This document shows positions 1-64,000 of a stretch of DNA of 64,000 bases, piece by piece. The stretch is from assembly GCF_032681285.1 (NCBI RefSeq), contig NZ_CP136336.1, positions 1,289,001 to 1,353,000 of the forward strand. The letters are read 5' to 3'. The notes beneath the pieces are model-generated. The model was not told the origin of the DNA. It saw only the letters and a program-made list of their open reading frames with translations, and did not search any database. The stretch comes from Piscinibacter gummiphilus (GTDB taxonomy: Bacteria; Pseudomonadota; Gammaproteobacteria; Burkholderiales; Burkholderiaceae_C). Position 1 is the first letter of the stretch. Every line of letters starts with the position of its first letter. Made by a program: the position numbers and the translations under genes.

Positions 1-986
1 TTCTCGCTCTTGTTGAGCACTTCGCGTGCGGCCGATGCCACCACCGGATGTGGACCATCGCCCAGGTGCGGCGTGGTCATCATCCGGTGCAGCGTCACCT
101 CGAAGGGGCAGGCCGGGTCCGACAGGAAATTGGCGACGCCGCGCAGCGTCTTGTCCTCGCCCGCGTACAGCACGTGCAGGATGGCACCCACCAGCAGTGC
201 GTGGCTGGTCTTCTCCCAGTGGTTGCGCCGCTCCAGCGCGCCTTCCGGATCCACCAGGATGTCCGCGATGTTCTGCACGTCGCGCACCTCGTGCACGCTG
301 CGGCGAACTTCCAGCAGCGGGTTGTAGGCGGCCGAGCGCGGATCGGTCGGGTTGAACAGCAGGCAGTGGCTGAAGCGGCTGCGCCAGCCGGCCGTGAGAT
401 GCCAGTTCTCGCCCTTGATGTCGTGGATCACGGCCGAGCCGGGCCAGGTGAGCAGCGTGGGCACCACCAGCCCGACGCCCTTGCCCGAACGCGTGGGCGC
501 GAAGGCCAACACGTGCTCGGGGCCGTCATGGCGCAGGTACGTGCACAGCCCGCGGCGCAGCTTTCGGCCCACGCCTTCGATGCGGCCCAGGAAGACCCCG
601 GCATCGCCGGCCAGGCCGGCCTTCTCCACCTCTTCGGCTTCGGCCCAGCAGGCCGAGCCGTAGGTGGTGACCCGCCCGGCGAGCCGTGCCCGCCACACCG
701 CCATGGCGATGGCCGCGGCGGTGGCGGCCAGCCCGCTCGAAGCGGCCGCGATCCCGCCACGCTCGAAAACGCGGGGCGCATAGGCGCCATAGAGGTACCA
801 CCATTCGAACAACTTCCATGGCTCGTAGGCCGGCATTCCGAGCACATGGAACCAGGCTGGCCCGAGTCCGGCCTGGTAGCCCAAGGCCCGCGCCGTCCAC
901 TGCGTGGCAGCCCACGTGCCGCCCAGCGGCACGCACAGCACCACGATGATCTGTCCGAACAGGATGCCGGTCGCTGATGTCGGCAT
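1..986 (-). CDS. traG: TraG (VirD4-type) conjugative coupling protein, truncated by the window edge
   Basis: Inner-membrane ATPase that links the relaxosome to the mating-pair channel. The first 328 residues are visible and the C-terminus lies off the left edge. Two N-terminal membrane segments lie near residues 8-28 and 78-98. A Walker A motif APTRSGKG is at 163-170, followed by the AVIHDIKGEN stretch around 185-194, as in VirD4/TraG proteins. The ATG at 986 was chosen because GGGAGGTGG lies just upstream. TraR, transcribed in the same direction, lies 264 bp upstream, the traR-traG order of Tn4371-family ICEs. Identity as a coupling protein is secure; the exact family branch is inferred from the neighbourhood. 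Confidence 0.93.
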   Translation of the reverse strand, partial: MPTSATGILFGQIIVVLCVPLGGTWAATQWTARALGYQAGLGPAWFHVLGMPAYEPWKLFEWWYLYGAYAPRVFERGGIAAASSGLAATAAAIAMAVWRARLAGRVTTYGSACWAEAEEVEKAGLAGDAGVFLGRIEGVGRKLRRGLCTYLRHDGPEHVLAFAPTRSGKGVGLVVPTLLTWPGSAVIHDIKGENWHLTAGWRSRFSHCLLFNPTDPRSAAYNPLLEVRRSVHEVRDVQNIADILVDPEGALERRNHWEKTSHALLVGAILHVLYAGEDKTLRGVANFLSDPACPFEVTLHRMMTTPHLGDGPHPVVASAAREVLNKSE

Positions 987-1250
987 GAGGCCACCTCCCG
1001 AGGCACGTGATTTCCAATGCGCGTGCCACCACGACACGCAGGCACGAGTCTGAAATCAGGCGCCCGCGAGGCACACCCGTCGGGGCGTGGCCTGGCGTAC
1101 GCCGGCGGGCGCGTCGCTGTTTTGCTTCTTCTCGTGGAGGCGGTGCGCGTGGGAGCGCGGCCAAGTCAGACGGCGGTCAGCATGCCAGCCGACGCGCATC
1201 GCGTCCAAGGCTTCTGACGCGAGCCGACATCGCGCCACGGCGATGTGCTG

Positions 1251-2144
1251 TTACGGCTGATGCAAGGTTCGGGCGTACGCGAGGAATCGCTGGAGCACCT
1301 CCGGCAGGGCGGGGTGCCGGTGTTTGTGCAGCACGTAGGTCTTGATGCATATGTCTTCAGCCAACGGCACGACGACGACATCGGCGCGACGCAGAGTCGT
1401 CATGTGGCCGGCATCGGCCACGCCGACACCCAGGCCCGCAGCCACGCGGATGACGTAGCCCACCAGGGTCCGGGCTTCGGCTGCGATAACGGGCCTAGCA
1501 GCGTAGTGTCGACGCACAGCGTCCATCTGCTGACGCAGCCCTGGCAGACGGTCGAGGCGGCAGGCGATCATGGGGAAGGCCAGGAGTTCGGAGATCTGCA
1601 CGACCTCGCGGGTGGCCAGTTCGTGGTCGGGTGGAACCAACGCCACCAAGGGGTAGTCCCAGACCATCTCCTGGGCAATGGCGTCATCTTCCGCAATGCC
1701 GAAGGAGAAGCCGACATCGACCTCCTCGCGCCGCAGCGCGGCCAACAGCTCGGACGCAGGCATCTCGGTGATCTCCAGCGGGATGTCGGGCGCCAGTGCG
1801 CGCCAGCCGAGAAAGCAATCGGAGAGCCTGGGCTGGGCCATGCCGTCCGCCACGCCGACGCGAAGCGGTGCGCGGTAGCGGGCGTCGGTTTCGCAGACCA
1901 CCCGTTTGATGCGCTCGAACCGCGTAAAGAGCATGCGGGCATGCTCGAGCAGCTTAGATCCGGCGGGGGTCAGTTTCAGCCTGCGTGGCGCGCGGACGAG
2001 GAGCGTGACACCCAGTTGCTCCTCCAGATCGCGCACGGTGCGCGACAGAGGCGTCTGGTCGACGTGCACGCGTTCGGCAGCACGGCGGAAATTCAGCTCC
2101 TCCGCGACCGCGATGAAGTAGCGCAGATGTCTTAACTCAATCAT
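1251..2144 (-). CDS. traR: LysR-type regulator, probable TraR of a Tn4371-like ICE
   Basis: A 297-aa LysR-type regulator with a winged helix-turn-helix over residues 3-60 (starting MIELRHLRYFIAVAEELNF) and a C-terminal effector-binding domain. It sits directly upstream of traG on the same strand, where Tn4371-family elements carry their LysR gene traR, so a role in controlling transfer genes is more likely than control of the adjacent tph operon. It also lies about 170 bp downstream of tphA1 on the same strand, so a catabolic role is not excluded. The LysR call is certain from sequence; the traR assignment is inferred from position. Confidence 0.8.
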   Translation of the reverse strand: MIELRHLRYFIAVAEELNFRRAAERVHVDQTPLSRTVRDLEEQLGVTLLVRAPRRLKLTPAGSKLLEHARMLFTRFERIKRVVCETDARYRAPLRVGVADGMAQPRLSDCFLGWRALAPDIPLEITEMPASELLAALRREEVDVGFSFGIAEDDAIAQEMVWDYPLVALVPPDHELATREVVQISELLAFPMIACRLDRLPGLRQQMDAVRRHYAARPVIAAEARTLVGYVIRVAAGLGVGVADAGHMTTLRRADVVVVPLAEDICIKTYVLHKHRHPALPEVLQRFLAYARTLHQP

Positions 2145-2314
2145 CGATGCCGCGAGTCGAATGGACTAGTACGCCAGGAATCGATTCACATATTGCAAAA
2201 AGGGCTCAAGCCTTCTTGAAGGAATTCGCTGTATGCCATTTGTCCTCGTAGCCGAATGAGACCGAAGACACCATGAAACGCTCCTGCGGCATCTCTCTAT
2301 GGAGCCGGCCACCT

Positions 2315-3331
2315 TCAGGCCGGCACGGTGCCCGCCGCAGGCCCGCTGACGAACACGTCGGCATGGAAGCGCGCGGCCGGCAGGCCCAGCGCCTGCACCG
2401 CCGCCTCGCGCACCGACTGCACCATCGCCGGCGAGCCGCAGCAGTACAGCTCGTGCCCCGACAGGTCGGGGCAGTGCGCGCGTAGCGCCGCATCGACCCG
2501 GCCGGCGAAGGCGCCCTCGCGCGTCTCTCCGCTGAGCGCCTCGATGAAGCGGAAGTCCTGCGGCCACTGGCGCTGCCACTTCGCGACCGCCGGGCGCAGG
2601 TAGATGCCCTCGGCACGGCGGGCGCCCCAGATCAGCGTGATCGGCCGCGCCACGCGCCGGCGCGCCATGTCGTCCAGGATGGATTTGGCTGGCGCGAAGC
2701 CGGTGCCACCCACGACGAAGACGATCGGCCGGTCCGCGTCCGCCTCCAGCGTGACGGCGCCGAAGGGCAGCTCGACCTCGATCGCGTCGCCCGGCGCCAG
2801 GCTGGGCACGCGCGCGCTGAAGGCGCCGTCGGCCACGTGGCGCACGTGCAGGGTCAGCGTGTCGTTCTCGTGCGGCGGGTTCGCCATCGAATAGCAGCGG
2901 GTGCTGCCGTCGGGCAGCGCGAGTTGCAGGTACTGGCCGGCCTGGAAGCGGGCCCGCTGCCCGGCCGGCAGGCGCAGCTGCAACACCGAGACGTCGGGCG
3001 CCGCCAGCTGGTTGCGGAACACCTTCGCCGTGAAGCGCTTGCGGGCGGCCGGGTCGACGCGGTGCCAGGCGGCGGGGCGGATGCGCAGGTCGCTGCGCGG
3101 CGCGCACATGCACAAGAGCACTTGATCGGGCCCGCAGCTCTCGTTGCGCAGCGGGCCGCCCAGGTTGGCGACCTCGCCCCCGGCCACCGCGCCGGCGCAG
3201 TTGCCGCACACGCCCTTGCGGCAGGAGTAGGGCAGCTCGATGCCGGCGCGCAGCGCGGCGTCGAGCACGCTCTGCGCCGGGCCGCAGTCGAAAGCGGCGT
3301 CGCTGCCCTCGATGGTGATGCGATGGTTCAT
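2315..3331 (-). CDS. tphA1: Terephthalate 1,2-dioxygenase reductase component TphA1
   Basis: 338-aa reductase that passes electrons from NAD(P)H to the TphA2A3 oxygenase. It has an N-terminal plant-type [2Fe-2S] domain (Cys37, Cys42, Cys45, Cys74), then an FAD domain with RCYS at 145-148, then an NAD(P) domain with GGTG at 208-211 and a CCGSP motif near the end. TphA1 proteins have this ferredoxin-first order and length. The ATG at 3331 overlaps the tphB stop as ATGA, indicating translational coupling. It is the last gene of the tphC-A2-A3-B-A1 operon, the order I recall from Comamonas. Confidence 0.93.
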
Positions 3332-4299
3332 GCCGTTCCTTCCTCCACGCCGGCGCTCGTCAGCAGCGCGATGGTGCGCAGCACAGCGCCGGGGTCCGCG
3401 ATGCCGAGGCCGGCGATGTCCATCGCGCTGCCGTGGCCGACGCTGGACAGCAGCGCCTGCGCGCCGATGGACAGCGCGCTGGCCGCGTTCGGCGCCAGCA
3501 GCTTGACGGGGATGTGGCCCTGGTCGTGCAGCATCGCGACGTACAGGTCGTGCCGCCGCTGCGCCAGCAGCAGGTCGGCGCCCAGCGGGCCGTCCACGCG
3601 CAGGCCCTCGGCGCGCAGCGCCTGCACGGCCGGCTCGACGTGCTGCGCGTCCTCGGGGCCGAACAGCCCGCCTTCCGAGGCGTGCGGGTTGATGCCGAAG
3701 ACGCCGATGCGCGGATCGGCGACGCCCAGCCGCGCGCAGGCCCGCACGCCTGCGCGCGCCGCCGCCGCGACCAGCGCGGGCCGCAGGCGGCCCAGCGCAT
3801 GCGCCACGCTCTCGTGCAGCGTGGCGTGCACGATGCGCAGGCCGCCGCCGACGAGCATCAGGAACACGCTGTCCTCCGGCTGGCCGCACACGCGCGCGAC
3901 CAGCGAGGGGTAGCCGCTGAAGGCGATGCCGGCCTGATGGATCGCCGTCTCGTGGTGCGGGCAGGCGACCACGGCGTCGGCCTCGCCGCGCCGGCAGGCC
4001 TCGATGGCGGCGCTGGCTGAGGCGACGGCCGAGGCGCCCGCCGCCGGGTCGATGCGGCCGGGCCGGGCTGCCTGCGCGGGCAGCGTGCCGGCGTCCACCG
4101 CGGGCTGCCCGCGCAGTAGCGCCTCCAGCCCGAGCTGCGATGCCATGCGCTCCAGCACGGCCGCGGGGCCGTACAGCGTGATGCGCTCGCGTGCATCGGA
4201 CGGCAGCGCCGCCAGGGCCTTGAGGGCGATCTCCGGCCCGATGCCGTTGGGGTCGCCCACGGCCAGCGCCAGCCGGGGCGGCGCGACGGTCGCAGCCAT
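3328..4299 (-). CDS. tphB: 1,2-dihydroxy-3,5-cyclohexadiene-1,4-dicarboxylate dehydrogenase TphB (PdxA family)
   Basis: 323-aa PdxA-family dehydrogenase. In this operon it should oxidise and decarboxylate the cis-dihydrodiol made by TphA2A3 to protocatechuate. GDPNGIGPE is at 15-23. Metal-binding histidines are likely in [10 protein letters not shown] and in [11 protein letters not shown], both typical of PdxA. The ATG at 4299 was chosen over an upstream in-frame start because it opens directly on the conserved N-terminus and leaves only 5 nt after the tphA3 stop. A housekeeping pyridoxine role (PdxA proper) is unlikely given its place between tphA3 and tphA1. Confidence 0.92.
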
Positions 4300-4304
4300 G
4301 GCGT

Positions 4305-4769
4305 TCACAGCGGCAGGGCCAGCAGCGTGTCCGTCACCGTGCTGTCGCACACCGCGACGCGCGAGCGCAGGCGCAGCCGGCCATCCTGCCGCACCACGCG
4401 ATCGCGGTAGACGCCGCTGGCGAACAGGTGGGTCTCTCCGGTCGCCATGATGCGCGCCACCATGAAGGGCGTGCGAGCCTCGGCGCCCGTGTCGTCCTGC
4501 GCGCCCAGCACCGGGATGCCCAGCAGATGGCGGTAGCGCTGGCGCTCGTAGATGTTGGCCTCGCGCAGCGCGGCGATGCGGTCCTCCAGCATGGCGCGCG
4601 AATCGGCGTAGACGATGCCGGCCGGCAGGCCCTCGCGCTCATTCTCCGTGTGCGTGATGCGGTAGTGGCAGTCGTCGGTGAAGAAATCGGCCCACCGCTC
4701 CAGCGCATCGCTGTCGATGGTTTCGGCATAGGCCGCGTTGAAGGCGCACAGCGCCAGCAGGTCGATCAT
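4305..4769 (-). CDS. tphA3: Terephthalate 1,2-dioxygenase small (beta) subunit TphA3
   Basis: 154-aa ring-hydroxylating-dioxygenase beta subunit with the NTF2-like fold expected for this family. It carries no redox centre and supports assembly of the TphA2A3 hexamer. The conserved patterns [15 protein letters not shown] and [11 protein letters not shown] are visible. The ATG at 4769 follows the tphA2 stop by 28 bp, and the stop leaves 5 nt before tphB. Length equals the 154 aa I recall for Comamonas TphA3. Confidence 0.92.
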
Positions 4770-4797
4770 GGTGTGCTCTCTCGATGGGCAGGCGCGC

Positions 4798-6042
4798 TCA
4801 GGCGCCCATGTGCTGCCGGTAGGCCTTCCAGAAGCCGCGCACCGAGGCCTCGGTGGCGCGGCCCTCGCTCGACGCGGTGCCGTCGCCGCCCATCTCCACC
4901 ACCGCCTCCAGCGTGCCCGCGCCGGCGATGCCGCGCTGCACGAAGCCGCCGACGGCGCCGTCCTCCATCGAGATGAAGCCGGCCGGCCCGATCAGGTTGG
5001 ACTGCTTGAGCCGCACGCGGCGCTGCTCGGGCGTGTCGTCGGCGTAGCCGAGGTAGGTCCAGTTCAGCTCGGTGCGCTCCACGCCCCTGGGCAGCACCTG
5101 GCGCACCGCCAGGCAGTTTTGGATCTGCTGCAGCACGAAGCCGGGGAAGACCGAGAGGATCTGCAGCGTCACGCCGTCCCCGTATTCCTGGAAGCCGGCC
5201 AGCAGGCTAGGGTCCTTCAGGCGGTAGTTCGCATCGTCCGAGCGCAGGCCCTGGTCGCGGTACGAGGCGTCCTTCTCCGCCTGCGCGTCGATCATGGAGT
5301 AGCTCACATGGTTGCCGCCGCTCTCGTCGACGATGACGCCGCCCTTTTGCGACAGGCGATTGAGCTCGAAGGTGGTGAAGAACAGGTGCAGCAGGCTCGC
5401 GTGGTAGCTGTCGCGCACGTTCTCCACGTACAGCTTCCAGTTGTTGGGCAGCGCCTGCGTGAAGCGCCCGATCACCTCCACCGGCTTGTGCAGCACGCGC
5501 TCGATGCGTTCGCAGATCTCCTCGCCCAGGTACTCCTCGATGCCGGGCACCTCGTCGCTGAAGCTGCCGAAAACCAGCCCGCAGAAGGCCGCCACGCGCA
5601 GCTTGCGCGGGCCGTGCGCCTCCTTGCAGAAGCCGGGCGGCATGCCGCCCTGGCCCTTGACGCCTTTCTCGAAGGCCACGCCGGTCAGGTCGCCCTGCCG
5701 GTTGTAGCTCCAGGCGTGGTAGACGCACTGGAAGTTCTCGGCGCGGCCCGACTTCTCCAGCGCGATCAGCGCGCCGCGGTGGGCGCAGCGGTTCTCGAAG
5801 GCGTAGACCTCGCCGTCCGCGTCGCGCACCACCACCACCGGCGTCTCGCCGACGAAGGTGGTGCGGTAGCTGCCGGCCTCGGGCAGCTCGGCCTCCAGGC
5901 ACAGGTAGTTCCAGGTCTCGCCCTGGAAGATGCGCGCCTGCTCCTCGGCGGCGAGCTGCGCGTCGCGGTAGACGCCGTAGGGGATGCGCGTGAGCCCGGG
6001 GCCGGACCAGCGGACGGGTTGAAGGGTGGACGTGTCTTGCAT
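4798..6042 (-). CDS. tphA2: Terephthalate 1,2-dioxygenase large (alpha) subunit TphA2
   Basis: 414-aa catalytic oxygenase that cis-dihydroxylates terephthalate. The Rieske cluster ligands are Cys86/His88 and Cys106/His109. Mononuclear iron ligands follow the D-x2-H-x4-H pattern at Asp211, His214 and His219. Long stretches, such as the region around [20 protein letters not shown] and the C-terminal [20 protein letters not shown], match what I remember of Comamonas TphA2 almost residue for residue, so substrate assignment is firm although no alignment was run. The gene starts 7 bp after the tphC stop; its ribosome site is weak, which suggests coupling. Confidence 0.95.
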
Positions 6043-6049
6043 GGGTTGC

Positions 6050-7018
6050 TCAGTCGAGGCGGACGTTGGCGCTGCGGATGACCCGGTCCCACTTGGCGGA
6101 CTCGGCGCGGATGAACTGGCCGGTGCGGGCCGGGTCCCAGCCGCGCGGCTCGGCGCCCTGCTCGGCGAACTTCTGCCGCACCTCGGGCTGGGTCAGTGCG
6201 CCGGCAAAGCTCTTCTGGAGCGCGGCCACCTTGGCCGCGGGGGTGCCCGGCGGCGCCACCACCGCGAACCAGGTCACGGCGTTCATCGACGGCAGCCCCT
6301 GCTCGGCGAAGGTGGGCACCTCGGGCAGTGCTGCGGAGCGCTGCTCGTCGGCCACGCCCAGGATGCGCAGCTTGCCCGCCTGGTGGAAGGGCAGCGACGA
6401 GCTGATGTTGTCGAAGAACACGTCGATCTGCCCGCCCACCAGGTCCACCAGCGCCGGCGCCGTGCCCTTGTAGGGGACGTGGACCATCTCCGTGCCCGTG
6501 AGCTGCATGAACAGGCTGGCCGTCAGGTGCGAGGTGGTGCCGTTGCCCTGCGAGCCGTAGGTCACCTTGCCCGGGTTGGCCTTGGCGTAGGCGATGAACT
6601 CCTGCACGGTCTTCACCGGCAGCCGCGGGTTGACCACCAGCACGTTGGGCACCGTCGCCAGCACCGTGACCGGCTCCCACTTCGACGGGTCGAAGGCCAT
6701 CTTCCGGTACAGGTGGTGGTTGATGGCGATCGGCCCGGGCGGCGAGGCCAGCAGGGTGTTGCCGTCGGGTTCGGCGCGGAATACCGCCTCGGCGCCGATG
6801 TTGCCGCCGGCGCCGGTGCGGTTGTCGATCAGCACGCCGGCGGGGAACTGCGCGCGCAGCTTCTCGGCCACCACGCGCGGCAGGATGTCGGCCGTGCCGC
6901 CGGCGGGGTAGGGCACGATGATCTTGAGGGCTTGCGGGGTCTGTGCCGTGGCGCTGCCGAGCAGGCAGGCCGCGGTCAGGCAGGCGGCGCCGAGGCGCCG
7001 CGCGAGGGCGGTTGTCAT
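6050..7018 (-). CDS. tphC: Bug/TTT-family periplasmic terephthalate-binding receptor TphC
   Basis: 322-aa tripartite-tricarboxylate-transporter solute receptor with an N-terminal signal peptide ending near TAQTP. Family motifs are [16 protein letters not shown], the [15 protein letters not shown] region and [12 protein letters not shown]. As first gene of the tph operon it corresponds to TphC, which binds terephthalate in the periplasm and hands it to a TctAB-type membrane pair. No TctA/TctB genes lie in the window, so the permease must be encoded elsewhere. The ATG at 7018 has GGAGA about 10 nt upstream. It is transcribed divergently from the iclR remnant across a 129-bp regulatory gap. Confidence 0.9.
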
Positions 7019-7070
7019 CCTGTTGTGTCTCCGTGTCTGACGTTCATCGGGGGTGATCCAGTGTCCGGGC

Positions 7071-7134
7071 CGCATGCCTTCCGCCACAAGCCGGATGTGC
7101 GGCATGCGCAAAAATGGACACCCCGGCATGCGCA
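7071..7134. promoter_or_regulatory. Repeated GGCATGCG sites in the tphC / iclR intergenic region
   Basis: The 129-bp gap between divergent tphC and the iclR remnant holds three copies of GGCATGCG: one inverted at 7071-7078 and two direct at 7101-7108 and 7125-7132. The direct copies extend to CGGCATGCGCA with 24-bp spacing. Repeated, palindrome-containing sites in such a gap are what an IclR-type activator/repressor of tph would bind. No clear -35/-10 pair could be placed. The intact iclR copy further right lacks these repeats upstream. Confidence 0.45.
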
Positions 7135-7147
7135 GGATCAAGATGCG

Positions 7148-8026
7148 ATGGCAGACAAGAACTTCGTGAGCTCGCTCGACAAGGGCCTGCAGGTGCTGGG
7201 CTGCTTCGGCCGGCAGCACGCGCGGCTCACCGTCTCGGAGGCGGCGCGCCTGACCGGCAGCACGCCGGCCTCGGCGCGGCGCTCGCTGCTCACGCTGCAG
7301 GCGCTCGGCTACCTCGACAGCGACGGCAAGCGCTTCTGGATGCTGCCCAAGGCGCTGCTGATCGCGCACGCCTATCAGTTCCCGCCCGATGCCGCAGCTT
7401 GCGCAGCCGCTGCTGGTCGCTCTCTCCGAGCGCACCCGTGAGTCGGCCAGCCTGGGCATGCTTCTGGGCGACGATGTGGTGATCGTCGCTCGCGCAATTG
7501 CCCGGCGCAGCCTTTCGACGGGGCTGGCCATCGGATCGCGGCTTCCGAGCTATTGCTCGGCGCTCGGCGGGGTGTTGCTCGCCGCGTTCGAGCCCCTGGA
7601 GGCACGCAGACGTGTCGACCAGATGCAGCGCGCTGCACTGACACCGCGCACCCTCTGGCGTAGCAACGACGTCGTGGCCGAGGTGGCCCGCTGCCGCGAG
7701 CAGGGCTGGTCGGAGAGCGATGAGGAACTGGAACTCGGCGTGCGGTCGATGGCCATCCCGGTGTTCGACCGTGCGGGCGATACCGTCGGCGCCATGAGCA
7801 TCGCGGTCCAGGCCGACCGTATGACGATGGCGGATTCCGTTCGACCATGCTGCCGGCGCTGCGTCGTGCGCGCGATGCGCTGGCGACCCGCTTGCCGGCG
7901 GATTGTGCGCACCCGGGCCGGGCGCAGTGGAGCCGCTGCGGCGGGCATCTCGGTACTTCGATGCAAAGCGTCGTAGGGGAAACCCTGGAACGACCAAGTT
8001 TCTTTCGCGATGCGCAAATATCCTGA
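7148..8026 (+). pseudogene. Chimeric, twice-frameshifted IclR-family regulator (tphR-like)
   Basis: Begins MADKNFVSSLDKGLQVLGCF and is nearly identical at DNA level to the intact regulator at 10013 for about 230 bp, through the AHAY codons ending near 7377. From there the frame breaks. The reading resumes one frame over at 7389 (MPQLAQPLLVALSERTRES) with much lower similarity to the intact copy. A second shift near 7833 leads into the C-terminal stretch FRSTMLPALRRARDALATRL, and the last frame stops at 8026. The helix-turn-helix would still be made, as a truncated protein of about 98 residues. The pattern suggests recombination between two iclR genes with the junction at the first frameshift. 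Confidence 0.85.
8009..8021 (+). promoter_or_regulatory. ATGCGCAAATAT element upstream of MHETase, resembling a tph-site half
   Basis: ATGCGCAAATAT, about 85 bp before the MHETase start, differs at one position from ATGCGCAAAAAT, which overlaps one of the GGCATGCGCA repeats of the tphC/iclR gap. It could be a binding site that puts MHETase under the same IclR regulator. The evidence is a single short match, so confidence is low. Confidence 0.3.
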
Positions 8027-8105
8027 CGCTACATCAAGCCTTCGGTCACACCATCGCGCCCGCGGCTGCAAATCAATGCCGCGAACCAGTCGAAGGAGAC
8101 ATAAG

Positions 8106-9911
8106 ATGCAGACAACAGTCATCACGATGCTGCTGGCGTCGGTGGCCCTAGCCGCGTGCGGTAGCGGCGGATCCACGCCGCTGCCGCAGCAGCAGCCGCC
8201 GCAGCAGGAGCCTCCGCCGCCCCCGGTGCCCTTGGCTTCGCGCGCCGCATGCGAGGCTCTGAAGGACGGAAATGGCGACATGGTGTGGCCAAATGCCGCG
8301 ACGGTCGTGGAAGTCGCTGCCTGGCGTGACGCCGCGCCCGCCACCGCATCTGCGGCGGCGCTGCCCGAACACTGCGAGGTGTCCGGCACCATCGCGAAGC
8401 GCACCGGGATCGACGGCTATCCCTACGAAATCAAATTCCGCCTCCGGATGCCCGCAGAATGGAACGGTCGTTTCTTCATGGAAGGCGGCGGCGGAACCAA
8501 CGGCTCGCTGTCCGCGGCTACCGGCAGCATTGGTGGGGGACAGATCGCAAGCGCGCTGTCTCGCAATTTCGCCACCATCGCAACGGATGGAGGTCACGAC
8601 AACGCAGTGAACGACAATCCCGACGCGCTCGGCACCGTTGCCTTCGGATTGGATCCGCAGGCCCGTCTCGACATGGGCTACAACTCGTACGATCAGGTCA
8701 CGCAGGCAGGCAAGGCCGCGGTGGCCAGGTTCTACGGACGCGCTGCCGACAAGTCCTATTTCATCGGCTGTTCGGAGGGCGGCCGCGAGGGCATGATGCT
8801 CTCGCAGCGCTTCCCTTCCCACTACGACGGCATCGTTGCCGGTGCACCAGGCTACCAGTTGCCGAAGGCCGGGATCAGCGGTGCGTGGACCACACAGTCC
8901 CTTGCGCCCGCCGCTGTCGGCTTGGATGCACAAGGCGTGCCGCTTATCAATAAGTCTTTCTCTGACGCCGACCTGCACCTTCTTTCACAGGCAATCCTGG
9001 GCACATGTGACGCCCTCGACGGCCTTGCGGATGGCATCGTTGACAATTACCGGGCATGCCAGGCAGCCTTTGACCCCGCCACGGCAGCCAATCCTGCAAA
9101 CGGCCAGGCGCTCCAGTGCGTTGGCGCCAAGACTGCGGATTGCCTGAGCCCCGTCCAGGTCACTGCGATCAAGCGCGCGATGGCGGGGCCCGTGAATTCG
9201 GCGGGAACGCCGTTGTACAACAGATGGGCTTGGGACGCTGGCATGAGCGGACTGAGTGGCACGACCTATAACCAGGGGTGGCGCTCGTGGTGGCTCGGTA
9301 GCTTCAACAGCAGTGCCAACAACGCCCAGCGCGTGAGCGGCTTCTCGGCGCGCTCCTGGCTGGTCGATTTCGCCACACCGCCCGAACCGATGCCCTTGAC
9401 GCAGGTTGCCGCGCGGATGATGAAATTCGATTTCGACATCGATCCGTTGAAGATTTGGGCGACCAGCGGACAGTTCACCCAATCCAGCATGGACTGGCAC
9501 GGTGCAACTTCTACTGACCTTGCTGCCTTCCGCGATCGCGGCGGCAAGATGATCCTGTACCACGGCATGTCCGACGCCGCGTTCTCAGCCCTGGACACGG
9601 CCGACTATTACGAGAGACTTGGCGCAGCGATGCCAGGTGCTGCTGGATTCGCGCGCCTTTTTCTGGTGCCGGGTATGAATCATTGCAGCGGCGGTCCCGG
9701 GACCGACCGGTTCGACATGCTGACGCCCTTGGTCGCCTGGGTCGAGCGCGGCGAGGCGCCGGATCAGATCTCCGCCTGGTCGGGCACGCCAGGGTACTTC
9801 GGGGTGGCGGCACGCACGCGGCCACTTTGCCCGTATCCCCAAATCGCCCGCTACAAGGGTAGTGGAGACATCAACACCGAAGCGAACTTCGCCTGCGCGG
9901 CGCCGCCCTGA
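8106..9911 (+). CDS. MHETase: mono(2-hydroxyethyl) terephthalate hydrolase, tannase-family lipoprotein
   Basis: 601-aa tannase/feruloyl-esterase-family (PF07519 type) enzyme that hydrolyses MHET to terephthalate and ethylene glycol. From memory it matches Ideonella sakaiensis MHETase (603 aa) along its whole length, with numbering offset by 2 after a short gap in the proline/glutamine linker. The catalytic triad is Ser223 (GCSEGG), Asp490 and His526 (I. sakaiensis S225, D492, H528). Substrate-pocket counterparts Trp395, Arg409, Phe413 and Ser417 are present, as is the Ca-binding loop CDALDGLADG at 301-310. Residue 129 is Gly where I recall Ser131. The signal ends in a lipobox at Cys18 (VALAAC), so an outer-membrane lipoprotein is expected. 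GAAGGAGAC lies 5 nt before the ATG at 8106. The product feeds the tph operon next door. Confidence 0.96.
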   Translation: MQTTVITMLLASVALAACGSGGSTPLPQQQPPQQEPPPPPVPLASRAACEALKDGNGDMVWPNAATVVEVAAWRDAAPATASAAALPEHCEVSGTIAKRTGIDGYPYEIKFRLRMPAEWNGRFFMEGGGGTNGSLSAATGSIGGGQIASALSRNFATIATDGGHDNAVNDNPDALGTVAFGLDPQARLDMGYNSYDQVTQAGKAAVARFYGRAADKSYFIGCSEGGREGMMLSQRFPSHYDGIVAGAPGYQLPKAGISGAWTTQSLAPAAVGLDAQGVPLINKSFSDADLHLLSQAILGTCDALDGLADGIVDNYRACQAAFDPATAANPANGQALQCVGAKTADCLSPVQVTAIKRAMAGPVNSAGTPLYNRWAWDAGMSGLSGTTYNQGWRSWWLGSFNSSANNAQRVSGFSARSWLVDFATPPEPMPLTQVAARMMKFDFDIDPLKIWATSGQFTQSSMDWHGATSTDLAAFRDRGGKMILYHGMSDAAFSALDTADYYERLGAAMPGAAGFARLFLVPGMNHCSGGPGTDRFDMLTPLVAWVERGEAPDQISAWSGTPGYFGVAARTRPLCPYPQIARYKGSGDINTEANFACAAPP

Positions 9912-9916
9912 AAGGG

Positions 9917-9931
9917 GCCACGTAGCGTGGC
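9917..9931 (+). terminator. Short GCCACG-TAG-CGTGGC hairpin just after MHETase
   Basis: A perfect 6-bp stem with 3-nt loop starts 6 nt after the MHETase stop. No clear T-run follows, so this may be an imperfect terminator or an mRNA 3-prime stabilising hairpin. It separates MHETase from the regulator that follows about 80 bp later. Confidence 0.35.
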
Positions 9932-10012
9932 GCCTTGCACGATTGCTCCGGCAAGGTGAAGTTTTCATGCTGCGTACTTGACGATCGGGTCCTGGAAGCA
10001 GGTCAAGACGCG

Positions 10013-10774
10013 ATGACAGACAAAAACTTCGTGACTTCGCTCGACAAGGGTCTGCAGGTGCTGAGCTGCTTCGGCCGGCAGCACGCGCGACTGACAGTCT
10101 CGGAGGCGGCGCGCCTGACCGGCAGCACGCCGGCCTCGGCGCGGCGCTCGCTGCTCACGCTGCAGGCTCTTGGCTACCTCGACAGCGACGGCAAGCGCTT
10201 CTGGATGCTGCCCAAGGCGCTGCTGATCGCGCACGCCTACCTCGCCTCGCGCGCGACGCCCACGCTGGCGCAGCCGCTGCTGGATGCGCTGTCGGAGCGC
10301 ACCCGCGAGTCGGCCTCGCTGGGCAAGCTGCTGGACGACGACGCGATCATCATCGCTCGCTCCACGGCGCGGCGCAGCCTGAGCATCGGGCTGGGCATCG
10401 GCTCGCGCCTGCCGGCCTACTGCTCGGCCATCGGCCGCGTGCTGCTGGCCAGCCTGCCGCCGGGCGAGGCCGAGCGCCGCGTGCGCGCCATGCCGCGCCA
10501 GCCGCTGACGCCGCGCACGGTGTACGAGGTGCGCCCCGTGCTGGAGCTGATCGCGCGCTGCCGCGAGCAGGGCTTCGCCGGCAGCGACGGCGAGCTGGAA
10601 CTGGGCGTGCGCTCCATGGCCGTGCCGGTGCACGACCGCAGCGGCTCGCTGGTGGGTGCCATGAGCATCGCGGTGCGCGCCGAGCGCATGAGCTTCGCCG
10701 AGTTCCGCGAGGCCTTCCTGGCCGCCCTGCGCAAGGCCGGCACTACGTTGGGCGAGCGGCTTTATCCCGAGTGA
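10013..10774 (+). CDS. tphR: IclR-family regulator of terephthalate catabolism, probable TphR
   Basis: 253-aa IclR-family protein with an N-terminal winged helix-turn-helix (residues 9-60, including LTVSEAARLTGSTPASARRS) and a C-terminal effector domain (SLGKLLDDDAIIIAR, LGVRSMAVPVHDRSGSLVGA). The family and the tph neighbourhood point to a terephthalate-responsive activator. The start at 10013 matches the start of the broken copy at 7148. It is separated from the tphC promoter by the broken copy and MHETase, so it would have to act in trans on the 7.1-kb gap. The ribosome site is poor. Confidence 0.88.
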   Translation: MTDKNFVTSLDKGLQVLSCFGRQHARLTVSEAARLTGSTPASARRSLLTLQALGYLDSDGKRFWMLPKALLIAHAYLASRATPTLAQPLLDALSERTRESASLGKLLDDDAIIIARSTARRSLSIGLGIGSRLPAYCSAIGRVLLASLPPGEAERRVRAMPRQPLTPRTVYEVRPVLELIARCREQGFAGSDGELELGVRSMAVPVHDRSGSLVGAMSIAVRAERMSFAEFREAFLAALRKAGTTLGERLYPE

Positions 10775-11131
10775 AGGGGAACGGCCTGCTACACCCTGTG
10801 CACTACGCCCGCGCTCAACTCAGAGACACTGGCTGTACGCGAAGACTACCGGGGTTGGACTGCTTCAAGCTCCTTCAGAAACCACGAAAATCCAACCCCG
10901 TCCAGCCCTCAAACTGACATGGGATGATGTCGAGGACCACGTGCGGAGTCTGGTCAGTCTCCTTGGGTTCATCCTTCAGGCACGTCCTTGGGCAGCAACG
11001 ACTGCGTCATGGCAACCCACTCTTCTGCTAAGACAAACCCCGGCGTCGCCGACAGTGCGTCGCCTCGATTTCCAGCCAGGGCTGTACGCGAATCCCTCGG
11101 CGCCATCTTGCGTCCAGTCGCACTCTCGGCG
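10775..11131. other. 357-bp gap with an inverted repeat and a 13-bp direct repeat
   Basis: No convincing gene lies here. It contains a perfect 10-bp inverted repeat CGGGGTTGGA / TCCAACCCCG (10850-10859 and 10891-10900, 31-nt loop). It also has a 13-bp direct repeat GGCTGTACGCGAA at 10831-10843 and 11080-11092. The stretch joins the PET-monomer block to the next cargo block and may be a junction scar. Confidence 0.4.
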
Positions 11132-11992
11132 TCAAGGCTTGTCGGGCCTCTCGAGGAAGGCGAAAACGCCAAGCATGCTTCTGTCGATGACCGTGCGGTG
11201 ATCCGCGTCCTGAATCTCCTCGTAGCGAAAGATCATCTTTCGCTCTTCCATGGCATCAATCCACGTCCTAGTCATGTCGACGGGAACCGCTTGATCGACC
11301 ACGCCCTGCGTGATCATCACAGGCACGGTGATCTTGGAGAGAACTTCCTGCATCCGGGGGACCATTCGTCGGGTCGCCGGCGCGATGGCCGCAACGGCGT
11401 TCCACTGCTTGGGATATTTGGATGCGAGGTAGAGCGCGCCGGCGCCTCCCATGGAATGACCGACTAGGAACGTGCGCGCCGGGTCCGTCCGGAACTCCTG
11501 CTTCGCCAGGGCCAGCACGTTCATGACGTCCTGCTCACTCAACGCCCTCAGGTTCGGGGGATCGTGGGCCGCTGCAGGATCGGGGGTGCGGCCAAGGCCT
11601 GCGCGGGGGCTGTACTCGCCGGGGATGCCATACCAGCCCCGCGGGTTGTATCCCATGGGCGCAACCACGACATAGCCGCCCTTCTCGGCCAGGTCGAGCA
11701 GCGCGCCGCGCATGAGGGTGTTGTGGTTCCCGTTCAGTCCATGCAGCGCGATGATCAAAGGCGCCGGCTTGTCTTTCCTGACCTTGCTGGAAACGAACAC
11801 CGCGTAGGGCAAGTCCTCCCCGGTGGGACCGAAACGGTAGGTCCGCTGCCCGACCCGCGGATCGGGGGGCAAAGGCTGCGGCCGCGGCGATGCAGGCGGG
11901 GCGACGGGCTGAGCCGCCACGACCCCGGACAACGCCGACAAGCCAACGCCGATCGCCCATGCCCGAAGCATGTTTCTTCTGTCGAGTTCCAT
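11132..11992 (-). CDS. Exported alpha/beta-hydrolase esterase (PHB-depolymerase/LpqC-like)
   Basis: 286-aa serine esterase with nucleophile Ser180 in GHSMGGAG, Asp233 and His265 as the probable triad, and an oxyanion strand LIIALHGLNGN near 79-89. The N-terminus DRRNMLRAWAIGVGLSAL, with a hydrophobic stretch ending in VVAAQ, looks like a Tat-type signal, so the enzyme should act in the periplasm or outside. AAAGG lies about 6 nt before the ATG at 11992. It is the last gene of the minus operon that begins at 16961. Substrate is unknown; an aromatic or phthalate ester is plausible from context. It resembles polyhydroxybutyrate-depolymerase-type esterases rather than PETase/cutinase in its N-terminal half. 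Confidence 0.8.
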   Translation of the reverse strand: MELDRRNMLRAWAIGVGLSALSGVVAAQPVAPPASPRPQPLPPDPRVGQRTYRFGPTGEDLPYAVFVSSKVRKDKPAPLIIALHGLNGNHNTLMRGALLDLAEKGGYVVVAPMGYNPRGWYGIPGEYSPRAGLGRTPDPAAAHDPPNLRALSEQDVMNVLALAKQEFRTDPARTFLVGHSMGGAGALYLASKYPKQWNAVAAIAPATRRMVPRMQEVLSKITVPVMITQGVVDQAVPVDMTRTWIDAMEERKMIFRYEEIQDADHRTVIDRSMLGVFAFLERPDKP

Positions 11993-12033
11993 AGCCTTTC
12001 CTTTCCACGCCGAAATGCCGGCGGCTTCTCCGC

Positions 12034-12996
12034 CTATTCCCGCCCGGACCTTGCGTGCAGCGCGAACGCCATGAGGCGCAGGTCGCGCCAGTGAGACCTT
12101 TCCCGCAGTTGCGCCTGGGGCAGCAGCTTCCGGCGCTGTGCCTCGACCTCGGCGATCAATTCGGCATCCCAGCTGTCCGAATGGTCCCTCGACGCGGCGA
12201 TGCGCTGGTAGAGCGGCCCCAATCGCCGGGCATAGTCGGCGACGCCGCCCACCGCATTGAGGTCGATGGTCTCGAACGGTCCCATGAAGGACCAGCGCCA
12301 TCCCAACCCGTCGCGTACGGTCTTGTCGATGTCCTCCACCGAGGCGATCCCATCCTTGACCAGTGCCCAGGCCTCCCTGAGCAGCACGGCCTGGAGGCGA
12401 TTGAGGACGAAGCCATCGATCTCGCGTCTCACCGTGATCGGACTCTGGTCGCATGCCAGCATCAGCTCGCGGGCGAAATTCAGAGCATCCGCACCGGTAT
12501 CGGGCGAGGGAACCAGCTCGACCAGCGGGATCAACGACGGCGGATTGACCGGGTGCACCACGAGGACGCGGTCGCTGATGCGCAGCCCAGATGCAAACGC
12601 GGAGGCCGGGATTCCCGAGGTAGAACTACCGATGATCCGCCTGCCGTCGTCCAACGGCTCGAGTTGCTCAAGCAAAGCGCGCTTCAGATCCGCCTTCTCC
12701 AGAATTGACTCCTGGACGTAGACGGCATTGCGCACCGCCTCCTCCAGCGAGGCCACAACCCGGACTCTTCCGGCGACGACGGACGGGGGTTCGTCGACCA
12801 GCCCCTGGTCGGACAGCGCGTCCAACTGCAGCCGTATCCGGCCTGGCGCTGCCTCCAGGACGGCGGCATCGGCGTCATGGATGTTGACAGCGAATCCGGC
12901 CCGGGCGAAAACCACGGCCCACGCGCAACCGACCAGGCCCACACCGATGCAGGCAACGGTTCCGAAGTTCTTGGGATCTATCATGGGCATATTCAT
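12034..12996 (-). CDS. 3-hydroxyacyl-CoA dehydrogenase-like NAD-dependent dehydrogenase (lambda-crystallin type)
   Basis: 320-aa protein with a Rossmann NAD-binding motif GVGLVG at 18-23, the EEAVRNAVYVQESILEKADL stretch, SSTSGIP and HPVNPPSLIPLVELV. These are typical of the 3-hydroxybutyryl-CoA/gulonate/carnitine dehydrogenase group. It would oxidise a 3-hydroxy acid or acyl-CoA. ATG at 12996 was taken, but ATGs 6 and 12 nt downstream are possible and no strong ribosome site distinguishes them. It lies between the hemerythrin and esterase genes in one operon, so it probably handles an intermediate formed after the Rieske step. Confidence 0.8.
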   Translation of the reverse strand: MNMPMIDPKNFGTVACIGVGLVGCAWAVVFARAGFAVNIHDADAAVLEAAPGRIRLQLDALSDQGLVDEPPSVVAGRVRVVASLEEAVRNAVYVQESILEKADLKRALLEQLEPLDDGRRIIGSSTSGIPASAFASGLRISDRVLVVHPVNPPSLIPLVELVPSPDTGADALNFARELMLACDQSPITVRREIDGFVLNRLQAVLLREAWALVKDGIASVEDIDKTVRDGLGWRWSFMGPFETIDLNAVGGVADYARRLGPLYQRIAASRDHSDSWDAELIAEVEAQRRKLLPQAQLRERSHWRDLRLMAFALHARSGRE

Positions 12997-13033
12997 CACA
13001 AGGTTCAAAGAATTTCGCGCTCCCTGCCCCAGT

Positions 13034-13540
13034 TCATGCGTAGCCCTGAATTGGGGCGCCTGCACGCAGTCCGAGCTTCGAGATGAGGACCGGCGCCCCG
13101 CCCCAGCGCTGTCGGGCAAGCCAAGTGGCAAGCCCTTGGTCCATCACGCGCGTGTGGCCTGGAAACCAGTCGGCCAGCGCAATCGCGAAGGCACGAACCA
13201 CATCGGCGCGCCCCTGGCCAAACGCAATCTTGACTTCGCGCAGGCTTTCCAACACGGCAGCATGCTCTTCGACGTGGCAGCGTGCCGAGTCGTACCGCGA
13301 GACGCGCATCGTCTCTTCCTCCTCAGCAAAGTGCGAGCGCACATGGCGCTCGAAAGCGGCCAGGGCGGCATCCAGCGCCCCAGTGTCCGACGACAGCAGC
13401 GCATCGACGCACCGAACGAACTCGCGATGCATCAAGTCCATGCTCTCTTCTCCGAGCACGAACCTTTCATCCCAGGCGAGCGAACTCGGGATTGGTCGTT
13501 GAACAGCCAGCGCCGCAACCGAAAGGGCTTCCTTGCTCAC
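13034..13540 (-). CDS. Hemerythrin-domain (bacteriohemerythrin-like) oxygen/iron-binding protein
   Basis: 168-aa single-domain hemerythrin. Probable di-iron ligands are His38, His70 and Glu74 (HFAEEEETM), His89 and His93 (HVEEH), and His129 and Asp134 (HTRVMD), in the usual spacing. Such proteins bind O2 or act as oxygen/redox sensors or iron stores. Its start overlaps the stop of the upstream TTT-receptor gene as ATGA, so it is translated with a catabolic operon. An O2-delivery or sensing role for the Rieske oxygenase two genes upstream is a reasonable guess, not shown. Confidence 0.85.
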   Translation of the reverse strand: MSKEALSVAALAVQRPIPSSLAWDERFVLGEESMDLMHREFVRCVDALLSSDTGALDAALAAFERHVRSHFAEEEETMRVSRYDSARCHVEEHAAVLESLREVKIAFGQGRADVVRAFAIALADWFPGHTRVMDQGLATWLARQRWGGAPVLISKLGLRAGAPIQGYA

Positions 13541-14601
13541 GGGTTGGTCCCAAGGCCTGCCTCCCGGATCACGCCGCTGAGCTTCTTCACATCACCTTCA
13601 AGCCACTTGCGCGCTTCGACCGAGCCGACGAACCTGGGCTGCACCTCCAGATCGTTGAGACTCTTCATGATGGCCGGATCGTTCATCGCATCCCGGAAGG
13701 CGGCTTCGAGGCGCTGCAATACGGGTGCGGGAGTTCCTGCCGGCGCGGAGATCGTCACCAGCTGTTCGTTTCCGTCGAGCTCCGGGTAACCCTGCTCGCC
13801 CGTCGTTCCAGCGCTGGGCAAGAGCGGCAGCCGCGTGGGCCGCTGCACGGCGATCACCCGCAGCCCTGCACCATCCATCTGCTTGACCAGCGAGCTGTAG
13901 GGCAAGACGCAGGCGTCGACATCGCCGGCCTTGATCGCGGTCAGCGCCGGTGCCACTCCGTTGTAGGGAACATGCGTGATGTTCAGCTTCTGGCCGGGAT
14001 GGTTCTTCTGGAAGGCGAACCTGAACATCTCCAGTTGAAGGTGGTTGATGCCGTTGGCGCCCGTGGAGCAGATGCTCAGTCCTCCAGGCCTGCTGTTCGC
14101 CAATGCCACGAGTTCGGGCAATGTCTTGGCCGGGGTCTTGTCGCTGACGGCGAACAGGGAGGTGTAGATGCCCAGGCCCGCGATGGGCGCGTAGTCCTTC
14201 AGGCTGAACTCGTGGTTACGAACGAGCAGATGGACGAAGCCGAACGCCGAGCCGGAGGCGATGAACAGCGTGTAGCCGTCCGGCTTGGCCGTGGCTGCGG
14301 CGCGCGCTCCGACGGCGCTGCCGGCACCCGGGCGGTTGACGATCACCACCGGCTGCCCCAGGAGCTCATTGACCTTCTTGCCCAGCACGCGGGCGGTCGC
14401 ATCGAGGCTGCCACCGGCGGCGAAGGGAACGATGATGCTGATCGGTCCCTGAGGAAACGCCGGTTCGGCCGCCGCGGCGCGCTGCGCAGCCGCAGCCAGA
14501 AGCGCTGATGCCAGCAGCGCGGGTAGGACCTGGCTGCCGAACTTCGGCAGTTGGAGGGCGAAGCGGGCGCGGCGCGCCAGCCCGGCGATGGTCGGGATCA
14601 T
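13537..14601 (-). CDS. Bug/TTT-family periplasmic solute receptor
   Basis: 354-aa tripartite-tricarboxylate-transporter receptor. A signal peptide with hydrophobic core LLASALLAAAAQ ends near AAAAEP. Family motifs are ISIIVPFAAGGSLDATARV, the NRPGAGSAVGARAA region and ISAPAGTPAPV. It likely binds an aromatic acid substrate of this operon. The ATG at 14601 has AAGGAG about 8 nt upstream. It is coupled by ATGA overlap to the hemerythrin gene and follows the Rieske oxygenase gene by 44 bp. Membrane components are absent. Confidence 0.86.
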   Translation of the reverse strand: MIPTIAGLARRARFALQLPKFGSQVLPALLASALLAAAAQRAAAAEPAFPQGPISIIVPFAAGGSLDATARVLGKKVNELLGQPVVIVNRPGAGSAVGARAAATAKPDGYTLFIASGSAFGFVHLLVRNHEFSLKDYAPIAGLGIYTSLFAVSDKTPAKTLPELVALANSRPGGLSICSTGANGINHLQLEMFRFAFQKNHPGQKLNITHVPYNGVAPALTAIKAGDVDACVLPYSSLVKQMDGAGLRVIAVQRPTRLPLLPSAGTTGEQGYPELDGNEQLVTISAPAGTPAPVLQRLEAAFRDAMNDPAIMKSLNDLEVQPRFVGSVEARKWLEGDVKKLSGVIREAGLGTNP

Positions 14602-14645
14602 ACGGTGTCTCCTTGACGGACGTTGGTCTGGGATCGGACAGGCCC

Positions 14646-15929
14646 TTACGCCTGAACGGCAGGGGCTTCCATGGGGCGGGCCGTGCTCATGAGCGCCTCG
14701 GCCTTGTCGGGATCGAGATCCTCCGGCAGGACGGTCTGCGTGGCCCGAACGCGATAGAGATGCGGCATGAGCGAGGCCTCCGGCCGCGTGCCGCGGTCTT
14801 CGCATGCGAGGGCCGCATCGATCAGCGTCCTGCGCATGGCGACCACGGCGCGGTCGCTGCTGCCGAGGTTCTCACGCGTGCGATCCACGATCGCACCTGC
14901 CGTCTCGCACACCATCGCGTCCTGGGCGCGCACCCCTGCGATGCCCGTGAACGACACGGTCTTCTGCAACTGGCGATCGATCAGGTAGTTGTTGTCCAGG
15001 CGTTCCGTCGGGCGCGTGGTGCCTGGCACGACCTTGCGGTGCGCGACGTCGCCGTTGCACCATGCCGCCAGTTCCTTATCGCCCAGCCTGCGGTCCGGGC
15101 GAAACGTCACGCAGATCACCCAGCAGCGCTCGTCCGTCATGGGCACCCACATGCGCACCAGATGGGCGTCGTCCGGATGCGGGGGGATCATGGTGTAGAA
15201 CGGCATCAGGAACTGGTTCAGGCGCCAGTAACGCTGCCCCTCGGCGGTCCTGCGTCCGTTGCAGGCCATGAAGCCGGCCGGCGTCGGCAGGATCTTCCAG
15301 ACCGGTGCCTTGTCGTCGTGGAAGTATTGCCCGGTCAACGCTTGGGCATCACCTTCGGTCTTGTTGACGAGGCTGTGCAGGAAGCCCACGTGCGCGCTGT
15401 CCAGTTCGCCCTCCATCGCCTGGGCATAGTTGCAGTCCTGCTCCCAACGCGAGGCATAGATGTGATCGTCCGGCAGGCCCAGCCACTCGAAGTCGGGCAG
15501 CGGCGGCGCGTCGCCCTCGCCCATGTACACCCACAGCACGCCGCCGGCCAAGCGCGCTGGGTAGGCCGTCGCCCGGACTTTCGAGCACATCGGACTGCCT
15601 GCGGGCTCGGTGGGCATGTCGAGGCACTTGCCCTCCACCGAGAACTTCCAGCCGTGATAGACGCAGCGTACGCCCCCCGCCTCGTTGCGGCCGAAGAAGA
15701 GGCTGGCGCCTCGGTGCGGGCAATGCTCGTCCAGCACGCCGATGCGGCCCTCGGTGTCGCGGAACACCACCAGCGACTCGCCCAGAAGGGCGAGGCGAAC
15801 CGGCGGTTCGTCCGCGGCGGGGATCTCGCGCTCGAGCATGGCCGGCGTCCAGAAGGAGCGCATCAGCTTGCCCATCGGTGTCCCCTGGCCGGTGCGGGTC
15901 AGGACGTCATTGTTTTCTTTGCTCAGCAT
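14646..15929 (-). CDS. Rieske non-heme iron oxygenase, phthalate 4,5-dioxygenase type
   Basis: 427-aa oxygenase alpha subunit of the single-component (OphA2/VanA-like) kind. Rieske ligands are Cys70/His72 and Cys89/His92; the mononuclear iron motif is Asp177-x2-His180-x4-His185 (DSAHVGFLH). No beta subunit lies next to it, as expected for the homo-oligomeric phthalate-dioxygenase group. It also lacks an adjacent reductase and may share the one at 19010. Transcribed after a TTT receptor, it probably hydroxylates or demethylates an aromatic acid. The substrate cannot be named from sequence. Confidence 0.88.
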   Translation of the reverse strand: MLSKENNDVLTRTGQGTPMGKLMRSFWTPAMLEREIPAADEPPVRLALLGESLVVFRDTEGRIGVLDEHCPHRGASLFFGRNEAGGVRCVYHGWKFSVEGKCLDMPTEPAGSPMCSKVRATAYPARLAGGVLWVYMGEGDAPPLPDFEWLGLPDDHIYASRWEQDCNYAQAMEGELDSAHVGFLHSLVNKTEGDAQALTGQYFHDDKAPVWKILPTPAGFMACNGRRTAEGQRYWRLNQFLMPFYTMIPPHPDDAHLVRMWVPMTDERCWVICVTFRPDRRLGDKELAAWCNGDVAHRKVVPGTTRPTERLDNNYLIDRQLQKTVSFTGIAGVRAQDAMVCETAGAIVDRTRENLGSSDRAVVAMRRTLIDAALACEDRGTRPEASLMPHLYRVRATQTVLPEDLDPDKAEALMSTARPMEAPAVQA

Positions 15930-15995
15930 GGCGGTATGAAGTAGCTATTGGGTTTCGCGAAGATGGATCTGAAGAAGCCGGACGCACCACAGACA

Positions 15996-16961
15996 TCAGT
16001 CGGCCTTGGCCCCAGACGCCTGGATGACAGGGGCCCACTTCAAGATGTCGGCACGGATGCGCTGGTCGTATTCCTGGGGGCTGGAGCCGACGGGATCCAA
16101 TCCCATTTCGAGCAGCTTGTGCGCAAATTCCGGCGTGTGCGCCGCGCGTGCGATGTCCGCACTGATCTTCTGCACGATGGCCGCCGGCGTGCCCGCCGGC
16201 GCAATCACGCCGACGCTGCTCTGGGCCGACACGCCAGGAACAGTCTCGGCGACCACCGGGATGTCGGGCACGCTGGCCGGGCGCGAGGGACTGAACAGGG
16301 CGATGGGCTTGAGCTTCCCAGCCTTGATGAGGCCGGCGCTGGCGTAGTAGGTGTCCATCAGCAGCGGCACCTGCCCGCCCATCACGTCCTGTTGTGCCGG
16401 CGCGCCCCCGCGGTACGGCACGTGGACGATGTTCACGCCCGCCTTGACCTTCAGAAGCTCCATCACCAGGTGGTGCGCGGTGCCGCTTCCCGGGCTCGCA
16501 TAGCTCAGACGCCCGGGCTGCCGCCGGGCGAGCTCCAGCAACTCCGCGAGATTGCCCGCCGGCAGCGACGGGTTGGCATCCAGGATGATGTGCTGCACAC
16601 CCACCTCCGACACCGGCTGGAGATCCTTCAGCGTGTCGTAGGGCAGGTTCGACCTCAGCGTCGGATTGATCGCATGGGACGACACGGCGATGCCTAGCGT
16701 GTAGCCATCCGGCGGGGCCTTGGCGACCACGTTGGTCGCCAGCACGGCGCCGGCACCCGGCCGGTTGTCGACGACCACCGGCTGGCCCCATACCTCGGAA
16801 AGCTTTTGCGCCAACAGCCGCCCCTGCGCATCGGTCGAGCCACCCGGCGGGAACGGGATGACGAGCCGGACCGGCCGGCTGGGCCAGTCGTCCTGCGCGT
16901 GGACCGGCGAGGTCATGGCCAGCGGAAGCAGCGGCAGCGCCAAGCGCATCCTGTTTTTCAT
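15996..16961 (-). CDS. Bug/TTT-family periplasmic solute receptor
   Basis: 321-aa receptor, first gene of the minus operon. Signal peptide LALPLLPLAMTSPVHAQ, then VRLVIPFPPGGSTDAQGR, the DNRPGAGAVLATNVV region and VIAPAGTPAAIV. ATG at 16961 has AAGGAG 8 nt upstream. Its promoter at 17046-17074 carries the palindromic site shared with the divergent plus operon, so it is likely repressed by the MarR protein at 17207. Confidence 0.87.
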   Translation of the reverse strand: MKNRMRLALPLLPLAMTSPVHAQDDWPSRPVRLVIPFPPGGSTDAQGRLLAQKLSEVWGQPVVVDNRPGAGAVLATNVVAKAPPDGYTLGIAVSSHAINPTLRSNLPYDTLKDLQPVSEVGVQHIILDANPSLPAGNLAELLELARRQPGRLSYASPGSGTAHHLVMELLKVKAGVNIVHVPYRGGAPAQQDVMGGQVPLLMDTYYASAGLIKAGKLKPIALFSPSRPASVPDIPVVAETVPGVSAQSSVGVIAPAGTPAAIVQKISADIARAAHTPEFAHKLLEMGLDPVGSSPQEYDQRIRADILKWAPVIQASGAKAD

Positions 16962-17040
16962 CGTGTGTCTCCTTGGCCCGTGGCGGCCAGTGCGTTCTCA
17001 TCTGCACGTACATCCAGACCCATGGATCGACGATGTAACG

Positions 17041-17074
17041 ATTGCATTATGCAAGTATTTATTTCGCCTCACAA
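17041..17074 (-). promoter_or_regulatory. MarR-type operator overlapping the -10 box of the minus operon promoter
   Basis: On the minus strand a -35 TTGTGA (17069-17074) is followed after exactly 17 bp by -10 CATAAT (17046-17051). The -10 lies inside the palindrome TTGCATAATGCAA (17042-17054). The 16-bp version ACTTGCATAATGCAAT is repeated at the plus operon promoter at 17721-17736. A repressor bound here would block the -10 region directly. Confidence 0.8.
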
Positions 17075-17206
17075 GGGCCACCGACAAAGGGAGACCTCCT
17101 TCGGCTAGGCGATTTCCCTAGGATCGAAAGGTTGCAAATCAAGGAGAAGTGGGCATGACGGCTATGCTCGGGACGCAGCAGCCCCTGCCGCAGACCTCTC
17201 GCATCC

Positions 17207-17686
17207 ATGGCCACCAAGAAGAAGTTCGCCCTCGAACACTGGATCTCCTACCGATTCGGTCTGATTGCGTCCCGCATCGGCACCGTGATGGCCGCCCGCT
17301 ACGTGGCCGCCCATGACCTGCCCATGCCTGCATGGCGTTCGCTGGCCGTCATCGCGCGCTTCGGCCCTCTTTCGGCGGGCGAATTGGGGGAGCGGACATC
17401 GTCCGACCCGTTCCGCGTCGTCCGCGCCATCGACCTGCTGGTCAAGCGCGGCCTAATCACGCGTACACCCGACCCTTCGGACAGACGGCGCGCCCGCCTG
17501 GAATTGACCAGCGCCGGGCGCGCGCTCTACGAGGAAATCGAGCAAGGCGCAATCGCCAACGAGAAATTCGTCCGCGCAGGCCTCACTGCGCAGGAGATCC
17601 GGCTGCTCGAGAGCATGCTGGACCGCATCGATGCGCAAGTGCAGGCGCTGAGCGCGGGCGTGTCCGAGCCCACCCGCGCCGAGTAG
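17207..17686 (+). CDS. MarR-family transcriptional regulator
   Basis: 159-aa winged-helix regulator with the MarR pattern LSAGELGERTSSDPFRVVRA for the recognition region and the DPSDRRRARLELTSAGRAL wing (about residues 85-103). It lies between two divergent catabolic operons whose promoters carry the same palindrome, so it is the likely ligand-responsive repressor. The ATG at 17207 has no good ribosome site. The best Shine-Dalgarno nearby, AAGGAG at 17141, precedes an ATG at 17155 in a different frame. The start may therefore be wrong, or translation may be coupled to a short upstream ORF. Confidence 0.88.
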   Translation: MATKKKFALEHWISYRFGLIASRIGTVMAARYVAAHDLPMPAWRSLAVIARFGPLSAGELGERTSSDPFRVVRAIDLLVKRGLITRTPDPSDRRRARLELTSAGRALYEEIEQGAIANEKFVRAGLTAQEIRLLESMLDRIDAQVQALSAGVSEPTRAE

Positions 17687-17702
17687 ACCGGCCGGCAGCG
17701 TC

Positions 17703-17736
17703 TTGCGACGGGTTGATATTACTTGCATAATGCAAT
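17703..17736 (+). promoter_or_regulatory. MarR-type operator overlapping the -10 box of the plus operon promoter
   Basis: -35 TTGCGA at 17703-17708, 17-bp spacer, -10 CATAAT at 17726-17731. The -10 is embedded in the palindrome TTGCATAATGCAA (17723-17735), as in the minus promoter. Transcription would start some 45 bp before the Rieske gene at 17784. Confidence 0.8.
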
Positions 17737-17783
17737 TAATAGGGCTCACGTTCGAGCCTTGCCAACTCCCGCGAGACAACCCG

Positions 17784-19013
17784 ATGAACGAGCAAGATAC
17801 TTCCACCACGCAGCCCATCCGCTTTGTCGGCAAACGCCAGCAGGGCGGCGGCTACGGCAAGCCGCCTGGCCGGTCCGATGACTTCCTGACACAGGTCGAG
17901 CCCGGCACGCCCTGCGGCGAGTTCATGCGGCGCTATTGGCATCCCGTGGGCGTTTCGTCCAAGGTCACGACGGACCCCGCGCGGGTGCGCATCCTGGGCG
18001 AGAACCTGATCTTGTTCAGGGACGGCCAGGGGAAAGCTGGCCTGCTGCACGAGCACTGCGCTCATCGCGGCACCTCGCTGTACTACGGCAAGGTCGAGAA
18101 CGAAGGCATCCGCTGCTGCTACCACGGCTGGCTCTTTGCGGTCGACGGCAGTTGCGTGGAGCAGCCCTGCGAGCCCGGCGGGGGGCAGCACCGCGACAAG
18201 TGCCGCCAGCCTTGGTATCCGGTGCAGGAACGCTATGGCCTCGTCTTCGCCTATATGGGGCCGCTTGACGCGATGCCCCCCCTGCCGCAGTACGACGTGC
18301 TCGAGGACCTGGGGGCGGACGAGGAACTGCAGCAGGAGGACAAGAGCTTCTACATCGGCGGAGGCGTCTCCCAGGACAAGCCTGTGGCCCCGTACAGCTG
18401 GCTCCAGAACTTCGAGAATGTGATGGATCCCTTCCACGTGGTCATCCTGCATTCGCGCTTCAGCGGCGTGCAGTTCCGCGAGCAGATGGCGGCCATGCCC
18501 GCCGTGGAATGGGAGCAGTGCGACCACGGTGTCATGTACCGGTCAGTGCGCCAGACCAAGGAAGGCACCCTGACGCGGATCACGCAGACACTGCTTCCCA
18601 ACGTGCGCATCGTCCCGTCCATCGAGCTGGCGCCCGGCCAGGGCCGCGAGGTGGCCTGGCTGGTGCCGGTGGACAGCCATCACCACCGCACCTTCGGTGT
18701 GGCGCGGGTGCTCAAGAGCGAAGACCCACTCTATTCACGGCGCTCGCGCATGGCGGTCTTCGAAGGCAAGACCTGGTGGGAGATGACGGAAGACGAGCAC
18801 AAGCGCTTCCCGGGCGACTACGAGGCGCAATCCACCCAGGGGAGCATCCCCGCACACAGCGACGAGCATCTCGCCACCAGCGACAAGGGCCTGGTGATGC
18901 TGCGCCGGATGCTGGCCCGCCAGATCCGCGTGGTCCAGGAGGGTGGCACCCCCGAGGGCGCGGGCCAGGACGGCGCAATGGTCTCGGTCAAGGCGGGAAA
19001 CTTCTTCGAATGA
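17784..19013 (+). CDS. Rieske non-heme iron oxygenase, phthalate-dioxygenase type (second copy)
   Basis: 409-aa single-subunit Rieske oxygenase. Cluster ligands are Cys92/His94 and Cys111/His114; iron motif Asp215-x2-His218-x4-His223 (DPFHVVILH). It is clearly different from the oxygenase at 14646. The ATG at 17784 was chosen because it opens on the MNEQDTSTTQPIRFVG N-terminus; an earlier in-frame ATG exists but lies at the promoter. Its stop overlaps the reductase start as ATGA, so the two form an oxygenase-reductase pair. The substrate is unknown; an aryl carboxylate or aryl ether is typical for the family. Confidence 0.88.
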   Translation: MNEQDTSTTQPIRFVGKRQQGGGYGKPPGRSDDFLTQVEPGTPCGEFMRRYWHPVGVSSKVTTDPARVRILGENLILFRDGQGKAGLLHEHCAHRGTSLYYGKVENEGIRCCYHGWLFAVDGSCVEQPCEPGGGQHRDKCRQPWYPVQERYGLVFAYMGPLDAMPPLPQYDVLEDLGADEELQQEDKSFYIGGGVSQDKPVAPYSWLQNFENVMDPFHVVILHSRFSGVQFREQMAAMPAVEWEQCDHGVMYRSVRQTKEGTLTRITQTLLPNVRIVPSIELAPGQGREVAWLVPVDSHHHRTFGVARVLKSEDPLYSRRSRMAVFEGKTWWEMTEDEHKRFPGDYEAQSTQGSIPAHSDEHLATSDKGLVMLRRMLARQIRVVQEGGTPEGAGQDGAMVSVKAGNFFE

Positions 19014-19948
19014 GCGGCGAGCGCTTGTTCGACGTAAGGGTCGTGGCGCTGCGCGAGGAGGCGCCTGGCGTGGTTTCCTGCGAGCTGCAATCGACTTCGG
19101 GCGAACTGCCCTCTTGCCCGCCCGGCGCGCATGTGGACGTGCATCTTCCCAACGGGCTCGTGCGCCAGTATTCGGTCGCGTCAGCCACGGCAGACAGCTA
19201 TCAGGTCGCCGTCAAGCGCAAGCCGGCCAGCCGAGGCGGGTCCGCGTTCATGACCGACTCGTTGCGCATCGGCAGCCTGCTGCGCATCGGCGCTCCGCGG
19301 GACAACTTTCCGCTCGTCGCGGCCAACGGCCGTACTGTGCTGATCGCGGGCGGTATCGGCATCACAGCGCTGCTTCCCATGGCGCGCCTCCTGGCGGCCC
19401 GCGGACTCGACTGGACGCTGCACTATGCGGTGCGGGCCCCCGAGGATGCCGCCTTCAAGCGCGCACTGCAGGACCTGGGCGACCGGATCCGCCTCCACGC
19501 CTCCTCGACGGCGGGATGCCGGCTTTCCATCGAGGACATCGTCATGCAGCAACCGGCCGGCACCCACTTCTACTGCTGCGGGCCGGCGTCGATGCTCGAT
19601 GCCTTCCTGGCGGCCACCACATCGCTGCCGCCCGAGCAGGTGCACTTCGAGAGGTTCGGGGCCGAACCCACCGCCGGAGGGCAGGAGTTCGTCGTTCGAC
19701 TGGCGCGCAGCGGCCAGGTGCTGCCGGTGGCCGCAGACCAGACGATCGTCGACGCGCTGCTGGCCGCCGGAGTCGATGCGCCCTACTCCTGCCAACAGGG
19801 CATCTGCGGCTCGTGCGAAGTCAAGGTCCTGCAGGGCAGCCCCGACCACCGGGACGACGTACTGACGGAGGCGGAGAAAGCCTCCAACAAGACCATGATG
19901 ATCTGCTGCTCGCGCGCCTGCTCCCCCGAGCTGGTGCTCGACCTGTAG
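19010..19948 (+). CDS. Phthalate dioxygenase reductase-type FMN/[2Fe-2S] oxidoreductase
   Basis: 312-aa reductase in flavin, NAD, then [2Fe-2S] order. RQYS (52-55) marks the flavin site, GGIG (114-117) and YCCGP (188-192) the nucleotide domain. Cys261, Cys266, Cys269 and Cys299 are the C-terminal iron-sulfur ligands. This order is that of phthalate dioxygenase reductase/VanB and differs from TphA1. It supplies electrons to the Rieske oxygenase it overlaps and could also serve the oxygenase at 14646, which has none of its own. Confidence 0.9.
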   Translation: MSGERLFDVRVVALREEAPGVVSCELQSTSGELPSCPPGAHVDVHLPNGLVRQYSVASATADSYQVAVKRKPASRGGSAFMTDSLRIGSLLRIGAPRDNFPLVAANGRTVLIAGGIGITALLPMARLLAARGLDWTLHYAVRAPEDAAFKRALQDLGDRIRLHASSTAGCRLSIEDIVMQQPAGTHFYCCGPASMLDAFLAATTSLPPEQVHFERFGAEPTAGGQEFVVRLARSGQVLPVAADQTIVDALLAAGVDAPYSCQQGICGSCEVKVLQGSPDHRDDVLTEAEKASNKTMMICCSRACSPELVLDL

Positions 19949-20034
19949 CAAAGCAGCCGGCCGTTGCGGGCTTGAAGGGCGCCGTGCTCCTTCGGCATCG
20001 TGCGGCGCCTTGCGTCAACCACCGGAGACATCCC

Positions 20035-20952
20035 ATGCTTCAACCCACCATCGGCCTGATCGGACTTGGCGCCATGGGCGCCGGTATCGCCACCACATTG
20101 CGCAGGCAGGGCCACGAATTGCGCGTGTGCGACGCGCAGCCGGGGCGCGCGCAGGACTTCGCCGCCGAAGGCGGCCTCGCCTGCGCCACACCGGCCGAAA
20201 CGGCGGCCGGCTGCGACGTGCTGGTCTCGGTGGTGGTCAATGCCGAGCAGACGGAAGCCGTGTTGTTCGGCAAGCACGGCGCTGCCGCAGCGATGTCGCC
20301 CGGCAGCGTGTTCGTGATGTGCTCAACGGTCGATCCTTCCTGGTCGACGGCTCTGGAAGCGAGGCTGGCCGAGCACGGCATCCTCTACCTCGACGCACCC
20401 ATCTCGGGCGGTGCGGCCAGGGCGGCCAGTGGTCAGATGACGATGATGACGGCCGGCGCGCCGGCCGCTTACGAGAAAGCCGGCGGTGTGCTCGACGCCA
20501 TGGCCGCCAAGGTGTACCGTCTGGGCGACCGGGCCGGCGCCGGCAGCAAGGTCAAGATCATCAATCAGCTCCTGGCCGGCGTGCACATCGCCGCGGCGGC
20601 CGAGGCCATGGCACTGGGCTTGCGCGAGGGCGTCGATGCGGCCGCGCTGTACGAGGTCATCACCCACAGCGCCGGCAACAGCTGGATGTTCGAGAACCGC
20701 ATGGCCCACGTGCTCGCCGGCGACTACACGCCGCTGTCGGCGGTGGACATCTTCGTCAAGGACCTGGGGCTGGTGCTCGACATGGCGCGGGCCAGCAAGT
20801 TCCCGCTGCCCCTGTCGTCGACGGCGCACCAGATGTTCATGCAGGCCTCCAGCGCCGGCTTCGCCCGCGAGGACGACAGCGCCGTGATCAAGATCTTCCC
20901 CGGCATCGACCTGCCGGCTGCCCGCCCTACCCTCACCGACGCCTCGTCATGA
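20035..20952 (+). CDS. ltnD: L-threonate/3-hydroxyisobutyrate-type dehydrogenase LtnD
   Basis: 305-aa beta-hydroxyacid dehydrogenase with NAD site GLGAMG at 10-15, the substrate motif DAPISGG at 120-126 and catalytic Lys174 (GSKVKIINQLL). In the known four-carbon acid-sugar pathways LtnD oxidises L-threonate to 2-oxo-tetronate. Presence of denD, otnK, otnC and otnI downstream supports that name over 3-hydroxyisobutyrate dehydrogenase. The ribosome site GGAGA is 7 nt before the ATG. The gene follows the reductase by 86 bp in the same direction, and its stop overlaps denD (ATGA). Confidence 0.85.
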   Translation: MLQPTIGLIGLGAMGAGIATTLRRQGHELRVCDAQPGRAQDFAAEGGLACATPAETAAGCDVLVSVVVNAEQTEAVLFGKHGAAAAMSPGSVFVMCSTVDPSWSTALEARLAEHGILYLDAPISGGAARAASGQMTMMTAGAPAAYEKAGGVLDAMAAKVYRLGDRAGAGSKVKIINQLLAGVHIAAAAEAMALGLREGVDAAALYEVITHSAGNSWMFENRMAHVLAGDYTPLSAVDIFVKDLGLVLDMARASKFPLPLSSTAHQMFMQASSAGFAREDDSAVIKIFPGIDLPAARPTLTDASS

Positions 20953-21962
20953 ACGTCCTCATCACCGGCGGCTGCGGCTTCCTGGGCGCCCGCCTCGCAC
21001 GGACCCTCCTGCAACAGGCCAGCCTGCCGCTGGCCGGCGCACCTGCACAGCCCGTCGAACACATCCTGCTGGCCGACCGCGCGCCACCGCCGGCCGACCT
21101 GCAGGCCGACGCGCGCATCCGCGTCCTCCAGGGCGATCTGCTCGACCAGGCCGCGTCCGGCGCGCTGCCGCTGGCCGAGGTCCAGCTCGTGTTCCACCTC
21201 GCGGCCGCCGTCAGCGGCGAATGCGAGGCCGACTTCGATCTCGGCATGCGCAGCAACCTCGACACCACGCGCGCCCTGCTCGAAGGCTGCCGCCGCGCCG
21301 GCCATGCACCCGTGTTCGTCTTCTCCAGTTCGGTGGCCGTGTTCGGCGATTCGCCGGAACAGCCACTGCCCGCAGTGGTGGACGACCGCACGCTACCGAC
21401 GCCGCAGAACAGCTACGGCATCCAGAAGTTCGTCGGCGAGCAGCTGGTGGCCGACTACACGCGCAAGGGCTTCGTGCAGGGCCGCAGCGTGCGGCTGATG
21501 ACGGTGAGCGTACGGCCCGGCCGGCCCAACGGGGCGGCTTCCAGCTTCCTGTCCGGCATGCTGCGCGAGCCGCTGGCCGGTGAGCGGGCGCGCTGCCCGG
21601 TGCCTCCCGACACGGCCGTCGCGCTGGCATCGCCCGGCAACACGGTGGCAGGCATCCTGCGCGCGGCCACTGCCGGCGCGGCCGAGTGGGGCGCGCGCAC
21701 GGCGGTCAACCTGCCGGCGTTGACCACCACGGTGCGGGAGATGGCCCAGGCGCTGGAGCGCATCGCCGGAGCGCAGGCGACCGCGTTGATCGACTGGTCG
21801 CCCGACCCCGGCGTGGCAAGGATCGTCACGGGCTGGCCCAGCCGCATCCACGCCCGGCGTGCCGCGAGCCTGGGACTGGCCGCCGACCCGGACTTCGACA
21901 CCGTCCTGCGCCAGTACGTGCAGGAGAATCCGCAAGCGGTGAAGCTGCCGCTGAAAGGCTGA
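20949..21962 (+). CDS. denD: D-erythronate dehydrogenase DenD (NAD-dependent epimerase/dehydratase fold)
   Basis: 337-aa extended short-chain dehydrogenase with NAD motif GGCGFLGARLA at 7-17 and the catalytic YGIQK tyrosine/lysine pair. DenD proteins oxidise D-erythronate to 3-oxo-tetronate, the substrate of OtnK. ATGA overlap with ltnD and a 10-bp gap to otnK show a single operon. The name depends on the neighbours; sequence alone supports only the fold. Confidence 0.84.
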   Translation: MNVLITGGCGFLGARLARTLLQQASLPLAGAPAQPVEHILLADRAPPPADLQADARIRVLQGDLLDQAASGALPLAEVQLVFHLAAAVSGECEADFDLGMRSNLDTTRALLEGCRRAGHAPVFVFSSSVAVFGDSPEQPLPAVVDDRTLPTPQNSYGIQKFVGEQLVADYTRKGFVQGRSVRLMTVSVRPGRPNGAASSFLSGMLREPLAGERARCPVPPDTAVALASPGNTVAGILRAATAGAAEWGARTAVNLPALTTTVREMAQALERIAGAQATALIDWSPDPGVARIVTGWPSRIHARRAASLGLAADPDFDTVLRQYVQENPQAVKLPLKG

Positions 21963-21972
21963 CGACAAGACC

Positions 21973-23256
21973 ATGGCCAACCTGCTTCTCGGCTGCATTG
22001 CCGACGATTTCACCGGGGCGACCGACCTGGCCAACAATCTGGTGCGCGCCGGCATGCGCGTGGTGCAGACGATCGGCGTGCCGGAAGCCCCGCTGGACGC
22101 CGAGGTGGATGCCGTCGTGGTGGCACTCAAGTCGCGCACCATCCCGGCACCCGAGGCCGTCGCGCAGTCGCTCGCTGCGCTGCGCTGGCTGCAGGGCCAG
22201 GGTCGCGGCGGGGTCGCGCCGCGGATCTACTTCAAGTACTGCTCCACCTTCGACAGCACGCCGCACGGCAACATCGGCCCCGTCGCCGAGGCGCTGATGG
22301 ATGCGCTGGACTGTGGCTTCACGGTCGCCACGCCGGCCTTCCCGGACAACGGGCGCACGATTTTCAAGGGCTACCTGTTCGTCGGGGACGTGCTGCTCAA
22401 CGAGAGCGGAATGCAGAACCATCCGCTCACGCCGATGACCGATTCCAGCCTGGTGCGCGTGCTGCAGGCCCAATGCACACGCAAGGTCGGTCTGATCGAC
22501 CACGCGGTGGTGGCGCGCGGCGCCGATGCGGTCGCGGCGCGCATCGCGCAGCTGCAGTCGGAGGGCGTGGGCATCGCCATCGTCGACGCGCTGTCGAATG
22601 ATGATCTGCTGCGCACCGGCCCCGCGCTGGCTGCGCTGCCGCTGGTGACGGCGGGCTCGGGGCTGGCCATCGCCCTGCCGGCCAACTTCGGTCTTGCGCC
22701 TTCGGCCCGCGCCAGTGCGCTGCCACCGGCCGGCGGACTGCGCGCGGTGGTCTCGGGCAGCTGCTCGCTGGCCACCAACCGGCAGGTGGCGGACTTCGTG
22801 CGCCGCGGCGGCGCGGCGCTGCCGATCGACCCGCTTCGCATCGCCGCCGGCGTGGACGTGGCGGCCGAGGCGCTCGCATGGGCCGCGTCGCGCATGGCAC
22901 AAGGGCCCGTGCTGGTCTATTCCACGGCCGAAGCGAACGTCACGAAGGCGGTGCAGGAACGGCTCGGCGTGGAAGAGGCCGGCGCCATGGTGGAGCGCAC
23001 GATCGCGGCGGTCGCACGCGGCCTGGTCGAGCGCGGCGTGCGCCAACTGGTGGTGGCCGGCGGCGAAACGGCGGGCGCCTGCGTGCAGGCGCTGGGCATC
23101 GCCCAGCTGCAGATCGGTCCGCAGATCGATCCCGGCGTGCCCTGGTGCCATGCCCGCAGCGGGGCCGCCGCGGACGGCGGCCTGCATGTCGCCCTGAAGT
23201 CCGGCAACTTCGGCGGCGATGACTTCTTCACCCGCGCCTTCGAGGCACTGCCATGA
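21973..23256 (+). CDS. otnK: 3-oxo-tetronate kinase OtnK (DUF1537 family)
   Basis: 427-aa DUF1537 kinase that phosphorylates 3-oxo-tetronate at the 4-position. N-terminal LGCIADDFTGATDLANNLVR is the family signature, YCSTFDSTPHGNIGP and the C-terminal GGETAGACVQALGI / LKSGNFGGDDFF motifs complete it. Length is typical. It is overlapped at its stop by otnC. Confidence 0.92.
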   Translation: MANLLLGCIADDFTGATDLANNLVRAGMRVVQTIGVPEAPLDAEVDAVVVALKSRTIPAPEAVAQSLAALRWLQGQGRGGVAPRIYFKYCSTFDSTPHGNIGPVAEALMDALDCGFTVATPAFPDNGRTIFKGYLFVGDVLLNESGMQNHPLTPMTDSSLVRVLQAQCTRKVGLIDHAVVARGADAVAARIAQLQSEGVGIAIVDALSNDDLLRTGPALAALPLVTAGSGLAIALPANFGLAPSARASALPPAGGLRAVVSGSCSLATNRQVADFVRRGGAALPIDPLRIAAGVDVAAEALAWAASRMAQGPVLVYSTAEANVTKAVQERLGVEEAGAMVERTIAAVARGLVERGVRQLVVAGGETAGACVQALGIAQLQIGPQIDPGVPWCHARSGAAADGGLHVALKSGNFGGDDFFTRAFEALP

Positions 23257-23921
23257 ACGAGGCACACGCGCGCGAGGAGATCTGCCGCATCGGCGCGAGC
23301 CTGTTCCAGCGCGGCTACGCGCATGCCAGCGCGGGCAACATCAGCGTGCGCCTGCCCGGCGACGCCGGCTTCCTCATCACCCCCACCGATGCCTGCCTGG
23401 GCTTCCTGGACCCGGCGCGCCTGGCGCGACTGGACGCACAGGGCCGGCAACTCGACGGCGACCGCGCGAGCAAGACCATCGCGCTGCACACGCGCATCTA
23501 TGCCGCCGCGCGCGCCTACGAAGCCAACATCGCCTGCGTCATCCATACTCACAGCACACACTGCGTGGCGTTGAGCCTGCAGCCCGAAGGCAACGAGCTG
23601 CTGCCGCCAATCACGCCCTACTTCGTGATGAAGGTCGGGCACGTACCGCTAATTCCCTATCGTCGCCCCGGCGCACCCGATGCGGCCGAGGCGGTGGCAC
23701 AAGCCATCGAGCGCTACGGCGCGGCAGGTGCGCCGCTGAGGGCGGTGATGCTGGAGCGCCTGGGCCCCAACGTGTGGCATGACACGCCTGCCGCGGCCAT
23801 GACCGTACTGGAGGAGCTGGAAGAGACCGCCAAGCTGTGGCTGCTCTCCGGCCGCCGCTGCGCGGTGCTCGACGAAGCCAGGATCGCCGAGCTGCGCACG
23901 GTCTTCGGGGCGCGCTGGTAG
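23253..23921 (+). CDS. otnC: 3-oxo-tetronate 4-phosphate decarboxylase OtnC (class II aldolase)
   Basis: 222-aa class II aldolase/adducin-fold enzyme. It has the [12 protein letters not shown] motif at 25-36 and a zinc-binding HTH pair (His98, His100) in [10 protein letters not shown]. In this pathway it decarboxylates 3-oxo-tetronate 4-phosphate to dihydroxyacetone phosphate. ATGA overlap with otnK. Confidence 0.9.
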
Positions 23922-23956
23922 CGCCCTTTGCTCTTTTCTTCCCGCGACACGCCGCC

Positions 23957-24760
23957 ATGCCCCGCTTCGCCGCCAACCTCTCGATGCTCTACACCGAGCT
24001 GCCCTTCCTCGACCGCTTCGCCGCCGCCGCGGCCGACGGCTTCGAGGCGGTGGAGTACCTCTTCCCCTACGAGCATGCGCCCGCCGACCTCGCCGCGCGG
24101 CTGCGCGACCACGGCCTCGAGCAGGTGCTCTTCAACACCCCGCCCGGCGACTGGGCCGCCGGCGAGCGCGGCCTGGCCTGCCTGCCGGGCCGCGAAACCG
24201 ATTTCCGCGACGCGGTGGCCAAGGCGCTGGACTATGCCCAGGCGCTCGATTGCCCGCGCATCCACCTGATGGCCGGCCTGGTGCCCGAGGGCCGCACGCG
24301 CGACGAACTGCGCCCGCTGTACATCGACAACCTACGCCGCGCCGCCGAGATGGCCGCGCAGGCCGGCCGCGAGGTGCTGATCGAGCCGATCAACACGCGC
24401 GACATCCCCGGCTTCTTCCTCAACCGCCAGGACGAGGCGCACGCCATCGTGCAGGCCGTCGGCGCGCCCAACCTGAAGGTCCAGATGGACCTGTACCACT
24501 GCCAGATCGTCGAGGGCGACGTGGCGACCAAGATCCGGCAGTACCTGACGACGGGTCGCGTCGGCCACTTCCAGATCGCCGGCGTGCCGGGGCGGCACGA
24601 GCCCGACGTGGGCGAGCTGCACTACCCCTATCTGTTCGACGTGATCGACGAGGTGGCCGCGCAGTGCGGCTGGCAGGGCTGGGTCGGCTGCGAGTACCGG
24701 CCGGCGCGCGGCGCGGTGCCCGGCGGCACCAGCGACGGGCTGGGCTGGATGCGGCGCTGA
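23957..24760 (+). CDS. otnI: 2-oxo-tetronate isomerase OtnI (hydroxypyruvate isomerase family)
   Basis: 267-aa TIM-barrel isomerase of the hydroxypyruvate-isomerase group, with [25 protein letters not shown] and QMDLYHCQ motifs that carry the metal-binding acid and histidine residues. In the otn pathway it converts 2-oxo-tetronate to 3-oxo-tetronate, linking LtnD to OtnK. Hydroxypyruvate isomerase (Hyi) is the alternative name, less likely beside otnK-otnC. Start at 23957 lies 35 bp after otnC. It is the last gene of the plus operon and converges on the tannase-family gene. Confidence 0.87.
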
Positions 24761-24849
24761 TCCTGGGGATCGCGCCGCCTGAGCATCCCGAGTGACCGGC
24801 ACAGCTCAGGAAGAGTGGCTGGCGCCTTCGTCAGGCCGCAGCGCGGGCC

Positions 24850-26514
24850 TCACCCCGGCGTAGCGCATGAGTAGCTTTGTGCGTCATCGACATTCCCCTG
24901 CCCGTCGTAGGCGGCCTCCTGCGGATAGGGACAATGCGGCCGCGTGCTTTGCGTGCCCGGCTTGGAACCGACGATGGCCTGCGGCTCCTTGCCATGCTCC
25001 ACCCAATCCTTGAGCGGCGCCACCCAGTCGACGCTGCCATGGCCCGGTCCGCCGCTGCAGTGGCCCATGCCGGGAACCATGTACAGCTTCATGAACCGCT
25101 CTACCGCGGCGGGGCTGCCGAACACCGACTCGACGTTCGCCCTGTATTCCAGCGTGCCCATGGGATTGACGCCTGGATCGGTCCATCCGTGATACATGAT
25201 GATCTTCTTGCCCGCTTCCGCAAACCTGCGCAAGTCCGGATTGGTGGCGTTGTACGTCTGCTTGGCCGTTTCCATCCGATGGGGATCCGCGCTCCAGTCG
25301 AACTGCGTCAGGTAGTCGAAGTCCGGCCGATCCGGTTCAAACAGGAGGTATTGGAAGGCATCCGCCATGACCGTGTGCAGTTGCGGGGTTCTTGTGCCGT
25401 TGGTGATGAGCCAGTCGGGCCACCCCCCTTGCGTGTTCTCGGAACCCACCGGCAGCGCCAGCACGCTCACGTCCGGCCGCCCCTTGTACACCCCGACCAG
25501 CGCCGCCTGCTCTTCCGCGGTGAGGCAGTCCGCCCCGCCCGAGGGACCGCACATCGGTACGTGCACGAGTGGGTCGAAGTTGCAACGCAGAGGATTTCTG
25601 ATCTGGCCATCCTTCACGCCGTCCAGCGCGTCGCACCCTGGGTAGTTCCCTCCGTTGCCGTTGTAGACGATGTTCCCGATCAGGTCCCGTTTGGCCGGCG
25701 AGATGACGGAGCCGCCCGCAATCCCGCTCTTGTACAGGTGCTGCAGCAGCGCCGGCGCCGACATCTGTTGGCGCGTGTAGTTGTAGACCGGCGCGCCCAC
25801 GGCATAGCCGTCGAAGTCCTCCGGGAATCGCTGCGCCTCCATGAGCCCTTGGCGCCCGCCGGTCGAACACCCGTTCCAGTACGAATACTGGATCTTCTCG
25901 GGATAGTGGGCGTTGACGATCTCCTTCGAGACAAGCGCCGTGAGGTGCACGGCCCGGTAGCCAAAGTCGATCTCCATGTCTCGGCCGAACTCCGCGTCGT
26001 AGCCAAACCGTGCGCCGGATTGCGAGCGGATGGATGCATCGTGTCCGGTATCGGTCGACGAGGTGGCGTATCCCTGGCGCAATGCCGATTCCATCGCGCT
26101 GAACGAGATCGAGCCCGCCTTGCCACCGTTGCCGACCATCTGGAATCGTCCATTCCATTCTTTTGGCATGAACACGGCAAACTTGATATTGCCCCGGATG
26201 GTTCCCCGAACGTCGCAGTGCGCCGGCAAGTCCTGCGCCTGCGCAACGTCGGTGGCCGAGACGATGACCACGGCGTCCTGTTCCGATTCGAACCGAGACG
26301 CGAGGTCGGCGCAGGCCAGCGGCTCGGGAGGAGGCGTGTTGCCGCCCGTGGCGCCGCCGCCGCCCTCTCCATTGCCTCCTTCATTGCCACCGCCGGCCAC
26401 GGGTGGAATCGGGAGCACGCTCGGGCCTCCCCCTCCTCCGCCGCATCCTGCGGCAAGGCCGGCGCCCAGTGCAATGGCGAGCAGTCGCCCTCTCGCTGTA
26501 AATCGAACCCTCAT
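24850..26514 (-). CDS. Tannase/feruloyl-esterase-family lipoprotein, MHETase relative of unknown substrate
   Basis: 554-aa PF07519-type hydrolase. Probable triad: Ser217 (GCSTGG), Asp446 (GWTDPG), His485 (GMGHCSGG); Ca-binding loop CDALDGVKDG at 294-303. A lipobox LAAGC at residues 20-24 predicts lipidation at Cys24, followed by a Gly/Pro-rich linker to about residue 65. The start at 26514 is set by AAGGAGA 5 nt upstream, in preference to an upstream in-frame start. The lid domain shows none of the MHETase pocket residues (RSW and FSARSW stretches absent), so it probably cleaves a different phenolic or phthalate ester. It forms an operon with a TTT receptor. Confidence 0.87.
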   Translation of the reverse strand: MRVRFTARGRLLAIALGAGLAAGCGGGGGGPSVLPIPPVAGGGNEGGNGEGGGGATGGNTPPPEPLACADLASRFESEQDAVVIVSATDVAQAQDLPAHCDVRGTIRGNIKFAVFMPKEWNGRFQMVGNGGKAGSISFSAMESALRQGYATSSTDTGHDASIRSQSGARFGYDAEFGRDMEIDFGYRAVHLTALVSKEIVNAHYPEKIQYSYWNGCSTGGRQGLMEAQRFPEDFDGYAVGAPVYNYTRQQMSAPALLQHLYKSGIAGGSVISPAKRDLIGNIVYNGNGGNYPGCDALDGVKDGQIRNPLRCNFDPLVHVPMCGPSGGADCLTAEEQAALVGVYKGRPDVSVLALPVGSENTQGGWPDWLITNGTRTPQLHTVMADAFQYLLFEPDRPDFDYLTQFDWSADPHRMETAKQTYNATNPDLRRFAEAGKKIIMYHGWTDPGVNPMGTLEYRANVESVFGSPAAVERFMKLYMVPGMGHCSGGPGHGSVDWVAPLKDWVEHGKEPQAIVGSKPGTQSTRPHCPYPQEAAYDGQGNVDDAQSYSCATPG

Positions 26515-26622
26515 GGATGTCTCCTTCATTTGGTCTTCGTCGAAAGTCCACGCGCGCACGCACCCCTGAACCGAACGGGATCGGTCCTCGCTGATTCCCA
26601 ACGTGCTTGCGCCCAGTCAGCC

Positions 26623-27579
26623 CTAGTCGGCCGTGATGCCGCCCTTCTTCACCACCTCGGCCCAGCGCGCGGCGTCCTTGGCCACCAGGCGGGCGAAGTC
26701 GCCGGGGCTGGAGACGGCGGGCACCATGCCCTGCGTCTCGAAGGCGGCCGCCACGTCCGGCTGGCGCAGGATGCCGGCGATCGCGCCGTTCAGGCGCTCG
26801 ACGATCGCCGGCGGCGTGCCCTTGGGCGCGAGCACGCCGTACCACATGTCGACGCTGCCGGTGTCGATGCCGGCCTCGGCCAGCGTCGGCACGTCGGGCA
26901 GCTGCGGCACGCGCTGGTCGCTGCCCGCGGCCAGCGCCTGCAGCTTGCCCGCCCTGATGTGCGGCAGCGCCACGTGGACGGGCAGGAACATGAAGTCCAG
27001 GCGGCCGCCCAGCAGGTCGGTGACGGCGCCGGCCGTGCCCTTGAAGGGCACGTGCAGCATCTCGATGCCGGCCTTCTGCGTCAGCAGCGCCATCGCCAGG
27101 TGGTGCGGCGTGCCGACGCCGGGCGTGCCGTAGGTCAGCGCGCCGGGGCGGGCCTTGGCCTCGGCGACCAGCGCCGGGACGGTGGCGGCCTTCTGCGCCG
27201 ATGGGTTGCGCACCAGCAGCAGCGTGCCCCAGGAGGTCTGCGCCACCGGCGCGAAGTCGTTGACCGGGTCGTAGGGCAGCGACTTGTACAGGCTCTTGTT
27301 CATCACCAGCGTGCTGACCTGTACCAGCAGCGTGTAGCCGTCGGGCGCGGCGCGCGCCACGCGCTCGCTGCCGATGTTGCCGCTGGCGCCCGGCACGTTG
27401 TCGACGACCACCGGCTGGCCCAGCACCTGCGGCAGGCGCGCCGACAGCTGGCGCGCCACCAGGTCGATGCCCGTGCCCGGCGTGTAGGGCACGACCAGCG
27501 TGATCGGCCGGTCCGGCCAGGCCCAGGCGGACGCGGCCATGGCGCAGCCGGCCGCGAAGATGGACATCCAACGAAGCAT
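26623..27579 (-). CDS. Bug/TTT-family periplasmic solute receptor
   Basis: 318-aa receptor with signal peptide ending near AASAWAWP and motifs ITLVVPYTPGTGIDLVARQ, DNVPGASGNIGSERV and GVLAPKGTPPAIV. It is transcribed ahead of the tannase-family lipoprotein (108-bp gap), suggesting that the esterase product or an accompanying acid is the ligand. Start at 27579 opens on MLRWMSIFAAG with GAGGTGA upstream. Confidence 0.86.
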   Translation of the reverse strand: MLRWMSIFAAGCAMAASAWAWPDRPITLVVPYTPGTGIDLVARQLSARLPQVLGQPVVVDNVPGASGNIGSERVARAAPDGYTLLVQVSTLVMNKSLYKSLPYDPVNDFAPVAQTSWGTLLLVRNPSAQKAATVPALVAEAKARPGALTYGTPGVGTPHHLAMALLTQKAGIEMLHVPFKGTAGAVTDLLGGRLDFMFLPVHVALPHIRAGKLQALAAGSDQRVPQLPDVPTLAEAGIDTGSVDMWYGVLAPKGTPPAIVERLNGAIAGILRQPDVAAAFETQGMVPAVSSPGDFARLVAKDAARWAEVVKKGGITAD

Positions 27580-27711
27580 TCCGAATCTCACCTCTTGTCT
27601 CCTTCCGCCGGCCCGTCCGGCTGCAGGTGGTCTGCGCTGTGTCAAGGCATGGCGCCTCGAACGGTGGCATTAGGCCATCGACGCAGGGACAAAGAGAAAT
27701 TCAGGAGTCAC

Positions 27712-27735
27712 ATGAATTCATATGAGTTCCATATG
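27712..27735. promoter_or_regulatory. ATGAATTCAT palindrome and paired CATATG sites upstream of the TTT receptor
   Basis: ATGAATTCAT (27712-27721) is a perfect palindrome followed by CATATG copies at 27719-27724 and 27730-27735. ATTCATATG here recurs at 28647-28655 over the LysR start. AT-rich repeated sites in such GC-rich DNA suggest binding sites for the LysR protein encoded between them. No promoter boxes could be fixed. Confidence 0.4.
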
Positions 27736-27752
27736 GGATGCGCAGGACGGCG

Positions 27753-28652
27753 TCAGCGCGACATCCGCGGCAGGTCTTCCGACAGCACCTCGTCGAAGTC
27801 CTTCATCGCCTGGGTCTGGGCCGCGCCGCGGCGCGCGATCCGGTAGAAGCCCAGCTTCATCTGCGGGCTGCCCAGCAGGTCGATCTGCACGCTGTGGCGC
27901 CGGCAGGCGGCCACGGCGAAGGTCGGCATGACGGCCACGCCGAAGCCCGCCTCCACCATCGAGATCATGGTGGCGATGAAGCTCACCGGCTGGCTGCTTT
28001 CCTGCGCCACGCCGAGCTTGTGCAGGTGCAGGTCGACGGCGCGCTGGATCGGGTTGTCCGCGGGCAGCGTGATCAGGCGCGCCGAGCGCAGCGAGGCCCA
28101 ACTGGCGCGCCCCAGCGCCGTGGGCGGCGCACCGGCGGGCGAGACCCGCATCAGCGGGAACTGCGCGATCTGGCGGCGCACCAGCCCGGCGCTGACCTTG
28201 AAGAAGAAGCCCAGGCCGATGTCGGCCGCGCCCGACTCCACCGCCTCCTGCACGCCGCCCAGGTTGTCGTCCAGCAGCTGGATCCGGATGCCGGGATGGT
28301 CGTCGCGGAAACGCGCCAGCATGTGCGGCAGCAGATGGGACGACACCAGCGGCGTGGCCGCGATGCGCAGTTGCTGGCGCGTGCGCTTGCCCATGGCGTC
28401 CATCTCGGCCGTGGCGTCGTCCAGCTGCGCCAGGACGGACTCGGCGACGACGGCGAAGCGCCGGCCCGCCTCGGTCAGCACCACTGCGCGCGTGGTGCGG
28501 TCGAACAGGCGCGCGCCCAGCTGCCGCTCCACCTCGCGCACGAGGATGCTCAGGCCCGCCTGCGTCATGTGCACCCGCTCGGCCGCGCGCGTGAAGCTGC
28601 CGGCGCGGGCGACGTGCAGGAAGGCCCGGATCTGGCGCGTCGAGAGATTCAT
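27753..28652 (-). CDS. LysR-type transcriptional regulator
   Basis: 299-aa LysR regulator: HTH at residues 3-60 (RQIRAFLHVARAGSFTRAAE) and substrate-binding domain with VEAGFGVAVMPTFAV. It is divergent from the FAD hydroxylase at 28749 and upstream of the TTT receptor/tannase-family genes on its own strand, so it probably controls both. The start at 28652 overlaps an ATTCATATG element and borders the palindrome ATGGCGCCAT (28653-28662), consistent with autoregulation. Confidence 0.88.
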   Translation of the reverse strand: MNLSTRQIRAFLHVARAGSFTRAAERVHMTQAGLSILVREVERQLGARLFDRTTRAVVLTEAGRRFAVVAESVLAQLDDATAEMDAMGKRTRQQLRIAATPLVSSHLLPHMLARFRDDHPGIRIQLLDDNLGGVQEAVESGAADIGLGFFFKVSAGLVRRQIAQFPLMRVSPAGAPPTALGRASWASLRSARLITLPADNPIQRAVDLHLHKLGVAQESSQPVSFIATMISMVEAGFGVAVMPTFAVAACRRHSVQIDLLGSPQMKLGFYRIARRGAAQTQAMKDFDEVLSEDLPRMSR

Positions 28653-28748
28653 ATGGCGCCATTATCAGTTCATGTCATAGCTAAATTTGCCTGATGCATC
28701 GGCCTGGTGCCTAATTTCCGGATCCACGGAAAAGAGAGAGCACGCAGC
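28653..28748. promoter_or_regulatory. Divergent promoter region between LysR and the FAD hydroxylase
   Basis: The 96-bp gap has the palindrome ATGGCGCCAT at 28653-28662 and an AT-rich stretch (TTATCAGTTCATGTCATAGC) typical of a LysR-controlled divergent promoter. The -35/-10 boxes are not clear enough to assign. Confidence 0.4.
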
Positions 28749-30383
28749 ATGTCGAAGCAGGAGATTTCGAGGGACCAGGACTGCCAGGTCGCCATCGTCG
28801 GCGGCGGGCCGGTGGGCATGGGGCTGGCCATCGAGCTGGGGCAGCGCGGCATCCGCTGCACGCTGGTCGAGCGGTACCCCCAGCCGCAGCCCATCCCCAA
28901 GGGTCAGAACCTGACGCAGCGGACCATGGAGCACTTCCATTTCTGGGGCGCGGAGCAGGCGCTGCGCGCGGCGCGCACCATTCCGCCGGAGTACGGCATC
29001 GGCGGCCTGACCGCCTACGGCTCGCTGCTCGGCCCCTACCACTACGACTGGCTGCAGCGCGACCTGGTGCGCCCGTACTACTTCACCGCCAACGAGCGGC
29101 TGCCGCAGTACGCCACCGAGGCGGTGCTGCGGGCGCGCGTGGCCGAGCTGCCCTCGGTGCGGGTGCTCTATGGTTGGGAGGCGACGGCGGTGGCGCCCGC
29201 GGGCGACCACGTGACGCTGACCGTGGCCGAGCGCGGCGGCGGGGCCGCGCGGACGCTGCGCGCGGACTGGCTGGTGGGCTGCGACGGCAGCCGCTCGCTG
29301 GTGCGCACGCAGGCCGGCATCACGCAGACGCTGTCGGACCATGACCGGATGATGGTGCTGCTGGTGTTCCGCTCGCGCGGGCTGCACGAGCTGCTGGCGC
29401 GCTACCCCGGCAAGTCCTACTACAACGTGCTGCAGCCGCAACTGGACGGCTACTGGAAGTTCTTCGGGCGCGTGGACCTGGGCAGCACCTGGTTCTTCCA
29501 TGCGCCCGTCCCGCCGGGCACCACGCGCGACAACTTCGACTTCCGCCGCTACCTGCACGAGGCCGTGGGCGCGGAGTTCGAGGTCGAGTTCGAGCACATC
29601 GGCTTCTGGGACCTGCGCTTCGCCGTCGCCGACACCTACCGGGCGGGGCGCGTGTTCGTCGCCGGCGACGCGGCGCACAGCCACCCGCCCTACGGCGGCT
29701 ATGGCGTCAACACCGGCTTCGAGGACGCGCGCAACCTGGGCTGGAAGCTCGCCGCGGTGCTGCAGGGCTGGGGCGGCGAGGCGCTGCTGGATTCGTACGA
29801 CAGCGAGCGCAGGCCGGTCTTCGAATCGACCGCGCGCGACTTCATCGCCCGGTCGATCGAGACCGACCGGCAGTTCCTGCATGCGTTCGACCCCGGGCGC
29901 GACCGTCCCGCCTTCGAGCAAGCGTGGCGCGTGCGCAGCGAAAGCGCCGTGGGCGAGGTGCATGCCTTCGAGCCGAACTACGAAGGCTCGCCGGTGGTGG
30001 CGCCGTGCCCCGACGGCCGAGGGACGGGCGGCAGCGCGGTCGGCTCGCACGCCTTCCAGGCCCGCCCCGGGCATCACCTGGCGCCGGCGAGGCTGTCTTC
30101 GGGCGCCAACGTCTACCAGCGGCTCCAGGGTCGCTTCACCCTGCTGGCCTTCGGCGCGGAGCAGGAGAAGGTGGATGCCCTGCGGGAGGCCGCGCGGTCG
30201 GCCGGCGTGCCGCTGGATGTGGTCGAGGACACGGCCGAAGACGAGCGGGCACGCTACGACGCCCGCCTGATCCTGGTGCGGCCCGACGAGTTCGTCGCCT
30301 GGACCGACGCGGCCGATACCGGGCCGTTCGACGCGGACCAAGTCCTTGCCATGGCAGTTGGCGCCATGCAGAAGATATCCTGA
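28749..30383 (+). CDS. FAD-dependent aromatic monooxygenase (MhpA/PcpB-type flavoprotein hydroxylase)
   Basis: 544-aa class A flavoprotein monooxygenase that hydroxylates a phenolic ring with NAD(P)H. FAD-binding GGGPVGMG at 18-25, the DG motif in LVGCDGSRSLVR, and GDAAHSHPPYGGYGVNTG are diagnostic; the C-terminal thioredoxin-like region is also present. The start at 28749 (MSKQEISRDQD) was chosen over one 42 nt upstream. Substrate unknown: 3-hydroxyphenylpropionate, resorcinol or hydroxybenzoate-like phenols are possible. Regulated, by position, by the divergent LysR. Confidence 0.86.
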   Translation: MSKQEISRDQDCQVAIVGGGPVGMGLAIELGQRGIRCTLVERYPQPQPIPKGQNLTQRTMEHFHFWGAEQALRAARTIPPEYGIGGLTAYGSLLGPYHYDWLQRDLVRPYYFTANERLPQYATEAVLRARVAELPSVRVLYGWEATAVAPAGDHVTLTVAERGGGAARTLRADWLVGCDGSRSLVRTQAGITQTLSDHDRMMVLLVFRSRGLHELLARYPGKSYYNVLQPQLDGYWKFFGRVDLGSTWFFHAPVPPGTTRDNFDFRRYLHEAVGAEFEVEFEHIGFWDLRFAVADTYRAGRVFVAGDAAHSHPPYGGYGVNTGFEDARNLGWKLAAVLQGWGGEALLDSYDSERRPVFESTARDFIARSIETDRQFLHAFDPGRDRPAFEQAWRVRSESAVGEVHAFEPNYEGSPVVAPCPDGRGTGGSAVGSHAFQARPGHHLAPARLSSGANVYQRLQGRFTLLAFGAEQEKVDALREAARSAGVPLDVVEDTAEDERARYDARLILVRPDEFVAWTDAADTGPFDADQVLAMAVGAMQKIS

Positions 30384-30903
30384 TAGTGCACCAGGTCCTT
30401 GGCCCCATCAAGAAGTCGAGCGAAACCTGTCCGCGTCAGACCTCGGGATCAACAGTTACCACTCGGGCAAAGTCGCGCCGATTGGCATTGGCGGCAATTG
30501 CCAATGGGCCGGAGTCTTTTCGTAACCCACAATGGGGCGAGGATGCCATAGCACGCCAAATGCCGAGGCCGCTTTCTGCATCCACGCGGGGGCGACCTCG
30601 GGCAAGACTTTGACGCCGTGCCCTACCCTCGGGCCAATAAGCCTCCTCGAGTCGGCCAAGCTCCTGAGCCCACATGGATGTGCGCGTGAGGTAGTCAGGC
30701 CGCGCGCAAGTGCGAAGGTATCTCATCGGTGGAGAAGCGCCGCGGCAAGCGGCGTTCGTCAGTTTGAAAAATAGAAAGGTCGCTGCATGACGTATTTGTA
30801 ATTTCGGCGTGCGCCTTTTCGCGAGCTGGTCTTCGTAGAGTCTGGACGTGGCATCAGAAACGTTGATGCCATTCGATTCACACTCAACCGAAAGGACCCT
30901 TTC
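30384..30903. other. 520-bp gap: decayed coding trace plus a Czc-type box
   Basis: No intact gene. On the minus strand a possible decayed ORF runs from about 30730 (MRYLRTCARPDYLTRTSMWA) and, after a shift near 30625, continues to a stop at 30456. I do not recognise it. The right part carries the ATGACG-N4-TGTAAT box at 30787. The stretch separates the aromatic cargo from the metal-resistance cargo. Confidence 0.35.
30787..30802 (+). promoter_or_regulatory. CzcR-type box 1 (ATGACGTATTTGTAAT)
   Basis: Imperfect inverted repeat ATGACG-N4-TGTAAT about 100 bp before the DUF4148 gene at 30904. It fits the shared pattern ATKACR-N4-TGTMAT also found at 31335, 33960 and 43837. Confidence 0.6.
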
Positions 30904-31299
30904 ATGCGAATTGCCCGCACCCCCTTCGCCCTGATCGCCCTTGCCATGGCTGCCGTTTCTTCCCCCGCTTTGGCCGGCAACTACGCCGAAGGCGATCCCC
31001 GACCGGCTGCGACGGCCTCGCAGCTGTCGCGCGCCGATGTGGCTCACGAAACGCGCGACTGGATGGCAACCGCGCCGGCCACCGGCTATCCGGAAGGCGA
31101 GGCTCGCGCGACCGTGACGGTGAGCCAGAAGACGCGTGCCCAGGTCCAGGCCGAAGCCGAGGCGTGGGTCGCTTCCGGCATGTCGCAGATGGCCTACGGC
31201 GAAGTGCCTTTCGACACCGCCGGGCCAGCCTACCGGCGGGCCCAGCAAGCCTTCAACAGCCTGCGCGCGAACTCCACGGCCGCGGCCAGCGGCCAGTGA
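30904..31299 (+). CDS. DUF4148-family exported protein
   Basis: 131-aa protein with a clear signal peptide (IALAMAAVSSPALAGNY) and two weak repeats built on LSRADVAHETRDW and KTRAQVQAEAEAW, as in DUF4148 proteins common in Burkholderiales. Function unknown; periplasmic. It is preceded by a Czc-type box and followed by czcR, so it probably responds to metals. Confidence 0.75.
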   Translation: MRIARTPFALIALAMAAVSSPALAGNYAEGDPRPAATASQLSRADVAHETRDWMATAPATGYPEGEARATVTVSQKTRAQVQAEAEAWVASGMSQMAYGEVPFDTAGPAYRRAQQAFNSLRANSTAAASGQ

Positions 31300-31334
31300 C
31301 GGCTGCCACTCGCGGCGACGGGGCGGCTGCCGTG

Positions 31335-31350
31335 ATGACAGGAATGTAAT
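31335..31350 (+). promoter_or_regulatory. CzcR-type box 2 (ATGACAGGAATGTAAT)
   Basis: Inverted repeat ATGACA-N4-TGTAAT ending 36 bp before the czcR start, positioned for autoregulation of czcRS. Confidence 0.65.
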
Positions 31351-31386
31351 CAGGGCCCATCGGCGCGCGGGCTACCATTCCTTCCC

Positions 31387-32067
31387 ATGCACCTGCTAGT
31401 GGTCGAAGACGAGGAAAAGCTGGGCGACTATTTGCGCAAGGGCTTGGTGGAAAGCGGCTTCAACGTGGACCTGGCCCGCGATGGCAACCAAGGCTTGGCG
31501 CTGGCGCAGACCGGCAACTACGATGCCGTCGTCCTGGACATCATGCTGCCGGGATTGGACGGCTTCAAGGTCCTGCAGGAGCTGCGCAAGTCCAGCCCCG
31601 TCCCGGTGCTGATGCTCACCGCACGCGATGATGTCGAGGACCGCGTGCGGGGCCTGGAGGGCGGTGCCGACGACTACCTGTCCAAGCCCTTCGCCTTCAC
31701 GGAACTGTTGGCCCGCGTGCGTGCGCTGCTGCGAAGAAGCCCCATGCAGGACGCCACGCGCTATGCCCTGGCCGATCTACAGCTGGATCTCACCACGCGC
31801 CGGGCCACACGCTCTGGCAAGCGCCTGGACCTGACGGCCAAGGAGTTCGCCCTGCTTTCGTTGCTCCTTCGCAGACAGGGCCAGATCCTGTCCCGGGCGG
31901 TGCTGGCCGACCAGGTCTGGGGCATGAACTTCGATAGCGAGACGAACGTGGTGGAAGTGGCCGTGCGGCGCCTTCGCAGCAAGATCGACGATCCGTTCGA
32001 GGACAAGCTCCTGCACACCGTCCGCGGCATGGGGTACGTCATGGAGCACCGCGGCGCCGCGCGCTGA
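31387..32067 (+). CDS. czcR: OmpR-family response regulator for heavy-metal efflux (CzcR/CusR type)
   Basis: 226-aa receiver plus winged-helix output domain. Phospho-acceptor Asp51 (VVLDIMLPG), acidic pair in VVEDEE, conserved Lys in YLSKPFAF, and the DNA-binding end in [10 protein letters not shown]. Highest resemblance by eye is to CzcR/CusR/IrlR. It is followed after 8 bp by its sensor gene and preceded by a box of the type that recurs at the efflux genes. The inducing metal cannot be read from sequence; Zn/Cd/Co fits the efflux genes. Confidence 0.88.
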
Positions 32068-32075
32068 GCCGGCAC

Positions 32076-33488
32076 ATGTCGATCCAGACCTCGCTCTCGC
32101 GCTGGTTCGCCATCCAGACGCTGGTGGGACTGAGCCTGGTGTGCGCCGGCGTCTACGCCACCACCCGATGGAGCTTCCAGCTCAAGCAGGAGGAGGAGTT
32201 CGCACGACACGCCGACATCGTGCGGCGGGTGGTGACGGAAACCATCCAGCCCCTGAACGCGAACGCCCTGCGCCATAAGCTGGACGACTATTTCCAGTCC
32301 CACACCGATGCGGCGGTGTCCCTCTGGGCGGCGGGGCAGCCGCTGTACGAATCCAGCATGCGCCCCGCAGGCGACACCTGGCAGACCCGCAAGCTGACGC
32401 TGTGGGACGCACGGATCGACGGCCAACCCGTCGAAGGGCGCATGAGCCTCGACATCGGCAGCGACAAGGTGCTCTTGGAGCGACTCGCCTGGACGCTGGT
32501 GGGCGCCGCCGTCCTGGGCACGCTGCTCGTGTCGCTGACCGGCACGCTGCTCGTGCGGCGTGGCCTGAGCCCCTTGAAAAAGCTGGCCGACGAAACCGGC
32601 GCCGCAGGCCCTGACCAACCTGGCCATCGCATCGACCCTGCGGGCTACGCGAGCGAGCTGCACCCCTGGATCGCCCAGTTCAACGGATTGCTCGGCCGTG
32701 TGGAGGCCGCCTATGCCCAGCTCGAAGCCTTCAACGCCGACGTCGCCCATGAGTTGCGTACGCCCCTGTCGAACCTGATCGCGCAGGCGGAGGTGGAACT
32801 GCGCCACGATCGCTCGGAGGCAGAACTCAAGGAGACCTTGGGATCACAACTGGAGGAAGCCCGACGGTTGACCGCCATCGTCACCGACATGCTCTTTCTG
32901 TCGAAGGCCGATCGCGGCGCGCAGGCCCGCCGGGGCGCGCCCGAGAGCCTGGCCGAGCAGGTCCGGGCCGTCGCGGAGTTTCAGGAAGCTTCCCTGGAGG
33001 ATGCGCGCGTGAGCCTGACGGTGCGTGGCGAGGCCGTGCTGCCGATGGACACGGGGCTGCTCAGGCGGGCGATCTCCAACCTGGTGAGCAACGCCAAGCG
33101 CTACGCGGCCCCCGGCTCGCAGATCCTGGTGAGCATCGAGCGGCACGAAGGCGAGGTTCGCCTGACCGTGGAGAATCACGGCCCCCCCATCGCCCCCGAT
33201 GCCCTGCCACGGCTATTCGAGCGGTTCTACCGCGCAGATCCGTCACGCGCCGGCTCGGCGAGCCATCACGGTCTGGGCCTGGCCATCGTGGCGGCGATCG
33301 CGCGGATGCACGGCGGCACCACCTTCGCGAGCAGCAAGGACGGCATCACGCGGGTCGGCCTGAGCTTGCGCGAGGCCCATTCCCCCGCGAGGCCGATGGC
33401 CTCGACATCTCCCCCTCCAGCCGGGACCATGAGCGCGCCGGAGAACGCGCCCCAGGCGCGCGGTCGATCGCCCGCTCGGATTATTTGA
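32076..33488 (+). CDS. czcS: Heavy-metal sensor histidine kinase (CzcS/CusS type)
   Basis: 470-aa membrane kinase. Transmembrane segments lie near residues 13-30 and 137-160 flanking a periplasmic sensor loop, then HAMP, then the phospho-acceptor His225 in DVAHELRTPLS. The ATPase boxes are N (AISNLVSNAKRYA) and G (HHGLGLAIV). It partners czcR. The C-terminal 35 residues are Pro/Ala-rich and unconserved. Its last 8 bp overlap the end of the convergent DUF4148 gene. Confidence 0.88.
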   Translation: MSIQTSLSRWFAIQTLVGLSLVCAGVYATTRWSFQLKQEEEFARHADIVRRVVTETIQPLNANALRHKLDDYFQSHTDAAVSLWAAGQPLYESSMRPAGDTWQTRKLTLWDARIDGQPVEGRMSLDIGSDKVLLERLAWTLVGAAVLGTLLVSLTGTLLVRRGLSPLKKLADETGAAGPDQPGHRIDPAGYASELHPWIAQFNGLLGRVEAAYAQLEAFNADVAHELRTPLSNLIAQAEVELRHDRSEAELKETLGSQLEEARRLTAIVTDMLFLSKADRGAQARRGAPESLAEQVRAVAEFQEASLEDARVSLTVRGEAVLPMDTGLLRRAISNLVSNAKRYAAPGSQILVSIERHEGEVRLTVENHGPPIAPDALPRLFERFYRADPSRAGSASHHGLGLAIVAAIARMHGGTTFASSKDGITRVGLSLREAHSPARPMASTSPPPAGTMSAPENAPQARGRSPARII

Positions 33489-33861
33489 CGGCCGACGTGG
33501 ACGGGGCCGGGCGCTGCACGGGCCACGGTGCGCCGCGGCTGACGCTGTTCCAGGCGGGATGCTTCATGGCGGCGTCGAGGTCCGCGTTGACCTGTTCGCG
33601 GGTCAGCCCGGCCCCAGTCTTGGTGACCGGCCAGGGCGCTCCACGGCTGATGGCTGTCTGCCACGCGGGGTGCTGCATGGCGCTGGCCAGTTCGGCGTTG
33701 ACCTGCTCGCGCGACTTCACGCTGACATGGTCGGGAAAGAAGACGGCGCCCGCTTCGCTGGTGTCGGGATGGAAGGCGCCGGCGGCCTTGGCGGCAGGCG
33801 CCAGGAACATCAGAGCCGCTCCCGCGGCTGCGACGAAGGAACGATGGGCAGGCATGTGCAT
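33481..33861 (-). CDS. DUF4148-like exported protein with two tandem repeats
   Basis: 126-aa exported protein with signal peptide AAGAALMFLAPAAKAAG. Two near-identical units follow, each of form REQVNAxLxxAMxHPAW...SRGAPWPV, about 40 residues apart. Function unknown. ATG at 33861 follows AGGAGACC. A Czc-type box at 33960 lies upstream, and the gene is convergent with czcS, so it is probably a metal-induced periplasmic protein. Confidence 0.72.
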   Translation of the reverse strand: MHMPAHRSFVAAAGAALMFLAPAAKAAGAFHPDTSEAGAVFFPDHVSVKSREQVNAELASAMQHPAWQTAISRGAPWPVTKTGAGLTREQVNADLDAAMKHPAWNSVSRGAPWPVQRPAPSTSAVK

Positions 33862-33959
33862 GGAAGGTCTCCTAAAGACAGTGGCAGTGGCACCGGTCAC
33901 CCCGACCAGGATGTGCAACTGACTCTAGGAAACGGACCCGACACTTGGCGCACGCCACG

Positions 33960-33975
33960 ATGACATCTGTGTCAT
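33960..33975 (-). promoter_or_regulatory. CzcR-type box 3 (ATGACATCTGTGTCAT)
   Basis: Near-perfect inverted repeat ATGACA-N4-TGTCAT about 100 bp upstream of the minus-strand DUF4148-like gene, in the gap after the ATPase gene. A further TGTCAT follows at 33981-33986. Confidence 0.6.
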
Positions 33976-33986
33976 GCTCTTGTCAT

Positions 33987-36551
33987 CTACGCAAGGCCTC
34001 CATCTCCGGGTGAACGGCGTCGCGCTCCTGGCATCGTGCAGTGACCGCGCTGGGACGCCGCGGGCGTGCGATACGCCAGCAGGCGAAGTGCGTTGAAGAC
34101 CACCAGCAAGGTGGAGCCCTCGTGGACGGCGACCGCCACACCGATGCCCAGGCCCATGATCGTCGCGGGCACGAGCACGGCGACGATGCCAAGGCTGACA
34201 ACCACGTTCTGCCGAATCACCGCGCGGGTGTGTCGGCTCAGCCCCACGGCGAAGGGCAGATGCATCAGGTCGTCGGCCATGAGGGCGACGTCCGCGGTCT
34301 CCAGCGCCACGTCCGATCCCGCGGCGCCCATGGCGATGCCGACAGTTGCGTTGGCCATGGCGGGCGCGTCGTTGACACCGTCGCCGACCATCGCGACTTT
34401 GGTCTGCTCACGCAGCTTGCGGATGGCCTGCACCTTGTCCTCGGGCATCAGGTCGCCCCAGGCCTCGTCCAGGCCCACCTCGGCGGCCACCGCCCGGGCG
34501 ACGTTCTTGTGGTCACCCGAGATCATGATCATTCGGGTGATGCCCAGGCCGCGCAGTTGCTGCAGTGCCTGGCGCGCGCCTGTGCGCGGCGTATCCAGCA
34601 GCCCGATCGCCCCCAGATCGCGCTCGCCGCGGCGCACCACCATGCTGGTGCGGCCGGCCTCGCGCAGTCGATCGATGGCCGCTTGCGCTGCGCCGCTCAG
34701 GGGCGGGACGCCATCGGTGCCGAACATCTCGGCTTTCCCGATCCACACGGTTTCGCCGTCCACACGGGCCCTGACGCCGCGGCCGATGAGGTTTTCGAGA
34801 TCAGCCGCCACGAGAGGCGGCTTGGCGCCCAGGCGCTCACGCCCGTCGCGGGCGATGGCGGCTGCCAAAGGATGGTCGCTCAGGGACTCGACCGCGACGG
34901 CCACGGCGAGCAGTTCCTCATCGGTCACGCCGTCGATCGGCACCACGTCCGTGATCCGGGGCCGGCCTTCCGTGAGCGTGCCCGTCTTGTCAAAGGCCAT
35001 CGCGCTGAGCGAGCCCAACTCTTCCAGCGGTGCGCCACCTTTGATCAGCACGCCACCGCGAGCGGCACGCGCGATGCCCGACAGGACGGCGCTGGGCGTG
35101 GCGATGGCCAGTGCGCAGGGGCTCGCAGCCACCAGCACGGCCATGGCGCGGTAGAAGCTGTCCCGGAAGGGCTCGTCCACGACCACCCAGGCAAACAGCA
35201 GTATCACGACGAGCGCGAGGATCGCCGGCACGAAGATGCGCTCGAACTTGTCGGTGAAGCGCTGCGTCGGGGACTTGCGCGTCTCTGCCTCGCTCACCAT
35301 CCTGACCACGCGCGCCAAGGCCGAATCGCCGGAGCGGCGCGTGACCTCGATCTCGATCGCACCCGCACCGTTGATCGTGCCGGCGAACGCGCGCGAAACC
35401 GCATCCACCGTGTCAGGACGAATCCGCGCGGCGGCGGCATCGGGCACTGGCCGCTTGTCCACGGGAATGCTCTCGCCGGTGACTGGCGCCTGGTTGATGC
35501 TGGAGGAGCCATTCACCAGGAAGCCATCGGCGGGCAGGCGTTCGTTCGGGCGAACCTGCACGATGTCCCCAACCACCAGTTCTTCCACCGCGATCTCCAC
35601 GGTCTGGCCATCGCGCCGGACCATGGCGGTGTCGGGCGCCAGCGCCGCCAGGGCCTCGATCGCCCGCTTGGCGCGCCCCATGGCGTAGTGTTCCAGCGCA
35701 TGCCCGAGGCTGAAGAGGAATAACAGAAGGGCCCCTTCCATCCAGGAGCCGAGCGCCGCTGCACCAGCCGCGGCGACGAGCATCAGCGTATCGATCTCGA
35801 AGCGCTTGAGCCGCAGGTTATCCAGCGCTTCGCGCAGCGTGTAGAACCCGCCGAAGATGTATGCCAGGATGTAGCAGGCCACCGGCAGCCAGCCGGGTGC
35901 ATCGCCCAGCAGTTTCTCGACGGCAAAACCGATCCCCAGCAACGCGCCGCAGGCCAGCGCGAAGATCAGTTCCGTGTTGGGCCCCAGCCATCCCCCGTGG
36001 CCGTGCGGGTGATCGTGTTCCTGGCCATGATCTTCTCCCGTCTCGTGCCGATGCCCTGGTTCGCCATGGCCCGCGTGGTCTCCAGAGCCTGTCTTGACCA
36101 TGCCAGCCACGACGGTCACTCCAAGCCTCGCCAGCGCGCTGGTCAGCGACTGCTCGGTGAGACGTTCCCGGTCGAACTCCACATGTACCACCCCCGCGGC
36201 ACTCGCCGCCGCTTCGAGCACCCCAGGCAGCGTGCGCAGACTGTCGATGACGGTCTGCGCGCGCCGCTGGTGACCGATGCCTTCGACCTGCCATTGGACA
36301 TGGCCGAAACGCTCGGTGATCTTCGCGCCGGCCGCTTGCGTGATCTCGCGGATCCGCGCCAGAGGCAGCACGTCCGGGTCGTAGTGGATGCACAGTTGGG
36401 CGGGCGAGGAGCCCTCGCCGGGGCGGACATGCACCTTGTCGATGCCGGCGCGCCCTTGCAGCTCGTCGATCAATCGCCCAACGCAGGCGTCCGCAGCGTC
36501 AGGAACGCCCGGCAGGACCACCGGGATGTCGAGGCTGAGCTTGTTTGTCAT
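33987..36551 (-). CDS. czcP: PIB-4-type heavy-metal P-type ATPase (CzcP-like Zn/Cd/Co exporter)
   Basis: 854-aa ATPase. Two N-terminal HMA-like folds lack the usual CxxC and are followed by a His/Asp-rich linker (GHRHETGEDHGQEHDHPHGH). The core has TGES, SPC in the membrane ion site (ASPCALAIATPSA), DKTGT phosphorylation site, SDHPLA and GDGVNDAPAMAN. SPC instead of CPC places it in the PIB-4/CzcP group, which exports Zn, Cd or Co. ATG 36551 was preferred to a TTG 15 nt upstream. It follows the small exported protein at 36653 on the same strand. Confidence 0.9.
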   Translation of the reverse strand: MTNKLSLDIPVVLPGVPDAADACVGRLIDELQGRAGIDKVHVRPGEGSSPAQLCIHYDPDVLPLARIREITQAAGAKITERFGHVQWQVEGIGHQRRAQTVIDSLRTLPGVLEAAASAAGVVHVEFDRERLTEQSLTSALARLGVTVVAGMVKTGSGDHAGHGEPGHRHETGEDHGQEHDHPHGHGGWLGPNTELIFALACGALLGIGFAVEKLLGDAPGWLPVACYILAYIFGGFYTLREALDNLRLKRFEIDTLMLVAAAGAAALGSWMEGALLLFLFSLGHALEHYAMGRAKRAIEALAALAPDTAMVRRDGQTVEIAVEELVVGDIVQVRPNERLPADGFLVNGSSSINQAPVTGESIPVDKRPVPDAAAARIRPDTVDAVSRAFAGTINGAGAIEIEVTRRSGDSALARVVRMVSEAETRKSPTQRFTDKFERIFVPAILALVVILLFAWVVVDEPFRDSFYRAMAVLVAASPCALAIATPSAVLSGIARAARGGVLIKGGAPLEELGSLSAMAFDKTGTLTEGRPRITDVVPIDGVTDEELLAVAVAVESLSDHPLAAAIARDGRERLGAKPPLVAADLENLIGRGVRARVDGETVWIGKAEMFGTDGVPPLSGAAQAAIDRLREAGRTSMVVRRGERDLGAIGLLDTPRTGARQALQQLRGLGITRMIMISGDHKNVARAVAAEVGLDEAWGDLMPEDKVQAIRKLREQTKVAMVGDGVNDAPAMANATVGIAMGAAGSDVALETADVALMADDLMHLPFAVGLSRHTRAVIRQNVVVSLGIVAVLVPATIMGLGIGVAVAVHEGSTLLVVFNALRLLAYRTPAASQRGHCTMPGARRRSPGDGGLA

Positions 36552-36652
36552 GATGGATTTGGTCAAGCTGGGGAGCCGATGAAGGGCGGGAGTCCATGCA
36601 TGCGCGGTCCGTACCCCATGGACGCAGGGCGCTCAGGCGCGAGTAGATGACT

Positions 36653-37039
36653 TCACTTCAACGTGAACCGCACGGATTGCACTGGCTTGCCCTTGAGGGC
36701 GACCTGCGCCACTGCCTTGGTGCCAGGACCGGTCTCGAAGGAACCGCGCGCTTCCAAGGCGGGACCGTTGGCCTTCATCTCCACTTCCTGCTTCGCGGTG
36801 CCGGACAGCAGCGTCAGCTTGGCCGTGGCGCCGCTGACGTCCACCGGCTTGCCGTGGTCGCTGATGTGGATGGCCAAGGCGTCCTTGGCGGCCACCAGTT
36901 CATAGCTCACGTCCTTGACGACGGTCACCACGCCGCCGTGGCGCGGCTTGGCCTCGTCGGCATGGTCGCCGGCAGCGAACGCGGCGCCGCTCAGGGCCAG
37001 GGAGGAGATGGCGAGAAATCGAGCAATGTTCATGGTCAT
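36653..37039 (-). CDS. Small exported protein of metal-resistance cluster, function unknown
   Basis: 128-aa protein with signal peptide (RFLAISSLALSGAAFAAGDH), an early His/Asp/Glu patch and a beta-rich remainder ending VQSVRFTLK. It sits between czcA and czcP on the same strand, so a periplasmic metal-binding or chaperone role is a fair guess. AGGA lies 5 nt before the ATG at 37039; a second ATG lies 6 nt inside. Confidence 0.7.
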   Translation of the reverse strand: MTMNIARFLAISSLALSGAAFAAGDHADEAKPRHGGVVTVVKDVSYELVAAKDALAIHISDHGKPVDVSGATAKLTLLSGTAKQEVEMKANGPALEARGSFETGPGTKAVAQVALKGKPVQSVRFTLK

Positions 37040-37108
37040 GGAGGTCCTGTCACCTGGTTCAAGCCCCTCGGCATCATGGCCGTGCGAGGGGATCACGGCG
37101 TTCAACAA

Positions 37109-40100
37109 TCAGGCGGGCTTCACATCCGGCGGCCCCGCAGCCGCTGCGGCAGGGGGGCCATCGAAGACCTCTTCCTCCTCGTCCCTCGCATGCGCCAACC
37201 GGTAGAGCACCGGCAGCACCAGCAGTGTGAGCGCTGTGGACGACAGGATGCCGCCGATCACCACCGTGGCCAGGGGGCGCTGCACCTCGGCGCCCGTGCC
37301 CGTGGCGATGGCCATCGGCACGAAGCCCAGCGATGCCACCAGCGCCGTCATCAGCACCGGGCGCAGGCGGGTGATCGCTCCCTCGTGGATGGCCGCGTCC
37401 AGTGAGCGGCCCTCCTCGCGCAGGTTGCGGATGAAGGAGATCATCACCAGGCCGTTGAGCACGGCCACGCCCGACAGGGCGATGAAGCCCACGGCCGCGG
37501 TGATCGACAGCGGGATGCCCCGCAGCCAGAGGGCCAGAATGCCGCCCGTCAAGGCGAAGGGGATGCCGGTGAAGACGATCAACCCGTCCTTGATGTTGCC
37601 GAACATGGCGAAAAGCAGCGTGAAGACCAGCAGCAGCGCGACGGGCACCACGATCTGCAGGCGCTCGGTGGCTGACTGCAGGTTCTCGAACTGCCCGCCC
37701 CAGGTGGTCCAGTAGCCCGTCGGGATCTTCACCCGCGCCTCCAACGCGGCGGTGGCCTCCGACACAAATCCGCCCAGGTCGCGCCCACGCACGTTGGCGC
37801 TCACGACGATGCGCCGCTTGCCGTTCTCGCGGCTGACCTGGTTGGGCCCGGGCGCCAAATCCAACGTGGCGACCTCGGCCAGGGGAATGAAACTCACACG
37901 GGTGGAATTTCCGCCTGGGGCTGCGGCCGTCGCGCCTCGCGAACTGCCCGGGGTGTCCGCGGCGGTGGCCGGCAGCGGAATGGGCAGCCGGCGGATGGCG
38001 TCGATGTTGCCCCGCACATGTTCGGGCAGGCGCACCACGATCTCGAAGCGGCGGTCGCCCTCGAACAGGGTGCCGGCCTCGCGACCGCCGACGGCGGTGG
38101 CCAGGATCTCCTGCACGTCGGCGATGTTCAGGCCGTAGCGCGTCACCTTGTCGCGGTCGATCTGGACGGTGAGCATCGGCAGGCCGGTGGTCTGTTCCAC
38201 CTTGACTTCTGATGCGCCCGGGATGCCGGCAAGCACCTTCTCCACGTCCGCCGCGGTCTTGTTCAGCACGTCCATGTCGTCGCCGAAGACCTTCACGGCC
38301 ACGTCGCTTCGCACGCCCGAGACCAGTTCGTTGAAGCGCAGCTGGATGGGCTGCGAGAACTCGTAGCTGTTGCCGGGAATCTTTGCGGCTTCTTCCTGCA
38401 CGGCTTGCACCAACTCGGCGCGGGTGCGCCGGGGCTCGGGCCAGTCCTTCTCCGGCTTGAGCATGACGTAGCCGTCGGAGATGTTCGGGGGCATGGCGTC
38501 GGAAGCGATCTCCGCGGTGCCGGTGCGCGCGAAGATGCGCTCGATCTCCGGGAACTTGTCCTTCAGCCGCGTCTCGAGCTGCTGCTGCATCTGCACCGAC
38601 TGCGTGAGGCTGGTGCCGGGAATGCGCAGGGCTTGGATGGCGAAGTCGCCCTCGTTCAGGCTCGGGATGAACTCGCTGCCCAGGCGCGTGGCCAACAGCC
38701 CGCACAGCACCACCGCGATGCCGGCAAAGGTCAGAACCACCGCCTTGGCGTCCAGGGCCCGGGCAAGCAGCGGCTCGTAGCCGCGCCGTGCCCAACGCAT
38801 CAGGCGGTTCTCCTTCTCGGTGACCTTGTTGCCGATGAACAGGGCCACGGCCGCCGGGATGAAGGTGACTGACAGGATCATGGCCCCGAGCAGCGCAATG
38901 ACCACCGTCAGCGCCATCGGATGGAACATCTTCCCCTCCACGCCGGTGAGCGCGAAGATGGGCAGGTAGACGATCATGATGATCAGCTGGCCGAACAGCA
39001 GCGCCCGGCGCGCCTCCTTCGAGGCGGCGAACACCTCGTGGAAGCGCTCGGTGCGCGTGAGCGGCCGACCATGGTGCGCCTGGGCATGCGCCAGGCGGCG
39101 CACGCAGTTCTCCACGATCACCACCGCGCCGTCGATGATGATGCCGAAGTCCAGCGCTCCCAGGCTCATCAGGTTGGCGCTGACCTTCTGGCTCACCATC
39201 CCGGTGAAGGTGAAGAGCATCGACAGGGGGATCACCATCGCGGTGATGACCGCCGCGCGCAGATTGCCCAGGAAGGCGAACAGCACCGCGATGACCAGGA
39301 TGGCGCCTTCCAGCAGGTTCTTCTTGACCGTGGCGATGGCCTTGTCCACCAGCACCGTGCGGTCGTAGACCGTCACCGCCTCGACGCCTTCGGGCAGGTT
39401 GCGGTTGATCTCCTCCATCTTCTTGGCCACCGCCTGCGAGACGGTACGGCTGTTTTCGCCGATGAGCATGAAGACGGTGCCGAGCACGACCTCGCGGCCA
39501 TTGTCGGTGGCCGCGCCCGTGCGCAGCTCCTGGCCCAGCTCCACCTGCGCCACGTCGCGCACGCGCACCGGCGTGCTGCCAGCGCTGGACAGGATCACGT
39601 TCCCGATGTCCTCGACGCTGCGCACCTGGCCCGGCGCGCGGATCAGGTACTGCTCGCCGCGGCGCTCGATGTAGCCGGCGCCGACGTTGGTGTTGTTGCG
39701 CTCCAGCGCGCGCACCACGTCGGCCAGCGACAGGCCGTAGGCGGCGAGCCGCTCCGGCACGGGTGCGATCTGATACTGCTTGGCGTAGCCCCCGATGGTG
39801 TTGATCTCGGTGACGCCGGGCACGTTGCGCAACTGCGGCTTGATGACCCAGTCCTGGATCTCGCGCAGGTCGGTGGACGTGTAGGGCGTGCCGTCGGGCT
39901 TCGTCGCGCCTTCCCCGGCCTCTACGGTCCACAGGAAGATCTCACCCAGGCCGGTGGAGATCGGCCCCGCCACCGGATGGATGCCGTCGGGCAGCTGGCC
40001 GGTGGTGGTCTGCAGCCGCTCGTTGACCAACTGGCGAGCGAAATAGATGTCGGTGCCGTCGCGGAAGATCACCGTCACCTGCGACAGGCCGTAGCGCGAA

Positions 40101-40354
40101 AGCGAACGGGTTTCCTGCAGGCCCGGCAGCCCGGCCATCACGGTCTCGATGGGATAGGTGACACGCTGCTCGGTCTCCAACGGCGAATAGCCCGGCGCTG
40201 CGGTGTTGATCTGGACCTGGACGTTGGTGATGTCCGGCACTGCATCGATGGGCAGGCGCTGGTAGTTGTAGACGCCCAGCGCCGCCATGGCGAGCACAGC
40301 CAGGAGCACCAGCCATCGCTGCTCGATGGCAAAGCGGATGATTCTCTCGAACAT
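37109..40354 (-). CDS. czcA: CzcA heavy-metal RND efflux pump (HME family)
   Basis: 1081-aa inner-membrane proton/metal antiporter. N-terminal FERIIRFAIEQRWLVLLAVL, the periplasmic porter domains and the TM4 signature DFGIIIDGAVVIVEN with two Asp and one Glu, which marks divalent-cation (Zn/Co/Cd) rather than Cu(I) exporters. Length is standard. It follows czcB by 16 bp, in czcI-C-B-A order. Confidence 0.94.
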   Translation of the reverse strand: MFERIIRFAIEQRWLVLLAVLAMAALGVYNYQRLPIDAVPDITNVQVQINTAAPGYSPLETEQRVTYPIETVMAGLPGLQETRSLSRYGLSQVTVIFRDGTDIYFARQLVNERLQTTTGQLPDGIHPVAGPISTGLGEIFLWTVEAGEGATKPDGTPYTSTDLREIQDWVIKPQLRNVPGVTEINTIGGYAKQYQIAPVPERLAAYGLSLADVVRALERNNTNVGAGYIERRGEQYLIRAPGQVRSVEDIGNVILSSAGSTPVRVRDVAQVELGQELRTGAATDNGREVVLGTVFMLIGENSRTVSQAVAKKMEEINRNLPEGVEAVTVYDRTVLVDKAIATVKKNLLEGAILVIAVLFAFLGNLRAAVITAMVIPLSMLFTFTGMVSQKVSANLMSLGALDFGIIIDGAVVIVENCVRRLAHAQAHHGRPLTRTERFHEVFAASKEARRALLFGQLIIMIVYLPIFALTGVEGKMFHPMALTVVIALLGAMILSVTFIPAAVALFIGNKVTEKENRLMRWARRGYEPLLARALDAKAVVLTFAGIAVVLCGLLATRLGSEFIPSLNEGDFAIQALRIPGTSLTQSVQMQQQLETRLKDKFPEIERIFARTGTAEIASDAMPPNISDGYVMLKPEKDWPEPRRTRAELVQAVQEEAAKIPGNSYEFSQPIQLRFNELVSGVRSDVAVKVFGDDMDVLNKTAADVEKVLAGIPGASEVKVEQTTGLPMLTVQIDRDKVTRYGLNIADVQEILATAVGGREAGTLFEGDRRFEIVVRLPEHVRGNIDAIRRLPIPLPATAADTPGSSRGATAAAPGGNSTRVSFIPLAEVATLDLAPGPNQVSRENGKRRIVVSANVRGRDLGGFVSEATAALEARVKIPTGYWTTWGGQFENLQSATERLQIVVPVALLLVFTLLFAMFGNIKDGLIVFTGIPFALTGGILALWLRGIPLSITAAVGFIALSGVAVLNGLVMISFIRNLREEGRSLDAAIHEGAITRLRPVLMTALVASLGFVPMAIATGTGAEVQRPLATVVIGGILSSTALTLLVLPVLYRLAHARDEEEEVFDGPPAAAAAGPPDVKPA

Positions 40355-40370
40355 GGTCGCGTCGTCCGCC

Positions 40371-41954
40371 TCAGTGGGTGTGCGTGGCAGAGCCCTTGCC
40401 CTGCTCCGACTTGACGACGAAGCTGCCGGCGGCGGCGTAGCTGCTGCCCGCCTTCAGCCCGCCCAGCACCTCGACACGCTTGCCGTCCGAGCGGCCCAAC
40501 TGAATCGGCTGGGCCACGAAGCCGCCCGGCACCTTGAGGAACACGACCGGCCGATCGTCGAGCGTCTGGACCGCCGACGACGCCACCGTGACCGGCGCGG
40601 CCACCTCCTCGGCCACCACCTCGATGTTCACGAACAGGCCAGGGCGCCAGGCGCCCTGCGGGTTGGCCAGGGTGATGCGGGCGCGGGCCGTGCGCGTCTG
40701 CTCGCCGATGAGCGAGCCGACATAGGCCACCGTGCCGCTGGCACTGGCGTCGAAGGCGCCGGAGCGCACTACCGCCTTTTCGCCCACACGCACCCGGGGC
40801 AGCTCCCGCGCGGGGATGCTCATCTCGGCCCAGACGGTGGACAGATCGGAGATGGTAAACACCTGCGTGTCCTCGCGTACCGCCTCGCCCAGGGCGATGT
40901 GCTTCTCAACCACGACACCGTCGAAGGGTGCCCTTAGCTCGACGCGCCCGAGGGAGCTGCTGCCCGGCGAAGCGCCAAGCGTCAGCAGTTTCTGGTTGGC
41001 GTTGGCCGCGGCGATCTCAGCCTCGCGCAGCGCCTGGCGCGCCTGCAGCACATCCTGCTCCGGGGAGATCTTCTCCTCCCACAGTTTCTTCTCGCGCTCG
41101 TAGGTGGTCCGGGCCAGGTCCTTGCGCTGCAGCGCGGATTGCAGTTCGGCACGAGTCTCGGAGACGGCGCTACTGGAGATCACCGCCAGCACCTGCCCCT
41201 TCCTGACCTGCTGCCCCAGGTTGGCGCCCACGCTGTCGACCACGCCCGCCACGCGCGGGACGATGTGCGCGGTGCGGTCCTCGTTGAAGCGGATCTCGCC
41301 GGGCAGTTGCAGGCCGCCGTGGATAGTGGCTGGTGCCGCGCTGTCCAGCGTGATGCCGGCGGAGCGGATCTGCGCATCGCTCATGGCCACCTTGCCCTCG
41401 TCGCGGGTGAAGGCGAAGAGGTAGCTCTCCCGGGGTGTCTGCACCTCGACCGTGGCTTCGAAGTTGTGCGGCTCGGCCACCGGTTGCTCGCTGGTAAGCA
41501 CGCCCTGTTGGGGCTGGAGCCGGAATTCCTGCTTCTCGCCGCTGGGGCGTGTCAGGGCGATCACCACTGTGGCGCCTGCCGCATCGGCAGGCTGGTTCTT
41601 CTCGAAGGTCCAGGCCTTGAAGCGCGGCTCGCCGCCTTCCTCGCTCAGCAGCAGTTCCAGAGAGAAGTCGCCATCGGCAAAGAGCTGGCCGCCGTGCGGT
41701 CCCTTGGGTGCCTGCTCTTCGGCATGGCCGGCTTCACCTCCTCCCTCACCGTGGGCATGACCGTGACCGTCGTCACCTTCCTTGGCCCCGGCGGCGTGGT
41801 CGCCGTGGCTGTCCGCTGCGGGTTTGCCGCCCGTCTGGGTGAGGATGAGCACCCCGGCGATGACGCCCAGCACGAGCAGCACGGCGATGGCGACGAGTTG
41901 CCTGGACCGCGAGGCCCCCCTGCCCTGCGGCTGCGGCGATGGATTGGGATTCAT
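40371..41954 (-). CDS. czcB: CzcB periplasmic adaptor (membrane fusion protein) with His-rich N-terminus
   Basis: 527-aa adaptor linking CzcA and CzcC. N-terminal membrane anchor (QLVAIAVLLVLGVIAGVLIL), then a His/Gly/Glu-rich stretch near residues 48-80 that can bind metal, then barrel-sandwich and coiled-coil regions (SETRAELQSALQRKDLARTT). Its ATG overlaps the czcC stop (ATGA). Confidence 0.93.
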   Translation of the reverse strand: MNPNPSPQPQGRGASRSRQLVAIAVLLVLGVIAGVLILTQTGGKPAADSHGDHAAGAKEGDDGHGHAHGEGGGEAGHAEEQAPKGPHGGQLFADGDFSLELLLSEEGGEPRFKAWTFEKNQPADAAGATVVIALTRPSGEKQEFRLQPQQGVLTSEQPVAEPHNFEATVEVQTPRESYLFAFTRDEGKVAMSDAQIRSAGITLDSAAPATIHGGLQLPGEIRFNEDRTAHIVPRVAGVVDSVGANLGQQVRKGQVLAVISSSAVSETRAELQSALQRKDLARTTYEREKKLWEEKISPEQDVLQARQALREAEIAAANANQKLLTLGASPGSSSLGRVELRAPFDGVVVEKHIALGEAVREDTQVFTISDLSTVWAEMSIPARELPRVRVGEKAVVRSGAFDASASGTVAYVGSLIGEQTRTARARITLANPQGAWRPGLFVNIEVVAEEVAAPVTVASSAVQTLDDRPVVFLKVPGGFVAQPIQLGRSDGKRVEVLGGLKAGSSYAAAGSFVVKSEQGKGSATHTH

Positions 41955-43234
41955 GGACGTTCCTTGGAAAGCGTGGAAGGAGGCGTGCCGGGAGCACCGA
42001 GCAGGCGCTGCAGGTCGGCCGCTGCCTGATGAGCCTGGGCCAGAGCCCGCAGGTACTGCGACCTGGACTGCAGCAGGGTGCGCTGCGCGTCCAGCGCTTC
42101 GAGGTAGCTGAACTTGCCCAGCTCGAAGCCCTTGGTGGCTGCGTCGAAGGCGCTTTGCGCACCGGGCAGCACCTCCTCGCGCAGCGTGTTGACCTCGGCC
42201 AGGGCCGTCTCGAAACGCTGACGCGCGGCCGTGGCTTCCGAGCGAACGCGCAACTCGGCGGCCTGCGCGAGGTCTTCGGCCTTGTCCAGCCGGCGCAGGG
42301 CCTCCTGCAGGTTGCCCCGGCTCGTGTCGAAGATCGGCAGTGGAATGGAGATGCCGACGACGGCCTGGTTGCGCGCCAGTTCCTGCTCGCGCTTGGCGCC
42401 GACGGTGAGCGTGACGTCCGGGATCCGTTTGGCACGCTCCAGCTCGGCCAGCGCCTGCAGGCGGCGTGCGTCCAGGCGAGCCTCCCTGACAGCGGGTGCC
42501 GAGTCCACGCGGGACGATACTTCCTCGGCGGCCGGCAGCGCCTGGATGTTCAGCGCATCACCGTCCACCCGGCCGATCTCTGGACCGGGGCCGATGGCGG
42601 CGCGCAACTGGCTCAGCGCGGTGCGCAGTTCGCCCTGCGCCTGCACCCGCTCGAGACGCACGCCAGCCTCGGCCACGCGTGCCTTGGTTTCCTCCACCGG
42701 CGACACCTTGCCCGCCGTCACCCGCTTGCTGGCTGCATCCCGGCCGCGCTGCGCGAGGTCGAGCGAGGCCTGTGCCAGGGTCAGGCGCTCCTGGGCCACC
42801 AGCGCCGCGAAGAAGGCCGACGTGACGCTGGCCTCGAGATCGGTCTTCCGCGCATCGAGCTGGCTGCGCGCGATGTCAATGGCACGCTCGGCCGCCTCGA
42901 TGCGCGCGCTGCGCTTGCCGCCCAGTTCGATGGGCTGGCTCAGGGTCAGCGTCGTGGTGCGCGTCTCGCGCCGCTGATCCTCCCACTGCGCTTCGAGGGT
43001 GGGATTCGGCAGGGCGCCGGCTTGAACCCGGGCTCCTTCGGCTGCTTCCAGTTCATGGCGCGCTGCAGACAGCTCGGGGTTGGTCTGCCGCGCCTGCAGC
43101 ATGGCCTCGGCGAGGGTCAGCGCCGCTGCCTGTCGGGCCGGCACCTGCGACGCTGGCATATTCGTCTGGGCTGCCGTAGGGCAGCCCGCGAGCGCCAGGA
43201 TCGCCCACGCGATCGGCGCCAAGTTCCTGTACAT
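41951..43234 (-). CDS. czcC: CzcC outer-membrane efflux protein (TolC-like)
   Basis: 427-aa outer-membrane factor with lipoprotein-like signal (WAILALAGCPTA, Cys18) and two OEP repeats rich in alpha-helix (LTLAEAMLQARQTNPELSAA and its counterpart). It completes the CzcCBA tripartite pump. Confidence 0.92.
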   Translation of the reverse strand: MYRNLAPIAWAILALAGCPTAAQTNMPASQVPARQAAALTLAEAMLQARQTNPELSAARHELEAAEGARVQAGALPNPTLEAQWEDQRRETRTTTLTLSQPIELGGKRSARIEAAERAIDIARSQLDARKTDLEASVTSAFFAALVAQERLTLAQASLDLAQRGRDAASKRVTAGKVSPVEETKARVAEAGVRLERVQAQGELRTALSQLRAAIGPGPEIGRVDGDALNIQALPAAEEVSSRVDSAPAVREARLDARRLQALAELERAKRIPDVTLTVGAKREQELARNQAVVGISIPLPIFDTSRGNLQEALRRLDKAEDLAQAAELRVRSEATAARQRFETALAEVNTLREEVLPGAQSAFDAATKGFELGKFSYLEALDAQRTLLQSRSQYLRALAQAHQAAADLQRLLGAPGTPPSTLSKERP

Positions 43235-43317
43235 CGGGTTCTCCAGTCAAGAGGGGACAGAAAGGCCGATGCAGCAGCTCTGGGGGAAGTGTCGAAGGAT
43301 GTGGAGCGCTGCACCGT

Positions 43318-43686
43318 TCAGGCGGTGCGGCGCCATTTGGGGCGTTCGATGTCGCGAGGTTGATCGCTGCTGTACCGCGCCAGCGTGATCGTGGCAAAGA
43401 CATGCGAAGTCGACTCGGCCACGTGATCGGTGGTCAAAGGCAATGCCTGCAGGGTCAGACCGTGGCATGCCGTGCAGTCAAGATCCTCACTCGGGCCGGA
43501 CGGATCATCCAACTGGTCTTGGGCCGCCGCGGAGGCGTCGGATGCGGCACGGTCGTGCTGGTGTGTGTGATGGCCGAGGTGGCTCGCTCCCGGCGCCGCC
43601 TCGTGGCGACAGTAAGGCGCGGCTGCCGACCATGCCCATTGCCACGGCAAAGCAGCAAGGAGGAAGACGAGAAGCCAGCGGCGCAT
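43318..43686 (-). CDS. czcI: CzcI-like periplasmic metal-efflux regulator
   Basis: 122-aa exported protein starting MRRWLLVFLLAALPWQWAWS, a near-signature CzcI N-terminus. It has a His cluster (HLGHHTHQHD) and CTACH motif that could bind metal. CzcI modulates czc expression. ATG at 43686 chosen over one 30 nt upstream. The czc operon czcI-C-B-A starts here. Confidence 0.86.
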   Translation of the reverse strand: MRRWLLVFLLAALPWQWAWSAAAPYCRHEAAPGASHLGHHTHQHDRAASDASAAAQDQLDDPSGPSEDLDCTACHGLTLQALPLTTDHVAESTSHVFATITLARYSSDQPRDIERPKWRRTA

Positions 43687-43836
43687 GGGCGAGTGCGATT
43701 GAGTTGATGGCGGCAAGGCGATCGCCAGGAGCGCTTGCTGCGCATGGTCGGGTCCAGATTCCAGGCAGCGGGCTGTTCACCTCAACGCCGCACGGACCAT
43801 GCTAGTGGGCGAGATGGCCGCTTATCTAACGGGAAA

Positions 43837-43852
43837 ATTACAAGTCTGTCAT
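43837..43852 (-). promoter_or_regulatory. CzcR-type box 4 upstream of czcI-C-B-A
   Basis: ATGACAGACTTGTAAT on the minus strand, 150 bp upstream of the czcI start; matches box 2 at 13 of 16 positions. It is the expected site for CzcR control of the pump operon. Confidence 0.65.
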
Positions 43853-43918
43853 CTTGGATTCGACAGCCTATGGTCGTGCCTCAGCTGGCAACTGTCGTCA
43901 AGCATGACGATGACAAGC

Positions 43919-44314
43919 TCGTTCTCCCAGCGTCGCCCTGCAGCAAGTGCTCAATGCCAGCCTGCGCACCCAGATCGATTCCCTCTGGTGGGACGGCTTC
44001 GTGAGCTACTTCGTCGGCACGGTGGCGATGCTGGTCGTCGCGCCGGCCGGCCTGGGAGCGGGAGGCCATGGCTGGGTCGCCTGGACAGGCGGCCTGTTCG
44101 GGGCCATCTTCATTGCCATCGCGATCCTGATGGCGCCGCGCCTGGGTGCGACGATGGTGCTGGCATCGCCGCCGTGGGGCAGTTGCAGCTGCTGCAGCCT
44201 TTCATGGGGTTCGGCGGGGCCGCCGTGCTACCCCACGAAAAGGTGAGCTGGACGATGCTGGTGGCGACGCTGGTCGCCGTGATCTGTGCGCCTTCGTGCT
44301 ACGCGCGGCCCTGA
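43919..44314 (+). pseudogene. Remnant of a YdcZ/DUF606-type membrane transporter
   Basis: Reads ALQQVLNASLRTQID, DGFVSYFVGTVAMLVVAP and GGLFGAIFIAIAILMAPRLG, typical of DUF606 small multidrug-like transporters. The N-terminus is missing (in-frame stop just upstream). A frameshift near 44165 moves the rest (GQLQLLQPFMGFGG ... VSWTMLVATLVAVICAP) to another frame. Not functional. Confidence 0.75.
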
Positions 44315-44982
44315 ACATGGGGAACCCAGTGCTGGCGCACAGCCGCTCGCATCCGAGCGCCCGCCGGCGTGACCATCGATCTCGCACGCATCCTGGCCGG
44401 CCGACTGGGGCTGACACTCCAACTGCTGGAGTTCGACACGCCCGGCGCCGCGGGCGCAGCGCTGAGTTCGGGCGCCGCCGACATCGGGTTCCTGGCGGTC
44501 GATCCCGTTCGCGCCCAAAAACTGCGCTTCACCTCGCCCTATGTGCGCATCGAAGGCGCCTACCTCGTTCGCGAATCCTCGCCCTTAGTCACCAACGAAG
44601 ATGTGGACCGACCCGGCATCCGCGTGGTTGTCGGCACGGCCAGCGCGTATGCCCTGTTCCTGGAACGTCATCTCTCGCAGGCGAAACTCGTCGAGGTGCC
44701 CAGGCCGAGCAGGTGGCAGACGCCTTCGCCGCCGACTCGAGCTTGAACGTGGCCGCCGGCGTCCGGCAGCAACTGCACGCCGATGCCATTCGGTTGCCTG
44801 GAATGCGGCCACTGCCGGGCGCCTTTATGACTATCGAGCAGGCGATGGTCCTGCCGCGTGACCGCAGCGAGCCTGCAGCGCGGTTCATCGAGACCTCTAT
44901 CACCGAACAGCGCTGCAGCGGCATGGTCGCCGATGCGCTTGAACGCCATGGGATCGAGGGAGCCATGGTCGCAGACGCGTAG
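44315..44982 (+). pseudogene. Remnant of an ABC-type amino-acid-like substrate-binding protein (SBP_bac_3)
   Basis: Fragments LNMGNPVLAH, then TIDLARILAGRLGLTLQLLE, ADIGFLAVDPVRAQKLRFTS and, after a frameshift near 44700, AEQVADAFAADSSLNVAAGV to a stop at 44982. The order fits family-3 solute-binding proteins but at least two shifts and no proper N-terminus make it a pseudogene. Confidence 0.75.
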
Positions 44983-45080
44983 TCTTACGGTGTCATGGAT
45001 TTCCGATCGAACCTTCTCGACTTCGGGCCGGTTGATCGATGCATGCAGTCGCGCACTGGCTACACGGAGCCGCGACTGCC

Positions 45081-46562
45081 TCAGCCATCCAGCCCGCCCA
45101 AGCACAGGTACTTGATCTCGAGGAACTCCTCGATCCCGTACTTCGAGCCCTCGCGCCCCAGCCCCGACTGCTTGACGCCGCCGAAGGGCGCCTCGGCGGT
45201 GGAGATCAGGCCGGTGTTCGCGCCGACGATGCCCGACTCCAGCTGCTCGGCCACGCGCCAGATGCGGCCCACGTCGCGGGTGTAGAAGTAGGCGGCCAGG
45301 CCGAACTCGGTGTCGTTGGCCATCGCGATGCCCTCGGCCTCGGTGTCGAAGGCGAAGACGGGCGCCAGCGGACCGAAGCTCTCCTCGCGCGCGAACAGCA
45401 TGTCCTGCGTAGCACCGGCCACCACCGTCGGCTCGTAGAACAGGCCGCCCAGCGCATGGCGCCTGCCGCCGGTGAGCACCCGGCCGCCCTTGGCCACCGC
45501 GTCGGCCACGTGCTCCTCGATCTTGGCCACCGCCTTGTCGTCGATCAGCGGGCCCTGCGTCACGCCGGCCTCCAGCCCGTTGCCGACCTTCAGCGCGCGC
45601 ACCTTCTCGACCAGCTTCGCGGTGAAGGCCTCCAGCACGCCGCGCTGCACGTAGATGCGGTTGGCGCACACGCAGGTCTGCCCGGTGTTGCGGTACTTGG
45701 AGATCATCGCGCCCTCGACCGCCGCATCCAGGTCCGCGTCGTCGAACACCAGGAAGGGCGCGTTGCCGCCCAGCTCCAGCGAGAGCTTCTTGACCGTGTC
45801 AGCCGACTGCTTCATCAGCGTACGGCCCACCTCGGTGGAGCCGGTGAAGGTGAGCTTGCGCACGATCGGGCTGGCCGTCATCTCGCCGCCGATGGCGCTG
45901 GCCGAGCCGGTGAGCACCGACAGCAGCCCGTCGGGCAGGCCGGCGCGCTGCGCCAGCTCGGCGAAGGCCAGGGCGGAGAAGGGCGTCTGCGTGGCCGGCT
46001 TGACCACCATCGCGCAGCCGGCGGCCAGCGCCGGGCCGGCCTTGCGCGTGAGCATGGCGGTGGGGAAGTTCCAGGGCGTGATGGCGGCGGTGACGCCGAT
46101 CGGCTGCTTGAGCGCCAGGATGCGCTTGTCGGCGCCGGGCGCGGGGATGGTGTCGCCGTACACCCGGCGCGCCTCCTCCGCGAACCATTCGATGAAGGAG
46201 GCCGCGTAGGCGATCTCGCCCTTGGCCTCGGCCAGCGGCTTGCCCTGCTCGCTGGTCATGATCAGCGCCAGGTCGTCGGTGTTCGCCAGCATCAGGTCGT
46301 TGAGCCTGCGCAGGATGGCGCTGCGCTCCTTGGCCGGGCGCGCGGCCCAGGCGCGCCAGGCGCCCTCGGCCGCCTCGATGGCGCGCCGCGTCTCGGCCGC
46401 GCCGCACACCGGCACGGTGCCGATGGTCTCGCCGGTGGCGGGGTTGGTCACCGCGATCGTCTTGCCTTCGTCGGCGTCGATCCATGCGCCGGCCAGAAAG
46501 GCCTGCTGGCGGAAGAGGGAAGGGTCCTTCAGGGGGAGTGCGCTCACGAGTCCGGGTTCCAT
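45081..46562 (-). CDS. gabD: NAD(P)-dependent succinate-semialdehyde dehydrogenase-type aldehyde dehydrogenase
   Basis: 493-aa aldehyde dehydrogenase with ITPWNFP, general-base Glu in LELGGNAP, nucleophile Cys in [11 protein letters not shown] and the C-terminal [20 protein letters not shown]. By eye closest to GabD-type succinate-semialdehyde dehydrogenases. As last gene of the operon starting at the SCP2-like gene it may oxidise another semialdehyde. The symbol is therefore a family label. Start at 46562, 9 bp after the receptor gene. Confidence 0.82.
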
Positions 46563-46571
46563 GTCTGTTCT

Positions 46572-47543
46572 TTACTGCGGCTCGATGCCGAGGCCCTTGA
46601 GCGTGCGCGCCCAGAACGCCGTTTCCTTGTTCACTTCCTCGCCGAACATCCCAGGCGGCAGCGGCGCGGGATCGTTGCCGAGCTTGTCGCGCAGCACGGC
46701 CTGGGCATCCGCGCGGGCGAGCACGCGGTTGACGTCGTTGGTAATGCGAGCGAGTACGTGGTCCGGGGTACCTGCCGGCGCGATGATCCCGGTCCACACT
46801 TGAGGAATGAAGCCCTGGTAGCCTTCCTCTTTCACGGTGGGCAGGTCGGGCAGATCGGAGAAGCGGTGCTCGGAGACGGCCGCCAGCAAACGGACCCGAC
46901 CCGCCTTCGCTTGCTCCTTGAGCACCTGGGCGCCACCCCACACCAACTGCACGTCGTTGCGGATCAGCGCCGTGTTGTGTTCTGCCGCACCTTTGTACGC
47001 GACCGGCGTGAGATCCATGTGCAGTCCCTGCTTCAGCACCTCCATGCCGATGTCGATGATCGACGTACGCCCCAGTCCGGCATAGTTCATCGTCCCCGGC
47101 CGGGCACGGCTGAGCGCGGCGAACTCACGCAGGTTCGGAACTGGCACCTTGTTGTTGGTGGCCAGAACGATACGCAGAATCGCCAGGCGCGCCACCGGCT
47201 TCAAATCGCGGCCGATGCGGAAGTTGGCATTGCGATCAATGAGCGGCGCGATCACCAGTGACGATCCCGTCAACAGCAGAGTGTGCCCGTCGGCCGGCTG
47301 CTTGGACACGTAGTCGGCCGCCACCACGCCACCGGCACCCGGGCGGTTCTCCACGATGACGGGCTGCCCCCATTCCGCCTCAAGCCATTGAGCCACCTGG
47401 CGCGCCAGGATGTCGGTCGCCGAACCCGGACCCAGCGGCACCACCAGCTTGACCGGCATGGAGGGAAATTCCGCTGCCGGCGCGCAGATCGCCACGGCCA
47501 TCGCGGCGCAGGCGACCAGCCCTCTCAAGAATTGCTTCAGCAT
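46572..47543 (-). CDS. Bug/TTT-family periplasmic solute receptor
   Basis: 323-aa receptor: signal peptide ending AICAPAAEF, VKLVVPLGPGSATDILARQ, ENRPGAGGVVAADYV region and IIAPAGTPDHVL. Genes on both sides encode enzymes of the same operon, so its ligand is probably that pathway's substrate. Confidence 0.86.
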   Translation of the reverse strand: MLKQFLRGLVACAAMAVAICAPAAEFPSMPVKLVVPLGPGSATDILARQVAQWLEAEWGQPVIVENRPGAGGVVAADYVSKQPADGHTLLLTGSSLVIAPLIDRNANFRIGRDLKPVARLAILRIVLATNNKVPVPNLREFAALSRARPGTMNYAGLGRTSIIDIGMEVLKQGLHMDLTPVAYKGAAEHNTALIRNDVQLVWGGAQVLKEQAKAGRVRLLAAVSEHRFSDLPDLPTVKEEGYQGFIPQVWTGIIAPAGTPDHVLARITNDVNRVLARADAQAVLRDKLGNDPAPLPPGMFGEEVNKETAFWARTLKGLGIEPQ

Positions 47544-47562
47544 CGCGCAATGTCTCCTTGTT

Positions 47563-47967
47563 CTACGTCGATGGAGGCGCGGGATCCTGTGGTTGCTGCG
47601 CCTCTGCGAGATATTCGTTGGCCCATCGGAAGGCCTGGCTGCCGGTGGGCAGGCCGCAATAAATCACCAACTGGAGCAAAACCTCCTGGATTTCCTCGTG
47701 CGTCGCGCCGTTGCGTAGCGCCCCTCCCACATGGGCCTTGAATTCGACCGGCTTGTTCTGCACCGCCAGCAAGGCCAAGCAGACCAAACTGCGAATCTTC
47801 CACGACACGCCCTCGCGCGACCACAATTCACCCCAGCAATAGCGCATGGCGAGTTCGTTCAGCGGCTGCGAGAAGCTGGTACGCGCCGCGGTGCTGCTCG
47901 CCACATGGGTCTCGCCCATCACGAATCGCCGGTTGGCCACACCCTTTTCGTAGAGCGGGTCGTTCAT
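47563..47967 (-). CDS. Carboxymuconolactone decarboxylase-family protein (PcaC-like)
   Basis: 134-aa CMD-fold protein with WSREGVSWKIRSLVCLALLA and EEIQEVLLQLVIYCGLPTGS, as in PcaC, plus ATGA overlap with the hydrolase gene upstream. PcaC proteins decarboxylate gamma-carboxymuconolactone. A PcaC-PcaD-like pair (this and the next gene) suggests a beta-ketoadipate-like lactone pathway, but the surrounding genes are not those of protocatechuate catabolism. Confidence 0.8.
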   Translation of the reverse strand: MNDPLYEKGVANRRFVMGETHVASSTAARTSFSQPLNELAMRYCWGELWSREGVSWKIRSLVCLALLAVQNKPVEFKAHVGGALRNGATHEEIQEVLLQLVIYCGLPTGSQAFRWANEYLAEAQQPQDPAPPST

Positions 47968-48815
47968 GCCGACTGCTCCTCTTCGAGCATGTGCTCCAGC
48001 GCGCCATGCAGGCTGGGACGCAGCTTGGCGTAGTCCTCGATGACCGGGAAATGGCCCAGCCCCTCGATCAGCGTGAACTGGGCGCCGGGGATCGCCTCAG
48101 CCACCTGCCGGGAGACGTCAGGCAGCGCCGAATAGTCATAGTCGCCCGAGATGATCGATACCTTGCAGCGGCGCGTATCGATGTCCTTGAGTTGGGCACG
48201 CACGTCGAACTCCCGCCCGAAGGCGGTATCGCCGGCATAGACACCCGGCCCGCCCTGAGCGTAGTACCACCAATTCTCTCGCCGGGCCTCCTCCGGACTC
48301 AGAGGCGAATTCAGCCCGTACGTATAGCTGGCAGCGAACTCGCCGCCGTGGATCGCGGGGTGGTGCAGGAAGTCGTTGTGGCGGCCGATGCCATGGGCCA
48401 CGCTTTGCAGGCCGATGACGCCGCGAAGCTCCTCGCCATGATCCACCGCCAGTTGCAGCACCACGAAGCCGCCGATGGAGCAACCCAGCAGGATGGGGCG
48501 TTCCAGTTCCAGCGCCCGATAGACCTCGCGGATGCAGCCCACGTAGAGACGACGAGTGAGTTCGTACTTGCGCAGCCACCAGCCCGCGGGAGGATTCGAG
48601 CGCCCGTGGTAAGGCAGGTCGAATGCAATGACGCGAAAGCGCTGGGTGACTTCGCGGTCGTTGAGCAGGTGTCGCCACTGGCGGCTGTCGGCGCCGGCAG
48701 TGTGCAGGCACAGCAGCGGAATGCCCTGCCCCGCTTCCTCGTAGAAGATCCGGTAGGCGACACCATCGACCTCGATACCGAAGTAGCCGCCGCGGATAGG
48801 TTCGAAGCGGCTCAT
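47964..48815 (-). CDS. Alpha/beta hydrolase (PcaD/BphD-like)
   Basis: 283-aa hydrolase: nucleophile Ser113 in GCSIGG, acid Asp225 or Asp227 in SGDYDYS, His255 in EGLGHFPV. Fold resembles enol-lactone or meta-cleavage-product hydrolases. It overlaps both neighbours by ATGA, so the three proteins are made together. Ring-cleavage product hydrolysis is inferred. Confidence 0.8.
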   Translation of the reverse strand: MSRFEPIRGGYFGIEVDGVAYRIFYEEAGQGIPLLCLHTAGADSRQWRHLLNDREVTQRFRVIAFDLPYHGRSNPPAGWWLRKYELTRRLYVGCIREVYRALELERPILLGCSIGGFVVLQLAVDHGEELRGVIGLQSVAHGIGRHNDFLHHPAIHGGEFAASYTYGLNSPLSPEEARRENWWYYAQGGPGVYAGDTAFGREFDVRAQLKDIDTRRCKVSIISGDYDYSALPDVSRQVAEAIPGAQFTLIEGLGHFPVIEDYAKLRPSLHGALEHMLEEEQSA

Positions 48816-49240
48816 TGCGGCTGCCCCTGGATCTGCATCAGCTCGAGCAGCCGGGTCATGGAGCGCGCGTTCTGTGCGAACAGCAGGGTGTCGCCCTCCA
48901 TTTCGAACTCATCCACGCGCATTGCCATGGCAAAGACGCTGTTGTATAGCGGGGGCGCCGGCCGGGAGAAGAACTTGTCCCACACGGCATCCGGCGCACG
49001 GAAGCCGAAGTCGACGCGCCAGTCCAGCTTCTTGCCATGGCGCACGTCCACGACCTTGCCGTGCTGGAGTACGAGGTGGTGGCGCTGCGCGCCGAAAGCG
49101 AAGGCGACCGTGGCATTCAGATGCTGCCCCACCAGATCCATCTCGGGATCGTCGTTGATGCACTGAGCGACCTGGCGGAACCAGGCCGCGTCGCGCGGTG
49201 GAAGGCCACCCGCGTTTGATAGTGATTCAGAAGATTGCAT
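48812..49240 (-). CDS. SCP2-like (sterol-carrier-fold) small protein
   Basis: 142-aa protein with KVVDVRHGKKLDWRVDFGFR and YNSVFAMAMRVDEFEMEGDT, resembling SCP2 sterol-binding folds. Probably binds a hydrophobic ligand or stabilises an enzyme complex. ATG at 49240 preferred over a TTG 27 nt upstream. First structural gene of the operon, 75 bp after the LysR stop. Confidence 0.6.
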   Translation of the reverse strand: MQSSESLSNAGGLPPRDAAWFRQVAQCINDDPEMDLVGQHLNATVAFAFGAQRHHLVLQHGKVVDVRHGKKLDWRVDFGFRAPDAVWDKFFSRPAPPLYNSVFAMAMRVDEFEMEGDTLLFAQNARSMTRLLELMQIQGQPQ

Positions 49241-49315
49241 ACCGCCAGCGTAGGCAGCGGAGAGCAACCGCGCCAGCGAGAAATATCGAAGGCGCGCCTG
49301 GAGAAAAATCGATGA

Positions 49316-50215
49316 TCAACCCGGCCAGCGCGGCTTTGACCCGACAGCGACCACCGTCTCTCGCACGGCGGCGCCCAGGGTACTGTCGTCGTCGCGCCGC
49401 CAATGCAGGTAGTAGGGGAGCGATGGAACCAGCAGTTCCCGCACGGCGGCCACGCGCACGAGGCGCCCTTCCTTGAAGAACCGGGACGCGAACGGCTTGG
49501 GCAATACGCACAGGCCCAGGCCGGCAGCGGCCAGGGCGGCCACCGCGCCCATGCTGTTGCACGCGACGATGCGGCGGAACTTGAAGCCACGGTCCACCGC
49601 CCAGGCGTCAAGTGCGGCCGTGGCTCCGGCCTGCGCCGATGTGGTGATCACCGGCAGTTGCGTCAGCCGCTCGGGCGTCAGGACGCCATCCGGCGGCATG
49701 AAATCCTGCCCTGCCACCCAAACCATCTCGACAGCATGCAGTCTGCGCGAACTGAGCTGTGCGTCAGCCGAGCCACCCGGACACAAGGCGAAGTCAGTCT
49801 CCCCCCGCACCACGGCGGCCAACAGCTCATGCGTCACGCCGACGCGGGGCTCCAGCGCGACTTCGGGCCAGCTCTTGCGCATCCGCTGCACGAGTGCCGG
49901 CAGCCATGTGGAGGCGACCTGCTCACTGACGCCGAAGCGGCAGGTTCCCAGCAACGCCGTCGGCCCCCGCGCGCCGATGAGGACGGCGTCACGCAGAGCC
50001 AGCATCTGCCGAGCCTGGGCCAGCACACGCTCGCCGGCACCGGTGATTCGCGCCCGGGGGCCGGAGCGGTCGAACAGCCTTTCGCCGAGTTCCTCCTCCA
50101 GTTCGAGGATCCGCTTGGACAGCGAAGACTGGGTCATCGACAAGCGGTCTGCGGCCAATACGAAACTGCCTAACGTACCGGCCCAGTACACGGCTTCCAA
50201 CTCTTTCAAGGTCAT
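49316..50215 (-). CDS. LysR-type transcriptional regulator
   Basis: 299-aa LysR protein: HTH over residues 1-60 (MTLKELEAVYWAGTLGSFVL) and effector domain. It precedes, and is co-directional with, the SCP2-like/hydrolase/CMD/TTT/ALDH operon, which it likely controls. ATG at 50215 chosen over an upstream alternative start. Confidence 0.87.
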   Translation of the reverse strand: MTLKELEAVYWAGTLGSFVLAADRLSMTQSSLSKRILELEEELGERLFDRSGPRARITGAGERVLAQARQMLALRDAVLIGARGPTALLGTCRFGVSEQVASTWLPALVQRMRKSWPEVALEPRVGVTHELLAAVVRGETDFALCPGGSADAQLSSRRLHAVEMVWVAGQDFMPPDGVLTPERLTQLPVITTSAQAGATAALDAWAVDRGFKFRRIVACNSMGAVAALAAAGLGLCVLPKPFASRFFKEGRLVRVAAVRELLVPSLPYYLHWRRDDDSTLGAAVRETVVAVGSKPRWPG

Positions 50216-50507
50216 GCACGGATTGTCCGTCCAGACCAACAGTACTACCCCGCCAGTCACTCAATCTGCCTGCCCGGCTGCGTATGCCCATAGCCAACCT
50301 GTCCTGGGTACTGATCTCATTGTCCGGCCGACAGAGACGGGGCGCCGGTTCCTGCTCGCGTTCGATGCGGCACGAATCCTGCCACCATGTGCAAAGCGCC
50401 TCGGCCGCGTTCACAACGGCCTGCATACGACATCTGTCCCGGAGACTCCGCTCCAAAGCAAATGGGCTCCACGCCACGCAAGTATGTCAACCCGTGCCCG
50501 CCCAGTC
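50216..50507. other. Right edge of cargo, between LysR and traI
   Basis: 292 bp with no confident gene. It contains the minus-strand promoter region for the LysR operon and the boundary with the conserved traI backbone gene. No direct repeat shared with the traR-tphA1 gap (2145-2314) was found by eye. Confidence 0.4.
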
Positions 50508-52469
50508 TCAACAGATTCCAATGCCGCGCCGATACCCGATCTCCCATGCCACTTCGCGACCATGAAGTGTGGCGGCAACCTGCTTGCCCAGGCGTGATTC
50601 AATGACTGGTTTCCACGGCACCAGGCTAAACCCTACGCCGTCGTCCAGGAGGGCATAGCGGCCGCTGACGAGCATGAGGCTGCGCCGATAGGTGGCGGCC
50701 AACTTCTGTCCATTGGCCGGCCTCCGGTACTTCAAGCCAGTTTCGGAGGCGATTGCCCGCGCAGTCTCCGAAAGCTCTCGATCCCGCAAGGTCGCCAGCA
50801 GGTTGCGAGCGAAGACAACGCGCTGGCCCCGGCGCTCGGCCAGCCCCTGCCCGATCAGGAACTCCACACGCTGCCGCATGGCCTCGCGCACCTGTGCACC
50901 AAAGCCCTGCACAGCCGGCCGAGCCATATCGCCCGCCACCAGCCCCCGATCCAGCCAAGTCGCACCGATGGCCCTGACCTGCTGCTCGATAGACAGGTGC
51001 GAGCGCAATAGGACGGCGCGCCGTGGCATCTTCAGCGCGCCATGCTCCCGAGCTTGCCGCAACAGGTCCGATGGCACGGTCCAGGCGCCGTCGGCGATGC
51101 GCTCCACGATGCCGCTGCGGCGCAGCGCCTCCAGTCGGCGCACGTGGATCTCCACCGTGGTCTCGGGATCCCGGTCGCCGGTCTGCACGAGCTGCGCCCG
51201 ATGGCTGGCCGGGGTGTAGATGCCGTCCCTGGCCACGGCCAGGATATTCCGATCCACGATGCTCTCCCGCGTTGGCGGCCGAAACTCCACGATGCCGCCC
51301 AGCGGTAGTCCGCCCAGGTCGATGCCAGCCGGCAGTTTCAGGTAGTACGCCCGTCCGTCGATGCCATCGACCACCAGGCAGGGTCGGTCATGCAGTTCAT
51401 CGCCCAGCCCCTTGCCCGCGATACGCCCGACGACGGACGCATCCGCCGGAGGATCGGTCACCAACTCGCGCTGCTCGCCCTTCATGGCCCGGTGCATGGT
51501 GCGCAGGATGTCGCCGCGCTCGCCCATGGCGGCCAGCGTCTGGTCCATGCCAGCCGCCAGCCGCCAGCGGTTCGCGTCGATGCGCTCGGCCAGCGACATG
51601 GCTTCGAGCCGCTGCAGCCGGGCGCGCAGCAGCGTCCGGCGCTGCGTGCCGGGTACGTTGCCTGCCCCCTCGGTCAGGTCCACGACGTCCACCTCGGCTT
51701 GGCGCAGTAGTTGACGATCCAGACCGGTGAGGCGCTGCTGCTCCACCTCGCGCTGCAGGCTCTGGCGGATCTCGGCCTCGGTGCGCGGCCCCATCCATTC
51801 GGTCGCGATCTCGCAGGCGCGCAGGCGCACGCCGTGGGCCAGGTAGTCGGGCGCGATCACGAGGTCACGGCCCTGGCGCTCACTGCCTATCCAGCCACGC
51901 AGCACGATGTGGGTGTGCGGGTTGTCCGTGTCCCAGTGGTCTACGGCGACCCAGTCCAGCGGAGTCTCCAGGTCGATCTCCATGCGCCGCATCAGTTGCC
52001 GCGTGAAGCCCCTGAGGTCCTGCAGTTCCGGAGCATCCTCCGGCGAGACGATGAGGCGGAACTGGTGCCGGTCGCCCCGGCCGCGTTCCTCGAAGGCCTG
52101 GAGGTCCGCCGCGTCGGTGTCGGCGCCATAGGCCTGTCCTTTCTGTCCGTTGCGGGTCACGCCCTCGCGCTCGATGTAGCGCAGGTGTGCCGACACCGCT
52201 TTTGCACCCGCGCGCTTCAGCACGACGAAGCGGGACTTGATGACCACGCGCCGGGCGCTCGCGCCGAGGCCGCGGCCGGCCAGTCCGGCGGCCATGCGCC
52301 CCCGGCCGAAGGTCGAGGCGGGGCGTGCACCGCGTGTGTCTGACGCCTTGACCCCGGACTTCGACACGGCCTTGAGCACCTGGGACACGAAGCGCTGGGA
52401 ACGCGGCCCGGAGCGCGCTCTGGGCGGTGTCGGACGGAGGCGAAAGCGGTCATCGTCAGCGTCAGCCAT
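50508..52469 (-). CDS. traI: TraI-type MOBP-like relaxase of Tn4371-family ICE (DUF3363)
   Basis: 653-aa relaxase that nicks oriT and pilots the strand. Conserved pieces are SAHLRYIEREG (His95), HQFRLIVSPED (His135) and DHWDTDNPHTHIVLRG (His178, His185, His187), the three-His metal site. C-terminal part matches DUF3363 TraI proteins (RYALLDDGVGFSLVPW). The final VAWEIGYRRG is close to the family's usual end, so the gene appears intact. Weak ribosome site at the ATG 52469. Confidence 0.91.
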   Translation of the reverse strand: MADADDDRFRLRPTPPRARSGPRSQRFVSQVLKAVSKSGVKASDTRGARPASTFGRGRMAAGLAGRGLGASARRVVIKSRFVVLKRAGAKAVSAHLRYIEREGVTRNGQKGQAYGADTDAADLQAFEERGRGDRHQFRLIVSPEDAPELQDLRGFTRQLMRRMEIDLETPLDWVAVDHWDTDNPHTHIVLRGWIGSERQGRDLVIAPDYLAHGVRLRACEIATEWMGPRTEAEIRQSLQREVEQQRLTGLDRQLLRQAEVDVVDLTEGAGNVPGTQRRTLLRARLQRLEAMSLAERIDANRWRLAAGMDQTLAAMGERGDILRTMHRAMKGEQRELVTDPPADASVVGRIAGKGLGDELHDRPCLVVDGIDGRAYYLKLPAGIDLGGLPLGGIVEFRPPTRESIVDRNILAVARDGIYTPASHRAQLVQTGDRDPETTVEIHVRRLEALRRSGIVERIADGAWTVPSDLLRQAREHGALKMPRRAVLLRSHLSIEQQVRAIGATWLDRGLVAGDMARPAVQGFGAQVREAMRQRVEFLIGQGLAERRGQRVVFARNLLATLRDRELSETARAIASETGLKYRRPANGQKLAATYRRSLMLVSGRYALLDDGVGFSLVPWKPVIESRLGKQVAATLHGREVAWEIGYRRGIGIC

Positions 52470-52853
52470 CGCGAAGGCCCCGGCGCATCGAGGCGCAGTG
52501 CAGCGTGGACGGCACGCGCCAGACTATTGCAGCGGCAGCGAATTGGCGTCCGCACGGCACACAACGCCGCAGGCGACGTGCCGTGCCCACCCCACGTGCA
52601 GACTGGAGAAGCGCCCCGAGGCGTGCCGGCCCTTTTCTCTTGCCCTCTGCCTGCGCCCCCCGCATCCGCTCGCGGCTCCGGCATGCCGCCAGCCGCGCAC
52701 GGCGCGCGCAGCGCAGCCCGCGAGGCTGCGCGGGTGCAGCGGGCGCTGCGCGCTTGCGACGGGATTCCTGCACGCTGGAATGCAGCCGAAGTGCAGCTTC
52801 GGCCGCAGTCCGGCGACAGGCTCGGCGCATGCGTGGACGCAAGCGCATGACAC
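52470..52853. other. 384-bp gap upstream of traI: candidate oriT region
   Basis: No gene. It holds a perfect 7-bp hairpin GCCGAAG-TGCAG-CTTCGGC at 52785-52803 and an inverted pair ATTCC (52764-52768) / GGAAT (52777-52781) around ATTCCTGC, which resembles the IncP-type nic pattern YATCCTGY. Position next to the relaxase gene fits an origin of transfer, but the match is only partial. Confidence 0.4.
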
Positions 52854-53390
52854 TCACCATGTCCACAAGGGTCGCGCGATGCCGAGCACGGCGGCGGCAT
52901 CGATGGGGCCGAAGTAGCGGCTGTCGAACGACGCCGGATGGGTGTTGCTGAGCAGGAAAAGTTCGCTCTGCATGAGCGCCCGGCACTGCGCCCGGGGATG
53001 CAGCGGCCGGCGCGCGCCATCGTGCGTGAGCACAGCCGCCACGGGCACCCCGTCGATCCACACCAGGCGATCAAAGACGCACACCGCCTGCGGCGCCATG
53101 GCGCCGATGCGCTTGAGGATCGGCACGCCCTCGGGCAGGTAGCCGCGCTGCGCCGCGAACGCGGCCACGCCAGCGGGGAGCCGAGCCAAGACGATGCTGC
53201 CTACCTGCAACGATTCTTGCAGCGAGCCGGGATGACCGAGCGCATCGACGCGATACCACCCGCGCGCCACGCTCGCGCTCGGGTTGAAGACGATCCGCAC
53301 CGGAAGCGGCACCGCCGCAGGCGTGGCAATCGCCGCCACGGCGAGCGCCATGCACGCCAGCAACGCGAGGCGGTGCATACGCGCGATCAT
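52854..53390 (-). CDS. traF: TraF conjugative-transfer signal peptidase (S26 family)
   Basis: 178-aa membrane-anchored serine protease that matures the pilin. Hydrophobic N-terminus to about residue 25, catalytic Ser in NPSASVARGWYRV (Ser38 or Ser40) and Lys93 in ILKRIGA. Its ATG overlaps the stop of the DUF2840 gene. It sits upstream of traI on the same strand, as in Tn4371-like elements. Confidence 0.87.
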   Translation of the reverse strand: MIARMHRLALLACMALAVAAIATPAAVPLPVRIVFNPSASVARGWYRVDALGHPGSLQESLQVGSIVLARLPAGVAAFAAQRGYLPEGVPILKRIGAMAPQAVCVFDRLVWIDGVPVAAVLTHDGARRPLHPRAQCRALMQSELFLLSNTHPASFDSRYFGPIDAAAVLGIARPLWTW

Positions 53391-53929
53391 TGCAGTGCCC
53401 CGCGTGCCAGGTGCGCCGCGTGGCGCTCCGGCGTGTAGGTCGGCAGCGGCAGGCGGGCGGCCAGCCGGTTGCCCGCCATGCACCAGTAGACCGGCGCGAC
53501 CGCGCAGGGGTCGATGCCCGCCGCCTCGATCGCATCGACAGCGGCGAGCACGGCCTTGACGCGATGTTCGCCATCGGCGCGCAGCAGGATGCGCGCGCCG
53601 GGCGACACGCCCGAGATGCACTGCATGCCATCCAGCGGCGTCGGCGCCTGCAGCACCATGAGCTGCCACAGCGTGGTGCCGAAGTCGTTGCCGATCCACT
53701 TGACGCGGCAGCAGACGGCCCCCGGCAGGAACACCGCGACGCGCCGCCAGCGGTCCAGCACGATCTCGCGTGCCGGCCGACCGAAGCGCAGCCAGACGTT
53801 CACGCGATGCTCGACGAAGGCGAGCGACACCTTCATGGGTGTAGGCACGGGCACTGGGGCCGGCGGCAGCGCCGCCTGCGCCCAGGCCCGCGTGCCCGGC
53901 GTGCTGCCCGCCACTTGCACCGCCGTCAT
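53387..53929 (-). CDS. DUF2840 domain protein of the ICE backbone
   Basis: 180-aa protein with VEHRVNVWLRFGRPAREIVL and CISGVSPGARILLRADGEHR, matching DUF2840 proteins that lie between parA and traF in these ICEs. Function unknown. Overlaps both neighbours by ATGA, forming parA-RHH-DUF2840-traF. Confidence 0.75.
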   Translation of the reverse strand: MTAVQVAGSTPGTRAWAQAALPPAPVPVPTPMKVSLAFVEHRVNVWLRFGRPAREIVLDRWRRVAVFLPGAVCCRVKWIGNDFGTTLWQLMVLQAPTPLDGMQCISGVSPGARILLRADGEHRVKAVLAAVDAIEAAGIDPCAVAPVYWCMAGNRLAARLPLPTYTPERHAAHLARGALQ

Positions 53930-54201
53930 GGCCGTGCCTCCGGGTACTCGCGCTCCAGCAGCTCGCGCAGCATGTCGGCGGCGGTGATGCCGCGCTGGAA
54001 CGCGATCACCTTGATGCGCCCACGCAGCGCTGGCGTCACGTCGATGGTCAGGCGCGCGGTGAACACCGCCGCTTTCATCGCTGCTTTCACCGGCGCCGCG
54101 CCGCCATCTTCCCGATGCACCCAGGCCGTGGCCGGGTCGGGCGCCGGCCGGCGGCCGATGGCGGCCCGCCGCGATGGCTTCGGTGTACCGACAGCCGTCA
54201 T
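53926..54201 (-). CDS. Small ribbon-helix-helix-like partner of ParA
   Basis: 91-aa protein. The C-terminal half (ARLTIDVTPALRGRIKVIAF, then GITAADMLRELLER) has the strand-helix-helix pattern of CopG/ParG DNA-binding proteins. Encoded directly after parA with ATGA overlap, so it is probably the centromere-binding partner or a local regulator. Confidence 0.72.
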   Translation of the reverse strand: MTAVGTPKPSRRAAIGRRPAPDPATAWVHREDGGAAPVKAAMKAAVFTARLTIDVTPALRGRIKVIAFQRGITAADMLRELLEREYPEARP

Positions 54202-54962
54202 CGCAGCGCCTCCTGCACGGCATCCGCCAGCGCAGCCACCTCACGCGCTGCGGCGCCCTTGGGCGCCACCTCCCACACCAGCTTGCCCGCCGCCACACAG
54301 TCGGCGAAGGCGATGCGCTGCGCGATGTCGGCGCGCAGCGTCGGAAACGACTGGTCTGCCAGCGCGGCGCGCGCCTCGCGCCCGATCACGGTCCCAACCA
54401 CGCGCCGGTTGATGACGAAGGCCGCGCGCAGCGCAGGCCGGAACACCTGCGCTTCCTGGATCAGGCCCACCATTTCCTGCGTGGCCCAGACGTCGTAGGC
54501 GCTGGGCTGCACGGGGATCAGCACCAGGTCGGCGGCCAGCAGCGCGGAGCGCGCGAGCGCCGCCACCCTGGGCGGCCCGTCGATGACCACGTAGTCGGCC
54601 TGCAGGGCGATCGGAGGCACTTCCCGATGGAGGGTGTTCCGTGCCAGCCCGAAGACCCCGTAGAGCCGGCCCTGGCCGCTCTGCAGCCGTCGTTGCGCCC
54701 AGTCCAGGGCCGAGCCCTGGGGATCGGCATCGATGAGCGTGACGCGCTGCCCCTGGCTGGCGAACGCGCCGGCCAGGTGCGTGGACAGCGTGGTCTTTCC
54801 GGCGCCGCCTTTCTGGTTCAACAAGGCGATGACCTTGCCGACCAGGCTGGCCTGTTTGCCGGCCTGCGTTCCCTGGGTTTCTGGTGAACGGCTTTCGCTG
54901 CCTTGGATTTGAGCACTGCTGCCTTCTTGGGCACCGTCGGCTCGCGCGCGCGTCTCTTTCAT
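54198..54962 (-). CDS. parA: ParA-family partition ATPase
   Basis: 254-aa Walker-type ATPase with deviant Walker A KGGAGKTT at 51-58, preceded by a Gln/Ser-rich 40-residue extension, and DADPQGSALDW, ViDGPPR motifs. Acts with the small partner gene to maintain the ICE when excised. Lies 20 bp downstream of repA. Confidence 0.9.
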   Translation of the reverse strand: MKETRARADGAQEGSSAQIQGSESRSPETQGTQAGKQASLVGKVIALLNQKGGAGKTTLSTHLAGAFASQGQRVTLIDADPQGSALDWAQRRLQSGQGRLYGVFGLARNTLHREVPPIALQADYVVIDGPPRVAALARSALLAADLVLIPVQPSAYDVWATQEMVGLIQEAQVFRPALRAAFVINRRVVGTVIGREARAALADQSFPTLRADIAQRIAFADCVAAGKLVWEVAPKGAAAREVAALADAVQEALR

Positions 54963-54982
54963 TTATGTATCCCTTTAGATGT

Positions 54983-56005
54983 TTAGGGAGGCCCGAAACC
55001 GTTGCTGGACGGGGCTTGCGGGCCGATGGGCGCCGGTGATCCACCGATGGCAGCGCCGGTGATCCACCGAGTCCCGTGCCGGTGATCCACCGAGTGCGTC
55101 CACACGCCATCCACAGCTTCTTCAACAGGTCTTGTGGATAAGTCGCGGCCGGGGCGACCTGCTTCGGCGGACACCGGCCGCACCTGTGGGCAGAAGGTCA
55201 GCCACTCGCTGCCGCCATTCCAAGCGACGGCCAGCCGGTAGCCCGGCAAGGCCTGGCGCAGCGCCAGGTGACGAAGATGAGCGGCGAAGTCGCGGTAGCG
55301 CTGCAGCGCACCGGACTTCAGGTACAGGTGGCGCATCTCGAAGCGCCAGCCCGCCGGCTGGCGGCCGCCGTGCTTGCGCACCAGCCGGTACAGCCAGCGT
55401 TCGATGCCCCCGGAGAGTTGGAAGTACGTGGGGTCCAGCGTGAGCACCAGGGCCTCGTCCATCACGCCGGAGAAGAACCAGTCGGCCAGGATCAACTCGA
55501 TGCCGTCCGCCCTGCCGTCGGCCCGGACGAACTCCTTCCACTCGTTGATCCAAGAGAAGCGGTGCAGGCGCCGCCCACCGTCGGGGCGCTCGCGCTGGCG
55601 CAGCGTGGTGGCTATGGTGGTCGATTGCAGCCGGTCCAGCGCGGCGCGCAGCGCCAGATAGTCGGCGCGGCCGGTGCCGCGCTGCGTGAAGCGCAGGATC
55701 TCGTAGGGCGTGGCCACCATCAGGCGCGAAGGGGCAATGCCCCCCTTCTTCGCCTGGACGATCTGGCTCGCGGCCCAGATCAGCACGTCGGCATCCCAGA
55801 TGGTGGCGATACCGTGCTCAGGCACGCCCTCCACGGTGAGCGAGACGGCGCCGGCCTCGAAGCGAATGGGCACGGTGCGCCGCGACTTGGCCAGGCTGAA
55901 GAAGGGATAGGCCATCAGGTCCTGCGCGTCGCGCAGCCCCATGTCCTCGGCTGGCAGCGCGCGAAACAGCGCCAGCTGCTCGCGTTCGCTGGATCGCCTG
56001 GACAT
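54983..56005 (-). CDS. repA: RepA-type replication initiator (PF10134-like)
   Basis: 340-aa replication initiator with AYPFFSLAKSRRTVPIRFEA, TIWDADVLIWAASQIVQAKK and KKGGIAPSRLMVATPYEILR, typical of RPA-family initiators on Tn4371-like ICEs and IncP-like plasmids. Its last 30 or so codons contain three 23-bp-spaced repeats (55032-55093), so the coding end doubles as a possible origin. Confidence 0.86.
   Translation of the reverse strand: MSRRSSEREQLALFRALPAEDMGLRDAQDLMAYPFFSLAKSRRTVPIRFEAGAVSLTVEGVPEHGIATIWDADVLIWAASQIVQAKKGGIAPSRLMVATPYEILRFTQRGTGRADYLALRAALDRLQSTTIATTLRQRERPDGGRRLHRFSWINEWKEFVRADGRADGIELILADWFFSGVMDEALVLTLDPTYFQLSGGIERWLYRLVRKHGGRQPAGWRFEMRHLYLKSGALQRYRDFAAHLRHLALRQALPGYRLAVAWNGGSEWLTFCPQVRPVSAEAGRPGRDLSTRPVEEAVDGVWTHSVDHRHGTRWITGAAIGGSPAPIGPQAPSSNGFGPP
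55032..55093. repeat. Three iteron-like 16-bp direct repeats at the 3-prime end of repA
   Basis: GCCGGTGATCCACCGA occurs identically at 55032-55047, 55055-55070 and 55078-55093, each copy 23 bp apart (about two helix turns). They lie in the C-terminal coding part of repA. Spacing and identity are those of replication iterons, so this is a candidate oriV for the excised ICE. Confidence 0.7.
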
Positions 56006-56026
56006 GGCCCGTTCCTCCAGGCCGGG

Positions 56027-56320
56027 TCAGCGCACCGAATCCCGGACCACGTAGCCCGGATCGGAGGTCATGCCGTAGGTGTTGCTGTCGGCCCAGGCGC
56101 GCAGGTCGGCCAGCGCGTAGACCACGCGCGCACCAAACTTGCGAAAGCGCGGCCCCCCGCCCAGCACGCGCTGCTTCTCCAGCGTGCGCGGCGACAGCCG
56201 CAGCAGCGTGGCCGCCTCGTCGGTGGTCAGGAATTCAGGCTTTGCGGCCGGCGCCGCAGGAGCGGGCTGCGGCGCAGCCGCTGCCGTGCCGCGTGAGGGG
56301 ATCGGATGTCCTGCTGCCAT
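56027..56320 (-). CDS. AlpA-like helix-turn-helix regulator/excisionase-type protein
   Basis: 97-aa protein. After an Ala/Pro-rich N-terminus it has FLTTDEAATLLRLSPRTLEK and GPRFRKFGARVVYALADLRA, the MerR-like AlpA/excisionase DNA-binding fold. ATG 56320 follows ATGGAGG. Encoded just upstream of repA; may control repA or excision. Confidence 0.78.
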   Translation of the reverse strand: MAAGHPIPSRGTAAAAPQPAPAAPAAKPEFLTTDEAATLLRLSPRTLEKQRVLGGGPRFRKFGARVVYALADLRAWADSNTYGMTSDPGYVVRDSVR

Positions 56321-56442
56321 TGAGGCCTCCATCTCGGTGGATGGGCCGCGATCCATTCGTGGCCCGATGGAGACAGTCTGGGCAAGGGCCGAGGCAATGC
56401 GAAGGGAGATTCAGTTCTGAAACTCGTCTCCGTGGGCGGCCG

Positions 56443-57199
56443 CTAAGCGGGGCGTACTCTGGCGAGTTGGAGGTAGCCGCCGTTCATCCAAGCTCGCCCG
56501 CGCGCCAGGATGTGCCGCACCTGGGCGCGCAGGTCGCTGTCCGCATGCCAGTGCTCGGCGACGGCACTGGCGCCGAACAGGACCTGGGCGACATCTCGCT
56601 GGCCGAGCCCGGCCTGCTGCGCGTCGAGGGCCTGCAGGCAGCGCATGTGCAGAAGGTGGGTGCGCGCGACGCGCCGGAAAGCAGGCGCGGATCGCTCACC
56701 GGCGACAAGGCGCAACTGTGCACGGCAAGGTGCGGCGTCCATGCCTAGAGGGATCGAGAAGCGGCAGGGCTGGCCGTCGGCCAGCGCGGGCGACAGGCTG
56801 GCCCGCAGCAGTGCTGGCCCGTCCTGGGCGCAGAGGATCAGGTCGGCGCCTCCATGCAGCAGGCGCTTGCGGCCAGGGATGCGCCAGAGGCTGAAGACTT
56901 GCCCGCACGGCACGCCGCGCAACTGCGCCGGCCGCACGTGCAGCATGGCCTCCTCGGCGTCGAGCCAGACGGGATGCGCCTCTCGCGCATCCAGGCGAGG
57001 GTCAAGCGCGAAAACGCAGGCCCCAGCGATGTGCGCTGGGGACACGTCGCTTGCGAGGCTCACCCAGGCAGGCTGCCCGGTAGCCGGGATGCCGGCGCAG
57101 ATACTCCCAGGCCAGCGCCGGACCGTCCAGGTCCAGCGCATAGAGGTAGGCGGCTGCGGCGCGCCAGGGCGCGCAAACCGTTTCGCAAGGCATCGTCAT
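56443..57199 (-). pseudogene. Frameshifted DUF6499/DUF2285 regulator-like gene
   Basis: The N-terminal part starts at ATG 57199 (AAGGAG upstream) and reads AAYLYALDLDGPALAWEYLR, typical of DUF6499. It leaves the frame at a TGCC duplication near 57066-57075. Removing four bases would join GYRAA to WVSLASDVSPAHI and the DUF2285 part, which runs to 56443 (SDLRAQVRHILARG). The family normally has both parts in one protein of about 250 residues, so the gene is broken, or two proteins are made. Confidence 0.72.
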
Positions 57200-57300
57200 G
57201 ACGGCAAGCTCCTTCGGCAAGGGTGGCAAGCTGCCATGGATCGGCCTGACGCGGGTCGCCGTTGGCGCGACGACAGGTCGCGCGGAGCGCGAACTCCGTC

Positions 57301-57642
57301 TCAATCGGTGATCATGCCGTCGCGCTGTGCGTCGGCCAGGTAGGCCACGAGTGTCTTGCGCGGACGGTACTGCGGCTCCACCGCAACGGGCTCGCCCTTC
57401 GGGCCCCGGATGCCCGCCAGCATCGACAGGCTTACCTCGCCCAGCTCAGGAAAGCCGGTACCCGCATCGATGAGCCCGTAGGCCAGGTCGCCGTCGGCGG
57501 CCAAGGCCGTGAGCACCCAGGCAGCGCCGGCATCCGGCGTGTAGAGCTTGACCACGGGATAAGGATCGGTTGCTTCGCCACGGGCGCGGGCCACGCCGTT
57601 GGCCAGCATCTGGCGTCGCTGCTCGTCAGTGAGGAAGGTCAT
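57301..57642 (-). CDS. DUF2958 protein, copy 1
   Basis: 113-aa protein beginning MTFLTDEQRRQMLANG, with VVKLYTPDAGAAWVLTALAA and IDAGTGFPELGEVSLSMLAG. DUF2958 proteins are frequent in ICE backbones; function unknown. AGGAGAGC precedes the ATG. Paralog of the gene at 58125. Confidence 0.85.
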   Translation of the reverse strand: MTFLTDEQRRQMLANGVARARGEATDPYPVVKLYTPDAGAAWVLTALAADGDLAYGLIDAGTGFPELGEVSLSMLAGIRGPKGEPVAVEPQYRPRKTLVAYLADAQRDGMITD

Positions 57643-57737
57643 GGCTGCTCTCCTGCGGGCCGAGAACGAACGCTCTGCAGTTCGATGGTCCCGACTCCCT
57701 GTTTGTGCGCCATCGTTCGACTCGCCTTGATTCTGTT

Positions 57738-57765
57738 TTGTACCATACAAGCGGGTGCATAAATA
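57738..57765 (+). promoter_or_regulatory. Putative promoter/operator of the XRE gene
   Basis: TTGTAC (57738-57743) and TAAATA (57760-57765) with 16 bp between them may be a promoter. TTGTA-CCA-TACAA (57738-57750) is an inverted repeat over its -35. This would suit self-repression by the XRE protein. Confidence 0.4.
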
Positions 57766-57790
57766 AGGCACGACAACGAGATTCGTTGCC

Positions 57791-58063
57791 GTGCGCTCCA
57801 ACCAAGATCCCGCTCTGCTGCGTGCCTTCGCCGCCGAAATCAAGGCACGGCGCGCGGCGTCGGCGCTCAGCCAGGAGGGCTTGGCATTCGCATCCGGCGT
57901 CACGCGCACCTTCGTTGCCAAGCTGGAACTGGGCCAGACCAGCCCCTCGCTGACGACGATTTTCCGGCTGGCCGAGGGACTGGGAACCGGACCGGACGAG
58001 ATGATCCACTCTACGATGAAGCGATACAAGAAAGAACTGCGCGGGCAGCATGCCAGCCAGTGA
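57791..58063 (+). CDS. XRE-family helix-turn-helix regulator
   Basis: 90-aa Cro/CI-type regulator with AFAAEIKARRAASALSQEGL, TRTFVAKLELGQTSPSLTTI. GTG start at 57791. It is the only plus-strand gene in the backbone and lies between two DUF2958 genes, so it may repress one or both and itself. Confidence 0.82.
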   Translation: MRSNQDPALLRAFAAEIKARRAASALSQEGLAFASGVTRTFVAKLELGQTSPSLTTIFRLAEGLGTGPDEMIHSTMKRYKKELRGQHASQ

Positions 58064-58094
58064 CGGCTGCGGGCCACCCGCGGGCGCCAGAGCG

Positions 58095-58116
58095 GGCACC
58101 GCCACCCGGCGGTGCC
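58095..58116. terminator. 9-bp hairpin between convergent XRE and DUF2958 genes
   Basis: GGCACCGCC-ACCC-GGCGGTGCC, a perfect 9-bp stem with 4-nt loop, lies between the ends of two convergent genes. T-runs are lacking on both sides, so termination strength is uncertain. Confidence 0.4.
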
Positions 58117-58124
58117 GTCCACCG

Positions 58125-58469
58125 CTACGCCACGATGCGCCCGGCCAGCCGAGCTTCGCGCGCGTAGGCGCCGATGGTCTTGTCGGCGCGGAAGTGCAGG
58201 TCGCGCTCGATCGGCAGCCCCAACGGACCGCGCAGCATCGCCAACTCGTGCAGGCTCACATAGCCGAGCTCGGGGAAGCCCTGGCCCAGGTCGCAGAGCC
58301 CGAAGCAGCGATCACCGTCCCCGTCGATCTCGGTCAGCAGCCAGGTGGCGCCCGCATCGGGCGTGAACAGCTTGACCACCGGCGGCGGGTCGAAGCCCTC
58401 GTCCTCGATGGATCGCCGGCCGTTGGCCAGCAACTGCGCGCGTTGTTCGTCGGTGATGAACGTCATCAT
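58125..58469 (-). CDS. DUF2958 protein, copy 2
   Basis: 114-aa paralog of the protein at 57301 (MMTFITDEQRAQLLANG, FPELGYVSLHELAMLRGPLG). AAGGAG lies 6 nt before the ATG at 58469. Function unknown. Confidence 0.85.
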   Translation of the reverse strand: MMTFITDEQRAQLLANGRRSIEDEGFDPPPVVKLFTPDAGATWLLTEIDGDGDRCFGLCDLGQGFPELGYVSLHELAMLRGPLGLPIERDLHFRADKTIGAYAREARLAGRIVA

Positions 58470-58627
58470 GGTCTGCTCCTTCATGGATGCCGGGCGGGAT
58501 TGCCCGGGCCCGCAGGCCGCGCGGCGCAGCGCCGCCGTCACAGGTTCGAGGACGGCCGCCAGGACGCCAGCGTGCGCAGCACGCGCAGACCTTGACGGCG
58601 GAGACCGCCGTGCGACGATGAAGGACC
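58470..58627 (-). promoter_or_regulatory. Leader module L1, homologous to the leader of the gene at 63017
   Basis: About 158 bp upstream of DUF2958 copy 2. It shares the 17-bp block CGGGCGGGATTGCCCGG (58491-58507) with the leader at 63427-63443, then GCGCAGCAC, CCTTGACGGCG and GATG-A/G-AGGACC in the same order. The two leaders look like copies of one regulatory module. Confidence 0.6.
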
Positions 58628-58982
58628 ACGCAAGCCAGCCCGTCCCCGCGCACCTCGCTGCCCCTGCAAGCGCAGCGCGCAGCACCGCAGGTGCGAAGGC
58701 GTCAGCGATCGGCGCCCGGATGGGTCGAGACGCCAGGACACCCGTGGCCTGGTGGCTCGATGCGGAGCGCAAGAGCGCGGTCCGGTCTCGGCCGGAGACG
58801 CACGGAACCGCACTGACTCCAACCCGCCTTTGCTGAAACCCTGTGAACCGGAGAACCGGTCCCGCGCTTTCACGCCCATCCGCCAAGACACAGAAACGCA
58901 GAAACGGCTTTGCGACGACACGGTGGATCTTCGGCACGCCACCACGGCCCGCAGCGACGCCCGAGCCGAACAGCACAAGGCA
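58628..58982. other. Gap without a gene between leader L1 and the DUF736 terminator
   Basis: 355 bp of GC-rich sequence in which neither strand gives a convincing reading frame. I see only short inverted repeats (for example ACCGG-AGA-ACCGG near 58850, direct rather than inverted) and assign no function. Confidence 0.4.
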
Positions 58983-58998
58983 CCCCGCCGAAGCGGGG
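58983..58998 (-). terminator. CCCCGC-TTCG-GCGGGG-type hairpin after DUF736
   Basis: On the minus strand a 6-bp GC stem closes a TTCG tetraloop 15 bp after the DUF736 stop. A T-run is short (GTGCCTTGTGC), but the location and UUCG loop fit an intrinsic terminator. Confidence 0.5.
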
Positions 58999-59012
58999 CG
59001 CTGGGGCGGCGA

Positions 59013-59321
59013 TCAGTCGGCCTTGCTGCGCGTCCAGATCAGGTTGTGCGCGCCGTCCTCGCCTTCGACCAGGCGGGCGTAGAGGGTGGCCGGGAAGGAT
59101 GGGTCGTCCAGCGTCACCGACAGGTAGGGCCGGTCGGCCTTGCTGACCTTCTTCCAGGCCGCGCCGATCTCCAGCCCGTTGCCCGCGACGATGCGGAAAT
59201 CCGGGGCGTGCTCGCTGCCCTTGTCGTTGGGCACGATGCGGACCTTGACGTTCAGGGTGAGCGTGCGCACGGTGCCGGTGTAGCTGTTGCCCGTCGCGGT
59301 GAAGTTGCCGATGGTGCTCAT
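59013..59321 (-). CDS. DUF736 protein of ICE backbone
   Basis: 102-aa protein with [40 protein letters not shown] and the C-terminal [20 protein letters not shown], diagnostic of DUF736, very common on integrative elements. Function unknown. GGAAATC ribosome site before ATG 59321. Confidence 0.9.
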
Positions 59322-59446
59322 GGTGATTTCCTTTCGGGGTGGTGCCAGGTCCGCGCCCATCGCGGCCTTGTGCGGTGATCCGGCCGGCGCGGGTCCGGGC
59401 GCGCCGCACTCGTAATGCAATGAAGGGCCGCAACGCAGTGGAGGAC
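59322..59446 (-). promoter_or_regulatory. Leader module L3 with 22-bp block shared with leader of the gene at 62560
   Basis: Leader of DUF736. GGGCCGCAACGCAGTG-G-AGGAC at 59425-59446 recurs with one change at 62836-62857, each about 100 bp upstream of a minus-strand gene. It ends in the same AGGAC element as leaders L1 and L2. Confidence 0.55.
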
Positions 59447-60029
59447 CGGCCGGTCCAAGAAATTTGGCTCGCGAGGAATGCGCGAGAGCGCAGGGGAAAT
59501 TTGTCGGGCCGGCCGGTTGCGGCGATCAAGCCCGAGGCGAGCCGGAACGCAGCGACAGCGAAGTGAAGGTGCGCCGTGCCCACGCCAGGATTCACGCTCA
59601 AAGACAAGGCCGAGGGAGCGGACCGACCCTCGCAAGGAACCAGGGGCACCGGCTACGCCAACGCTGCCACAGCCTTCCGGCATGGTTCGGCACACCGGAC
59701 GCCAAGCCGGCTGACCAGCGACCAAGACAGCACCCACCGCCGCATCGAATCGACAGGAGCGCGGCAGGAGACAGCGACAGGAGACGTCGGCATGGCATCC
59801 GGCCCGTCAACGACCTTGTACCGGATCACGGCCACCCACCGCTCGCCAGGATCGGGGAAGGCATCGCTCCGCACAACCTGGCGCAGCCAGGCCCATCGCA
59901 CGTCCGCGCACCGCATCGCGGGGCGCCTGCCCAGGATGCACGGGCAAAGCCCGCTGAGTTGGGTGTATCTCCGCGCGCGGCACACCTGCCGCGCGCGCCG
60001 CGCCGAGGCCCACCAGGCCGAGGCGCGGC
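59447..60029. other. 583-bp gap without a supported gene
   Basis: Long open frames exist on both strands because of the very high GC, but their products are Arg/Ala/Pro-rich and match no family I know. One minus frame includes WVAVIRYKVVDGPDAMPTSP. I make no gene call. Confidence 0.4.
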
Positions 60030-60053
60030 AAAAGCCCCGGCCGAAGCCGGGGC
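60030..60053 (-). terminator. Intrinsic terminator of the ParB-domain gene
   Basis: On the minus strand GCCCCGGC-TTCG-GCCGGGGC (60034-60053) forms an 8-bp stem with a UUCG loop followed at once by TTTT (60030-60033), 6 bp after the stop at 60060. This is a textbook rho-independent terminator. Confidence 0.8.
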
Positions 60054-60059
60054 GCTGGC

Positions 60060-62120
60060 TCATGCCGTGGCGTGCGCTTCTTCCTCCGTGTCAAGCTCGG
60101 AGCCGTCCGCATCGGTCTGGGCTTCGGCTTCCGGCTCGGCCTGCTCGATGGCCGCCGCCTCCGGCGTCCTGAACATCACCGGCAGCCACCCCGACCCCGC
60201 CGCCAGCCGCTCGGCCTCGGCGGCGATCTGCGCCTTCTTCAGCTTGGCGAGGCGATGCACCTCGCCCAGCGCGAACACCCGCACCGCCTCCAGCGCCTTG
60301 GCCTTGGACACATGGTCGAAGTAGCCCCCCGCCGTGGGCGTCCACCAGTCGTGCATGTCCAGCCCCACGGCCCGGGCCAGCGCCACCGCAGGCACTTCGG
60401 TTTCCTTCGATGCGAACGCCGCGACAGTACGGCCCACGCACAGCGCCAGCAGCGACAGCAGTTCCTCCTGCTGCATCGCCAGCAGTTCGGCGAACAGCGC
60501 CTCGGGATCGGACGGCAGCCGCGCCACCCAGGCCTCGCGCACCCGTTCCAGTCCCTGCGCCGCCGGGGACTCGTCTATGTCCGGCGCCATGTGCGACAGC
60601 CGGTCCTGCGGGGAAGCGCTGACGTTGATGGACGAGCCGCCGTAGCCGTCGAGGATGACCCGGTGCGCCAGCAGATGCACCAGGGCCACCAGCGCCACGC
60701 GGGGATGCCGCGCCACCTCGGCCTGCAAGGCGACGGTGCGGTGCGCGCTCAGGCGCCGGGCCAGCTTCTCCGAAATGCCGGGACCGGCCGGCTCGGCATC
60801 GGCCTGCCCCTCGGTGCCTCCTGCATCCCTCCCGGCGTCCTGCCGCACCTGCTCTCGCAGCGCCTTGGCCTGTTCTTCGCGCAGCAGCCCGCGATGCACC
60901 ACGACCGCGCCCGCGTGGTCGATCGACACCACGGCCCCGGCCAGCGGCACCACCCCCGGCGCGTAGACGAGCAAACCCTGCTCGATGCCGTCCAGTTCAT
61001 CGCCCAGCCGGTCCAGTTCTTCGTGCAGCGCCTGCACCCCATCGTCGGACAGGTCGGCGTCCTCGTCGTCCAGCCGGTCCTGGATGCGGGCCTGCTCGGC
61101 CTCCAGCTTGGCGAGGCGCTTGGCCTCGGCCTTGCCCGGCTCCCGGCGCGTCGGCCTCGCCCGCTGGAACTGATGCAGTTCCGCCGAAGTGGCGCGTGGC
61201 ACGGCCTCCACCCAGCCCCAGCCCTCGGCCCGCACCGCATCGGCCACCGATTCCAGCCGCTCGCGCGCCAGCGTGTCCAGCAGGGCCGCATCGGTGAGGA
61301 ACACGCCGTTGCGCTCATCCGCGAACAGGTCGCGCCGGATGCCGCCGCCCGCCGCCTCGTAGGCTTCTACCCCGACGAAGCGCGCCACCGCATCGCGGCC
61401 GGCGTCGATTTCCTCCATCGTCAGGTGATCGCGCAGCGACTCCGGCTCGCGCTGCCAGTGCGGCGCCTCGTAGAACGCGGCCTCCTGCGCCGCGTGGTCG
61501 TCGATGATCGCCAGCGCCATCAACTGCTCCAGCGACACCTCGCCCTGCTGGTAGTCCGCCAGCAGCCGGGGCGAGACGTTGGCGAGCTTCAGGCGCCGGC
61601 GCACCACCAGCGGCGTGACGCCGAAGTCTGCCGCGATGTCCTCGATGGCCCGGCCTTCGGCCGCCAGCGCCTTCCAGGCAAACAGTTCGTCCACCGGCGA
61701 CATGGATTCGCGGTGGACGTTCTCCGTCAGGCTGACGGTGCGGGCCGAGGCATCGGGCACCAGCAGACAGGGCACCGGATGGTCGCGCCCGATCTTGCGG
61801 CGCTTGGCCAGCAGCTTCAACGCCGCCAGCCGCCGCTTGCCGGCTACCACCTCGAAGTGCTCGCCATCGGGCGAGGCGATGGCAGTCAGGTTCTGCAGCA
61901 GTCCCACGCGGGTGACGCTTGCGGCCAGTTCCGGGATGGACGTGCCGCCGCTCTTGCGCACGTTGCGAGCCGAGGGCCGCAGCCTGGACAGCGGGATCAG
62001 GTGCAGTTCATATGGGCCAGCGGCCGGCACGGTGACGGTGGCGCCCGCTGCGGTGGTAGACGCCGCAGCAGCGGCCACGGTGTGCAGGGCCTGGGCTTCG
62101 GAATGGGAAACGGTGTTCAT
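60060..62120 (-). CDS. ParB/RepB/Spo0J-domain protein of ICE backbone
   Basis: 686-aa protein. ParB N-terminal domain over residues 38-200: LHLIPLSRLRPSARNVRKSG, FEVVAGKRRLAALKLLAKR, the ENVHRESMSPVDELFAWKAL box and an HTH (IEDIAADFGVTPLVVRRRLK). The long C-terminal half has a coiled-coil stretch and an acidic tail. Such ParB-like proteins in Tn4371/PFGI-type ICEs are thought to help maintenance. ATG at 62120 follows AGGAGATT. Confidence 0.88.
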   Translation of the reverse strand: MNTVSHSEAQALHTVAAAAASTTAAGATVTVPAAGPYELHLIPLSRLRPSARNVRKSGGTSIPELAASVTRVGLLQNLTAIASPDGEHFEVVAGKRRLAALKLLAKRRKIGRDHPVPCLLVPDASARTVSLTENVHRESMSPVDELFAWKALAAEGRAIEDIAADFGVTPLVVRRRLKLANVSPRLLADYQQGEVSLEQLMALAIIDDHAAQEAAFYEAPHWQREPESLRDHLTMEEIDAGRDAVARFVGVEAYEAAGGGIRRDLFADERNGVFLTDAALLDTLARERLESVADAVRAEGWGWVEAVPRATSAELHQFQRARPTRREPGKAEAKRLAKLEAEQARIQDRLDDEDADLSDDGVQALHEELDRLGDELDGIEQGLLVYAPGVVPLAGAVVSIDHAGAVVVHRGLLREEQAKALREQVRQDAGRDAGGTEGQADAEPAGPGISEKLARRLSAHRTVALQAEVARHPRVALVALVHLLAHRVILDGYGGSSINVSASPQDRLSHMAPDIDESPAAQGLERVREAWVARLPSDPEALFAELLAMQQEELLSLLALCVGRTVAAFASKETEVPAVALARAVGLDMHDWWTPTAGGYFDHVSKAKALEAVRVFALGEVHRLAKLKKAQIAAEAERLAAGSGWLPVMFRTPEAAAIEQAEPEAEAQTDADGSELDTEEEAHATA

Positions 62121-62559
62121 GTGAAATCTCCTGTCCCGCGCGGGGACACGGTGGATGAAAGGGGAAGAAAACGGGGGTGGATTCACTCGGTGCTGTGCAC
62201 GGGCGCTCTCCTTGGGTGTTGGGCTCCGCAGGGGCCGCGAAGCCCTTCGCGGCCATGACGGCCGGCTGGGGCCGGCGCGGGTGCGCCGTCAAGGGAGGAA
62301 GCGAAGGCGCTGGCGCGGCCCGCAGGCGAAGCCGAGGACACGGGCGCCGCAGCGGCCCTTGACGGGGGAAGCGCCCGCAAAGGCCAGGCAAGCTGCCTGC
62401 TTGCAGGCAGGTGGCGCGCAGGCGCGGCGTAGCCGCGCCGGAGAGAACATGTCGACGTGGTGCGCGCCGTGCGCAGGAGAGGGTGGCGATGCGGCCTGCC
62501 ACCTAGGCCAGCATCAGATAGAAGCGGTGCGCCGATCGCCCGGACGCACCGCGCCAGAC
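62121..62559. other. 439-bp leader region of the ParB-domain gene with a 10-bp perfect hairpin
   Basis: No gene seen. A perfect 10-bp stem with 2-nt loop, GGCCGCGAAG-CC-CTTCGCGGCC, lies at 62233-62254. A smaller GTCCC/GGGAC pair at 62133-62147 lies just before the ribosome site of the ParB-domain gene. The hairpin may be an attenuator or protein-binding site. Confidence 0.45.
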
Positions 62560-62739
62560 TCAGACGATCCCGAGCAGGCTCAGCCAGCTGTCGGGATGGT
62601 CGGGTTCGACGGTGTCCCCGTCGGGGGTCTCGCAGACGCTGCCGAAGACCCAGGCCTCGATCTGGTCGAAGTCGGGAATGTCGTAGGTGAGGCCCCGCCA
62701 GACGATGGTGTCGGGAAGCCCGTTGCGATCGGTTGCCAT
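62560..62739 (-). CDS. Small conserved-looking hypothetical protein
   Basis: 59-aa acidic protein (WRGLTYDIPDFDQIEAWVFG, then DGDTVEPDHPDSWLSLLGIV). AGGAGAACC precedes the ATG at 62739, and the protein-like composition contrasts with the surrounding Arg/Pro-rich frames. I do not recognise the family; a small ICE backbone protein is likely. Confidence 0.65.
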   Translation of the reverse strand: MATDRNGLPDTIVWRGLTYDIPDFDQIEAWVFGSVCETPDGDTVEPDHPDSWLSLLGIV

Positions 62740-62857
62740 GAAGGTTCTCCTGGCCGGAACGCGCCGGCCGCGCGCCGGGCGAGGGCCCGACGCGAAGCGG
62801 CAAGCGCCGGCGGAAGGAGCGGCCAGACACCCGCAGGGCCGCAACGCAGTGAAGGAC
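62740..62857 (-). promoter_or_regulatory. Leader module L4
   Basis: Leader of the 59-aa gene. It holds GGGCCGCAACGCAGTG-A-AGGAC at 62836-62857, the partner of the block in L3. Confidence 0.55.
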
Positions 62858-63016
62858 GCCGCAGGCGTTGCGTGGCCGCGGCCGCCGGCGACGATGCGCG
62901 AGCCCCGGGGACCTTGGACGAAGGCACGTGAACGAGATACCGGCATATGGCCAGCGCCACGGGAACGATGCGCCCTGCTCGTCTTTGGCAAGGCGCACCG
63001 TCGAATCAGTCCGCCG

Positions 63017-63409
63017 TCAATCCTCGGATGGCACCGTCATGGCCTGCAGCCGCTCGATCACGCCGGGTTCGACGAAGACCATGGCCTGGTCGGCCGCGAC
63101 GGGCACATCGAACACCTGCCCGAAGACTTCGCGCCGGAGATGGGCAATGCGCCCCGTGCGATAGGCCTGCTCGGGCCGCATGCGCCCCACTGCCGCATCG
63201 CCGCTGCGCCGTAGGTCGCATTCGACCAGGGCAACATAACCCTCGGAATGCAGTCGCTGGTGTTCGGGGCACAGGCCCCAGCCCGTAGTCGTGTGGCGCG
63301 CCATGCTCGCGCGCAGGCGCCTGTCCAGCAACAGGTTGCCTGTGTCGTAAGGAACGCCGCACACCGCGCACAGGTGCTGCTCCATCGAAACGTAGGATGT
63401 GTCGTCCAT
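63017..63409 (-). CDS. Hypothetical protein with an N-terminal zinc-finger-like motif
   Basis: 130-aa protein with Cys14-x2-Cys17 (LCAVCG) and Cys47-x2-His50 (GLCPEH), a possible zinc-binding knuckle, followed by a helical C-terminus. GGAG precedes ATG 63409 at good spacing. Conserved ICE backbone protein by position; no function can be given. Confidence 0.7.
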   Translation of the reverse strand: MDDTSYVSMEQHLCAVCGVPYDTGNLLLDRRLRASMARHTTTGWGLCPEHQRLHSEGYVALVECDLRRSGDAAVGRMRPEQAYRTGRIAHLRREVFGQVFDVPVAADQAMVFVEPGVIERLQAMTVPSED

Positions 63410-63574
63410 GGTGAACTCCGGTCGATCGGGCGGGATTGCCCGGAACCGTCACCGGCACGCCGCAGCGCAAGCAGTCAGGGGTCGAAGGCGCAGCCGCAGA
63501 CGGCCATCGGGCCGCCAGCGGGCGCAGCACACGCCGCCCTTGACGGCGAGCACGGCGTGGCACGATGGAGGACC
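63410..63574 (-). promoter_or_regulatory. Leader module L2, homologous to L1
   Basis: Leader of the zinc-finger-like gene. It contains CGGGCGGGATTGCCCGG (63427-63443) identical to L1, and the shared GCGCAGCAC, CCTTGACGGCG and GATGGAGGACC elements in the same order over about 150 bp. Confidence 0.6.
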
Positions 63575-63619
63575 GGCGAACCCGCCCTCCACCAAAGAGG
63601 GCCGAAGCCCCCCCGGCAC

Positions 63620-64000
63620 TCACAGCAGGCCTCGCTCCGCGAACGAGAGGACCGTCGGACCGGCCACGATCAGGTGATCGACTACGCGCACATCCACCAT
63701 CGCCAGCGCCTCCTTGAGCCGTTGCGTCAGGGCCTCGTCCGCCCGCGATGGCTCGGCCGAGCCCGAGGGATGGTTGTGCACCAGGATCATGGCCGCCGCG
63801 TTGCGCGCCAGGGCTTCCTTGACGATCTCGCGCGGGTACACCGAGGTCTGGCATACCGTGCCGCGGAACATCTCGACGTACTCGATGACCCGGTGCTGTG
63901 CATCCAGGTGGATGACCGCGAACACCTCGTGCTCCAGCCCGCCCAGCTTGATGCGCAGGAAGTCGCGCACCACCTGCGGCGAGGACAGCATCGCGCTGCC
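63620..64000 (-). CDS. radC: RadC-family JAB/MPN-domain protein, truncated by the window edge
   Basis: C-terminal 126 codons of a RadC-like protein: [34 protein letters not shown] and the metal-binding [17 protein letters not shown] motif. The open frame continues past position 64000, so the start is outside the window. ICE-borne RadC proteins resemble DNA-repair RadC but their role is unclear. Confidence 0.88.

Follow-up and report, generated by a model that had tools for sequence, protein, structure and literature searches.

A MHETase and terephthalate gene cluster as probable cargo of a Tn4371-type integrative and conjugative element in Piscinibacter gummiphilus

Introduction

To our knowledge, the source of the PET pathway of Ideonella (Piscinibacter) sakaiensis has been unsettled since the organism was described. 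In the literature searched, outside which lay most subscription journals, preprints and supplements, we found no MHETase on an integrative and conjugative element (ICE).

The closest described elements are the Tn4371-family ICEs, among them Tn4371, ICEKKS102Tn4677 and the element of pPNAP01, each with catabolic cargo. In this family the cargo reads toward traR, and for ICEKKS102 biphenyl has been proposed to raise excision and transfer by that coupling (PMC11448139). Members are reported to integrate in tRNA-Leu, at the 3' end (PMC9960961), and 8-bp TTTTTCAT-like direct repeats are described as typical, but not universal, since members without such a repeat are also listed (PMC2789088). The closest described operon is that of Comamonas sp. 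E6, with the order tphC-A2-A3-B-A1 and a divergent tphR (PMC8556258), and a general statement has it that phthalate-isomer clusters often lie near transposases or integrases (PMC13040137).

Here, we analyse a 64,000-nucleotide stretch of the Piscinibacter gummiphilus genome (contig NZ_CP136336.1, positions 1,289,001 to 1,353,000, forward strand; the window), whose numbering we extend into the flanks. We consider it probable that the MHETase-tph cluster is cargo of a Tn4371-type ICE of about 100.9 kb, inserted in tRNA-Leu(CAA) of a Rhizobacter-lineage host; the cluster may have spread by ICE conjugation and module exchange, and terephthalate may raise TraR. The element is of a known kind, with catabolic cargo like its relatives; its cargo, MHETase-tph in place of the biphenyl cargo of known family members, is new.

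Results and discussion

An ICE with family gene order and defined ends

Judged from its sequence, the carrier of the cluster is a Tn4371-type ICE extending from window position -11818 to 89114 (Table 1). Its integrase, RlxS, TraF, ParA, TraR, TraG and Trb genes follow the order of the family, and it shares with the pPNAP01 element the arrangement RadC-ParB-...-RepA-ParA-DUF2840-TraF-RlxS-(cargo)-LysR-TraG. The backbone genes called are open frames. TrbB, TrbE, TrbJ, TrbL and TrbF score above their curated cut-offs and TrbI and TrbC below theirs; TrbD is assigned by position alone, a gene lying there without a profile match, and TrbG was outside the scanned set. In place and direction, traR corresponds to the LysR gene that precedes traG in pPNAP01, and likewise to traR in PMC11448139. 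The relaxase is 53.6% identical to that of pPNAP01, and the repA-like gene has no NCBIfam match at 1e-8. TraG, compared with plasmid records only, is 81.0% identical to that of V. boronicumulans (the best full-length match listed) and 75.1% to that of pPNAP01, which falls below the 84-96% amino acid identity given for the family (PMC2789088).

Table 1. Features of the window, in window coordinates
Feature	Position	Strand	Basis
traG, coupling protein, 680 aa	1..986, runs left to -1056; trb genes further left	-	NF010450 TraG 1143 bits, cut-off 674
traR, LysR-type regulator separating traG from the cargo	1251..2144	-	LysR family matches; placement
tphA1, reductase of terephthalate dioxygenase	2315..3331	-	Fer2, FAD_binding_6, NAD_binding_1; 94.5% DNA identity to I. 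sakaiensis
tphB, dihydrodiol dehydrogenase (PdxA family)	3328..4308	-	PdxA; 4ATY, E 2.6e-86
tphA3, dioxygenase small subunit	4305..4769	-	7Q04 beta subunit of terephthalate 1,2-dioxygenase, E 4.6e-65
tphA2, dioxygenase large subunit	4798..6042	-	terephthalate 1,2-dioxygenase 7VJU/7Q04, 764-768 bits
tphC, terephthalate-binding protein of TTT transporter	6050..7018	-	8HKA periplasmic terephthalate binding protein, 656 bits
tphR copy 1 (IclR type), frameshifted after residue 76	7148..7976	+	tblastn with copy 2
MHETase (lipoprotein of the tannase family), 601 aa, Gly in place of I. sakaiensis Ser131	8106..9911	+	1361 bits to 6QZ2; residue map
tphR copy 2 (IclR type), intact	10013..10774	+	TIGR02431 PcaR/PcaU/PobR family
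Cargo in common with the Pseudacidovorax element	11132..49473		Pfam for 20/35 called genes; alignment
rlxS/traI relaxase	50508..52388	-	NF041267 RlxS 618 bits over 2-622 of 626 aa, below cut-off 850
traF signal peptidase	52854..53390	-	TIGR02771 85 bits, below cut-off 100
parA	54198..54962	-	NF041546 263.9 bits, above cut-off 180
repA-like replication initiator	54983..56005	-	position only, as replication initiator A in pPNAP01
parB-like partition protein	60060..62120	-	PRTRC_parB 67 bits, below cut-off 279; position as ParB in pPNAP01

The ICE is inserted in a tRNA-Leu(CAA) gene, which it splits, and the empty insertion site is seen in three genomes of the same genus. A tRNA-Leu target is common to this ICE and the Tn4371 family, but here the gene is split in the anticodon loop, whereas PMC9960961 names the 3' end, and the direct repeat, or att core, is CTCAAAA rather than TTTTTCAT. 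Unlike known Tn4371-family ICEs, the element also carries a tRNA-Leu gene of its own, which is interrupted. Both tRNA-Leu genes become visible only when the flanks are joined and introns allowed; default scans of the window, L018 and L013 found no tRNA. The insert in the ICE-borne gene may be a group I intron resembling that of Azoarcus, a guess only: Rfam returned no match at E 0.1, and Intron_gpI on a shorter stretch reached 13.2 bits (E 0.64; gathering threshold 50).

An earlier note on this DNA, made from the sequence alone, had placed the cluster between traR and traI of a Tn4371-type ICE. This is correct, but traI (RlxS) is found 40 kb further right, and the cluster forms only the traR-proximal end of a 48-kb cargo slot. 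The note had also named, as grounds for refutation, flanking traG and traI genes that belong to separate decayed fragments; instead the flanking tra and trb genes form one ICE with family order, defined ends and three empty sites.

The tph operon

Positions 2315-10774 contain tphA1-B-A3-A2-C, a frameshifted tphR copy, MHETase and an intact tphR. The operon set is thus complete (A1, A2, A3, B, C and an IclR regulator) and, A1 excepted, its nearest solved relatives act on terephthalate. TphA1 retrieved general reductases only in the PDB search, its assignment resting on domains and position; TphB matches 4ATY (terephthalate 1,2-cis-dihydrodiol dehydrogenase) below nearer matches named 4-hydroxythreonine-4-phosphate dehydrogenase; and TphC differs very little from 8HKA. 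The tphC-A2-A3-B-A1 and IclR genes previously noted beside MHETase are all present, but tphR comes in two copies, in the first of which residues 1-76 and 77-230 fall in different frames (tblastn with copy 2). The second copy starts at 10013 in the gene calls, the earlier 9935 being an upstream TTG in the same frame; read from 9935 it scores 265.9 bits against TIGR02431, slightly below the cut-off of 284.75.

The operon order and divergent tphR are those of Comamonas sp. E6 (PMC8556258) and of a Hydrogenophaga MAG, in which a MHETase (77%) also lies within the cluster. There, MHETase stands past tphA1, whereas in the window it is flanked by the two tphR copies; neither traG nor traR has a match on the 13-kb Hydrogenophaga contig. 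Among the 22 of 35 called cargo genes scanned between 11132 and 49473, there was neither a terephthalate permease (tpiBA) nor a protocatechuate ring-cleavage gene.

Near-identical DNA in a second genus

MHETase-tph is also present in a Pseudacidovorax MAG and in I. sakaiensis. In the MAG, a 221-kb contig holds a 56-kb block that includes traG, traR and most of the cargo and is 99.19% identical to the window over 56,035 aligned columns. The two copies differ at 13 positions between -3200 and 36836 and at 2 between 41435 and 49473, which makes 15 mismatches in about 48 kb. The rpoB genes of the two genomes are 85% identical; against that distance, the small number of mismatches points to recent movement. 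Could the Pseudacidovorax copy be a binning or assembly artefact, which would leave recent inter-genus transfer unsupported? The genome is a MAG and the block is near-identical to the window, but the block shares its one contig with a right flank (13 kb tested) that is 93/88/95% identical to Pseudacidovorax intermedius and 75-79% identical, in its main pieces, to the window genome. In addition, the Pseudacidovorax element ends in a 46-bp tRNA-Lys repeat beside an integrase. It departs from the window in its trb genes (only 84% identical left of -6602), in the 36.8-41.4 kb patch and at its right end, and the MAG copy is therefore not simply window DNA. We regard an artefact as very unlikely.

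The integrase of the Pseudacidovorax element is a different one, and RlxS, TraF, ParA, RepA-like, ParB, RadC and integrase of the window ICE have no match on the contig (tblastn, E 1e-5, 220 of 221 kb). Together with the divergence of trb, this indicates that the block sits on different backbones.

The I. sakaiensis locus

In the I. sakaiensis 201-F6 genome, whose MHETase is identical to PDB 6QZ2 at 603 of 603 residues, one contig is 96.2% identical to and collinear with window positions 282-11290 (11.0 kb). Genes, order, orientation and the broken tphR copy are as in the window, confirming that MHETase lies beside tph genes there, and traR and the first part of traG adjoin them as they do here. 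The piece reaches the contig ends on both sides, and the ICE stretches searched for in that genome (-8999 to 281 and 11291-30800) were not found. I. sakaiensis is absent among the matches listed in our scan of genome contigs, from which near records may be missing. The frameshift of tphR copy 1 falls at the same residue in the window, the MAG and I. sakaiensis (tblastn); as far as DNA comparison can tell, a single, already assembled cassette is behind all three copies.

This cassette might have travelled as a separate unit, either as a transposon or by transformation and homologous recombination between resident ICEs, the ICEs being passive landing sites. Consistent with this are the other integrase and site of the Pseudacidovorax element, its diverged trb genes, an IS21-like pair (identified by eye) where the shared block ends on the right, and an I. 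sakaiensis piece without the neighbouring ICE stretches searched. However, the block takes in ICE backbone (traG, trbB-trbD and traR) both here and in the MAG, and in I. sakaiensis the cassette is accompanied by traR and part of traG, which makes a separate unit somewhat unlikely. We infer instead that the cassette spread through ICE conjugation and module exchange between ICEs. The near-identical block in another genus and the related 11-kb piece lend weight to the earlier proposal of a pathway able to move between bacteria. As for other vehicles, none of 165 matching plasmid records carries a MHETase of at least 60% identity, and two phage records reach 38% only.

A MHETase with glycine at position 131

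The MHETase (Pfam Tannase, 412.6 bits) matches 6QZ2 over its full length, and six substitutions and a two-residue deletion separate it from the I. sakaiensis enzyme; at about 99% identity, the low identity once considered as a counter-argument is not the case. The catalytic triad is complete (S223, D490 and H526, equivalent to I. sakaiensis Ser225-Asp492-His528). The pocket, which had also been described as complete, is not: in the set mapped (S131, E226, R411, F415, S419, F495 etc.), S131 alone differs, being Gly, and this is the one exception among 22 functional positions, a list drawn in part from PMC7568301. The best protein match to this MHETase (P0001) is not the protein of the Pseudacidovorax MAG.

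Among the best 120 of 1692 homologues, residue 131 is Gly in 115, Ser in 4 and Ala in 1. Ser131 is thus not unique to I. sakaiensis, and it is only likely that Ser is the derived state. According to PMC7568301, replacing Ser131 by Gly in the I. sakaiensis enzyme (mutant S131G) leaves about 3% of kcat/Km, and Gly131 homologues from Comamonas and Hydrogenophaga have MHET kcat values of 9.5 and 3.8 per s, against 27.6. Gly131 therefore predicts a weaker enzyme than that of I. sakaiensis, with a much higher Km, and the mutant puts its MHET efficiency in doubt. The window enzyme is a naturally occurring Gly131 version, nearly identical in sequence, of the MHETase that has been studied best.

These kinetics, along with the broken tphR copy 1, would suit a decayed, immobile island whose MHETase is feruloyl-esterase-like and of little use on MHET. 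Yet the called backbone genes are open, tphR copy 2 is intact, the Gly131 homologues still turn over MHET (PMC7568301), and the scarcity of mismatches across genera speaks for recent movement, so that we find decay improbable and continue to favour a mobile ICE.

Terephthalate and transfer

In light of the MHETase-tph cluster being ICE cargo, what might couple it to transfer? The tph operon points at traR, with 170 bp between the end of tphA1 (2315) and the start of traR (2144), a stretch whose minus strand shows no terminator-like site. Terephthalate may thus be an inducer of ICE transfer via TraR, by analogy with Tn4371-family ICEs, whose cargo likewise reads toward traR (PMC11448139). Overlapping the end of tphA1 is a 7-bp inverted repeat (2304-2324), which lacks a T run and might weaken this read-through. 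In the proposed scheme, the MHETase lipoprotein would convert MHET to terephthalate and ethylene glycol, TphC would hand terephthalate to a transporter whose genes lie elsewhere, and TphA1A2A3-B would yield protocatechuate under TphR control. Terephthalate would at the same time drive tph read-through, giving more TraR and with it more excision and transfer, a link already suggested for biphenyl in ICEKKS102. If this coupling is true, terephthalate pollution would promote the transfer of terephthalate use.

PETase orthologues occur in Rhizobacter-lineage chromosomes, and one PETase copy is on a 201-kb replicon. Except for a 392-bp patch within the gene, the surroundings of this copy show no mismatch to the PETase locus of I. 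sakaiensis. We tentatively suggest, as a possibility slightly short of even, that the I. sakaiensis pathway consists of two mobile imports: MHETase-tph via a later-eroded Tn4371-type ICE, its transfer triggered by terephthalate through tph-traR read-through, with Ser131 fixed after capture, and PETase from the Rhizobacter lineage. In the ICE, the pathway has a likely vehicle whose ends, relatives and recent path between two genera can be traced; the origin of the pathway in I. sakaiensis is now testable, and the statement that PET-monomer use may spread becomes a mating experiment.

The remaining cargo (11132-49473) encodes two Rieske oxygenases, TctC receptors, a second tannase (24850-26418), a FAD monooxygenase, sugar-acid kinase and aldolase genes, a two-component system, a P-type ATPase, RND efflux and an aldehyde dehydrogenase.

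The MHETase-tph cassette and its enzymes

Here, we describe a MHETase-tph cassette carried by a Tn4371-type integrative conjugative element (the ICE). The ICE adds one more member to a family already described, and its enzymes, too, are known; the surprise lies in their combination, in near-identity across genera, and in an 11-kb piece of the Ideonella sakaiensis genome that is, judging by its sequence, ICE-derived.

An earlier note had placed a MHETase beside tphC-A2-A3-B-A1 and IclR genes, and these genes are present (see table; limits absent from the supplied gene list come from separate gene calling in this analysis). Solved relatives identify MHETase, TphC (terephthalate-binding protein 8HKA), TphA2/TphA3 (terephthalate dioxygenase 7Q04/7VJU) and TphB (dihydrodiol dehydrogenase 4ATY), while TphA1, whose PDB matches are general reductases only, is assigned by its domains and place. 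The IclR genes are two tphR copies, one intact and one frameshifted. The same cargo holds a second tannase-family enzyme (24850-26418, 37% to MHETase), among sugar-acid and Rieske oxygenase genes.

Cassette genes and integrase of the ICE (window numbering; positions above 64,000 lie outside the window)
Feature	Position	Strand	Remark
tphA1, tphB, tphA3, tphA2, tphC	2315-7018	minus	one shared direction
tphR copy 1 (IclR-type)	7148-7976	plus	frameshift-broken
MHETase	8106-9911	plus	solved relative 6QZ2
tphR copy 2	10013-10774	plus	intact
Tyrosine integrase	87601-88929		right side, beyond window

Aligned to the I. sakaiensis enzyme, the window MHETase carries six substitutions (T6I, A19G, G20S, A97T, S131G, M433L), and its proline-rich linker is two residues shorter; identity is not low. 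The note had described all triad and pocket residues as present: the catalytic triad is conserved and 21 of 22 mapped functional positions agree, the exception being Ser131, which is Gly. Among the 120 homologues listed of 1692, residue 131 is Gly in 115, Ser in 4 and Ala in 1. According to one study, the S131G change makes Km about eight times higher, with ~3% of kcat/Km remaining; Gly occupies 131 in 91% of the family, and two natural Gly131 homologues hydrolyse MHET (PMC7568301). Since the triad and other positions are kept but Gly131 coincides with the published S131G kinetics, we classify the protein by sequence as a MHETase, probably weaker than the I. sakaiensis enzyme.

Backbone and ends of the ICE

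The claim of a Tn4371-type ICE around the cassette was borne out, with the backbone in family order on both sides (traG and trb genes left of the cargo; RlxS, TraF, ParA, a RepA-like gene and ParB right of it) and defined ends. This order mirrors that of the pPNAP01 element (RadC, ParB, DUF736, HTH, DUF2958, DUF2285, HTH, RepA, ParA, DUF2840, TraF, relaxase, cargo, LysR, TraG), which PMC2789088 describes as a Tn4371-like ICE. Several profile scores fall under curated cut-offs (RlxS 618 vs 850, TraF 85 vs 100, ParB 67 vs 279, TrbI 185 vs 386, TrbC 43 vs 211), and the assignment to the family is therefore based on gene order together with similarity. Names for RadC and several small ICE genes were given by eye. 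The right part of the ICE also holds a defence-like island (65034-85985; profile scan of all but one gene), with a DruE-like helicase (305 bits), a DrmMI-like methyltransferase (207 bits), a HamB-type (Hachiman) helicase (1163 bits) and a HEC-05-like protein.

In three same-genus genomes (G006, G008, G009) the left and right flanks are contiguous with a 7-bp overlap. CTCAAAA stands at both ICE ends, the left flank stopping at -11819 and the right starting at 89108, and the joined flanks give a normal tRNA-Leu(CAA). This gives the ICE a length of ~100.9 kb and places its insertion in the anticodon loop of the host tRNA-Leu, which is split; PMC9960961 gives tRNA-Leu as the main target of ICEKKS102. 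Just within the left end lies a second tRNA-Leu(CAA) (-11625 to -11304; L013:17375-17696), interrupted in the anticodon loop by a ~240-nt insert, a possible group I intron with weak Rfam support. Its 3' exon is 98% identical to Pseudacidovorax tRNA-Leu vs 82% to same-genus genomes, and its 5' exon 93-97% to Pseudacidovorax. Our guess is that this gene substitutes for the split host gene and, equally a guess, that the interruption shields it from the ICE's own integrase.

Copies in other genera

The same synteny, sought in other genomes, was found in I. sakaiensis and a Pseudacidovorax MAG. Of 399 genomes sampled from the host's family, three give a MHETase hit at E <=1e-150: the window genome, G073 (99%) and G331 (54%); within the genus (11 genomes) only the window genome has a match >50% across most of the query. 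G073, from a different genus, is taken as I. sakaiensis 201-F6 because its protein equals 6QZ2 across 603/603 residues. Contig C104 of G073 (11,068 bp) and window 282-11290 are collinear at 96.2%; the shared segment takes in traR and the beginning of traG. Searched in G073, the ICE from -8999 to 500, which holds trb and the remainder of traG, matched the C104 end only, with other hits of about 90 bp or less, and window 10900-30800 matched 391 bp at 99% (C104), otherwise only pieces at <=82%. Divergence from the window is about 1% in MHETase/tphC, 2-8% in the other tph genes and 10% in traR, an unevenness that suggests recombination. Because tphR copy 1 is broken after the same residue in window, MAG and I. 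sakaiensis (3/3 loci), all three are, on this evidence, descended from one cassette, already damaged and already adjoining traR-traG.

A contig scan for MHETase relatives (at least 553 confirmed, among the 600 stretches listed) kept 80 loci: one at 99% (the MAG), two at 73-74% and 77 at <=54%. The 221-kb MAG contig matches the window genome at 84% over -11241 to -6602 and 99.19% over -6530 to 49473. The 4 kb between -6531 and -2531 account for 237 mismatches, every one left of -3200, and there are 13 in -3200 to 36836, 145 in 36837-41434, and 2 in 41435 to 49473; the 36837-41434 patch, in RND efflux genes, reads as local recombination inside an otherwise near-identical block. Within 2315-10774 there are 8 mismatches, and the MHETase linkers differ in length by 12 bases. 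The hosts differ, since rpoB is 85% identical (other Burkholderiales compared, 80-89%) and the right flank of the MAG contig (13 kb) is nearer P. intermedius (93, 88 and 95% in three pieces) than the window genome (main pieces 75-79%).

The MAG element spans 67.2 kb between 46-bp repeats of tRNA-Lys(CTT) and has a separate integrase as well as a pair that looks, by eye, IS21-like; the tRNA-Leu/cysM site is intact in that genome. As the element has no match to RlxS, TraF, ParA, RepA-like, ParB, RadC or integrase of the window's ICE, it looks unable to transfer alone. Further trb regions in the MAG (C19:40321, C24:88083, C5:191514) are 74-77% identical to the window's ICE, and several related ICEs may thus coexist there, exchanging modules. 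In a Hydrogenophaga MAG (L022), MHETase (77%) lies past tphA1 and the tph cluster has just one tphR, which is intact, so that MHETase-tph linkage occurs in another arrangement too.

Might terephthalate induce transfer?

As reported in PMC11448139, ICEKKS102 traR is co-transcribed with the upstream cargo operon, its overexpression increases excision and transfer, and cargo is directed toward traR in 30/32 family members. The window's ICE is alike: the tph operon is directed toward traR, 170 bp away, and a simple scan of the tph strand gave no terminator-like site in the tphA1-traR gap. A 7-bp inverted repeat with no T run overlaps the tphA1 end (2304-2324). Given this precedent, direction and gap, terephthalate-induced transfer is a fair prediction: terephthalate would drive tph transcription into traR and hence ICE transfer.

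PETase genes in the same genome

The window genome has five PETase-family genes over the cut-off. Two are close in protein identity to I. sakaiensis PETase: one on the chromosome (C1:955344-956213, L101/L171; 95.5%) and one on a 201-kb contig (C2:162405-163274, L102/L177; 97.2%). By sequence assignment, one genome thus encodes PETase, MHETase and TphA1A2A3B together. A search at E 1e-60 gave no PETase in the Pseudacidovorax MAG or in four out of nine genomes of the genus; several genomes of the genus have orthologues on the chromosome, and relatives of the chromosomal gene stand at 97.6% (G008), 89.0% (G009), 83.4% (G006) and 75.6% (G001). A 69-row tree (root for drawing only) joins the I. sakaiensis protein to the window genome, G008 and one further row in a five-member group (support 100/98). 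Along 3,507 bp, the I. sakaiensis PETase contig and C2 are 99.34% identical; the 23 mismatches are confined to 392 bp within the PETase gene, and the 3.1 kb outside it has none. When only the gene is compared, I. sakaiensis is closer to G008 (98.7% DNA) than to C2 (97.4%), and the 392-bp patch therefore has its own history.
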